This document shows, piece after piece, positions 1 through 36,104 of a stretch of DNA of 36,104 nt (position 1 is its first letter; each line of letters begins with the position of its first letter). Where the stretch lies: positions 1 to 36,104 of IMG/VR virus record IMGVR_UViG_3300010151_000050; one strand, 5' to 3'. This DNA is from a virus. The position numbers and the translations under genes are program-made. The notes beneath the pieces are model-generated. The model was given only the letters and a program-made list of their open reading frames with translations, had not been told where the DNA came from and did no database searches.

Positions 1-1
1 A

Positions 2-247
2 GAAACCACCAGTCATCGAGGCTTTACTCCTGACGAGTTAGCAGCATCGTGTGCCAATAAAATTATTTCGGTTTCGTTACACGCTGATCCGATAATCAGG
101 CAACAGGCCGAAGCTTTTAAAGCTCACATAGAACACGTTGTACTTCATTACATTAAGCAGGGCGCTTCTAGCGAAAGAACTACTATTTACAATCTATTAT
201 TAGATGCCGGAGAAAGTTCTTTGGCAGAAAAGATAAGGAGACTTTAA
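2..247 (+). CDS. Partial conserved phage protein (C-terminal 81 residues)
   Basis: The window opens inside this reading frame, which runs without a stop from base 2 to a TAA that shares its last base with the next ATG (TAATG). The visible part reads RGFTPDELAASCANKIISV near its start and ends LAEKIRRL. It is predicted helical and soluble, with no membrane segment or signal peptide. I recall small proteins of this type (RGFTPDE, a central basic/aromatic helix, a KIRRL-like end) in many marine phage genomes next to structural genes, but no function is known to me. The one-base overlap suggests co-translation with the virion protein that follows. The true start lies upstream of the window. Confidence 0.75.
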   Translation, partial: ETTSHRGFTPDELAASCANKIISVSLHADPIIRQQAEAFKAHIEHVVLHYIKQGASSERTTIYNLLLDAGESSLAEKIRRL

Positions 248-681
248 TGGCTTTTTCTGGCAATTATATGTGTACCAGTTTTAAACAAGAGCTTTTGACA
301 GGCACACACAACTTTACAAATTCTACGGGCAATACGTTTAATATAGCGCTGTATACCAACAGCGCTTCCTTTACCGCATCAACTACAGCTTATACGGCTA
401 CCAATGAGGTGACAGGTAGCGGCTATACAGCTAAAGGAAATGCGTTAACTAACGTAACGCCCACAACAGGTGGCACTACCGCTTTTACTGATTTTGCTGA
501 CTCTACATGGAGTACAGCAACCATCACCGCCAGAGGCGCAATGATTTTCAATGACACCGCTGCTGGTGATCCAAGTGTAGTAATTCTGGATTTTGGAGGG
601 GATAAAACCTCTACCGCTGGAGAATTTAAAATTGTAATGCCTACTGCTGATTCGACTAATGCCATAATCCGCATCGCTTAA
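247..681 (+). CDS. Phage virion structural protein (hypothetical)
   Basis: A 144-residue protein rich in Thr, Ala, Ser and Gly, with the beta-rich look of a small phage structural protein. It contains the stretches NIALYTNSASF, NEVTGSGYTAKGNAL, a Trp-containing centre, and ILDFGGDKTSTAGEFKI before the C-terminus. This architecture (ALYTSSA, NEVxGxGYT, LDFG) is a recurrent family in tailed phages, usually next to tail or fibre genes and annotated as structural or hypothetical. There is no signal peptide or transmembrane segment. The start ATG overlaps the upstream stop by one base, with a GGAG four bases before it. The role as a tail or head accessory protein is inferred from family resemblance and position. 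Confidence 0.7.
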   Translation: MAFSGNYMCTSFKQELLTGTHNFTNSTGNTFNIALYTNSASFTASTTAYTATNEVTGSGYTAKGNALTNVTPTTGGTTAFTDFADSTWSTATITARGAMIFNDTAAGDPSVVILDFGGDKTSTAGEFKIVMPTADSTNAIIRIA

Positions 682-698
682 TTACAGGAGACTACTAG

Positions 699-1460
699 AT
701 GTCTTCTGTGGGTTGGAGTCGAGCGGCTTGGGGTGACGGAAGCTGGGGCGAAGACACCAATCAAATCCTTTATCTTAGCGGCTGGGGTCGCTTAGAGGGT
801 TTCGGTGAAGGCGCGTGGGGGCAAACAGATTACTCTCTTGCCGCTACTGGACAAGTAGGAACTGTATCGGCAGGGATCATTGCTGGAGCCACAGTTAATG
901 TAACTGGTGTTGAAGCTACTGGTGTAATCGGAACAGCCAATGTTCAGGGCAAAGGCGAAGTCTTTCCAAGCAGTCTTGAAGCTACCACTGCTGTGGGGTC
1001 GGTTACAGTACATCACAACGATGTGGTTACGGTTACTGGCTTAGCCGCTACAGGTGAAGTTGGTATAGCAGCTCCAGTTTGGCAAACTGGGGTTTATCCT
1101 ACAGGTCTTGCTGCTACTACTGGCTTGTCAGGGCCAACGTCTGTTACCGGAAAAGCAAATGTTTCTGCTGGGAGTTTGGAGGCAGTTAGCGGTTTATCTG
1201 GTGTTACGGTTGAGCTGGTTCTTGAAGTCCCTGTCACTGGGCTTTCCGCGACAACTTCTCTTGGCTCGGTTACTGTATTTACAAATGTAATTATTGATGC
1301 GGTTGGTCTAAGTGCCACTGGTCAAGTAGGAAGAGTCTTGGTCTGGGAGGATATTAATCCTTCACAAAATCCTAGTTGGGTAAACCTTAACCCATCACAA
1401 ACACCGGGATGGAGTAATCTTAATCCTTCACAAACACCTAATTGGACACCTGTCCCATAG
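699..1460 (+). CDS. Beta-repeat virion/tail protein with Trp-rich ends
   Basis: A 253-residue protein. The N-terminal ~40 residues are Gly/Trp-rich (GWSRAAWGDGSWGED, SGWGRLEGFGEGAWG). Residues ~47-230 hold about eight degenerate copies of a GLxATGxVGxVxV unit (for example GLAATGEVGIA, SLEATTAVGSV, GLSATTSLGSV), spaced roughly 20-25 residues apart, suggesting a beta-solenoid or stalk-like fold. The last ~35 residues are three 11-residue copies of NPSQxPxW. The start has an AGGAG eight bases upstream. The gene sits between a small virion protein and a tail fibre gene, so a tail shaft or adhesin role is likely but unproven. I do not recognise a named domain. Confidence 0.65.
   Translation: MSSVGWSRAAWGDGSWGEDTNQILYLSGWGRLEGFGEGAWGQTDYSLAATGQVGTVSAGIIAGATVNVTGVEATGVIGTANVQGKGEVFPSSLEATTAVGSVTVHHNDVVTVTGLAATGEVGIAAPVWQTGVYPTGLAATTGLSGPTSVTGKANVSAGSLEAVSGLSGVTVELVLEVPVTGLSATTSLGSVTVFTNVIIDAVGLSATGQVGRVLVWEDINPSQNPSWVNLNPSQTPGWSNLNPSQTPNWTPVP
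1356..1454 (+). repeat. Three 33-bp direct repeats coding for NPSQxPxW units
   Basis: Three in-frame 33-base units begin at 1356, 1389 and 1422. They encode NPSQNPSWVNL, NPSQTPGWSNL and NPSQTPNWTPV. They form the C-terminus of the beta-repeat protein. The copies differ at silent and replacement positions, so this is a diverged tandem array and not a fresh expansion. Confidence 0.85.
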
Positions 1461-1477
1461 TTAATTGAGGTAAAGAA

Positions 1478-2593
1478 ATGGCAACTTATGCAAATGACTT
1501 GCGGTTGAAAGAGATCGCAACAGGTGATGAAAGTGGTACATGGGGAACCTCCACCAACACTAACCTGTCTCTTGTTAGCGATGCGTTTGGGTATGGCACA
1601 AAGCAAATGTCATCAGACGCAAATGAAACTTTTACGATGCCAAATGCCAGCGCTGATGGCACTCGCGCATTGTATTTAAAGATTACTTCGGCGGTTAGTT
1701 TAACTACCACCAGAGTAGTGACACTTGGCCCTAATACCATATCCAAAGTCTGGATAATAGAAAACGCTACTACAGGTAGCCAGATTATTACGATCAAGCA
1801 AGGGTCTGGTGCTACAGTTAATGTGGCAAGTGGCGCTAAAAAGTATGTCTATACTGACGGTGCTGGGGCTGGCGCTGCTGTGGCAGATGCAAACCCTACG
1901 GAAACCGGAGCGGGTACAGTTACTTCTGTTGGGGGTACTGGCACTGTTAATGGAATTACGCTTACTGGAACAGTTACAAGTTCTGGTAATTTGACACTTG
2001 GTGGCACTCTTGGAAGTGTTGATCTTACGTCACAAATTACAGGTACTCTTCCCGTAGCCAACGGGGGTACAGGAATTACCAGTTTAGGGACGGGTATTGC
2101 CACATGGTGGGGAACCCCATCCTCGGCTAACCTTGCCAGTGCTGTTACTGACGAAACAGGGTCAGGAGCATTGGTATTTGGTACAGCACCTACACTAACA
2201 GGTGTGACCTTAGCCGGAGCGGTAACCGGAGGCGATCAAACAGTTTCTGCTGTTAATCTTAAAGATTACGGCGAAGTTACTAATGCTATAGGAAGTATTG
2301 GTGGTGGTACGCAGGATATTGACCTTAACGATGGTAATTCGGTGACAGGCACAGTAGACACATCAACTACCACCTTTACCTTTTCTAACCCTACCGCATC
2401 AGATGAATTATGCGGGTTTGTTTTAACTCTCACTAACGGTGGAAGCCAGACTGTTAACTGGCCTGCCAGTGTAGATTGGGCGGCAGCGACTGCACCAACA
2501 CTAACATCGTCTGGGGTGGATGTGCTGGTGTTTTATACGGTAGATGGCGGTACAATTTGGTATGGATTCTTATCCGGGGCGGCAATGGCATAA
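1478..2593 (+). CDS. Tail fibre-like protein
   Basis: A 371-residue protein rich in Thr, Gly, Ser and Val. The N-terminal part (DLRLKEIATGDESGTWGTST, then SLVSDAFGYGTKQ) resembles the start of many phage fibre proteins. The centre has short beta-repeat phrases (GTVTSVGGTGTVNGITLTG, LPVANGGTGITSLGTG) of the kind found in fibre shafts. The last ~110 residues (SVTGTVDTSTTTFTF, GSQTVNWPASVDW, VLVFYTVDGGTIWYGFLSG) resemble a fibre tip or head-binding beta domain. A GAGG lies ten bases before the ATG. Its stop shares one base with the ATG of the LamG adhesin gene, so the two fibre-region proteins are likely made together. The function is inferred from composition and phrase-level resemblance. Confidence 0.7.
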   Translation: MATYANDLRLKEIATGDESGTWGTSTNTNLSLVSDAFGYGTKQMSSDANETFTMPNASADGTRALYLKITSAVSLTTTRVVTLGPNTISKVWIIENATTGSQIITIKQGSGATVNVASGAKKYVYTDGAGAGAAVADANPTETGAGTVTSVGGTGTVNGITLTGTVTSSGNLTLGGTLGSVDLTSQITGTLPVANGGTGITSLGTGIATWWGTPSSANLASAVTDETGSGALVFGTAPTLTGVTLAGAVTGGDQTVSAVNLKDYGEVTNAIGSIGGGTQDIDLNDGNSVTGTVDTSTTTFTFSNPTASDELCGFVLTLTNGGSQTVNWPASVDWAAATAPTLTSSGVDVLVFYTVDGGTIWYGFLSGAAMA

Positions 2594-4782
2594 TGACAAG
2601 TATCAGGCGAGAACTACAAGCAGCGGCTGGCGTAAGTACGGGTGAGGCAGACCCTGAAGCGACTGACTTTGATGGGCAAACAAACTATTTAGAACGCACA
2701 TCAGAATTAAGCAATGTTTCAGACGCGAAGACTTTTACCCTTTCTTTTTTTATATACCCAAGCCCTATGTGGCATACCACCACAGACGGCGGCGCTAATC
2801 AGAGTTTCTTTTGGTGTGGGACAGCAACCACCACTTCGCGCAGTTTTATGCGATATGACACAAGCTCAAGTGTATCGGGCAATATGAAATTTTATCTGCG
2901 TCAATCATCTGGAACGGATGCGTTGGTGTTGACGATAAATGTTCCGGTGGCTACATGGACAAATGTTCTGGTTTCTGTTGATCTGGCTAATGCAAGTAAT
3001 CGTTACGTTTATCTAAATGACGTTGATGTAAGCACCAACACAGATATTGTGGATTGGGACACTTATACTGATGCTAATATTGATTGGACAGTTGATTACA
3101 CGCGTTTTGGAAAGATGCACTCAACACAGCAATGGTTTCAGGGCAGGCTTTCTCATTTTTTCCTAGACATGACTTACCGTGATCTGAGTTCATCAGTTAA
3201 TCGCCGTCATTTCATTGACGCTGACGGCTTCCCCGCTGATCCATCTAGCCTTTCCCCGCCTTTGTACATGGCGTTTACTGATGCTTCTGCTGCCGCTACA
3301 AATTCTGGTACAGGTGGAAACTATACTGCTTACGGTACTTTTAACGAGTCGGCTCGTGGGCCTAATCAGTATAATTGTGTAGCTTCTGATTGGGGAACTT
3401 CCGGCGATTATGCTAATACCACTTCTTTTTCTACATCTACAACCACTGTAGTTACTGGTTCGTTTATTTATTCTGCGGCTGGTAGTACCGGAGAAAGTTA
3501 CCTTATGCACAACCCCAATGGCGGTAATTGGGTGCTGGGTCAAATGGGTTCAGGGACAACACTATCGCTTAATTTTGAAGGTGGTGGGCAGGTTTATTAT
3601 GTAATTCCTCTGGGTCGCTTTGGGATTTATCATGTTGCCTATTGCTTTGATTCAGCTTCTTCAGGTAACTGTAAGGTATTTGTCAATGGAACTGACCTAA
3701 CCTCTACAGCGACCACAAGTACGGTTAGTGGTGGAAACATTGGTGGCTTTGATGACACTTATGGCGCAAGGCTAGAAATTAGTAATGACGGCTCTTTTGC
3801 CATTTTTGGTGAAGGTTGGATAGAAAAAACTTATAGAGCGCTTGCAACTGATAATATATTTTGGGATTCGGACAATAGTCGGCCCAAACCTGTAGCGCAA
3901 GTTATAGAAGACGCAGGAGTAACTCCTTTAGGCGGTTATCCGGTTTATGCACCAAATCCGGGGAAGAATCTTGGGTCTAGCGGGGGAAATCTTACCGAGT
4001 ATAGTTTGCCGTGGCGAGGCAGTGTAAGTATGAGTGAGTACATTGGCCGCACCATAAACAATACTTCTGGAGCAACTACCGTACCTATTATGCGCTATAG
4101 CTCTGCATTAACGGGTGTTTCTGACGGAAAAACTTGGTCAATGGCTTTTTCATTTTTTCCAGAGGTAGATGAGAGCGGTAAAACTATTTTAGCTATTGGC
4201 CCTAATGATTATCAAAGAGTCTGGGTTAGTGTTTCCAAAAGTAAAGCTGTAGAAATTGAGACTCAAAACAGTTCAGACACCAAGATTGGTGATGCAGAAG
4301 CATCCGTATCTGTAGATTTAGACGAGTGGCATAACGTCCTTATCTGTTGGGATCAGGCAAGCAGCTCTAATTGCAAAATTTATTTAGATGGAATATCCCA
4401 AACTGTAACCGTATCCACTCTTACTGATGAAAATATTAATATGTCAACCACGGGCGGCTGTAGCCTTGGAGGATTTATTGAAAGTTCCACTGCTGACGGA
4501 AATAATTTTAAAGGGCATTATGGAAATATATTCTGGACTACTGAGTATATTGACTTTGGAACTGAAGCTAACAGGCTTAAATTTTATAGCGCACTCCAAA
4601 TGCCAGTGGATTGCGGTTCGGACGGAACAACCCCTACCGGAACTGCTCCAGCTATATATATGAGAAACGGGGTTAATGCTTACGGCACAAATGCTGGTAC
4701 GGGAGGAAATTTCACAACGCCGGGATCAGGAACTGTTGTCGAAGGTTTGGCTATTGGTAGCGTTCCTGTTGGTTTGCCTTAA
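2593..4782 (+). CDS. LamG/concanavalin-like tail adhesin
   Basis: A 729-residue protein from the ATG at 2593. An in-frame ATG further upstream (2476) would lie inside the fibre gene and adds unrelated sequence, so the TAATG start is preferred. It contains three laminin-G/concanavalin-like beta-sandwich units, at about residues 22-250, 260-400 and 480-725. Each shows the pattern 'hydrophobic strand, W/F-H-x-V-hydrophobic, D-x-A-S, NCK-hydrophobic-Y/F-hydrophobic-N/D-G' (for example HNVLICWDQASSSNCKIYLDG). The ends of units one and three share a GTNAGTGGNFT-like phrase. LamG folds in phage tails usually bind surface glycans, so a receptor-binding role is likely. No catalytic motif of a depolymerase is evident. 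Confidence 0.75.
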   Translation: MTSIRRELQAAAGVSTGEADPEATDFDGQTNYLERTSELSNVSDAKTFTLSFFIYPSPMWHTTTDGGANQSFFWCGTATTTSRSFMRYDTSSSVSGNMKFYLRQSSGTDALVLTINVPVATWTNVLVSVDLANASNRYVYLNDVDVSTNTDIVDWDTYTDANIDWTVDYTRFGKMHSTQQWFQGRLSHFFLDMTYRDLSSSVNRRHFIDADGFPADPSSLSPPLYMAFTDASAAATNSGTGGNYTAYGTFNESARGPNQYNCVASDWGTSGDYANTTSFSTSTTTVVTGSFIYSAAGSTGESYLMHNPNGGNWVLGQMGSGTTLSLNFEGGGQVYYVIPLGRFGIYHVAYCFDSASSGNCKVFVNGTDLTSTATTSTVSGGNIGGFDDTYGARLEISNDGSFAIFGEGWIEKTYRALATDNIFWDSDNSRPKPVAQVIEDAGVTPLGGYPVYAPNPGKNLGSSGGNLTEYSLPWRGSVSMSEYIGRTINNTSGATTVPIMRYSSALTGVSDGKTWSMAFSFFPEVDESGKTILAIGPNDYQRVWVSVSKSKAVEIETQNSSDTKIGDAEASVSVDLDEWHNVLICWDQASSSNCKIYLDGISQTVTVSTLTDENINMSTTGGCSLGGFIESSTADGNNFKGHYGNIFWTTEYIDFGTEANRLKFYSALQMPVDCGSDGTTPTGTAPAIYMRNGVNAYGTNAGTGGNFTTPGSGTVVEGLAIGSVPVGLP

Positions 4783-4793
4783 GGAGAATTAAA

Positions 4794-5252
4794 ATGTCAG
4801 ATTATGTATTGTTAGATTCAGGAGGGGATGTAAAAACGTATCCTTATTCTTTGAAGCAACTTAGAAAAGATAACCCAAATACTTCTTTTCCTGCTTCTCC
4901 GACAGAAGCAATGTTAGCAGAGGTAAACGTATATCCTGCGAACATTACAACAGCCTCATTGGGAGCCAATCAAAAGCTTTCTTATGCAACTACTCCTGTT
5001 TTAGTGAGTGGGTCATGGGTTCTTGCTCATACTGCTACGGCTATGTCAGAGGATGAGATTGCAAGTCGGGATGAAACGCTTGCTATTAACGTGAGGTCTG
5101 AGCGAGATGCTAGGTTAGCTTTAACAGATTGGAGGGCTGGAAGTGATCTTACATTGCCATCTGCGTGGGCAACTTATCGTCAGGCTTTAAGAGATGTCCC
5201 AGCTCAAGGTGGTTTTCCTAATTCAGTCACATGGCCTACGGAGCCAAGTTAA
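4794..5252 (+). CDS. Tail assembly chaperone-like protein (Phage_tail_APC type)
   Basis: A 152-residue protein. The C-terminal half (about residues 98-150) matches the pattern of the Phage_tail_APC/tail-fibre-tip domain: NVRSERDARLALTDWRAGSD, then WATYRQALRDVP and FPNSVTWPTEP. The N-terminal half (KTYPYSLKQLRKDNPNTSFP) is the small domain often preceding it. Such proteins usually follow tail fibre genes and act in fibre or tail-tip assembly, or remain as part of the tip. Here it directly follows the LamG adhesin and has a strong AAGGAG before the ATG. The family call is from recalled motif resemblance. Confidence 0.75.
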   Translation: MSDYVLLDSGGDVKTYPYSLKQLRKDNPNTSFPASPTEAMLAEVNVYPANITTASLGANQKLSYATTPVLVSGSWVLAHTATAMSEDEIASRDETLAINVRSERDARLALTDWRAGSDLTLPSAWATYRQALRDVPAQGGFPNSVTWPTEPS

Positions 5253-5282
5253 ACAGTTAAAATAAGGGGGAGGTCATAGTGA

Positions 5283-6566
5283 GTGATGAAAAAATTATTT
5301 TTCAGCGTTTTGTTGCTGGTGGCTTCTCCTGTGTTCGCCCAGGACACGAACACTAATATTACGACTACTAATACGTCTACCACTACCAATACGTCTACAA
5401 ATAACAACAACAATACGAACGTAAATACCAATACGTCTACAAATACCAATACGTCAACTAGCACTAACGTCAACACAAACACCAACTCAAACGATAATAC
5501 TAACGTAAATACAACGACTTATACGGGTAGCAACACCAATACGAACAGCAATACAACGAACTACACGGGATCAAATACGTCCGTAAATACGAATACGTCA
5601 AATAGCACTAATACCAATGCCAACACCAATAACAACACAAATAATACGAATTACACTGGGGTAAACACGAACAATTCCACTAACGTAAACACTAACGCAA
5701 ATACGAACACAACGACTTACGATGGCACAACTAACTCAAACAATGTTAATAACAACACTACTAACTATACGGGTGTCACCACGAACACGAATAGCAATAC
5801 AACGAATTCAACATCTGCGGCCACAAACACCAATACGAATAGCAACACCAATGTCTCTACTTCAACGAATAATTCAACTAATACCAATACGAATAATTCA
5901 ACATCGGATAACAGTAACACCACGAACTACACGGGTTCGTCGGTAAGCAATAACACCAACAGCAACACGACTAACTACACAGGCGATACGACCTCTAATA
6001 ACACGAACACCAGCACTAACACGAACACTAACACCTCGACTGTTAATCAAACTTCTAGCAGTAATAACGTAAGCACTAACAACGATTTTAGCCAATCAAA
6101 CAGCGAAGTAAGCTCTACGGCTAACAATACGAATACAAACAACAACACAAGCCAATCAACAAGCAGCCAGCGGGTAACTCAACGAATAGAATCACCACCG
6201 CCTAGCGCAATAGCGCCAAGCATTGGCTCTAGTTACTCGCAAGACCTCTGTACTACTGGCGTGTCAGGAGCAATACAAACGCAGATATTTGGCTTCTCTG
6301 GGGGTCGCTCTATTACTGATGAAAACTGCGAAAGAATTAAGCTAGGCAAGACCCTGTATGACATGGGAATGCGAGTGGCTGCGGTAAGCCTGATGTGTCA
6401 GGACGAACGAGTATTTGACGCTATGCGAATGGCAGGAACTCCTTGTCCCTACGAAGGGTTAATAGGCGAAGAAGCTCAGATAGCTTGGGAAGCTGAAGCA
6501 GAAGAGCCGGAAGAAATAGAATCTGACTACCAGTACAGGCGTTACGGCAGCAGGGGCAGAAGATGA
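5283..6566 (+). CDS. Exported Asn/Thr-repeat protein with Cys-containing C-terminal domain
   Basis: About 427 residues. A classic Sec signal peptide (KKLFFSVLLLVASPVFAQ, cleavage likely after VFA) is followed by ~280 residues made almost only of Asn, Thr and Ser, with Tyr-Thr-Gly punctuation (TNYTG, TTYTG) about seven times. The C-terminal ~115 residues form a separate domain: DLCTTGVSG, then ERIKLGKTLYDMGMRVAAVS, a Cys, and GTPCPYEGLIGEEAQ, with four cysteines and a basic tail YRRYGSRGRR. I recall this C-terminal domain in other marine phages but know no function. The start may be GTG 5283 or ATG 5286; a GGGGGAGG lies 9-12 bases upstream. The stop overlaps the next ATG (ATGA). An extracytoplasmic, possibly fibrous or amyloid-like role is inference. 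Confidence 0.75.
   Translation: MMKKLFFSVLLLVASPVFAQDTNTNITTTNTSTTTNTSTNNNNNTNVNTNTSTNTNTSTSTNVNTNTNSNDNTNVNTTTYTGSNTNTNSNTTNYTGSNTSVNTNTSNSTNTNANTNNNTNNTNYTGVNTNNSTNVNTNANTNTTTYDGTTNSNNVNNNTTNYTGVTTNTNSNTTNSTSAATNTNTNSNTNVSTSTNNSTNTNTNNSTSDNSNTTNYTGSSVSNNTNSNTTNYTGDTTSNNTNTSTNTNTNTSTVNQTSSSNNVSTNNDFSQSNSEVSSTANNTNTNNNTSQSTSSQRVTQRIESPPPSAIAPSIGSSYSQDLCTTGVSGAIQTQIFGFSGGRSITDENCERIKLGKTLYDMGMRVAAVSLMCQDERVFDAMRMAGTPCPYEGLIGEEAQIAWEAEAEEPEEIESDYQYRRYGSRGRR
5346..6160 (+). repeat. Low-complexity Asn/Thr-coding repeat tract
   Basis: About 800 bases built from reiterated AAC, AAT, ACG, ACC, ACT and AAC-ACN pairs, coding for alternating Asn and Thr. Copies are highly degenerate at third positions, so the amino-acid pattern and not the DNA repeat appears to be maintained. 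YTG-containing units recur at irregular intervals. Confidence 0.8.
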
Positions 6567-9022
6567 GATGGTTATTAGCCTTGGTGTTTTGTTCTACAGC
6601 TTATGGCGCAAGCACTAGCGATCCCAGTGTTTATATTTACGAAAGTGGGCAAGCGCTAATTGACCTGTCAGGAATGTCAGGCACTACTAACATGAACGCT
6701 GGCGATGACCAAGTTTCTGGCTGGAGTCCTAATTTCGGTTTTGACTTTGACTTTTACGGAACCAATTACACACGCGCAAAGATGTCCACTAATGGCTGTG
6801 TCAACTTTTCAGGGCTTAACTGTAGTGATTACACTCCACAGCCTTTGCCTTACAGGGATCAAACGCTTTACCCCTTTTGGACTGATTTAATTCGTAATAA
6901 CAGTTCCAAGATGTTGTTTAAGTCCTTTAGTGATTATGTGGTGTTTGGCTGGTACGGCATGAAAGAGTACAGCTATCCGAACCATAGAGGGAGCAACAAC
7001 TTTGAAGCGATCTTGTGGGCTAACGACAGTTACGAATACCGCTATGGCGCATTAGATATTGCCAAGCATGACGTATTGATTGGCGAACAAAACAGCAGCA
7101 CAGTTCATAGAACCTATAGATATTATGACAAGAGCAACGCTTATCCTACTTGGGATTCATGGGATTCTACTTTTGGTGGTGCTGTTCTGGAGAACGGGGG
7201 AAGCCTCTATGCTGCCAGCTTTGCCAGTCAGTGCAGTAGTAGTGGATTGTTTAGTACCTCTTGTAGCAACTACGATGCGGCTTACTTAACGCAGCAGTGT
7301 GATGCTAACGCTTTGTATAGCTCTGAATGCACCGGATATGAGGCAGCATACACAGCACAACAGTGCGCGGCAGATGCCAGTTATGATGTGTCTTGCTCTG
7401 GGTATTGGGACACTGTTCTTACTTCAAACGCTACAGATGAATACACTGACGTTGTGGATGGGGATGACGTAACTGACTATTACTTTGTTGATGACGATGA
7501 TGACGGGGTAGATTACACAGACACTACAGACACCAACACGATTGTCTCTTTAGGCTATGACGATAACGCGCTTGGTTATAACGAAGAAGATTTTTACGGT
7601 TATGACTTAGACGGTTACGATGAAGATAATACTGGGCAAGATACTATTGTTGTTGTGGTTGATAACGATGTTTTTAATGGGGATGATTTTGGCTTTGGTG
7701 GTGATGATGGAATTGATGACCTACCTGTAATTGAGGTTGTGGAAGTTATTGAAGTTGAAGAGATAGAAGAGGTTTTTGAAGAAACTTTTGAGGAAGTGTT
7801 TGAAGAAGTCATCGTAGAGGTTTTTGAGGAAGAGGTGTTTGAGGAGGTCTTTGAAGAGCCGATTGAAGTGGTAGAAATTATTGAAGAAGTCGAAGAAGTC
7901 TTTGAAGAAGAAATCTTTGAAGAACCCGAAGAGATTATTGAAATTGTAGAAGTAGAAGAAGTAATTGAAGAGCCAGAAGAAGTTATAGAGATTGTAGAGG
8001 CAGAAGAGATCATTGAAGAAGAAATTATTGAGGAAGTAGAAGAGGTAGCAATAATAGTTGAGCCTACGGCCTCGCCTCTTGATGTTACTGGTCTTGCTTT
8101 AAACATTGTGGCCCAGACTAGCGCTTTTGCCGCTCAAAGCTCTTTCAACTCGCAAAGTACAATGGAAAGCCAAAGCTCTTTTACCAGCTCTGAATCGGTA
8201 GATATGTCTTTTAATTATGGCGGCGTAGGCATTGTAAGCACCACTCAAAGCAACTTTGCCGTTGATACCTTAGACATTAAATCTGAATTACTTCAAGTAA
8301 CAGAACAACTTGCCTCTACTGCGGTTGCCGAAATAGATGCGGTTTACGGTGATATAAGCAATGTACAGCTTGCTATGCAGGAAGTCAGACGGGAAGAAGT
8401 ACAACAGCAGGAAGTCCAACAAGAACAACAGCAGCAGCAACAGGTTATTCAGCAGGTAGATACGGGCTTTTTCGATGTTCAGACAGTAGAACAAGAGATC
8501 ATTACCCAGACTGCTAGTGTACAGATGGAAGAAACAGAAGAGTCTGAAGAGTTAGAAGCTACACAAGATTTAGGCGATTCAGCCCAACAGATGCAGTTTG
8601 AGCAAGACTTTAACGATGCGTTAGGTGCAGGTCAGAGTGTCGGTCAGTTTCTAAGCCAACAGGCTCCAGACTTTGGGCAATTTGATGTTGCTCCTCCTAG
8701 CGTAGAAGAGCAGCAGACTGTTCGCAGGGCTGAGAACGCCATACAAACTATGACCAGTGCAGAGATTGAGCAAGCTCAAGATTCACAGCTAGAGGGAATG
8801 CAAGACTCTGGTGGATTTGACGATCAGTCTTTAACCATTCTCCTGATGGGCAGAGTTGAAGGCGTAGAGGCGTACAACATAGACTTGATTGATCAGCAGC
8901 AGTGGTATCAGTCCAGAGAAATATACGGTGGAAATGCGCCTGTAGATGGAAATGTAAGAGCCTTGCAAGGACAGGGCGCACAGCGCTTTCAGGACTTGGT
9001 AGGACAACAGTATGAACGATAA
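6563..9022 (+). CDS. Exported mosaic protein: NIDO-like, Cys repeats, Asp-rich and Glu-rich regions
   Basis: An 819-residue protein with a Sec signal peptide (MRWLLALVFCSTAYGA). Residues ~26-190 resemble a nidogen-like (NIDO) beta domain: GFDFDFYGTNYTRAKMSTNG, YPFWTDL, FEAILWANDSYEYRYG. Residues ~220-280 hold three units of the type QCxxxxLYSxxCxGYxxAY. Residues ~292-387 are Asp-rich with a DDDDDGVD stretch, suggesting calcium binding. Residues ~388-500 are a Glu-rich array of EEVFEE and EEVIEIVE units, probably helical. The rest is Ser/Gln-rich (SFNSQSTMESQSSF, a Gln run near 630) ending in a helical tail. It overlaps the upstream gene by ATGA and the next gene by 11 bases. The role is unknown; export or display is inferred. 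Confidence 0.75.
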   Translation: MRWLLALVFCSTAYGASTSDPSVYIYESGQALIDLSGMSGTTNMNAGDDQVSGWSPNFGFDFDFYGTNYTRAKMSTNGCVNFSGLNCSDYTPQPLPYRDQTLYPFWTDLIRNNSSKMLFKSFSDYVVFGWYGMKEYSYPNHRGSNNFEAILWANDSYEYRYGALDIAKHDVLIGEQNSSTVHRTYRYYDKSNAYPTWDSWDSTFGGAVLENGGSLYAASFASQCSSSGLFSTSCSNYDAAYLTQQCDANALYSSECTGYEAAYTAQQCAADASYDVSCSGYWDTVLTSNATDEYTDVVDGDDVTDYYFVDDDDDGVDYTDTTDTNTIVSLGYDDNALGYNEEDFYGYDLDGYDEDNTGQDTIVVVVDNDVFNGDDFGFGGDDGIDDLPVIEVVEVIEVEEIEEVFEETFEEVFEEVIVEVFEEEVFEEVFEEPIEVVEIIEEVEEVFEEEIFEEPEEIIEIVEVEEVIEEPEEVIEIVEAEEIIEEEIIEEVEEVAIIVEPTASPLDVTGLALNIVAQTSAFAAQSSFNSQSTMESQSSFTSSESVDMSFNYGGVGIVSTTQSNFAVDTLDIKSELLQVTEQLASTAVAEIDAVYGDISNVQLAMQEVRREEVQQQEVQQEQQQQQQVIQQVDTGFFDVQTVEQEIITQTASVQMEETEESEELEATQDLGDSAQQMQFEQDFNDALGAGQSVGQFLSQQAPDFGQFDVAPPSVEEQQTVRRAENAIQTMTSAEIEQAQDSQLEGMQDSGGFDDQSLTILLMGRVEGVEAYNIDLIDQQQWYQSREIYGGNAPVDGNVRALQGQGAQRFQDLVGQQYER
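7735..8062 (+). repeat. Glu-rich tandem-like repeat tract (EEVFEE/EEVIEI)
   Basis: About 330 bases of GAA/GAG-rich sequence encoding reiterated EEVFEE, EEVIEI and EEPEE units. Periodicity is four to six residues with hydrophobic residues every third or fourth position, as in long amphipathic helices. The long Ser/Thr-rich frame on the opposite strand is an artefact of this composition. Confidence 0.75.
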
Positions 9023-9557
9023 GACAGAATTAGAGTTTGGCGGAGCTACGATAAGCGGCAGCAAGATACTCCTTATAGTTCCTCTTTTGGGGGCGATTGG
9101 TGGGTCTATGTGGGGCGGCTTTGAAGTATACCAGCGCTTAATTGATGCTGAGACCGCCATTACTGAGTATGTCAGTCCTGACTTTAGTGGCTACGATGAG
9201 GCTTTAGCAGTCCTAGAAACACGGCTTACAGACCAATCTCGTATACTTGATACAGTAGAAGACTCGCTAAGAAATGAAACCGATGCTATGCAAGCCCAGA
9301 ATCAGCGTATGTTGGCAAACATTAATGACCAGATAGACACTATAGAAAGCGATGTGAGGCAGTCTGAGAGCATTGCAAGGACGGCAGAGGATACCGTGGC
9401 AGATACCACTAGAGAGCTTAGAGACGATGTGTATGCCTTAGAAGAGCGGGTAAACGATACACTTAGAGATGTAGACTTAGAATTAAGAGAGATACGAGAC
9501 GATCTGGAAAGTAGAATTCAACAAATGCTAGACAATCCACTTAATGACAATGAGTAA
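9012..9557 (+). CDS. Signal-anchored periplasmic coiled-coil protein (possible inner-membrane spanin)
   Basis: A 181-residue protein with a short N-terminal segment ending in Lys18, one transmembrane helix at about residues 19-38 (ILLIVPLLGAIGGSMWGGF), and a long acidic coiled coil to the C-terminus (for example TRELRDDVYALEERVNDTLR). The positive charge before the helix favours N-in, C-out topology, so the coiled coil would lie in the periplasm. That is the layout of lambda Rz-type i-spanins, and the gene opens the lysis cassette. It is longer than typical Rz (~150 residues). An alternative is a membrane-bound virion or superinfection protein. The spanin call is inference from topology and context. 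Confidence 0.7.
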   Translation: MNDKTELEFGGATISGSKILLIVPLLGAIGGSMWGGFEVYQRLIDAETAITEYVSPDFSGYDEALAVLETRLTDQSRILDTVEDSLRNETDAMQAQNQRMLANINDQIDTIESDVRQSESIARTAEDTVADTTRELRDDVYALEERVNDTLRDVDLELREIRDDLESRIQQMLDNPLNDNE

Positions 9558-9562
9558 TTAAT

Positions 9563-10261
9563 ATGGCGAAAGCTGAGCGGTATGTACTGGAAAATGCTTG
9601 TAAGTATGCGGCCTTGGCTTATGAAGACGAGATAGAAAACGCCATAAAGATAGAATCAAGACTTACCTCTACCACTGCGTTTGTGGTTAAACGAAAACAC
9701 AATGACATTATTTGTTTTCGCGGCACTCAACAGCTACGCGACTGGCTGTTTAATCTTAGTGCAATTCCTGTTCCCTATGCAGGCAGGCTATGCCATTCAG
9801 GTTTTGTCGCAGCTCACGCCTCTGTCTGGGGCAAGATAAAGAAGCATATTGATTTCGATAAACCTACGTTGATTTGTGGACACAGCTTAGGTGGCGCTCT
9901 TGCTGAGTTGTCAGCAGCAAAAATACACAAGAAACACACGCAGTTATCGTTAGTTACCTTTGGCAAGCCTAATACTTTCTTTAAAGGTTTTAAGCGTCCA
10001 ATGAACTTAAAAGATCAGGTGTCTGTGGTGTCAGGAAGTGACTTGGTTGCGCGTATACCGCGCCTTTGTTATGGCCCTAGCGTCAGTCAAAGCATCATAT
10101 TCCATGCTAACAATGGCGATGACTTTGTTGATCCTTCCTCAGAGCTAAAGAGGCGGGATTTTATGAGCGCTAAAAAAGAAGCCATATCTGACCATTTTAT
10201 GCCGGGGTACAAGAAGAGGCTGTTAAAATTTTTATCACGGGGAAAATCTCAAAATGCGTAA
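9563..10261 (+). CDS. Class 3 lipase (alpha/beta hydrolase)
   Basis: A 232-residue protein with the full class 3 lipase pattern: FRGT at 52-55, nucleophile elbow GHSLGG with Ser108, and SGSDLVARIP with Asp160, followed by candidate acid/base His211 in DHFMPGY. The triad Ser108-Asp160-His211 is intact. There is no signal peptide or transmembrane helix, so the enzyme stays in the cytoplasm until the membrane fails or is carried by another route. Class 3 lipases hydrolyse acyl esters of glycerolipids. Between a signal-anchored coiled coil and a lipoprotein, just before holin and endolysin, it is likely a lysis-stage lipase. A virion-borne or metabolic role cannot be excluded. It overlaps the next gene by eight bases. 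Confidence 0.88.
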   Translation: MAKAERYVLENACKYAALAYEDEIENAIKIESRLTSTTAFVVKRKHNDIICFRGTQQLRDWLFNLSAIPVPYAGRLCHSGFVAAHASVWGKIKKHIDFDKPTLICGHSLGGALAELSAAKIHKKHTQLSLVTFGKPNTFFKGFKRPMNLKDQVSVVSGSDLVARIPRLCYGPSVSQSIIFHANNGDDFVDPSSELKRRDFMSAKKEAISDHFMPGYKKRLLKFLSRGKSQNA

Positions 10262-10481
10262 TTTATTATTAGTGGGGTTAGTAGGGTTAAGCTCTTGCAC
10301 AGTTTCAGAAGAGATGATTGCAAATAAAGAGTTGTATTGCTCTGGAGTCTATAAAGGTATTAGGGCTGTAGGTCGCGTAGCTACTGAAGTTACAACTGGC
10401 ATAGCGGTTCCTGATGTTTGCGATACTATTGACGAAATTGTCGAGGAGGAAGAGGCTGAAGCAACTGACAAAAGTGGTTAG
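10254..10481 (+). CDS. Small lipoprotein (possible outer-membrane spanin)
   Basis: A 75-residue protein with a lipoprotein signal: hydrophobic LLLVGLVGLSSC, with the LSSC lipobox placing the lipidated Cys at residue 15. The +2 residue is Thr, not Asp, which favours outer-membrane sorting by Lol. The mature part is ~60 residues with two further cysteines and a very acidic tail (EIVEEEEAEATDKSG). Size, lipidation and position just before the holin fit an o-spanin partner for the coiled-coil protein encoded at 9012-9557, but it lacks the Pro-rich character of lambda Rz1. It overlaps the lipase stop by eight bases. Confidence 0.7.
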   Translation: MRNLLLVGLVGLSSCTVSEEMIANKELYCSGVYKGIRAVGRVATEVTTGIAVPDVCDTIDEIVEEEEAEATDKSG

Positions 10482-10519
10482 TAATGTGGAAGCTCTTATC
10501 AAGTTATGGCTAATCTTTT

Positions 10520-10987
10520 ATGAAACTTAAAGGTTTACTAGGAGCATTGGCTCCTACGTTACTTAAAACAGTAACCAGCAGCAATCCTATTGCGGGAATG
10601 GCAATTAAGCTGGCAGCTAAAAAGCTAGGAATGCCAGAAAACTCCAGCATAGAACAGATTGAAGAAGTGGTTGAGAATGAACCAGAAAAGGCCGAAGTGC
10701 TGCAAGACGCAGAATTAGAGATAAAAAAGCTCACTGCGAATATCGAGGGGTTTCGACTTGAAACGGAAGATAGGCAAGACGCAAGAAAGACTTTTGCTAA
10801 AGACCCTACGCCCAAGCTTATTGCAATTTTGGCAATGGTTGGGTTTTTGGCGTATATATTTATGGTTACGCTACAAGCTCCTGAAAGCAATGACGATGCT
10901 ATTGTCAACCTCGTTCTTGGTTATCTTGGGGGTCTTGTTAGTGGCATTGCCAGCTTCTACTTCGGAAGCTCTCATAACGGAAATTAA
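10520..10987 (+). CDS. Holin (GTA_holin_3TM-like)
   Basis: A 155-residue protein. The N-terminus (MKLKGLLGALAPTLLKTV, NPIAGMAIKLAAKKLG) is the amphipathic start seen in the GTA_holin_3TM family. A charged helical middle (about 42-90) follows, then two clear transmembrane helices at about 98-118 (LIAILAMVGFLAYIFMVTL) and 128-148 (IVNLVLGYLGGLVSGIASFYF). It directly precedes the endolysin, separated by one base after its stop, and would form the inner-membrane lesion that frees the endolysin. The family match is recalled from this layout. Confidence 0.8.
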   Translation: MKLKGLLGALAPTLLKTVTSSNPIAGMAIKLAAKKLGMPENSSIEQIEEVVENEPEKAEVLQDAELEIKKLTANIEGFRLETEDRQDARKTFAKDPTPKLIAILAMVGFLAYIFMVTLQAPESNDDAIVNLVLGYLGGLVSGIASFYFGSSHNGN

Positions 10988-10988
10988 G

Positions 10989-11423
10989 ATGGACAAGTTA
11001 ATTGCACAACTCAAGCGTCATGAAGGCGTTAAAAACCATGCGTATAAGGATCAGTTTGGTACTTGGCACATTGGCGCGGGACGGAATATCCACCCTGATG
11101 GCCCTAACAAAGGCATGGGCATAAGCGACACAGAAATAGACTATATGCTCAGCAATGACGTAGCTCGAACAATTGCAGAATTAGCCAAGGAATACCCTTG
11201 GTTTAATGATCTGGAAGATGGGGCTAGGCGTGACGGAATTATCAATATGCACTTTAATCTGGGCCGGGTTCGATTTTCTAAGTTCAAAAAAGCTATTGCT
11301 CATATGGAGTCAGGCAACCATAACTTAGCAAGCGTAGAGTTTTTAGACAGTTTGTGGGCCAAGCAAGTAAAAGGTCGAGCCTTGGAAGTAACTGATATGA
11401 TTAAGACAAATACCTATGTATGA
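10989..11423 (+). CDS. Endolysin, GH24 (T4-type) lysozyme
   Basis: A 144-residue muramidase from the ATG at 10989, which follows the holin stop. A longer in-frame extension into the holin gene has no lysozyme character. The GH24 core is clear: RHEG with catalytic Glu12, AYKD with Asp21, then GTWHIGAGRN. Relative to T4 lysozyme (Glu11, Asp20, Thr26) the position equivalent to Thr26 is His27, with Thr two residues earlier. The later DGIINMHFNLG segment corresponds to the conserved (A/V)xxxxFNxG helix. There is no signal peptide or SAR helix, so release depends on the holin. It cleaves the MurNAc-GlcNAc bond of peptidoglycan. It overlaps the nuclease gene by eight bases. Confidence 0.92.
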   Translation: MDKLIAQLKRHEGVKNHAYKDQFGTWHIGAGRNIHPDGPNKGMGISDTEIDYMLSNDVARTIAELAKEYPWFNDLEDGARRDGIINMHFNLGRVRFSKFKKAIAHMESGNHNLASVEFLDSLWAKQVKGRALEVTDMIKTNTYV

Positions 11424-11823
11424 GTACAAAGCTACTGTTGTAAAAATCGTTGATGGAGATACTGTCGATGTTGATGTTGATCTTGGTTGGAATGTCGTTA
11501 TTCGTGGGAGTAGTGGCCGCATTCGTTTGTTTGGAGTTGATACTCCCGAGTCTCGTACCCGTGACAAAACAGAAAAGAAATTCGGGCTTTTAGCTAAAAA
11601 GTTTGTAGAAGCCTTTATGCCAGTAGGTACAAAGGTCATTTTGAGAACCCATGAAAAAGGCAAATACGGTAGATACCTTGGGGATTTTAAAGTGGGCAAG
11701 AAATGGTTGTGTAAAGAACTTTTAAAACATCATCACGCTGTTGAATATACTGGTCAAAACAAAAAAGATATTCAGGCAGCTCATCTTGTTAACAGGTCAA
11801 GGGTAGTAGTAGATGCTAGTTAA
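11416..11823 (+). CDS. Staphylococcal-type nuclease (SNase/thermonuclease)
   Basis: A 135-residue protein with the SNase OB-fold signature: IVDGDT at 11-16, IRLFGVDTPE at 36-45 and KYGRYLG at 83-89. Residues equivalent to the catalytic set of staphylococcal nuclease are present: Arg37, Asp42, Glu45 and Arg86, with Asp15 as another calcium ligand candidate. The family cuts DNA and RNA in a calcium-dependent way. There is no signal peptide, so it acts in the cytoplasm or after lysis. The eight-base overlap with the endolysin suggests late expression. Host DNA scavenging, viscosity reduction at lysis, or packaging into the virion are all possible. It overlaps the tail hub start by 11 bases. Confidence 0.88.
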   Translation: MYEYKATVVKIVDGDTVDVDVDLGWNVVIRGSSGRIRLFGVDTPESRTRDKTEKKFGLLAKKFVEAFMPVGTKVILRTHEKGKYGRYLGDFKVGKKWLCKELLKHHHAVEYTGQNKKDIQAAHLVNRSRVVVDAS

Positions 11824-13663
11824 GTACGAATTCAAGCCCGGAATAGACAAGGAAGGAACCCAGCTAACTGCTGGTAGTGGTTGGTATGATTCTGACAAAA
11901 TCCGCTTTCGTAAGGGCAGACCTGAACAGATAGGCGGATGGGCAAAGTATTCAGCTAACGCATTCTTAGGCGTATGTCGCTCTTTGTTAGACTGGGTAGC
12001 TCAGTCGGCTATTGACTATCTGGGAATTGGAACCAACCTGAAGTTTTATATAAATCTGGGTGCTGGTTATAACGATGTCACCCCGATAAGAACTACTACG
12101 CTTGCTGGAGCGGTAACCTTTGGGGCTGTTAATGGCTCTTCAACGCTGACTGTTACTAACACTAACCACGGCGCTGTAGTTAACGACTTTGTAACTTTCT
12201 CTGGGGCTGTAACATTGGGCGGCAATATTACTGCTGCGGTGCTTAATCAGGAGTACCAGATAGCCTCTATTACCGATGCAAATATTTACACTATTACAGC
12301 TAAGAACACAGCAGGAGTTACGGTAACAGCCAATGCCTTAGACACGGGCAACGGTGGGGCTGCTGTAGTTGGCGAGTATCAGATAAATACAGGTCTTAAC
12401 ACCTATGTCTCTGCCTCTGGATTCGGAGCAGGCACATGGGGTAGCGGAGGTTGGGGAGGTTCAACGCCTATTGGTGCTGGCAATCAGCTTAGGCTGTGGA
12501 GTCAGGACACTTTCGGTAATGATCTTCTTTTCTGTGTTCGTGGTGGTGGTGTTTACTACTGGGACGAAAGCGTAGGCACAGGAACAAGAGGAGTTGCTCT
12601 TGTTGACAAGGCAGGAGCAGTAAGTCCTCCCACTCTTGCGTTGCAGGTAATGGTCTCAGATACAGATCGTCATACGATTTGTTTTGGCTGCACCCCTATT
12701 GGTAGTGCAACACTTGATCCGTTGTTTGTGCGTTGGTCTGACCAAGAAAGTCCGTTTGACTGGACTCCTACCTCTCTTAATACCTCTGGAGGGGTAACAC
12801 TTACTGCGGGTTCTTATATCGTTGGAGCCATCAAAACGCGGCAGGAAATACTGATTTTTACTAACAACAGTATTCACTCCATGCGGTTCTCTGGAGCGCC
12901 TTTTACCTATGAGTTTGATGTGGTGAATGAAGGCTTGTCGATGGTTTCACCTAACGCGGCTACCAATGCTGGCGATATGGTGTTCTTCATGGACAGAGGA
13001 GGATTCTACTTTTATAACGGAGCAATACAGCGGCTTAAATGTACCGTGCTGGATTATGTGTTTAGTAATCTTAACGCTTCAGAAGAATTTAAAATTTTTG
13101 CTACTGCCAGTCTCGATTTTTCAGAGGTCTATTGGTTCTATCCGGTTGGTAGTGGTAACACAGAATGTACTAACTACGTTTCTTACAACTACCTTGAGGA
13201 TTCGTGGGCAGTAGGAACCTTGGAAAGAGGTGCGTGGATACCTGCAAACACCAGAACCTTTCCGATTGCGGCTACTAATATAGTATCCAGTAACGAGAAT
13301 TACCTGTACAACCATGAGAATGGTTATGACGATGATGGCGGTGCTATGAATGCCTACATTGAGTCAGGGGGTATTGAAATGGGAGATGGCGAAGAGTTCA
13401 TGTTTGTAAACCGCATGATTCCTGATTTTCATTTTCGTGGAGCTACTGGCAGCGCAGCAATGACGGTTACTTTAAAAGGAAAAGATTTTCCTCTTAACTC
13501 CAGTACCACGCTGGCAACAAGTACGGTTACTAATACCACTAACCAGTCATTCATAAGAGCGCGTACCCGTGAATCTATTGTCAGGTTTGCAAGTACAGGG
13601 ACTGGCTACGGATGGACTCTTGGTCAGATGAGGTTTGACGTTAAACCAGACGGGAGGCGTTAG
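11813..13663 (+). CDS. P22 gp10-like tail hub / packaged DNA stabilisation protein
   Basis: A 616-residue protein whose start (LVKYEFKPGIDKEGTQL, IRFRKGRPEQIGGWAKY) is the diagnostic N-terminus of P22 gp10-like packaged-DNA stabilisation proteins, found in short-tailed phages. The rest is beta-rich with an inserted Val/Thr/Ala-rich stretch (about 95-190), a Gly/Trp loop (GFGAGTWGSGGWGGS) and repeated propeller-like strands (WSDQESPFDWTP, IHSMRFSGAPFTYEF, GGFYFYNGAIQRL). In P22, gp10 is a beta-propeller adaptor under the portal. Its presence points to a podovirus-type tail. The stop shares a base with the GTG of the next gene. Confidence 0.7.
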   Translation: MLVKYEFKPGIDKEGTQLTAGSGWYDSDKIRFRKGRPEQIGGWAKYSANAFLGVCRSLLDWVAQSAIDYLGIGTNLKFYINLGAGYNDVTPIRTTTLAGAVTFGAVNGSSTLTVTNTNHGAVVNDFVTFSGAVTLGGNITAAVLNQEYQIASITDANIYTITAKNTAGVTVTANALDTGNGGAAVVGEYQINTGLNTYVSASGFGAGTWGSGGWGGSTPIGAGNQLRLWSQDTFGNDLLFCVRGGGVYYWDESVGTGTRGVALVDKAGAVSPPTLALQVMVSDTDRHTICFGCTPIGSATLDPLFVRWSDQESPFDWTPTSLNTSGGVTLTAGSYIVGAIKTRQEILIFTNNSIHSMRFSGAPFTYEFDVVNEGLSMVSPNAATNAGDMVFFMDRGGFYFYNGAIQRLKCTVLDYVFSNLNASEEFKIFATASLDFSEVYWFYPVGSGNTECTNYVSYNYLEDSWAVGTLERGAWIPANTRTFPIAATNIVSSNENYLYNHENGYDDDGGAMNAYIESGGIEMGDGEEFMFVNRMIPDFHFRGATGSAAMTVTLKGKDFPLNSSTTLATSTVTNTTNQSFIRARTRESIVRFASTGTGYGWTLGQMRFDVKPDGRR

Positions 13664-13869
13664 TGGCACAAAAAACTAACTCAGTAGTATTGCCTACGGC
13701 AAATACTGCGTATGACTTCCAGAATGAGCTTACTTTGAGAAGAACCATTGAGCGTTCTTTTGCCGATGTTCAGGATAACATTACTGAAATAAATCAAAAG
13801 GTAAGCAAGGAAGAGTCATTGGCAATGAAGCGGTTTCAATTTCTGCTGATGGGGGCTTCTAATGGCTGA
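13663..13869 (+). CDS. Small conserved phage protein, GTG start
   Basis: A 68-residue protein (SVVLPTANTAYDFQNELTLRR, then a helix ending KRFQFLLMGASNG). It starts with GTG at the upstream TAG (taGtg) with a GGGAGG five bases before it, so translation is probably coupled to the tail hub gene. Proteins with an LPxANxAYD(F)xNE N-terminus recur beside gp10-like genes in marine phages. Function unknown; a small virion accessory protein is likely. Confidence 0.7.
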   Translation: MAQKTNSVVLPTANTAYDFQNELTLRRTIERSFADVQDNITEINQKVSKEESLAMKRFQFLLMGASNG

Positions 13870-14191
13870 TGCGATTAAGGTACTGGGACAGCTTGATGCC
13901 GCAGCTACGACAACAGAAACACTTTATACGGTTCCTGATCTTAATTTAACGACTGTGAGTTCTCTGGTGGTGTGTAACCGCAACGGAACAGCACAGACTT
14001 TCCGCCTGACTGTCCATGTGGCAGGAGCAGGCGCTGATAACAAGCAATATCTTTATTACGACAAAGAAGTGGCAGCGAATGATTCGCTTGCCATAATTAT
14101 CGGAATGACTCTTAACCAAGCTGATGTGGTTAAAGTTTATGCTGGCGGTACTGGCATGAGTTTTAACCTGTTTGGCGTGGAAACCAGTTAG
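13862..14191 (+). CDS. Small beta-rich virion protein
   Basis: A 109-residue protein, beta-rich: KVLGQLDAAATTTETLYTVP, SSLVVCNRNGTAQTFRLTVH, YYDKEVAANDSLAIIIGMTL and DVVKVYAGGTGMSFNLFGVE. This pattern (LGQ, LYTVP, VCNRN, ANDT, GxTL, VxVYA) is a family I recall in many marine phages, thought to be a structural or decoration protein. There is no signal peptide. It overlaps the upstream gene by eight bases and lies before the internal virion protein genes. Confidence 0.72.
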   Translation: MADAIKVLGQLDAAATTTETLYTVPDLNLTTVSSLVVCNRNGTAQTFRLTVHVAGAGADNKQYLYYDKEVAANDSLAIIIGMTLNQADVVKVYAGGTGMSFNLFGVETS

Positions 14192-14201
14192 GATTACAAA
14201 T

Positions 14202-17200
14202 ATGAATATGCAGCCGCCATTAAAGCGCACCGCAAATCAGTTAGCACAAAGAGGAAGGTTTGGTGACACCCAGCTTGTCCACATGAATCCCGCTGAGGTC
14301 AGCGGTCTGGCAGCTATGTCACCGACAGGACAGCTAACTATTAACCCTGACACTGGTCAGCCAGAAGCGTTTCTGCCGATGCTTGCTCCATTGCTTGCAC
14401 CGATGATTGGAAGCACGTTAGGTACAGCGGCTTTAGGAGGAACACTGGGAGCAGGTTTGGCTGGAGCTTTAGGCTCTGGTTTAGCTACGTGGGCAGTTAC
14501 AGGAGATTTCGAGAAAGGTTTAATAGGTGGCGTAACAGGATTTGGTTTAGGTAAGGTTTTTGGTGCTGCTGGCGAGGCTGGAAAAGCAGCTAGTCAAGCT
14601 GATACTTTAGCTGGGGCTACAGCTAATTTAGGAACCCAAGCAACACCTGATTTGGGTTCAGCAATAATTGGAGGGAATCCTGTTCCCGGTTACCCCTTAA
14701 CTGCCGCAGCCAAAGATGCTGTGGTTCCTTTTTCTCCCCAGCAAACTGCTTATCTAGATGCGGCTAAAGGGTTGCAAAACGCACCGCCAGCTACATTTGG
14801 ACAAAATTTAGGAAACATGGGCAGAGGTTTTACCAGTAGAGAAGGTCTTGCCGCAGCAGGTACGCAGCTCATGAGTCCTTCCTCTATGCTGCCTATAGCT
14901 ACGGGTCTAGGTACTACGGCCCAGATAGATCAACAAGAATTCATGGAAAAAATGCGTAAGGAAGGCGAGGCAACTGATACAGCTTATGCTCAGGAATGGC
15001 AGGATGTTTTTGACAATGCTGTTGGTGTAGCCGACAGAGACCGAAGACGCAAAATGGGTACTCCTCCTCCAATGAGCGGAGGCAATCGTTATGCCAGTAA
15101 CCCTTATGAGGGACGTTATGCTTCAGGCGGTATTGTTGGAATGGCTAATGGTGGTGAGACCGAGGCGGAAAGACTAGCTCGATTAGAGTATGAAGCTTCC
15201 ATTAATGATGAAGTCTTTTTTGGCAACAACCCAGATGCGATTCCTTACAACTCTTCTTATGTAGAAGGTAGTACGGGTACGAGTTATTCGGATAATTTCG
15301 ATCCCTACCAAGGAACTAGCGATAGAAGCAACGATCCAGCACATGGAGTTGGTTCTGGCTCAGCAGGAATCACTGAAGGTAATGATGCTTTCACTCTTCA
15401 AAATGAAAACGATGCTATAGCGAACGTAGTTACTACCACTCCGGCTGCCACAGCAGACGTATTAGCAAAAGGAGCTGATCCTTATAACGTCACTGCTGGG
15501 GGTGGCTCTTCTGAAGAGCAGCTAAACGCAGCAAAACAAAAAAATATGCAAGAAGCAATCGACAATGTAGGAACCAGAATTACAGATGGGGGTTATTTTA
15601 TTGACACTGAAGAGGGGTCTGGGGCAGAACGACAGTCCTTCTTGCGAGGAATTCATAAGCAAAAGCCTCCGGGCGATTATCGGCATGGTTTTGAAAAAGA
15701 GTTTCAGTTCTTTGACCACATAGAAGATCGTCCTATTGAGCGCTACGCTGACTTGTTTGGAGCTGGGGCAAATAACTATTTAGCTGGCTTGTTAAGTGGT
15801 GACACAGGAAACGCTCCTACTCCTGTTGTTTATGAAAGAGATAAGGATGGAAATCTTCCGGTAGACGAAGATGGTAATCCCATTTATACAAAAACCGGAG
15901 AGACCAAGACAGTAAAAGATAACGAGTACAGCGAAAGCACTATTACTTGTTATCCTGAAGACGGGGGAGCTTCTTTCCCAGTTACGGGTGTAAATCCAAG
16001 CTGTCCTGTCGGCTCTAGTGAAACAGCGCCTGCTGCCACTCTTAAAAAGACTTGTTATGTCTCTAATGGTGATGGGACTTATTCTACGTCTCCTTCAGAC
16101 ATAACTGGCGTGTGTCCAACTGGCTATTTTGACAGCAAAGCTGCTGCTGATTTTGCTGACACAACAATCATAGTAGATGACGATGATGACACCGCTGTTC
16201 TTTATGATGCTGACGGCAATCTGGTTACCACTACGGACGGAGGAGCATTTACTAATACTATGGGCAACTCTACTGTTGCTTCTTTGTTAGGTGACGGAAA
16301 TCTAACAGACGATGAGCTAGAGCAAATTAAAACGCTATTTGATTTAAGCAGCACTGAAGGTCAGGCGGCTATTATGGGAACCTTTGGTTCTTTTGATTCT
16401 GACCTAGCAACTCAGTATCAGGACTACCTAGACTCTTTAGAAACTACCGAGACTGACACTACTGATACTACTGATATAACAGCCACCAGTTATTACAAAT
16501 ACAAAGGCCCAGATGGTCAATGGCTTTACAAGGCTGTTGAGGGTATGGGTAGAACGCAGTGGGATATTGATATAACAAAAGAAGAATATGATGCGGCTAT
16601 GTCTGGTGGAGGCGATGACACCACTACAACTACAACAGATACCACCACTGATCCTTTTGCTGGAACTGCTCTTGGAACTAACGCAGCAACATCTACAGAT
16701 GAAGATCGAAATCTTTTAGTAGACATGATTGCTGACGGGACAACTACTACCGCTGAGGTAGCTGCGCGTTATGGGTTAGATGAAGATGCCGTTATAGCTG
16801 AATACACAGGGATCATGGATGATCGACTTGCCACTGCCGCTCTTGAACGGGATGAGGCTCTTGCCAGTGGAGACATAACTGGTGTTGCTGGAACCAATAA
16901 CCTCATGGTAACCCAAGAAGACATTAACGCTTTGGTAGACGGAGTAGTGAGTGGAGACTTTACTGCTCAGGACATAGCCGACCAGTACGATGTTGATGTA
17001 GATGATGTGCTTAATGAAATTGAAACTATAACCAACGACAGAGCTGCTGACGCACAAGCTGCTGCTGACGCACAAGCTGCTGCGGATGCTACAGCGGGAG
17101 AAGATGCAAGCGAACCCGGAAACCGTTCTGGTCTGATAAGACAGTACGTTACTGATACTTTCGGTGAGCCTCCCTATACGCAAGAGCAAGCGCTTCAGTT

Positions 17201-17978
17201 TTCTCAGGTCGCTATGTCTCAAGGAGTTTCTGCGGCAGAAGTAGCAGAAGCTTTAGATATAGACGAGGCGGTAGTAGCAGGCTTTTATGAACAAGCTGCC
17301 AACCCAGTAGATGTAATTGACGCACAGGCGCAAGCAGCAGCAAACATCACTCCGGGTGACTATGCAGGTATGTCTGAGTCAGAAATTGCCCAGATGATGG
17401 GTTATCGTGGCGGAGGACAGACAAGACGCTTTATGACAGGCATGGGTCCGGTGGAACTGGCTGCGGGTGGTTTGGCTGATGCTCCGGTTAATCCTCAGAT
17501 GATGCAGGAAATCCCTCCCGAAATGGTAGCTGTTGAAGAGACCGCTGTTGTGCAAGAGATGCCAGAAGTAGATTACAACGATCTGGTAACTATGACGGTA
17601 GAAGCCATTAGAGGAAATATAGAAGACGCAGATTCAGTAATTAACTTGTTTATCGACGAGTATGGAATAGAAAAATTTAGACAATTAAGAGACGCGGTTC
17701 TTCAGTCTATTGTTCCAGACGCACAAACAGAAGGAATGATTGCAGGTTCCAGTGGTGGCATGGCTGATGAGGTCATGGGCATGATCGGAGAAGATCAACA
17801 GGTGGCAGTATCTCCGGGTGAGTATATTGTTGCTGCTGATGTGGTGTCAGGACTAGGAGACGGAAACTCTGACGCAGGCGCAGATGTGCTTGATCAGGTA
17901 ATGGATAATGTGCGACTTGCTCGCTCTGGCGGAAGACAGCCAGCTCCTCTTGACTTGTCAAAGGTAATGCCTGCATGA
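14202..17978 (+). CDS. Large internal virion / tape-measure-like protein
   Basis: A 1258-residue protein. The ATG at 14202 has AGGA eight bases upstream; a TTG farther upstream would overlap the previous gene. Residues ~55-130 are Ala/Gly/Leu-rich and membrane-active in look (LPMLAPLLAPMIGSTLGTA). YASGGIVGMANGGE (near 305) and an RGGGQ/AAGGLAD stretch (near 1070-1100) are Gly motifs common in phage internal proteins. The middle is Asp/Thr-rich with a Cys-containing insert. Residues ~840-1030 contain three helix-turn-helix-like repeats. The C-terminus carries SPGEYIVAADVVSGLGDGNSD, a motif I know from marine phage structural proteins of unresolved role. Gene order fits the first of several ejection proteins. 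It overlaps the next gene by ATGA. Confidence 0.6.
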   Translation: MNMQPPLKRTANQLAQRGRFGDTQLVHMNPAEVSGLAAMSPTGQLTINPDTGQPEAFLPMLAPLLAPMIGSTLGTAALGGTLGAGLAGALGSGLATWAVTGDFEKGLIGGVTGFGLGKVFGAAGEAGKAASQADTLAGATANLGTQATPDLGSAIIGGNPVPGYPLTAAAKDAVVPFSPQQTAYLDAAKGLQNAPPATFGQNLGNMGRGFTSREGLAAAGTQLMSPSSMLPIATGLGTTAQIDQQEFMEKMRKEGEATDTAYAQEWQDVFDNAVGVADRDRRRKMGTPPPMSGGNRYASNPYEGRYASGGIVGMANGGETEAERLARLEYEASINDEVFFGNNPDAIPYNSSYVEGSTGTSYSDNFDPYQGTSDRSNDPAHGVGSGSAGITEGNDAFTLQNENDAIANVVTTTPAATADVLAKGADPYNVTAGGGSSEEQLNAAKQKNMQEAIDNVGTRITDGGYFIDTEEGSGAERQSFLRGIHKQKPPGDYRHGFEKEFQFFDHIEDRPIERYADLFGAGANNYLAGLLSGDTGNAPTPVVYERDKDGNLPVDEDGNPIYTKTGETKTVKDNEYSESTITCYPEDGGASFPVTGVNPSCPVGSSETAPAATLKKTCYVSNGDGTYSTSPSDITGVCPTGYFDSKAAADFADTTIIVDDDDDTAVLYDADGNLVTTTDGGAFTNTMGNSTVASLLGDGNLTDDELEQIKTLFDLSSTEGQAAIMGTFGSFDSDLATQYQDYLDSLETTETDTTDTTDITATSYYKYKGPDGQWLYKAVEGMGRTQWDIDITKEEYDAAMSGGGDDTTTTTTDTTTDPFAGTALGTNAATSTDEDRNLLVDMIADGTTTTAEVAARYGLDEDAVIAEYTGIMDDRLATAALERDEALASGDITGVAGTNNLMVTQEDINALVDGVVSGDFTAQDIADQYDVDVDDVLNEIETITNDRAADAQAAADAQAAADATAGEDASEPGNRSGLIRQYVTDTFGEPPYTQEQALQFSQVAMSQGVSAAEVAEALDIDEAVVAGFYEQAANPVDVIDAQAQAAANITPGDYAGMSESEIAQMMGYRGGGQTRRFMTGMGPVELAAGGLADAPVNPQMMQEIPPEMVAVEETAVVQEMPEVDYNDLVTMTVEAIRGNIEDADSVINLFIDEYGIEKFRQLRDAVLQSIVPDAQTEGMIAGSSGGMADEVMGMIGEDQQVAVSPGEYIVAADVVSGLGDGNSDAGADVLDQVMDNVRLARSGGRQPAPLDLSKVMPA
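16735..17290 (+). repeat. Three HTH-like protein repeats
   Basis: Within the 14202-17978 gene, three segments share a helix-turn-helix-like pattern: TAEVAARYGLDEDAVIAEY (about 16749-16806), TAQDIADQYDVDVDDVLNEI (about 16960-17019) and SAAEVAEALDIDEAVVAGFY (about 17228-17288). Each is A-x-x-(I/V)-A-x-x-hydrophobic-x-(I/V/L)-D-x-x-x-V. Spacing is about 210-270 bases. Confidence 0.6.
17043..17096 (+). repeat. 18-bp tandem repeat coding AADAQA
   Basis: Three adjacent 18-base units encode AADAQA, AADAQA and AADATA between the second and third HTH-like repeats. The first two units are nearly identical at the DNA level, suggesting slippage expansion of a flexible helical linker. Confidence 0.75.
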
Positions 17979-18409
17979 GCGAACTCACAATTACCTACGT
18001 TAAGCCTAACTACATTCAGCAAATCTGGCCTGATGTAAAAGAATATATTGCTACGGCTTTAAAGAAAGGCACAGAAAACAAAGGCGTTAAGCCTGACTAT
18101 AACGCAGACCATGTTCAGTCCTATTTGACTAGCGGAGAATGGTTACTGGTAGTGGCTGCGGATAAAGACCAGCACATCAGAGGGTGTGCTACTGTTTCTT
18201 TTACTAACTACCCAATGAGTCGAGTGGCTTTTGTCACTTCGATTGCTGGCAGATGGATAACGAAGAAACCGGAATTTGAAAAATTTAAAACATTATTACA
18301 AGCTCATGGAGCAACAAAGATACAAGGTCTTGGAAGAGACTCTATAGTACGTCTTTGGAAGCGTCATAACTTTGAGCCTGTCAATACTCTAGTAGAGGTG
18401 GACATATAA
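17975..18409 (+). CDS. GNAT-like small phage protein
   Basis: A 144-residue protein with the outline of a small GNAT acetyltransferase-like domain: an N-terminal helix IQQIWPDVKEYIATALKKG, a strand-turn-strand GEWLLVVAADKDQHIRGCAT, RVAFVTSIAGRWI, then a helix and the phrase GLGRDSIVRLWKRHNFEP. Such proteins sit beside internal virion genes in many T7-like and marine podoviruses. They often lack a well-formed acetyl-CoA loop, and here the canonical Q/RxxGxG/A is not obvious. Enzymatic activity is therefore uncertain, and a structural or chaperone role is possible. It has ATGA overlap upstream and TAATG overlap downstream. Confidence 0.65.
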   Translation: MSELTITYVKPNYIQQIWPDVKEYIATALKKGTENKGVKPDYNADHVQSYLTSGEWLLVVAADKDQHIRGCATVSFTNYPMSRVAFVTSIAGRWITKKPEFEKFKTLLQAHGATKIQGLGRDSIVRLWKRHNFEPVNTLVEVDI

Positions 18410-19716
18410 TGGGTGGCAGCAGCGGCGGCGGTAGCAACAGTACAGTTACACAGGTTGAAAAATTACCTAGTGAGCTAGTTCCCTTTTATAAAGACCTTTT
18501 AGGTCGTGGTGTTTATGAATCGTTAACTGGCTATGAAACTTATCCTTCTCGAAGAATAGCGGATTTTGATCCCTATGAAGCTGGCGCTCAGCAAGCTTAC
18601 GAGGAAATGGCATTAGCAGGCACTCCTGAAAGCTTTACGGAATCGCAGAGAACGATGCGTGAAGTGATGGCTGGAAGTCCTTATCAACGAGCCTTGCAAG
18701 CTGACGAAGTTACAGAGCAGCTAGGCAAGGACGTAGGTGAGTATGCAGCCAGACGGCCAGAGTTTGCTGATGTTGATTTGACGAGTAGAGATTTTACTAC
18801 CGCAGCAGAGCAAGATGACTATCTGTTAGCTCAAGATGATCTGGCTCGTTCAGACATTGAGCTAGATAAGTTTAGTGACGCAGGTGTTCTGAGCAGTTAT
18901 ATGAACCCCTACCAACAGACCTTCATTGACCGTCAAAAAAGACTAGCCCGTGACGAGTCAGAAAAAGGGGCAAATCAGATAGCGGCTCAAGCTGCTATGT
19001 CCGGTGGGCTTGGTGGTTATCGTGAAGGAATCATGCAGTCTGAGCGGGAAAGAAATCTTGGAGAGCAACTGCAAGACATTCAGTCTCGCGGAGATATGGA
19101 AAACTATATGCAGGCTCGACAGGCTTTTGATGCAGACAGAGCTTCTGACTTTCAACGTCAGCAGGCTAATGTGCAAGCAGGTTTGCAATATGGTGAAGCT
19201 AATCGGCAGGCTGGATTTCAAGACATAGGACAAGCAAGACAACAGTTTGAACAAGACCGTCTGGCAGATATGCAGCGAGCAGAGTTTAACAGGCAAGGTC
19301 TAGCTGAGCAGGCTGACATTGCTATGCGAGGCTTTGATACGCTCGGTAGAGATGTAGACAGGCGTAGTGCGGCAGCAGGACAGGCAGCAGGTCTGGCGGG
19401 AACTCGTCAGTCAATGGAATATGATCGACTTGGGCAACTTGAGGCTGCTGGACAGCGGCGTAGAGGGCTTGCTCAACAAGGTCTTGATATGGGTTATCAG
19501 GACTTCTTACGTCAACAGGCGTTCCCCAGAGAGCAGCTTAACCTTTACTCTGGCTTGTTAAGAGGAGTGCCTGTAGGTCCGGGTCAGTACAAAAGCTCTT
19601 ATGGCGACCAGCCTTCTGGCTTTCAACAACTTCTCGGAACTGGCCTTGGTGCTGCTGGGTTATACGGCGCTACTGGTGGCTGGGGTGGTGGCGGAAACTG
19701 GGGAGGTGGCTCATGA
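18409..19716 (+). CDS. Internal virion / ejection-type helical protein
   Basis: A 435-residue protein: Gly/Ser-rich N-terminus (MGGSSGGGSNST), a LPSELVPFYKDLLGRGVYESL motif, then ~300 residues that are helical and rich in Gln, Arg, Ala and Asp (QARQAFDADRASDFQRQQAN, GQARQQFEQDRLADMQRAEF). The C-terminus is Gly/Trp-rich. A SSYMNPYQQTFIDRQKR segment (near 164) and an AAQAAMSGGLGGYREGI segment (near 193) recur in marine phage proteins of this kind. There is no signal peptide. Position between other internal proteins supports a core/ejection role, which is an inference. Confidence 0.6.
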   Translation: MGGSSGGGSNSTVTQVEKLPSELVPFYKDLLGRGVYESLTGYETYPSRRIADFDPYEAGAQQAYEEMALAGTPESFTESQRTMREVMAGSPYQRALQADEVTEQLGKDVGEYAARRPEFADVDLTSRDFTTAAEQDDYLLAQDDLARSDIELDKFSDAGVLSSYMNPYQQTFIDRQKRLARDESEKGANQIAAQAAMSGGLGGYREGIMQSERERNLGEQLQDIQSRGDMENYMQARQAFDADRASDFQRQQANVQAGLQYGEANRQAGFQDIGQARQQFEQDRLADMQRAEFNRQGLAEQADIAMRGFDTLGRDVDRRSAAAGQAAGLAGTRQSMEYDRLGQLEAAGQRRRGLAQQGLDMGYQDFLRQQAFPREQLNLYSGLLRGVPVGPGQYKSSYGDQPSGFQQLLGTGLGAAGLYGATGGWGGGGNWGGGS

Positions 19717-21824
19717 ACATACTTGAGCAAGAAGACATTATTAAAGGCTTACCTGATGCTGCGTTGCAACAGGAAATGTCTGCTCCTTCTGGGCAAGTTC
19801 CTCAGTTTTTGGTGTTGTCAGAAATACAACGAAGAACAGATATGCGTGATCGGTTTGAAGCTAGTGAGCCTCAACCCACAACCACTGTAAGAGATCAAAT
19901 CATGGCGGAAGGTCTAGGTGCGTCAGTTCCTCAGCCTAACATGCCTCCTATGCCTTCACCTAACATGGGAGGTATGCTTCCAAATTCTCCTGTCCCTGCT
20001 CGACCTAACTCCTCGTCACCTCCGTTCCCCGTGGGTGATGCCCCACAAGGGCTGGCAGGGATGGGAGTTCAATACGCAAGTACAGGTGGTGTTGTACGGA
20101 TGCAGGAAGGACAACAGGTTCCTAGCTCCTTAAAAGATTTGCGAAACGGAGAAGCTGTCGTTTTGGCTAGAGGCGAAAATCCCGATAACTTTTCTGTGGC
20201 TGACTTAGAGTACCTTGGAAGAACAAACCCCAATCAACTTGGGTTTATGTCAAATTTTATGGGTAATAATCATCCTGCTTTTGGGAGCGTTCAGTATCAA
20301 AGCCCAGCCTCAAATGTTTCTACTGATAACGCCGAAGCAAAGCCTGTTGAGGTAGCGCCTTTAGATTATTTAGATGTACTGGAAGGGCAAAGTCTTAGCC
20401 CTGAGATAGAGTATGAGCAAAGAACTGGCCGTGACATTGACGCACCAACTAGGTGGGAAGAGGCCAGTGATCGGTTCAACCAATTAGTTGCCGATGAAGA
20501 GAGATACCCTTACAGGCATCTTGACTCTGATTTTAAATCGAAGATGCCATTTGGAGAGAGAGCTGGGTTGGAATTGCGTGAGGGAGTTACAGAAGTTGGT
20601 GACGTATTTCGTACTCTAGGGCCAGCGTCTGGAGAGGCTGTTTTAGACTTTGCTACTGTTTTGGGTACAGGTGACCTACGCGATCCTCCCCTACAACGAG
20701 AAGAAGGTCTACGCAACGTAGGTTCTGCTTACGATAGATTTGTGAGAGAGCCTGCGGCAAGGCTTTCTCAACCCATTCAAGAGTGGGCGCAAAACTTTGA
20801 TATGGTTGAAAGCGGAACCGATGCCTACAACGCCGCTAAAAACTATCTAGGTGACGATCTGGGCTTGAGAGAGTGGGCGCAAAACTTTGATATGGTTGAA
20901 GCAGCAAAAGAACTGGGCGGCTCTATTAAGGATGGACTTGGTGAATATATGCCAGACCTGTATGCACCTCATCCTGACATGATGGAAAAAATAACATCTT
21001 TTTTTGATGGCGACGGCGAGATAAAGGAAACAAGTGAGGGTGCTATAACAGCAGACTCAGCCAGAGCTATAACGGAATATACGGGTACGGCCTCTATGGC
21101 TCCGGCAGACATTTCTGGTGGTTTAAGCTTAGATGAAGCTGAAGGAGAGGGATTAGAAATAATCGACACAGCAGGCGGCACTACCGTAGGCGGCACTTCG
21201 GATAACGAGGTGATGGATATGCTGTTAGAGGAACACGCATCCTTTGGTGATGCCCAGCAGGAAAGTGCAGAAAGTTTGCGCTCGCTGATTGCCCAAAATC
21301 GGGCAGAAACAAAAAGTCGTGCTTTTAATCTGGGTATGGCAGCTCTTGGTGCTGGCATTGCTAAAGGCGATATGGGCGCTGGAATGGATGAGGCCGTAAA
21401 AGTGGCAAGCAATACTTTAGCAAAGGGTGAGGCGGCAGTGGCTCCGTTAGAAGCTGCGGCGGTTACCGAAAAAACCCAAGGCTCTAAGGATCGTTTGGAG
21501 TCATTAGCTCAAATTGCCAGAGCTGATGCTGGGTATAGACAGGTTAGGGCGCAACTGGTTCGCGAAGGCGGTTTAACCGCTAGAAATTACAATACGTTAA
21601 AGGTTGCTACTATGCGAGCAGTCGAGAACTTAATGGAGGATACTTTTATAGAAGGAACCGAAACTACCGAAGGAAAAGTCCAAGTTTTTAATCAGTTGAT
21701 GAATATGCTGATGGGTGATGTGGGCACTCTAATGGACACGCGAGCTGATTCCTATCAAAGTCAGCTCGTAAGAAACCCAGAAGGATCACCTAGCACATTT
21801 AGATATGTGGTTCCGCAGTCCTAA
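19713..21824 (+). CDS. Internal virion protein, disordered and helical
   Basis: A 703-residue protein. The N-terminus (LPDAALQQEMSAPSGQVPQF, LVLSEIQRRTDMRDRFEA) is a recognisable start of a large family in marine short-tailed phages. It is followed by a Pro/Met-rich linker and a Gly motif (YASTGGVVRMQEGQQVP). Residues ~350-400 include a duplicated REWAQNFDMVE segment. The C-terminal third is helical (LRSLIAQNRAETKSRAFNLG, then an Ala/Gly-rich GMAALGAGIAKG and a long helix). There is no enzymatic motif. A virion-internal function with ejection is inferred from neighbours. The stop overlaps the start of the giant gene by one base (TAATG). Confidence 0.6.
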   Translation: MNILEQEDIIKGLPDAALQQEMSAPSGQVPQFLVLSEIQRRTDMRDRFEASEPQPTTTVRDQIMAEGLGASVPQPNMPPMPSPNMGGMLPNSPVPARPNSSSPPFPVGDAPQGLAGMGVQYASTGGVVRMQEGQQVPSSLKDLRNGEAVVLARGENPDNFSVADLEYLGRTNPNQLGFMSNFMGNNHPAFGSVQYQSPASNVSTDNAEAKPVEVAPLDYLDVLEGQSLSPEIEYEQRTGRDIDAPTRWEEASDRFNQLVADEERYPYRHLDSDFKSKMPFGERAGLELREGVTEVGDVFRTLGPASGEAVLDFATVLGTGDLRDPPLQREEGLRNVGSAYDRFVREPAARLSQPIQEWAQNFDMVESGTDAYNAAKNYLGDDLGLREWAQNFDMVEAAKELGGSIKDGLGEYMPDLYAPHPDMMEKITSFFDGDGEIKETSEGAITADSARAITEYTGTASMAPADISGGLSLDEAEGEGLEIIDTAGGTTVGGTSDNEVMDMLLEEHASFGDAQQESAESLRSLIAQNRAETKSRAFNLGMAALGAGIAKGDMGAGMDEAVKVASNTLAKGEAAVAPLEAAAVTEKTQGSKDRLESLAQIARADAGYRQVRAQLVREGGLTARNYNTLKVATMRAVENLMEDTFIEGTETTEGKVQVFNQLMNMLMGDVGTLMDTRADSYQSQLVRNPEGSPSTFRYVVPQS
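20781..20900 (+). repeat. Exact 30-bp direct repeat, 90 bp apart
   Basis: Bases 20781-20810 and 20871-20900 are identical and in frame, both encoding EWAQNFDMVE. The exactness at silent positions points to a recent duplication or to a maintained sequence. The 60 bases between the copies are unique. Confidence 0.9.
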
Positions 21825-24800
21825 TGCCGCAGATAGTTGAGGTAATACAAGGAGGTCAACCTACCCAAGTAGAGTTTCCTGATGACATGTCACCAGAATC
21901 TATTGAAGAGGTTCTACGCCGTGAGTTTCCTTCTGCCCCTGCTACACAGCAGGGGTTTTCTTTGTCTGGCGTTCCATCGCAGCCTGATGTTGTCGATGAT
22001 CCTTCTGCTCTCGATAGCACTATTGGGGACGAATGGACGCGAGGGGTTGAGCGTTTAAAAATTGATTACCCTGCTTTTGCACAATCTTTTTCCGATCCTG
22101 AAGAGGCGGCGTTAGAGGCGATAGCTAAAGGTGATGAGGTTGCTGCGCGGTTAGGCAGGCCAGCAACGATGGCTGACGTTATGACAGCTTACGAGGAGGA
22201 AGGCTTTGTTGGGGCTGGAGGAGAAGTTCTTCAGGCAATCCCTAGAGTAGTAGCTTCACAGGCTCCCAATACCCTTGCTTCTATGGCTGGAGCATTTGGA
22301 GGAAGCAGGTTGGTTGGTGGTCTTTCCCGCCTTCTAGGGATGGTTCCTCACCCTGCGGCTAAAATTGCAGGGGGTGTTATAGGCGCTGGTTCCGCAATTC
22401 TTCCACAGTTATTTTCTCAAAATATTCAGCGGCAGGCAGAAACTGATATTGCAGAAGGAAGACCTGTTGAAATTGATACTGAAAGCGCGGCTTTAGCTGC
22501 GGCTGCTCAAACAGCAGCGGAAGGTTTCGGTACTTACATGACTTTTGGAAGGTCTATAATTTCCAGAATACTTGGAATTACACCTAAACCTAGAGGCGTT
22601 AGATCGTCTTCCTTTCTTGTTAATCTTGCACAAGACAGTTTGAAAGGCGCAGTTCGCGGAGCTGCGGTTGAAATACCGACTGAAATTTCTCAACAAATTA
22701 TTGAAAGAGCGCAAGCTGGATTAGACGTTATGTCGGATGAGGCTTACGCTGAATATGGCGAAGCCGCTTACATGGCGGGTATTGCTGGAGGCACTCTTGG
22801 TGGTGTTTCCGGTGCAGCGACTCCTATATTTACTCCCACTCAAACTCCCCCAGAAGACCTTCCCGGTGACCTCCCCACTACTGCTGACTTGTCAGAGATA
22901 ACTCCAGAGACCGTTACTCCTGACCTCCCAGACACAGAGCCTACCACTGACATCGCAGGAGAAGATGCAGTAAGTCGATTGAAAAATCTAGGCGAAGCCT
23001 ACGATGAAGATGCTCGCCGTGCACGGGTTAAAGAGCAACTTGAAGTTATTGCGCCCAACTTGCGTGGCGTATTAAAAGGCCGTGGTCTTGACGATATTGG
23101 AATCAACGTAGCTTACAATCTCGATCCACAAGTTCTTTCTCGCATGGACGATCCTCAAGAAGTAGAGGCTCTTTTCGACCCCAGTACGCGCACGATTCTT
23201 CTAGGCGCTGATCGGGTCAGAGGCTTTGAGCAACTGGACACTCCACAACTACAGAGAGAGTTCGGTGGTCTGGTAGACCATGAAATGGTTCATGCGGTTA
23301 AGCGGATGAAGTTATGGACTGATGCTGAGTGGGGGGTTTTAGAAAACGTCTCTCGAAGACAGATTAATGCGGATGGGGTTAGTTACTTACAGGCAGCTCA
23401 AGATTCTTATCTTAATGAAAGCCCAGACATCCAACAAGAGGAAGCTGTTGCTGAGCTTATCCGTGACACGTTAGCAGGAAGAACTGGTTTGGCAGGTCAG
23501 CCGCTAAACTTAATGCAAAGGTTAATAGAATTTTTCCGCAAGATGGGCAATGCATTAACAGGCACAGGCTACGCAAGCTTTAACCAAGTAGTAAACGACA
23601 TTGACAGCGGGGTTCTAGGAGCCAGACCTAGAGGTGGTACACCAGCTACACCTGTAGCTGATCCTATGATAGTTGGCTCTCCAGCCTTAGCCTCACGCGC
23701 AGCTAACGAAGGCGATGTGGATTTTAGTAAACATTATCTCACCGAACGACTTAACATACCTAAAGGGGTATACGTTAGTGAGGGAGGGGATATAGGCGGC
23801 GGCAGACTTACAGCAACGAGGATGCATAGAGGCAAGTCAGGAGGGTCGGGATCGACAGATTATATTGGGGAGATTAATTATAGTGATGAGTTAGCAAGAA
23901 GAGGACGCAAATCCTATGTAGTTAAGGACGCTAACTTTCAGCCTCTTGGGACTTTTTCTACTGAGCAGGAAGCCCTAGATGCGTTAGCAATAAAAGGTAG
24001 AGTTAGCGATCAGGTTGCTGACCAAGTTGGAGAACCCATGTACCCACCCGGCTCTGGCCTCTCTTCAAACTTTTCCTATAAAGATGAAGACTTCTACGGC
24101 CCAGAAGCCCCAGTGAGTCTGGAGGGAGGCGTTACACTTATTTCTGAGGATGCTTTAAGGCAGACGCTAGATAAAGAAATTGCCCGACTTAAACCCGATG
24201 TACAGGCTCAGCAACAGTTACCGTTACCAGAAGGCATGACAGGGGCTGAGGTTGCTGCTGAGGAGTTAAGAGTAGCAGAGCAGACCCAGATGCAAGAACA
24301 GGCTAGAGCGGGAGTAGGAGAAGCTCGAAGCATATTAGAAGATGATCAACAGCCATTGGCTGCTCAGAGACAGCAGACCGCTAAAGGATTGCGAGCGCTC
24401 GGGGATGTGCCTCGTCCACCACGGGATGCTGGATGGGAGCAAAGAGCCAAAGAGCAAGGCTTTGATACAGGGAGAGTTTTGTATCACTCTACAAGTCAAT
24501 TTGAATTTGGCGGTAAGGAATTTGAGCGATTCATTCCCTCTGCTGCTGGCAAACTAGGGCCGGGAGTGTATACATCTTCTGAACCAGATTATACCCAAAG
24601 GTATATCTCTGGCGGCATCAACGCAGACGGCGCAAGAACAATACCTGTATTTGCGAGAGGCCGCATTGCAAACGAAGAGGATTATCAGAAAGCTCTTGAG
24701 TTGGCCGAATATGATGACAGGACGCGCACAACTGATCCTATGCATTTACGTGTGAACCCTGACGCTAGGAGCAATCTTTTAATTAAAAGGGTAGCAAAAC

Positions 24801-27800
24801 AAATTCTTCAAGACCAAGGATTCACTGGCATAGAAAGACAGTTTAGGAATGGAAGTGAAGTTGTAATTTTTGATCCTAAAAACCTACGCTCAATTCATGC
24901 CAACTTTGATCCAGCGCGCACAGAATCCACCAACTTGCTTGCTTCTAGGGGAAGAAAAAATAAGGTTGAGCGTTGGACTCAGTTAGCTAGGCAAGCCGCA
25001 GATGAGCGTATCGCTCAATCTCCTACGAAAGTTTCCAATCAGGTCAAGATAATAGATATAGGCAAAGGTCTAAATGAAGCTCATTTAGAAACCTACGGAC
25101 GCAAGCTAGACCCCACTGTGACAGAAGACCAGTTAATAGCTGCAAAGGTTATTGCAGACGATATAAAACAACAAATGACTCGTGACATTAGTGGGCAGGG
25201 CTGGTATGATGCTGATGTTCAAAAGGCTTTCATGATGTTAAGTGAAATACCCGGCTTAGAAAGTTTGCGTACTAATGAAGACCATAGGGTGATTTGGTCA
25301 GCCATTGCAGGGCCGACATCTAACAACCAGAAAGTTATAGGCAATACAAGAGCTGCTGTAGCAGCTATGTTGACGTATTTGCGTACTGGCACTGTTCCAA
25401 CTGTTCCTCCGGTTAAAGGAGCGGTCTCTGAGGGGATTCCCAGCGCTGGCTGGGGGTCGTATCAAAAGTCAGTTGCGAAGGGTATGGAAGTTATATCCCA
25501 GCTAGTAGAGCAGAAGGGAGCGCAAGGTTTTAGCGATTGGTGGCTCTCTCCGCATACTAAAGGCGAGTTGACCGCCATTAGAAAAGAGGTTGGATTATCT
25601 GGCCCACCAAGCGGTTTGAGCGGTAAAAAAGACAGCTACCATCTAGGCGCGATGGTGATCGGAGACAAGACCGGAAGGTTTTCTCTTAACATAAACGGAT
25701 ACGAAGGAACTACAAAAGACGTTTGGTATACCCGTAGTTATAATCGCGTATTTGGAGATATGCTGGGTAAGCCAGTTCGGAATAAGAAGACTGGAGAGCT
25801 AGAAGAAGTTGTTCAGGGAGCGCCAAGAAATCAAAGTGAACGCCGACAAATGGAAGCGTTTAACAAGTTGGTTCTCGACCAGATAGGGCAAGAGGGACTT
25901 TCAGAGGCGGATGCACAAGCTATCTTGTGGTTCCATGAACAGAATTTATATACGGAATTAGGCGTTTTATCGCGACCTGAATCCTTTAGCGAAGGCGTGG
26001 AGGCATTACATGACAATTTCCAAATACGATCAAGATTTCGCCGAGGCGATGAGGGTCAAATTGAGGCTGAACCGGGAGATGCGCTCGAAGGCTGGAGAGG
26101 ACTCAGCCCAGCTCAACGGGTCATCCGTTCCTTTAGGCGATCAGCTCAGGAACGGGATAGTGGAATCTACGATAGCGAGACATCCGGGCCTTACCAAAGA
26201 GGAAGTGTTGAGGGGTATGGAAGAGATGGGCTTCTAAGTTTCTCTCCCGACCCCGCCGCTCTCGATACATATCAGGCTGGCAATCTTTCTCTTCCTGAGA
26301 TCGAAGAAGTAGACTCTGCGACCCATGCGGAATCTTACAACCGTGATATGCGCCAAGCTATGGAAAACCATAGGTATGGCGCTCAGGTAACAATCAAAAG
26401 CCCCGAAGAGCTTGCAGAAGCAAGACTATTTCGCACCGCAAGCGGGAGCGGATTTGCAGTAATGCCAGACGGTGATGTTGTTGCCGTCTTTGCCTCTCCA
26501 AACGAACCTAGTCGTGGCTCTTATGCGATGCTTCAGGCGGCGGTACAAGCTGGCGGCACGAAGCTGGATGCGTTTGACACCTACCTCCCTGATATTTATG
26601 AGACCGTTGGCTTTCGCCCAGTAGCGCGAGTTCCTTGGAATGATGAGTTTGCTCCTGAAACTTGGAACAAAGAGACCTTTGCTGGGTATAACAATGGCGA
26701 ACCTGACATTGTTTTATTTGTGCATGACCCTGATTATTTTGGGGGAGAGACTAATGTTCCCACTGTTGCTGAGTGGGCAGATGCAGCAGCTCTACAAGAC
26801 CAAGCGTTGGAGGAGTTGGATAAACCAACAATCGCACCACAGCCAAAGCTAAAAACCAAACCCGAAGACTCCGCAGCTCTTGCTGAGGACAAGTCAAAGG
26901 GAGCAACAGAAGTCCGGGGTAACCCGGAAGCTGATCGCGCTGCTGCTGACGAACTACGCAAAGTCAAAACACTGGCCTCTCGCCGCAAACCTTCCGACAT
27001 AGTTGAATCAACTGCTTACAATCGTGTAGCCGATGTAGCCTCTACCAGAGCCTCGCGTGGACAAGGCAATATCAATAACGCCCTCCCCTTTGAAGCGCCT
27101 AGCAGTGCTGATGACAGGGGCATTGTTTTCCAAATGCAGGACAAGCTCATTGATCTGAAGAATACAGAAAAAGCGATCAAAGATAATCAACGCCAACATG
27201 GACTAACTTTACTTAAAGATTCCAAAAGCCCTTATCTGGGCGAAGAGTCTATGCACGGAATCATTGGCAATAAATTCAACAGGTTTCAAGAGGATGAAGT
27301 TAAGCCTCTTGCTGAGAAGTTAACAGGAAGGAATATTACCCGGCAGGAACTTGAAGAGTTTTTGGTGTTGCGTCATGCGATAGAACGTAATGCTCATGTA
27401 AGAAAACTTAATGCTGAAAGCAAAGAGCCGCGAGCTGATTTGCAGGACGGTGGTGCTGGTAGTTTAAATGGTGAACGATTGCTTGACGATTACGTTAAGC
27501 AGCAGATGCGATCCCAGTACGGCCTGACATGGAATGATTCTACCCAGTCATGGGAGGGTGGTAACAGAAAAGCTGCGGTTATGAACGATTTGGCGGCTGA
27601 CTTTGATGCCATCACCAGAGGCACATTGCAGGAGCTAAAAGATTCAGGGCTAATAAATCAAGACTCCCTAGACAAGCTTCAAGGCTATTACAAGTATTAC
27701 GCTCCGCTGAGAGGGGTATCTCCTGATGAAGATGTGGCTATCGAGGAACATGCGCGTATCTCAAAAAGCTCAAACAACCTTAGCATTAAGGGCGTAGAGA

Positions 27801-29911
27801 CTGAGAAGGCTAAAGGTCGTGTTTCAGAAGCCTCTCCGCCATTAGGCCAGATTATCTTTCAGCGTCAGAATGCCATAAAGCGTGGAACGATAAACGATGT
27901 GGTCGGACAGCGTATGCTAAACCTTATTAGAGAGAATCCTAATGACAACTATTGGAAGATACATACCGATAGCAAGTACGCGGATATTACAGGGTTAGAG
28001 TTGCTTGGGGTAAAGGAAGATGGCAAGCAGTATTTTGTAGAGTTTAAAGACCCACGTTTACGGCAAGCGATGATGAGTCTCGATGCTGGTCAAATGAGCA
28101 AGGGCTTGGCGATGCTCAGAGGGGTTAACAGGTATTTGTCAGCGGTAATGACAAGTTACAACCCCGGCTTTATTGCTCCTAACTTTACACGCGACATAAC
28201 GGCAGCTATTAGCAATTTGGTTGGTGAGCAAAATGCGGTTGATGGTAAAGCCCTTAATACTGACGGGTTAATAGGAGCGGTTGTTCGGGACGTTGGCCCT
28301 AGTGTCAGGGAAGTATATCGAGGGCTGCGTGGAAAGAAGCTGAATAAGAAGCTTGCTCAAGACTGGAAAGATTATTTAGAGAGTGGGGCTAAGACAGAGT
28401 GGTTCCATGTTAGGTCTCCTGACGAGAGCGCTAGAGATATTGATGACCTGATCGCAATGTCTCAAGGAACCTTTAAGGGCAACATGAAGGCAGGCAAAGA
28501 CGCTATTGCTGGCTGGGTATCCGATCTCAATGGTGCGATAGAAAACGGGGTACGGTTTGCCACTTTCAAAAATGCTAGGGATGCCTTTATTAAAAACGGT
28601 GACTCACAAAAAGAAGCATTGGCAAAAGCTGCGTCTTTGGCAAAGAACCTGACTGTTAACTTTAACCGCAAGGGTAATTCTGGCGAAAAGATAAATGCGC
28701 TCTACTTGTTCTTTAATGCGAGCGTTCAGGGAACAGCTAACTTCTTGCGTAATCTTACCTCCCCTGCCAAACAACGATTACTGGGATCAATGGTAAGCTT
28801 GGGAGCTTTGACTGCTTGGCTTAACGAGATGGTAAGTGAAGAGGATGATGATGGGCGTACTTACTATGCCAATATCGAGCCTTACGTTAAAGAACGAAAT
28901 CTGGTAATCATGAAAACCATTAACCCTTTCTACGATGGACACCCTAAAGGTGTTTATACCATTCCATTGCCTTACGGTTATAACACCCTGCACGTTCTTG
29001 GAGTTAATACAGCAGAGGCTGCTATGGGTCTGATAAGCCCACAAGACGCTGCGGCAAGACTTGTGTCAACCGCTTTGGGATCATTCTCTCCGGTAGGTTT
29101 TGGGACATCAGAGAACCCCGGTTACTGGGCGGCTAAAGGGATAACCCCCCAGATAGGGAAGCCACTAATGGAAATTCTCGTTAATGAAGATTTCTTTGGC
29201 TCTCCGGTTTATACAACCCCGTTTGAGTTTGGGCCACAAATCCCTGTTGCTAACTTGTCCCAGAGAAGCACCCCAGAAGCATTTAAACAAACGACTCGGT
29301 TTCTTAACAGGCTTCCCCTTTTAGGGCCGGGTACTGGAGGAGATGAGTCTAAAAGCGGCCCACTTGGTTGGATCAGTCCTGATGCGCTAGACCATTACTT
29401 TGGTTCTATGATTGGTGGCACAGGTATGTTTGCTGAGAGGACGGGCAGACTGGTTGGCGAGAGCGCGGATTACTTTCAAGAGACTGATGGCCCGATAAGC
29501 TTCGATGATTTCTTGGAGCGACAGGGTTTAACGGTTAATGACATTCCCATCATGCGTAGGTTTAACCATGAGTCGCGAGGCTTTATTACCCAGTCAAGGT
29601 ATTACGATAGAAAAGAAGACATCATGTTGGCCGACAGGCAGGTTGATATTCTAAGAGGTGCAGAGAGAGGGGAATACATTAGGGAGAACCGACCTTTGTT
29701 GCAGATGAAGCGCGGAATGGATTCTTCGGATAAACGCTTGCGTAACATTAACAGAAGGCTGGCTAGGATCGGAGAGCAAATCCTTACGGCTACCTCGTTA
29801 GAGGCAACGATACGATTAGAGGAAGAGCAGCATCGCTTAGAAGAGTTAAAGCTAGGAGTCTATAATCGTTTTAATAAGCTGTTTGATGAAAGGGTAGGGG
29901 TAACAAAATAG
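21824..29911 (+). CDS. Giant polyvalent protein: metalloprotease, ART-like, acetyltransferase-like, LPD38-like
   Basis: A 2695-residue protein, likely injected with the genome. Order: an N-terminal phage domain (residues 1-40, SPESIEEVLRREFPSAP); a hydrophobic Ala/Gly region (~130-225); a zinc-metalloprotease-like domain with HEMVH at 486-490 and a downstream Glu cluster (539-544) as possible third ligand; an ADP-ribosyltransferase-like domain (~880-1030) with LYHST at 886-890, GPGVYTS at 912-918 and EVVIFDP from Glu1012; a middle alpha/beta region (~1040-1395) of the type found in polyvalent proteins; an Arg/Gly/Glu/Ser-rich linker (~1395-1475); an acetyltransferase-like domain (~1480-1665, GGTKLDAFDTYLPDIYETVG); and a ~970-residue helical end with LPD38-like phrases (SYNPGFIAPNFTRD, NFNRKGN, LYLFFNASVQGT). 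Polyvalent proteins of phages and plasmids are thought to disarm host defences on entry. Domain calls rest on motifs and are not equally certain. Confidence 0.75.
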   Translation: MPQIVEVIQGGQPTQVEFPDDMSPESIEEVLRREFPSAPATQQGFSLSGVPSQPDVVDDPSALDSTIGDEWTRGVERLKIDYPAFAQSFSDPEEAALEAIAKGDEVAARLGRPATMADVMTAYEEEGFVGAGGEVLQAIPRVVASQAPNTLASMAGAFGGSRLVGGLSRLLGMVPHPAAKIAGGVIGAGSAILPQLFSQNIQRQAETDIAEGRPVEIDTESAALAAAAQTAAEGFGTYMTFGRSIISRILGITPKPRGVRSSSFLVNLAQDSLKGAVRGAAVEIPTEISQQIIERAQAGLDVMSDEAYAEYGEAAYMAGIAGGTLGGVSGAATPIFTPTQTPPEDLPGDLPTTADLSEITPETVTPDLPDTEPTTDIAGEDAVSRLKNLGEAYDEDARRARVKEQLEVIAPNLRGVLKGRGLDDIGINVAYNLDPQVLSRMDDPQEVEALFDPSTRTILLGADRVRGFEQLDTPQLQREFGGLVDHEMVHAVKRMKLWTDAEWGVLENVSRRQINADGVSYLQAAQDSYLNESPDIQQEEAVAELIRDTLAGRTGLAGQPLNLMQRLIEFFRKMGNALTGTGYASFNQVVNDIDSGVLGARPRGGTPATPVADPMIVGSPALASRAANEGDVDFSKHYLTERLNIPKGVYVSEGGDIGGGRLTATRMHRGKSGGSGSTDYIGEINYSDELARRGRKSYVVKDANFQPLGTFSTEQEALDALAIKGRVSDQVADQVGEPMYPPGSGLSSNFSYKDEDFYGPEAPVSLEGGVTLISEDALRQTLDKEIARLKPDVQAQQQLPLPEGMTGAEVAAEELRVAEQTQMQEQARAGVGEARSILEDDQQPLAAQRQQTAKGLRALGDVPRPPRDAGWEQRAKEQGFDTGRVLYHSTSQFEFGGKEFERFIPSAAGKLGPGVYTSSEPDYTQRYISGGINADGARTIPVFARGRIANEEDYQKALELAEYDDRTRTTDPMHLRVNPDARSNLLIKRVAKQILQDQGFTGIERQFRNGSEVVIFDPKNLRSIHANFDPARTESTNLLASRGRKNKVERWTQLARQAADERIAQSPTKVSNQVKIIDIGKGLNEAHLETYGRKLDPTVTEDQLIAAKVIADDIKQQMTRDISGQGWYDADVQKAFMMLSEIPGLESLRTNEDHRVIWSAIAGPTSNNQKVIGNTRAAVAAMLTYLRTGTVPTVPPVKGAVSEGIPSAGWGSYQKSVAKGMEVISQLVEQKGAQGFSDWWLSPHTKGELTAIRKEVGLSGPPSGLSGKKDSYHLGAMVIGDKTGRFSLNINGYEGTTKDVWYTRSYNRVFGDMLGKPVRNKKTGELEEVVQGAPRNQSERRQMEAFNKLVLDQIGQEGLSEADAQAILWFHEQNLYTELGVLSRPESFSEGVEALHDNFQIRSRFRRGDEGQIEAEPGDALEGWRGLSPAQRVIRSFRRSAQERDSGIYDSETSGPYQRGSVEGYGRDGLLSFSPDPAALDTYQAGNLSLPEIEEVDSATHAESYNRDMRQAMENHRYGAQVTIKSPEELAEARLFRTASGSGFAVMPDGDVVAVFASPNEPSRGSYAMLQAAVQAGGTKLDAFDTYLPDIYETVGFRPVARVPWNDEFAPETWNKETFAGYNNGEPDIVLFVHDPDYFGGETNVPTVAEWADAAALQDQALEELDKPTIAPQPKLKTKPEDSAALAEDKSKGATEVRGNPEADRAAADELRKVKTLASRRKPSDIVESTAYNRVADVASTRASRGQGNINNALPFEAPSSADDRGIVFQMQDKLIDLKNTEKAIKDNQRQHGLTLLKDSKSPYLGEESMHGIIGNKFNRFQEDEVKPLAEKLTGRNITRQELEEFLVLRHAIERNAHVRKLNAESKEPRADLQDGGAGSLNGERLLDDYVKQQMRSQYGLTWNDSTQSWEGGNRKAAVMNDLAADFDAITRGTLQELKDSGLINQDSLDKLQGYYKYYAPLRGVSPDEDVAIEEHARISKSSNNLSIKGVETEKAKGRVSEASPPLGQIIFQRQNAIKRGTINDVVGQRMLNLIRENPNDNYWKIHTDSKYADITGLELLGVKEDGKQYFVEFKDPRLRQAMMSLDAGQMSKGLAMLRGVNRYLSAVMTSYNPGFIAPNFTRDITAAISNLVGEQNAVDGKALNTDGLIGAVVRDVGPSVREVYRGLRGKKLNKKLAQDWKDYLESGAKTEWFHVRSPDESARDIDDLIAMSQGTFKGNMKAGKDAIAGWVSDLNGAIENGVRFATFKNARDAFIKNGDSQKEALAKAASLAKNLTVNFNRKGNSGEKINALYLFFNASVQGTANFLRNLTSPAKQRLLGSMVSLGALTAWLNEMVSEEDDDGRTYYANIEPYVKERNLVIMKTINPFYDGHPKGVYTIPLPYGYNTLHVLGVNTAEAAMGLISPQDAAARLVSTALGSFSPVGFGTSENPGYWAAKGITPQIGKPLMEILVNEDFFGSPVYTTPFEFGPQIPVANLSQRSTPEAFKQTTRFLNRLPLLGPGTGGDESKSGPLGWISPDALDHYFGSMIGGTGMFAERTGRLVGESADYFQETDGPISFDDFLERQGLTVNDIPIMRRFNHESRGFITQSRYYDRKEDIMLADRQVDILRGAERGEYIRENRPLLQMKRGMDSSDKRLRNINRRLARIGEQILTATSLEATIRLEEEQHRLEELKLGVYNRFNKLFDERVGVTK
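25999..26003 (+). promoter_or_regulatory. Strong Shine-Dalgarno (GGAGG) inside the giant gene
   Basis: GGAGG lies six bases before an ATG at 26010 that is in the +1 frame relative to the giant protein. Spacing and match are ideal for ribosome initiation, which is unusual inside a coding sequence and supports the nested gene. Confidence 0.65.
26010..26237 (+). CDS. Nested out-of-frame gene: small helical protein
   Basis: A 75-residue frame lying wholly inside the giant polyvalent gene, +1 relative to it. It starts at ATG 26010 with GGAGG six bases upstream. The protein reads as a real one: an amphipathic N-terminal helix (FAEAMRVKLRLNREMRSK) and a compact C-terminus STIARHPGLTKEEVLRGMEE followed by MGF. 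The pattern (A)RHPxLTxEE...FGF/MGF is one I recall in small proteins of marine phage genomes, of unknown function. Over the same bases the giant protein reads as an Arg/Gly/Glu/Ser-rich linker between two domains, which could tolerate overprinting. Expression is not proven. The alternative is chance, or a relic of a small gene swallowed by domain fusion. Confidence 0.6.
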   Translation: MTISKYDQDFAEAMRVKLRLNREMRSKAGEDSAQLNGSSVPLGDQLRNGIVESTIARHPGLTKEEVLRGMEEMGF

Positions 29912-29943
29912 AAGCGGTTTCGGCCACGCTACCGCTAGAGCGC

Positions 29944-29969
29944 CTATGGGGTAAAAGGGAAACCCCTAG
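29944..29969. terminator. Possible bidirectional hairpin between convergent genes
   Basis: Between the giant gene and the leftward module, CTA(T)GGGGT at 29944-29952 can pair with ACCCCTAG at 29962-29969 around a nine-base loop, with one bulged T. A second dyad, AGCGGT at 29913-29918 with ACCGCT at 29931-29936, lies beside it. Neither is followed by a convincing T-tract, so factor-independent termination is doubtful. The convergent position is the main support. Confidence 0.3.
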
Positions 29970-30340
29970 CCTTTGGAGGTGTAGAGCGGTATTACATTAC
30001 TCTCGCACCGTAACTCCGTCAAGAGTCTTTCCTCTTTCATCGGTCTCGTCTTATAGAAACCTTTATGCTCTGGATACTTGTGGTGGAAGTATCTGGCAAG
30101 CCATCCAATCCTTTCGTTGCCTATCTTATACTCACCATCACTAGATTGAATCTCTCTGTCGCATCTGATCCTTGCCGCGATAAGCCACGCTGAGTAATGC
30201 TTCCTGCCATTACCGATAGCCATCAGAGACAGGTTAGCGAACTCAATCCAGACATCAGGATTCTTACTAAGCCATTTCAAAAATCGCTTGCGTCTTGTCG
30301 TTAGTCTTTCTCTTAACATGTCAGCAGTAGTGTTAGTCAT
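29966..30340 (-). CDS. Conserved hypothetical phage protein
   Basis: A 124-residue protein from the ATG at 30340, which overlaps the upstream small gene by eight bases. In-frame ATGs at 30364 and 30397 extend it without a ribosome site. It contains RFLKWLSKNPDVWIEFANLS, GNGRKHYSAWLIAARIRCDRE, IGNERIGWLARYFHHKYPEH and GFYKTR. The layout 'NPxVWxxF ... HYSA ... IRxxxE ... KIxN ... YARxFxxxxPE...GFFxTR' is a widespread phage and prophage family without a known function. It has high Arg/Trp/Tyr content and no membrane segment. It is the last gene of the leftward module. Confidence 0.7.
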   Translation of the reverse strand: MTNTTADMLRERLTTRRKRFLKWLSKNPDVWIEFANLSLMAIGNGRKHYSAWLIAARIRCDREIQSSDGEYKIGNERIGWLARYFHHKYPEHKGFYKTRPMKEERLLTELRCESNVIPLYTSKG

Positions 30341-30479
30341 TTTCTTTGCTGTCCTCTTGTTCATAGTTGGTCGTGCGTTTATCTTTAATCTCGTCAACGA
30401 TAAAACGCAGAAGATCGACTACCTCTTCTGCGTCCGACTCATCGCCGACAAACTCAATGGTTACTTTAATTGCGCTCAT
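30333..30479 (-). CDS. Small acidic hypothetical protein (48 residues)
   Basis: A short frame (MSAIKVTIEFVGDESDAEEV, then VDLLRFIVDEIKDKR and an acidic tail ending SKEND) that fills the gap between its neighbours. It overlaps the upstream gene by 14 bases and the downstream gene by eight. A GAAGAG lies about eight bases before the ATG. It looks like one strand followed by a helix. Function unknown. Size, coding look and perfect fit in the operon support it. Confidence 0.6.
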   Translation of the reverse strand: MSAIKVTIEFVGDESDAEEVVDLLRFIVDEIKDKRTTNYEQEDSKEND

Positions 30480-31095
30480 TCATATGCTCTTCAACAATGT
30501 CTCTGACAGTTTGCCAGATACTCTTACCACTGCGGTTACTAAGGTTACTCAAGTAACGATAAGTCGTGCGACTCCAAGTAACACTGGTCTTAAAGTTCTC
30601 ATGGAGCTTATCGTCATGCACATGTTGATTCTTGGGAGAATCGACAGCGGGTAGCTTCTGGGCCTTAGCCAATACTCTCACCCCAACAGCTAGGTCATGC
30701 TTCTTGAGCGTTCTGTTGCCATCGCTTGTCACTGTACGACTGCCAAACTTCAAAGGTAAATCAAGTTTTTCAGTGTACATCCGAATGGCATAGTTAAACT
30801 TGTCGATCAGCAAGCGCTGACCTTCGACTGTCCAGCCATGTGTTGGTTGCTGGCCGATGTGCTCTAGATCAATCGTTATTCCCTGACCCGCTTTCATGTC
30901 AAGCAGGTAAGGCTTCAACTCTTCAAGCCAAGGAAACATCCGCAGGTACGAAGGTGTTTCTTCGGTGATCTCTAAGTTGTTAAAAGGTGATGGCTGCTTG
31001 GTGCAGTCTTGTGTGACTTCGGGCTTGTTGTCGGTGATTACAAAATCACGTAGCTTGCCAAACCCTTTGTTGGATTTATCCTTTCGATAGGACAT
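30466..31095 (-). CDS. Hypothetical protein of the recombination module
   Basis: A 209-residue soluble protein I do not recognise. It has a basic N-terminus (MSYRKDKSNKGFGKLRDFV), a central region with ITIDLEHIGQQPTHGWTVEG and RLLIDKFNYAIRMYTEKLDL, and a C-terminal helical part (FKTSVTWSRTTYRYLSNLSN, then GKSIWQTVRDIVEEHM) that could be a small helix-turn-helix or ribbon-helix-helix-like region. It has its own promoter upstream (31151-31179) and a leader AAGGGTCAAAAACTATG nearly identical to the primase leader. It may be a regulator or DNA-binding protein; that is a guess. Confidence 0.6.
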   Translation of the reverse strand: MSYRKDKSNKGFGKLRDFVITDNKPEVTQDCTKQPSPFNNLEITEETPSYLRMFPWLEELKPYLLDMKAGQGITIDLEHIGQQPTHGWTVEGQRLLIDKFNYAIRMYTEKLDLPLKFGSRTVTSDGNRTLKKHDLAVGVRVLAKAQKLPAVDSPKNQHVHDDKLHENFKTSVTWSRTTYRYLSNLSNRSGKSIWQTVRDIVEEHMNERN

Positions 31096-31150
31096 AGTTT
31101 TTGACCCTTATGTATAGTTAATATTTTTCGCTTTACTGCAACGAAACCTA

Positions 31151-31179
31151 AGAATATCAAATCTAAAATCTAATGTCAA
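31151..31179 (-). promoter_or_regulatory. Near-consensus sigma70 promoter
   Basis: On the minus strand, TTGACA (31179-31174) is followed by 17 bases and TATTCT (31156-31151). The -35 hexamer is perfect and the -10 matches four of six consensus bases. It lies at the 3' end of the NinB-like gene, and the stop codon of that gene is within the -35 box. It would drive the leftward genes from 31095. The spacer is AT-rich, and transcription would start near 31144. Confidence 0.7.
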
Positions 31180-31604
31180 GCGTCATCATGTCTAGGCTCA
31201 GGAATGACAAAGTCCATCTCTGCTGCCACTCGAACCAGTGTCTGAATTAGCTCTGTATATTCTTCTCTGTTACTTGTGTTGCTACGCTGGATTGGTCTCC
31301 GCTTAATTCCAAAAGGTGTTTCGACATCTTCGCTTCCAAAGTGCAGGCACAGAATCTCTTCATGCATTTCGTTGGGTGTCAGACCAACGTGTTTGCCAAA
31401 GTCTCGCGACCACTTTCTATAATAATTTTCTTGTGGCCGAGAGCGATTAGTTTTCTGTGGCTTCAAGTCTATAGTCATTCCGTATGACATGTCAGCAGCA
31501 AGGTCTGTGATTTCCTGTACCCTCGCTGGAAAAATTTCACGCAGATAAAAAAGCAGCTTGGTTAGCTGCTTGATCTCATGCAATTTATTTAAGTAAAGTT
31601 TCAT
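31176..31604 (-). CDS. NinB/Orf-like recombination protein
   Basis: A 142-residue protein. The centre TIDLKPQKTNRSRPQENYYR (about residues 44-63) matches the key pattern of lambda NinB/Orf (KxxNRSxxQNxxYW). A helix-rich region (KHVGLTPNEMHEEILCLHFG) and a C-terminal ELIQTLVRVAAEMDFVIPEP follow. The length is close to the ~146 residues of NinB. NinB binds single-stranded DNA and SSB and helps RecA-like or annealing recombination. Location next to a YbcO HNH protein and an ERF protein strongly fits. It overlaps the YbcO stop by four bases. The family call is by motif and context. Confidence 0.6.
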   Translation of the reverse strand: MKLYLNKLHEIKQLTKLLFYLREIFPARVQEITDLAADMSYGMTIDLKPQKTNRSRPQENYYRKWSRDFGKHVGLTPNEMHEEILCLHFGSEDVETPFGIKRRPIQRSNTSNREEYTELIQTLVRVAAEMDFVIPEPRHDDA

Positions 31605-31933
31605 ATCTTGATGACCCCATCTTTGATTCGTCTAACAATGGTTTTTAAAATCAAGTGTTGAAATTGTTCGCTTGCGTCAATTTTTTTTGCAAGCCCTAAC
31701 CCATCGCCAACCTTGTAGCTGTCGAAGGCGTGATGGCACTTGTGGCACAGATCAGCAACGAGAATGTCGTGAGGCTTCTGCCCTTTGCCCTTACCATATT
31801 GGTGGCTCCTTAGACCTTGGTAGTGAGCCGCAACGATGGTGTCATCGCTGACACCACAGTTGACGCACGACTCGCCTCTCGCCGCCGCTAGGAGCTTCTT
31901 GCTGCGAATTGGCACGTTCTTAGTAAGTTCCAT
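31601..31933 (-). CDS. ybcO: YbcO-type HNH zinc protein (DUF1364-like)
   Basis: A 110-residue protein from the ATG at 31933. Upstream in-frame sequence is a shadow of the Pro/Ala linker of the SSB-like gene. The start of the conserved core is KKLLAAARGESCVNCG, followed by IVAAHYQG, GQKPHDILVADLCHKCHHAF and VRRIKDGVIKI. Candidate zinc ligands are Cys23, Cys26, Cys63 and Cys66, with His37, His67 and His68 nearby. This is the plan of YbcO (AARGREC, H, KPxD, CxxCH), a lambdoid phage recombination-region protein resembling an HNH nuclease. Activity is not established, but location with NinB-, ERF- and RusA-like genes supports a recombination role. It overlaps the upstream gene by 14 bases. Confidence 0.8.
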   Translation of the reverse strand: MELTKNVPIRSKKLLAAARGESCVNCGVSDDTIVAAHYQGLRSHQYGKGKGQKPHDILVADLCHKCHHAFDSYKVGDGLGLAKKIDASEQFQHLILKTIVRRIKDGVIKI

Positions 31934-32285
31934 CTTCACTAAAATCGTCAAAGCTAGGCATGGGTGGAGGAGCAACAGGTGCTGGTGCAACTGGTGCTGG
32001 TGCTGGTGCTGGTGCTATGGCAGCAGGCTGCTGCTGCTTCACATAGACATCGGCTCCCAGTGAATACCATGTCTGTCCGTTACCGTCTTGCTTGATCCAA
32101 CAAGCAAGTTGTAACTTGGGTTCCTGTCCAAGCTTGCCGAGCTGGATCAGTTGTTGCATTTGCGTTTGAGTGATTTCAACGCTGCCCTTCAAGTCAGGCT
32201 GCGTTTCTTTCTCTTTGTTGTGATTCCACAGACCACCACTGGTTTTTTCGGGATAGCCTTTAGGCTTCTGCTTGTGCTGGTTCAT
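31920..32285 (-). CDS. SSB-like protein with Pro/Ala linker and acidic tip
   Basis: A 121-residue protein from the ATG at 32285, which is chosen because GAGGAG lies seven bases upstream; the longer frame has no ribosome site. Residues ~17-83 (GGLWNHNKEKETQPDLKGSV, PKLQLACWIKQDGNGQTWYS) look like a small beta-barrel of the kind found in phage proteins described as SSB-like. A Pro/Ala linker (APAPAPAPVAPAPVAPP) follows, then an acidic end PSFDDFSEDGTY that recalls the tail of SSB which recruits partners. The gene overlaps ERF by 26 bases. Single-strand DNA binding is an inference; the fold is not proven. Confidence 0.6.
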   Translation of the reverse strand: MNQHKQKPKGYPEKTSGGLWNHNKEKETQPDLKGSVEITQTQMQQLIQLGKLGQEPKLQLACWIKQDGNGQTWYSLGADVYVKQQQPAAIAPAPAPAPVAPAPVAPPPMPSFDDFSEDGTY

Positions 32286-32955
32286 TCTTTGACTCCTCGG
32301 TTTGTAGTTGGTAACCACGCGCTTTCCAAGCTTGAATAACGCGCTCATATTGTTGTTGGTCTTGCTGCATCATGTGATTTAATTCGTCAGCATGGTTAGC
32401 CCAAAATTCTTTTACACCTTGGACAGTCACTTGCAGATTAATAGCGCCGATGATCAGGTCAGCTTCCTGCGTGGGTGTTACTGCTGACTTCTCAACAGGA
32501 ACAGGCTCAGGATTCACAGGCTGTTTTGCTGCTGCCAGTTCTGCATCCAGTGCGACTGGATCAAAAGATGTATCGACCTCAATCCCTGTAGCGTTGTTGC
32601 CATCGTCATCTTCTTCAGGCATACCCCATCCAAGATAAGTCGCCACGCAATAGCGTAGTGCATAGCTGAAGCATCCCCCTGTTGCCTGTGGGTCTCTCTT
32701 AGCTTTATCTACGAGACAAGTGTTGACCTTAACCTCTTCCCCTTCGATCTCCACCCACCATTCAACACCCGCCTGAGTGTCGTTGTTGATGGTCACGAAG
32801 TGACTGTCAACATTAGCGTCTCGCAATGCTTTCTCAGTGTCTTCCCAAGAACGATAGCTACTTTTAAAGTGTGGGTTTTTTGCGTTCTTTTCAGGAACTC
32901 TGATGGCATTACGCAAGGCTCGCCATTTCTGCCTAAACTCTTTTGTCGCTTCCAT
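32260..32955 (-). CDS. erf: ERF-family single-strand annealing protein
   Basis: A 231-residue protein. Its core carries the ERF signature: KNPHFKSSYRSWEDTEKALRDA (residues 27-48), WWVEIEGEEVKV, then QATGGCFSYALRYCVATYLGW (residues 90-110) and EEDDDGN (114-120). ERF proteins anneal complementary single strands and promote recombination and circularisation of phage DNA. The C-terminal ~90 residues are a linker and helix (ADLIIGAINLQVTVQGVKEF) of lower similarity, perhaps for partner binding. The nuclease, SSB-like and NinB-like genes beside it complete a recombination module. The start ATG has GAGGG about nine bases upstream and overlaps the upstream gene by 23 bases. Confidence 0.88.
   Translation of the reverse strand: MEATKEFRQKWRALRNAIRVPEKNAKNPHFKSSYRSWEDTEKALRDANVDSHFVTINNDTQAGVEWWVEIEGEEVKVNTCLVDKAKRDPQATGGCFSYALRYCVATYLGWGMPEEDDDGNNATGIEVDTSFDPVALDAELAAAKQPVNPEPVPVEKSAVTPTQEADLIIGAINLQVTVQGVKEFWANHADELNHMMQQDQQQYERVIQAWKARGYQLQTEESKNEPAQAEA
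32293..32298 (-). promoter_or_regulatory. Ribosome binding site of the SSB-like gene
   Basis: GAGGAG on the minus strand, seven bases before the ATG at 32285, inside the end of the ERF gene. It decides the start of the SSB-like protein at residue 22 of the longest frame. Confidence 0.7.
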
Positions 32956-33193
32956 TGATATGACCCTCTATGATTTTAACAATTTCTTTGGTGTCGAGTT
33001 GATTAAACAACTCATTCGTTAGTGAAAAATGATTTCCTTTTGACAATTTGAAAATCACTTGCCCAGTGTGGAATGCAATTTTGACGTTGCTCTTGCCACG
33101 TAAGCCGCGACAAATTCCGATGGTCTTGCCCATGATCGCTTGGTCAGCACCAAGCGCGTGAATGTCTACCACATTTTCCTCCTCATTAGACAT
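32933..33193 (-). CDS. Small hypothetical protein of the recombination module
   Basis: An 86-residue protein I do not recognise. It contains a Gly/Arg stretch (TIGICRGLRGKSNVKIAFHT), a strand-like QVIFKLSKGNHF, and a C-terminal helix DTKEIVKIIEGHI. The start could be ATG 33193, or GTG 33172, which has a perfect GAGGAGG five bases upstream. The second start would remove only seven residues, so both give a similar protein. The context between a winged helix and the ERF gene suggests a recombination accessory role. Confidence 0.6.
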   Translation of the reverse strand: MSNEEENVVDIHALGADQAIMGKTIGICRGLRGKSNVKIAFHTGQVIFKLSKGNHFSLTNELFNQLDTKEIVKIIEGHINGSDKRV

Positions 33194-33203
33194 TTAAACC
33201 CAT

Positions 33204-33575
33204 TTATAACGGGTAGTAATTGCCGTCTTCTTCTCTGAAATTATTTTTGTACTTCGATGACCTTATAACATTGCCCTTTCTGGGCGTTCCTCTTTTGTCT
33301 CCCTCGACATGAAAGACTAACCCTTGCTTTCGCAACTCGTTAGGTCGAGAAGAAATAGTTCCGCCAGTTGTTCCTGCAAACATTAATTGCAACTCTTTAA
33401 GGGTTAAACCTTCCATCCCAGCCCCTTCAATCGCCTTCAGGACAGCAGCTCTAAGTTTAGAAAGGTCGCCTTCCAAGCTGTGAGCAGCCTCCTTGCTAGT
33501 GTCTGGGTCATCCGCTCTCGCAAGCTTGTGTGGTTCAAACATATCAAAAGTGTGGTTATCGTCATCATCGCTCAT
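33204..33575 (-). CDS. Winged-helix DNA-binding protein
   Basis: A 123-residue protein. The N-terminus is acidic (MSDDDDNHTFDMFEPHK), followed by ADDPDTSKEAAHSLEG, a motif that recurs as 'R.DP.TS..AA' in phage HTH proteins. Then comes a winged-helix pattern: KLRAAVLKAIEGAGMEGLTL, KELQLMFAGTTGGTISSRPN, ELRKQGLVFHVEG and RKGNVIRSSKYKN. The recognition-helix and wing elements are recognisable. It may regulate the module or bind DNA in recombination or replication. There is a GGGAG-type ribosome site upstream. Confidence 0.7.
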   Translation of the reverse strand: MSDDDDNHTFDMFEPHKLARADDPDTSKEAAHSLEGDLSKLRAAVLKAIEGAGMEGLTLKELQLMFAGTTGGTISSRPNELRKQGLVFHVEGDKRGTPRKGNVIRSSKYKNNFREEDGNYYPL

Positions 33576-33588
33576 GTAGTGCCCTCTC

Positions 33589-34464
33589 CTAAGTTAGTTT
33601 AAAATCGGACTCGTACTGAGGACAGAACCGCGCAACAGCGCAATACTTCTCGCAGCGCACCGATTCGCCCTTGCGAAACTCCACCGAGTGCCCTGTCCCT
33701 AGCGTTTCACAATGCCCAAGTGCTTCAAGCTCATCATCATGTAACTTGACTGCTCGCTTCCTGCCTTTTTTCATGACCGCATATTTCGCTGGTCTCGCCC
33801 AACGCTCAGCTTCGCTGCACTTTTGAATCGGATCATCATTCAGATAATCTTGTTCAGCCTGTTGGTGAATCCGCACACGCTCCGCGACAAATTCATCCTG
33901 CTGACTTGTCAGCCATAAGGGAACATCCACTATTGAAATCGGTGATTTCGGATAGTCTGGCTTAAACTCAGCCTCGGATTGTTTCCAATCGCGCAAGACA
34001 GCAACGATCTGAAGTTTGTTCACCTGCAAGTTTTTGCACTTACGAACGAGGTACGCATAAAAGTTAAGCTGCTCTGCCCACGAATCTTTGCCAAAAATAA
34101 TTGACCAAACGCTAGTACACTTATAGTCAAGTATAGTTACCGAGCCATCTTCTTCTGTCTTTTGAATGTCGATAGCCCCACTGATCTTCCAACCGTTTAC
34201 TTCGGTGAAGAGTCGTTCTTCACTGAGATAATTGCCAGAGGCATGAGCCTCAAACATATTATGAACAGAGGTTCCGAGAAGCGACCAGACGCGCTCAGAG
34301 ACATCAATTGTTATGTCTTCCTTGTGCTTTCTAGACAGAATCTTGATCTGTGGGGAATCAATCAGCGTTGTTACTGAGCTGTTGACAGCTCCCGAATTGT
34401 AATCGTCTGAAGACAAAGCTTTAACGACTGGATCAGGCAGATTGTTAAGGTTGGTAAACATCAT
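33589..34464 (-). CDS. RecB/Cas4-like PD-(D/E)XK nuclease
   Basis: A 291-residue protein with the complete RecB-type nuclease signature: His68 in GTSVH, Asp99 in GAIDI, Asp113 and Lys115 in ILDYK, and Gln132 with Tyr136 in EQLNFYAYL. Four cysteines (216 in IQKC, then 271, 275 and 281 in CEKYCAVARFC) have the spacing expected for an iron-sulphur cluster, as in Cas4 and AddB. This family degrades DNA ends and makes single strands. Next to an ERF annealing protein and an SSB-like protein it would act as the exonuclease of an annealing recombination system, in the role of lambda exonuclease. Two ATGs lie in tandem at 34464 and 34461; either may start it. Confidence 0.88.
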   Translation of the reverse strand: MMFTNLNNLPDPVVKALSSDDYNSGAVNSSVTTLIDSPQIKILSRKHKEDITIDVSERVWSLLGTSVHNMFEAHASGNYLSEERLFTEVNGWKISGAIDIQKTEEDGSVTILDYKCTSVWSIIFGKDSWAEQLNFYAYLVRKCKNLQVNKLQIVAVLRDWKQSEAEFKPDYPKSPISIVDVPLWLTSQQDEFVAERVRIHQQAEQDYLNDDPIQKCSEAERWARPAKYAVMKKGRKRAVKLHDDELEALGHCETLGTGHSVEFRKGESVRCEKYCAVARFCPQYESDFKLT

Positions 34465-34814
34465 TCGACTCTATATACTCGGCCAGAAATACCAGTGTCA
34501 TCACGGCTTTCCGTGTGCAAGGCAAACCTGCCAGTGTGTTTTTTGTTGGCTCGACTTACTCTAGCTCGCAGCGCAACATATTCCTTGTCGGTCATGCCTG
34601 TTAGTAAAAAGCTTTGTCCTTGAGCCATTGCAGTGAAAGGCAGATTGCCGAATTTATTGTTGAGATCGCTTCGGTCAGTGAGCTGTTCGGGGATGGGGTG
34701 GTGGTCTTCCAGCATGATGCCGTCTGGCAGCACTGGCTCTTGATTGTTTTCCGCAGCCATTTCCATGCGTCCCTCCTCCTGTTCTCCGATAATGTAGTCG
34801 CCTATGCGTGACAT
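34461..34814 (-). CDS. Hypothetical phage protein, first gene of the leftward module
   Basis: A 117-residue protein from the ATG at 34814, chosen for AGGAGA six bases upstream. The longer frame runs into the opposite RusA gene. The N-terminal half is acidic and likely disordered (IGEQEEGRMEMAAENNQEPV), and the C-terminal half (GNLPFTAMAQGQSFLLTGMT, then YVALRARVSRANKKHTGRFA) is a small domain I recall in other phages as 'F..m..G.SFL.......rvr...sranKk...rF..r', function unknown. It is the promoter-proximal gene of the leftward operon and overlaps the nuclease start by one to four bases. Confidence 0.7.
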   Translation of the reverse strand: MSRIGDYIIGEQEEGRMEMAAENNQEPVLPDGIMLEDHHPIPEQLTDRSDLNNKFGNLPFTAMAQGQSFLLTGMTDKEYVALRARVSRANKKHTGRFALHTESRDDTGISGRVYRVE

Positions 34815-34820
34815 GTAAAG

Positions 34821-34826
34821 TCTCCT
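34821..34826 (-). promoter_or_regulatory. Ribosome binding site of the first leftward gene
   Basis: AGGAGA on the minus strand lies six bases before the ATG at 34814 and decides its start against the longer frame. Confidence 0.7.
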
Positions 34827-34835
34827 GTTGTAATA

Positions 34836-34850
34836 TTGAACGAATTTCAA
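34836..34850. promoter_or_regulatory. Dyad in the divergent intergenic region
   Basis: The 51 bases between the divergent genes contain TTGAA, five bases, TTCAA (34836-34850), an exact inverted repeat. Only weak -35/-10 matches are seen on either strand. It may be an operator for the two divergent transcripts; this is a candidate only. Confidence 0.3.
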
Positions 34851-34865
34851 AGGTGATTGTAACTT

Positions 34866-35243
34866 ATGATTCCAGACAGCGCAACACATCTCATTGTCCA
34901 CGGTGAGCCAGCCAGCAAAGCGAACTCAAGACAGATTGTCATGTTTGGCAAGCGGCCAGCGATTATTAAGAGCAAAAAGGCGCGAGATTATGTTAAAACT
35001 TTTGAGAAACAGGCAACGTCATTGGAGGCTCTTCTCGAAGGTGACCTTGCCGTTCACATCACTATCTACTATGCCTCTCGTCGCCCAGATTTGGATGAGT
35101 CAGTCATCTTAGATTGCATGGAGGGGGTCATATATGTTAACGATCGACAAGTCAAAGAGAAGCACATCTTCCACGGACTCGACAAGGATAATCCGAGAAG
35201 TGAAATATTTGTGTGGTGTCTCGAACCAAAAAAATCTTCTTAA
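34866..35243 (+). CDS. rusA: RusA-family Holliday junction resolvase
   Basis: A 125-residue protein with the RusA pattern: GEPASKANSRQIVMFGKRP (residues 13-31), KARDYVKTFEKQ, then ASRRPDLDESVILDCMEGVI and YVNDRQVKEKHI, and finally DKDNPRSEIFVW. The acidic residues expected for catalysis are Asp75, Asp77 and Asp93, with Lys98 nearby. RusA cleaves four-way junctions symmetrically; in phages it resolves recombination and replication intermediates before packaging. It is the first gene of the rightward arm and diverges from the leftward module. The gene lies beside the primase-helicase and completes the recombination set. Confidence 0.9.
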   Translation: MIPDSATHLIVHGEPASKANSRQIVMFGKRPAIIKSKKARDYVKTFEKQATSLEALLEGDLAVHITIYYASRRPDLDESVILDCMEGVIYVNDRQVKEKHIFHGLDKDNPRSEIFVWCLEPKKSS

Positions 35244-35463
35244 ATCCATTGTTCGGTTGGCTCTTTGCGATCTGTGCGCGAGCAAAACCAAGTTGCGCGA
35301 TGACGCGATGCGGTATATCTTGTCGAATGAATTTCGTGATGATTGCGCGGCCATAAATTTAGATCACCAGTCGATTCTTGAGGATGTCATGGCAACAATT
35401 TCGTTAAAGCGCAACCAGCAACGAGCGATACTAAAAGAACTAATTAAAAAATTAGGGGTCTAA
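35200..35463 (+). CDS. Small phage protein (start uncertain)
   Basis: The frame ends at 35463. An ATG start at 35134 would sit deep inside RusA, so the GTG at 35200, with an AAGGA about 11 bases upstream, is a better guess, giving 87 residues. The coding part is LLKSIVRLALCDLCASKTKL, then MRYILSNEFRDDCAAINLDH and a basic helical end QQRAILKELIKKLGV. The phrase 'D...yi.S.eF...C...lD' is one I recall in phage proteins of unknown function near replication genes. A CDLC pair with one more Cys might bind metal. Confidence 0.5.
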   Translation: MKYLCGVSNQKNLLKSIVRLALCDLCASKTKLRDDAMRYILSNEFRDDCAAINLDHQSILEDVMATISLKRNQQRAILKELIKKLGV

Positions 35464-35470
35464 AAATCAA

Positions 35471-35487
35471 AAGGGTCAAAATCTATG
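35471..35487 (+). promoter_or_regulatory. Leader shared with the 31095 gene
   Basis: AAGGGTCAAAATCTATG covers the ribosome region and start of the primase-helicase gene. The minus-strand leader at 31109-31093 is AAGGGTCAAAAACTATG, identical except for one base. Two unrelated genes on opposite strands thus share a 17-base initiation region, suggesting a common translational control site or a favoured ribosome site. Confidence 0.45.
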
Positions 35488-36104
35488 AATCTCAAAGAAG
35501 CGTTATCAACTGTCGTTGATGACTGTCGCATTGCGTGTCCAGCTTGCAGTGAATCGCGCAAGAAAAAACACGAAAAAACCTTAGCTGTAACAATTAATCC
35601 TGACGGAACCAAACTCTATTTTTGTCATCACTGTGGCGAAAATGGGAGCTTGTTTCGTCCTAAAAATAATTATGTGAAGGAGCCAAAAGTGACGCGAATT
35701 GAACCTCGCGCTACTGTTGACCAGTCATCAATAAGAAACTTTTTTAACGCACGGGGAATTCTTTGGTCGCAAAGTATTGATTTGCCAGTAATTTCTGGCA
35801 AGAGATATTTTAACGGACATGGTGAGCTTGATGCGATTGGTTTCGTTTACGGTGATCGGTCGCAGCCCAGCGCTATTAAGTGGCGAGCAATTAACGAAAA
35901 AGCATTTACTCAGGAAGGAGCTGCCAGAGAATTTTATGGTATTGAATTTATTCCTGACGATGCGAAAGAACTAATTATAGTAGAAGGCGAGTGTGATGCT
36001 CTGGCCTTGGCGAGTGCTGGCATTGCCGCAGTGAGCTGTCCTAACGGTGCGCCACAGATGGTGAGCGATAGGGCATTCTCCCCAGAAGATGACAATAAGT
36101 TTTC
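35485..36104 (+). CDS. T7 gp4-like primase-helicase (N-terminal part, cut by window end)
   Basis: The first 206 residues. A zinc-binding primase domain is formed by Cys18-x2-Cys21 and Cys47-x2-Cys50 (CPAC and CHHC). A linker follows, then a TOPRIM domain whose motif IIVEGECDALALASAG has catalytic Glu167 and Asp171. This is the order found in T7 gene 4 protein, where a RecA-like helicase follows; that part would lie beyond the window. The protein primes lagging-strand synthesis and unwinds DNA at the fork. The leader is AAGGGTCAAAATCTATG. The frame is open at the window end, so the gene is partial. Confidence 0.88.
   Translation, partial: MNLKEALSTVVDDCRIACPACSESRKKKHEKTLAVTINPDGTKLYFCHHCGENGSLFRPKNNYVKEPKVTRIEPRATVDQSSIRNFFNARGILWSQSIDLPVISGKRYFNGHGELDAIGFVYGDRSQPSAIKWRAINEKAFTQEGAAREFYGIEFIPDDAKELIIVEGECDALALASAGIAAVSCPNGAPQMVSDRAFSPEDDNKF

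Follow-up and report, generated by a model that had tools for sequence, protein, structure and literature searches.

A small gene very probably overprinted in the +1 frame of a phage polyvalent-protein gene, next to a GNAT-fold domain

Overprinted genes are already known in phages. The locus described here raises the question of whether a 75-residue open reading frame (ORF) lying inside the gene of a giant viral protein encodes a protein of its own and, if so, how that protein relates to the domain encoded next to it. The window, that is, the whole stretch of DNA analyzed, comprises the 36,104 nucleotides of the IMG/VR record IMGVR_UViG_3300010151_000050. The small ORF starts with an ATG at position 26010, ends with a TAA at 26235-26237 and is fully nested in the 2695-residue ORF at 21824-29911, in the +1 frame relative to this host ORF. 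A first-pass annotation had described the ORF together with a GGAGG six bases 5' of its ATG, and both are present in the sequence as described. The features of the locus are as follows.

21824-29911, + strand: host giant gene, polyvalent protein of 2695 residues (Pfam LPD38 and weak ART-PolyVal; PHROGs 14770, 616, 10691 and 2563)
24476-24904, + strand: ART-PolyVal-like stretch of the host protein (Pfam match below cut-off)
25409-26008, + strand: host domain directly upstream of the overlap (bait A2 for unbiased sampling)
25999-26003, + strand: Shine-Dalgarno-like GGAGG, 6 nt 5' of the small-ORF ATG
26010-26237, + strand: very probable overprinted small gene, 75 residues, +1 frame of the giant gene; conserved in relatives
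26022-26090, + strand: predicted N-terminal helix of the small protein, residues 5-27, motif YDQxFAxAMxxKLxLNR (model, conservation and codon-phase shift)
26133-26234, + strand: predicted C-terminal helices of the small protein with the motif RHPGLTKEExxxxMEEMGF (model and conservation)
26192-26833, + strand: host GNAT-fold domain directly downstream of the small gene (structure comparison; conserved core aligned)
28865-29449, + strand: host LPD38 domain (Pfam, above cut-off)

With several disparate domains (LPD38, ART-PolyVal below cut-off and a GNAT fold), the giant protein fits a phage polyvalent protein. The model of the GNAT domain, whose start slightly overlaps the end of the small ORF, matched the structures 1yvk (Z 10.1), Mu Mom (8bv8, Z 9.1) and RimI (5isv, Z 8.9). 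The host-frame reading of the overlap had been called a low-complexity linker. This is true of most of the stretch, which is predicted to be disordered (AlphaFold pLDDT <35 near model residues 201-230), but not of its middle, through which a conserved host helix, GFRxxSxxxRxVRxxRR, runs.

Several other features of the window are recorded here as side observations. An ejection-like gene lies near the giant gene at 18409-19716 (PHROG 4287, E 3.3e-6), and the ORF 5' of it at 17975-18409 encodes a small protein that is GNAT-like by eye and has no match in PHROGs. An exact 31-base repeat (20780-20810 and 20870-20900, found by blastn) lies within the gene at 19713-21824. The adjoining genes at 5283-6566 and 6563-9022 have an extreme composition (Asn/Thr repeats; a Glu/Val-rich stretch). 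The gene at 9563-10261 encodes an esterase/lipase-like phage protein (PHROG 21992, E 2.5e-20) and that at 11416-11823 an endonuclease-like protein (PHROG 452); the latter lies beside an endolysin-like ORF, 10758-11423, which overlaps the ORF at 10520-10987.

The predicted product of the small ORF is a helical protein of ~8 kDa in which a flexible linker joins an N-terminal helix to a pair of C-terminal helices. The pTM of its structure model is only 0.34, and a Foldseek comparison of this model with known structures gave no match and nothing below E 3.6. The first-pass annotation had named two findings that would count against its proposal, the lack of a stand-alone homologue and relatives devoid of the ATG, the GGAGG or the open frame. 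The former applies in part, as a search of 50,697 phage records, PHROGs, Pfam and NCBIfam yielded none (plasmids were also searched); weak tblastn matches of the small protein at terminase genes (E 6-8) were rejected as chance. Nor did these phage records and family libraries contain the RHPxLTxEE-ending small phage proteins to which the first-pass annotation had likened it. Ends of this type were seen in members of the overprinted family itself, and the RHPGLTKEExxxxMEEMGF end is common to nearly all N-terminal types of the marine-phage small proteins. Three loci (L047-L049) combine the usual N-terminus with a different and longer C-terminus (86-110 residues in total). The marine-phage small gene is absent from the annotations and family libraries examined, and the open-access literature searched gave no report of an overprinted gene inside a polyvalent protein, just as Pfam, PHROGs and NCBIfam gave no family of this kind.

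Retention of the small ORF was followed in relatives, most of which are metagenomic contigs. One of them, IMGVR_UViG_3300037634_000027, is nearly identical to the window (99.98% over the compared stretch). A search with the host region alone yielded two further loci with host identities of about 60% and 54%, both of which retain the small ORF with its ATG, Shine-Dalgarno (SD)-like site and stop at the same place. An alignment of the three small proteins, those of the window and of these two loci, led to 31 viral loci, near-duplicates being counted once; in all 31 a longer ORF encloses the small ORF with the relative frame unchanged. This search by its nature selects for the small ORF. Unbiased samples were obtained by picking loci by host domains only, either by the 200 residues upstream of the overlap or by the GNAT domain downstream of it. 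In the upstream-domain sample, 56 of 56 viral loci reaching past the junction carry a small ORF in the +1 frame (the automatic count is 55, because L031 was absent from the list and its ORF was seen separately). In the GNAT sample, the small ORF is present in 77 of 78 newly fetched loci; the host frame was not automatically assigned for 4 of the 77, and the two samples share contigs. The single miss is cut off by the end of its contig, which begins 138 bases before the match. Limnohabitans phage DC33 also carries the small ORF at the same place (locus L055, 6070-6282). The second of the two adverse findings was thus not encountered, frame and ribosome site being kept in relatives picked by their host domains.

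As a test against chance, we permuted the synonymous codons of the host gene, which preserves both the host protein and its codon usage. The small ORF of the window, taken by itself, stays open in 14% of such shuffles. The ORF is open in all 18 diverged relatives, and none of 2000 shuffles leaves it open in more than 7 of them. For 49 sequences and 1000 shuffles, with the SD-like site scored as SD-like 4-mers, the open frame, the start, the SD-like site and the stop are retained by 29, 29, 28 and 29 of the 29 type I sequences (shuffle maxima 10, 22, 16 and 18) and by 20, 20, 17 and 20 of the 20 type II sequences (shuffle maxima 10, 17, 9 and 15). Openness and the SD-like site are the fairer of these measures, since the start was picked at the conserved N-terminus and a stop is inherent in the definition of an ORF. 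The flanks too score above their shuffles, because the shuffles ignore relatedness, but the overlap exceeds its shuffles by far more. Of 21 relatives, only 3 have an open frame at a control ORF (26640-26852) that likewise lies in the +1 frame of the giant gene.

The conservation of residues and codon positions shows the same preference for the small frame. Residue identity over the overlap is 0.455 in the +1 frame, 0.414 in the host frame and 0.176 after shuffling, and in the N-terminal third it reaches 0.680 in the +1 frame versus 0.429 in the host frame. The third codon positions of the host differ in 0.10 of comparisons in the N-terminal helix versus 0.62 in the flanks, while the first host position, which is the third position of the small frame, is the most variable one in this helix (0.40). 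The low third-position difference implies that selection here tracks the small frame, and this codon-position pattern is the clearest sign of such selection. Frame-specific purifying selection of this kind supports overprinting. Judged against the flanks, codon usage in the overlap fits the host frame better (-0.035) than the +1 frame (-0.083), which suggests that the host frame is the older one, in a comparison that the overlap biases in both frames.

These data strongly support, on comparative grounds, that 26010-26237 is very probably a genuine gene, overprinted in +1 phase within the gene of the giant polyvalent protein. Ribosomes would initiate internally on the giant-gene mRNA, at the small gene's own Shine-Dalgarno site and ATG. 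We assign a probability of roughly 0.9 to the joint reading that the gene is genuine and separately translated by internal initiation. The 14% of shuffles in which the window's own ORF survives could point to a frame that is open by chance or to an RNA element that is conserved but encodes no protein, yet the openness and the SD-like site of the ORF are conserved across relatives, the codon-position pattern is shifted and the +1 residues are conserved; we reject this explanation, whose likelihood is negligible given the shuffle tests and the codon-position shift. A programmed +1 frameshift would truncate the giant protein and give it a new C-terminal tail, with no separate small protein being made. 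Such a shift would suit the +1 phase of the ORF and the 14-45 codons by which the open frame extends 5' of the start in several relatives. Against it, 39 of 69 unique proteins have a +1-frame stop at most three codons upstream of the chosen start, so that ribosomes have either to initiate at that start or to change frame within the ORF. Conservation, moreover, sets in at about the start codon, and SD-like sites are kept far above the shuffles. Separate initiation is favored by these retained sites together with the close upstream stops in many relatives, and the frameshift, which we consider highly improbable, was rejected on the same evidence.

What the small protein does was approached through its position. 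Its location before the GNAT domain favors a companion role, and the distribution of the ORF bears on this. A small-ORF profile found the ORF in the distant GNAT-bearing loci L006, L008, L014 and L055 (the Limnohabitans phage), and gave no match in seven loci that have the upstream domain without GNAT (L015, L058, L112 and L114-L117). In L014 the small ORF and the GNAT domain are present and the upstream domain is absent. The profile fails to recognize the +1 ORFs of the GNAT-bearing loci L007, L012, L013 and L016. L007, L012 and L016 represent a further +1 type, for which the L007/L012 pair alone does not separate the frames (33 of 80 residues identical in the +1 frame versus 30 of 79 in the host frame). 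The free-standing GNAT genes examined have no recognizable small gene. On these sequences, the link between small ORF and GNAT domain is a correlation, which shared descent partly confounds.

A similar arrangement occurs in actinobacterial elements. In Microbacterium phages a 47-residue +1 ORF precedes the GNAT domain in gp4, and host codon changes in this overlap are 6 non-synonymous to 1 synonymous versus 29 to 57 in the rest (two sequences only). In Rhodococcus and Kineococcus plasmids a related GNAT domain is likewise preceded by a nested ORF of the same relative frame, with identities of 0.571 in the +1 frame, 0.442 in the host frame and 0.218 after shuffling. All 9 Rhodococcus sequences have this ORF open; because the shuffles reach 9 as well (mean 7.6), only its residue conservation counts as evidence. 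The actinobacterial small proteins (alignment A9) showed no significant relationship to those of the marine phages by hhalign (probability 1.5% and 3.9%), and the actinobacterial profile gave no confirmed match in viral contigs. The annotation of the Rhodococcus plasmids is inconsistent (L212, L213, L219, L221 and L223 versus L220 and L222), and gives either the small ORF with a shortened GNAT gene or a long gene without the small ORF. A barely annotated Nocardia farcinica record (NZ_LN868939.1, 1498-1632) contains an actinobacterial-type small ORF with no GNAT domain seen nearby.

Two other accounts of function have to be weighed against a GNAT companion. The small ORF could mainly be a coupling device that brings ribosomes to an internal start of a separate GNAT protein, and for several Rhodococcus plasmids RefSeq does place the start of such a protein 3' of the small ORF; selection on the residues of the small protein exceeds what coupling requires, and we regard this account as very unlikely. 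The odds are about even that the gene is real and its function unrelated to GNAT. It might, for instance, encode a small component of the virion or of ejection, or a protein for host takeover, and the linker would simply be the easiest place for overprinting. The predicted disorder of most of the host linker, the nearby ejection-like gene, the Nocardia record and the N-terminal half, which differs among types that share a C-terminus, would all agree with an unrelated function. Matches to the profile, however, go with GNAT and not with the upstream domain, and a nested ORF before GNAT recurs in three kinds of host protein. We put forward only tentatively, and at somewhat less than even odds, that the small protein is a companion or regulator of the adjoining domain, for example by restraining or assisting this acetyltransferase-like domain.

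The same layout, relative frame and domain type recur in marine phages, Microbacterium phages and Rhodococcus plasmids. It is conceivable, although we would not bet on it, that the GNAT domain travels among unrelated carriers (phage polyvalent, phage minor capsid and plasmid proteins) with an out-of-frame partner in its linker. If true, this would be a two-protein module written in two frames, possibly an effector and its own inhibitor. Genes of this class are discarded by gene callers as a matter of rule, and the finding draws attention to them; it also makes testable the question of whether the small protein controls the adjoining GNAT domain.

Polyvalent proteins have been proposed to be injected with the DNA (Iyer et al. 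2017, PMC5512222). Restraint of the GNAT domain in the producing cell would mean that the packaged giant protein becomes active only after delivery. The same work describes a phage GNAT family (for example BAR32501.1) as a clade within the RimI-like GNATs that has ART neighbors, with solo members in Firmicutes and Actinobacteria. The giant protein of the window resembles this family in having a GNAT domain in a polyvalent protein and an ART-like stretch preceding it. The text of the article contains neither 'overlap' nor 'frameshift' and thus appears to describe no nested gene.

The small gene of the window shares features with three known systems and differs from each. In phage lambda, the lysis lipoprotein Rz1 is nested in the +1 frame of the Rz spanin gene and has its own initiation. 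Like Rz1, the product considered here would be a small phage protein encoded in a +1-nested gene with its own, here predicted, initiation; unlike Rz1, it shows no lipoprotein signal by eye, matches no known family and is encoded in a giant polyvalent gene before GNAT. The partners of the GNAT toxins in TacAT/AtaRT systems are DNA-binding ribbon-helix-helix proteins encoded by separate tandem genes. There, too, a small partner is encoded just upstream of a GNAT enzyme. The present case differs in that an in-frame fusion is what the small ORF overlaps, and searches of Pfam, PHROGs and NCBIfam gave no significant match of the small protein to a known antitoxin domain. In phage Mu, the com gene, which encodes the zinc-binding translational activator Com, partly overlaps mom. 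The overlap is partial in Mom-Com and complete here, but in both cases a GNAT-fold phage enzyme is accompanied by a small protein, here a predicted one, from an overlapping upstream gene.
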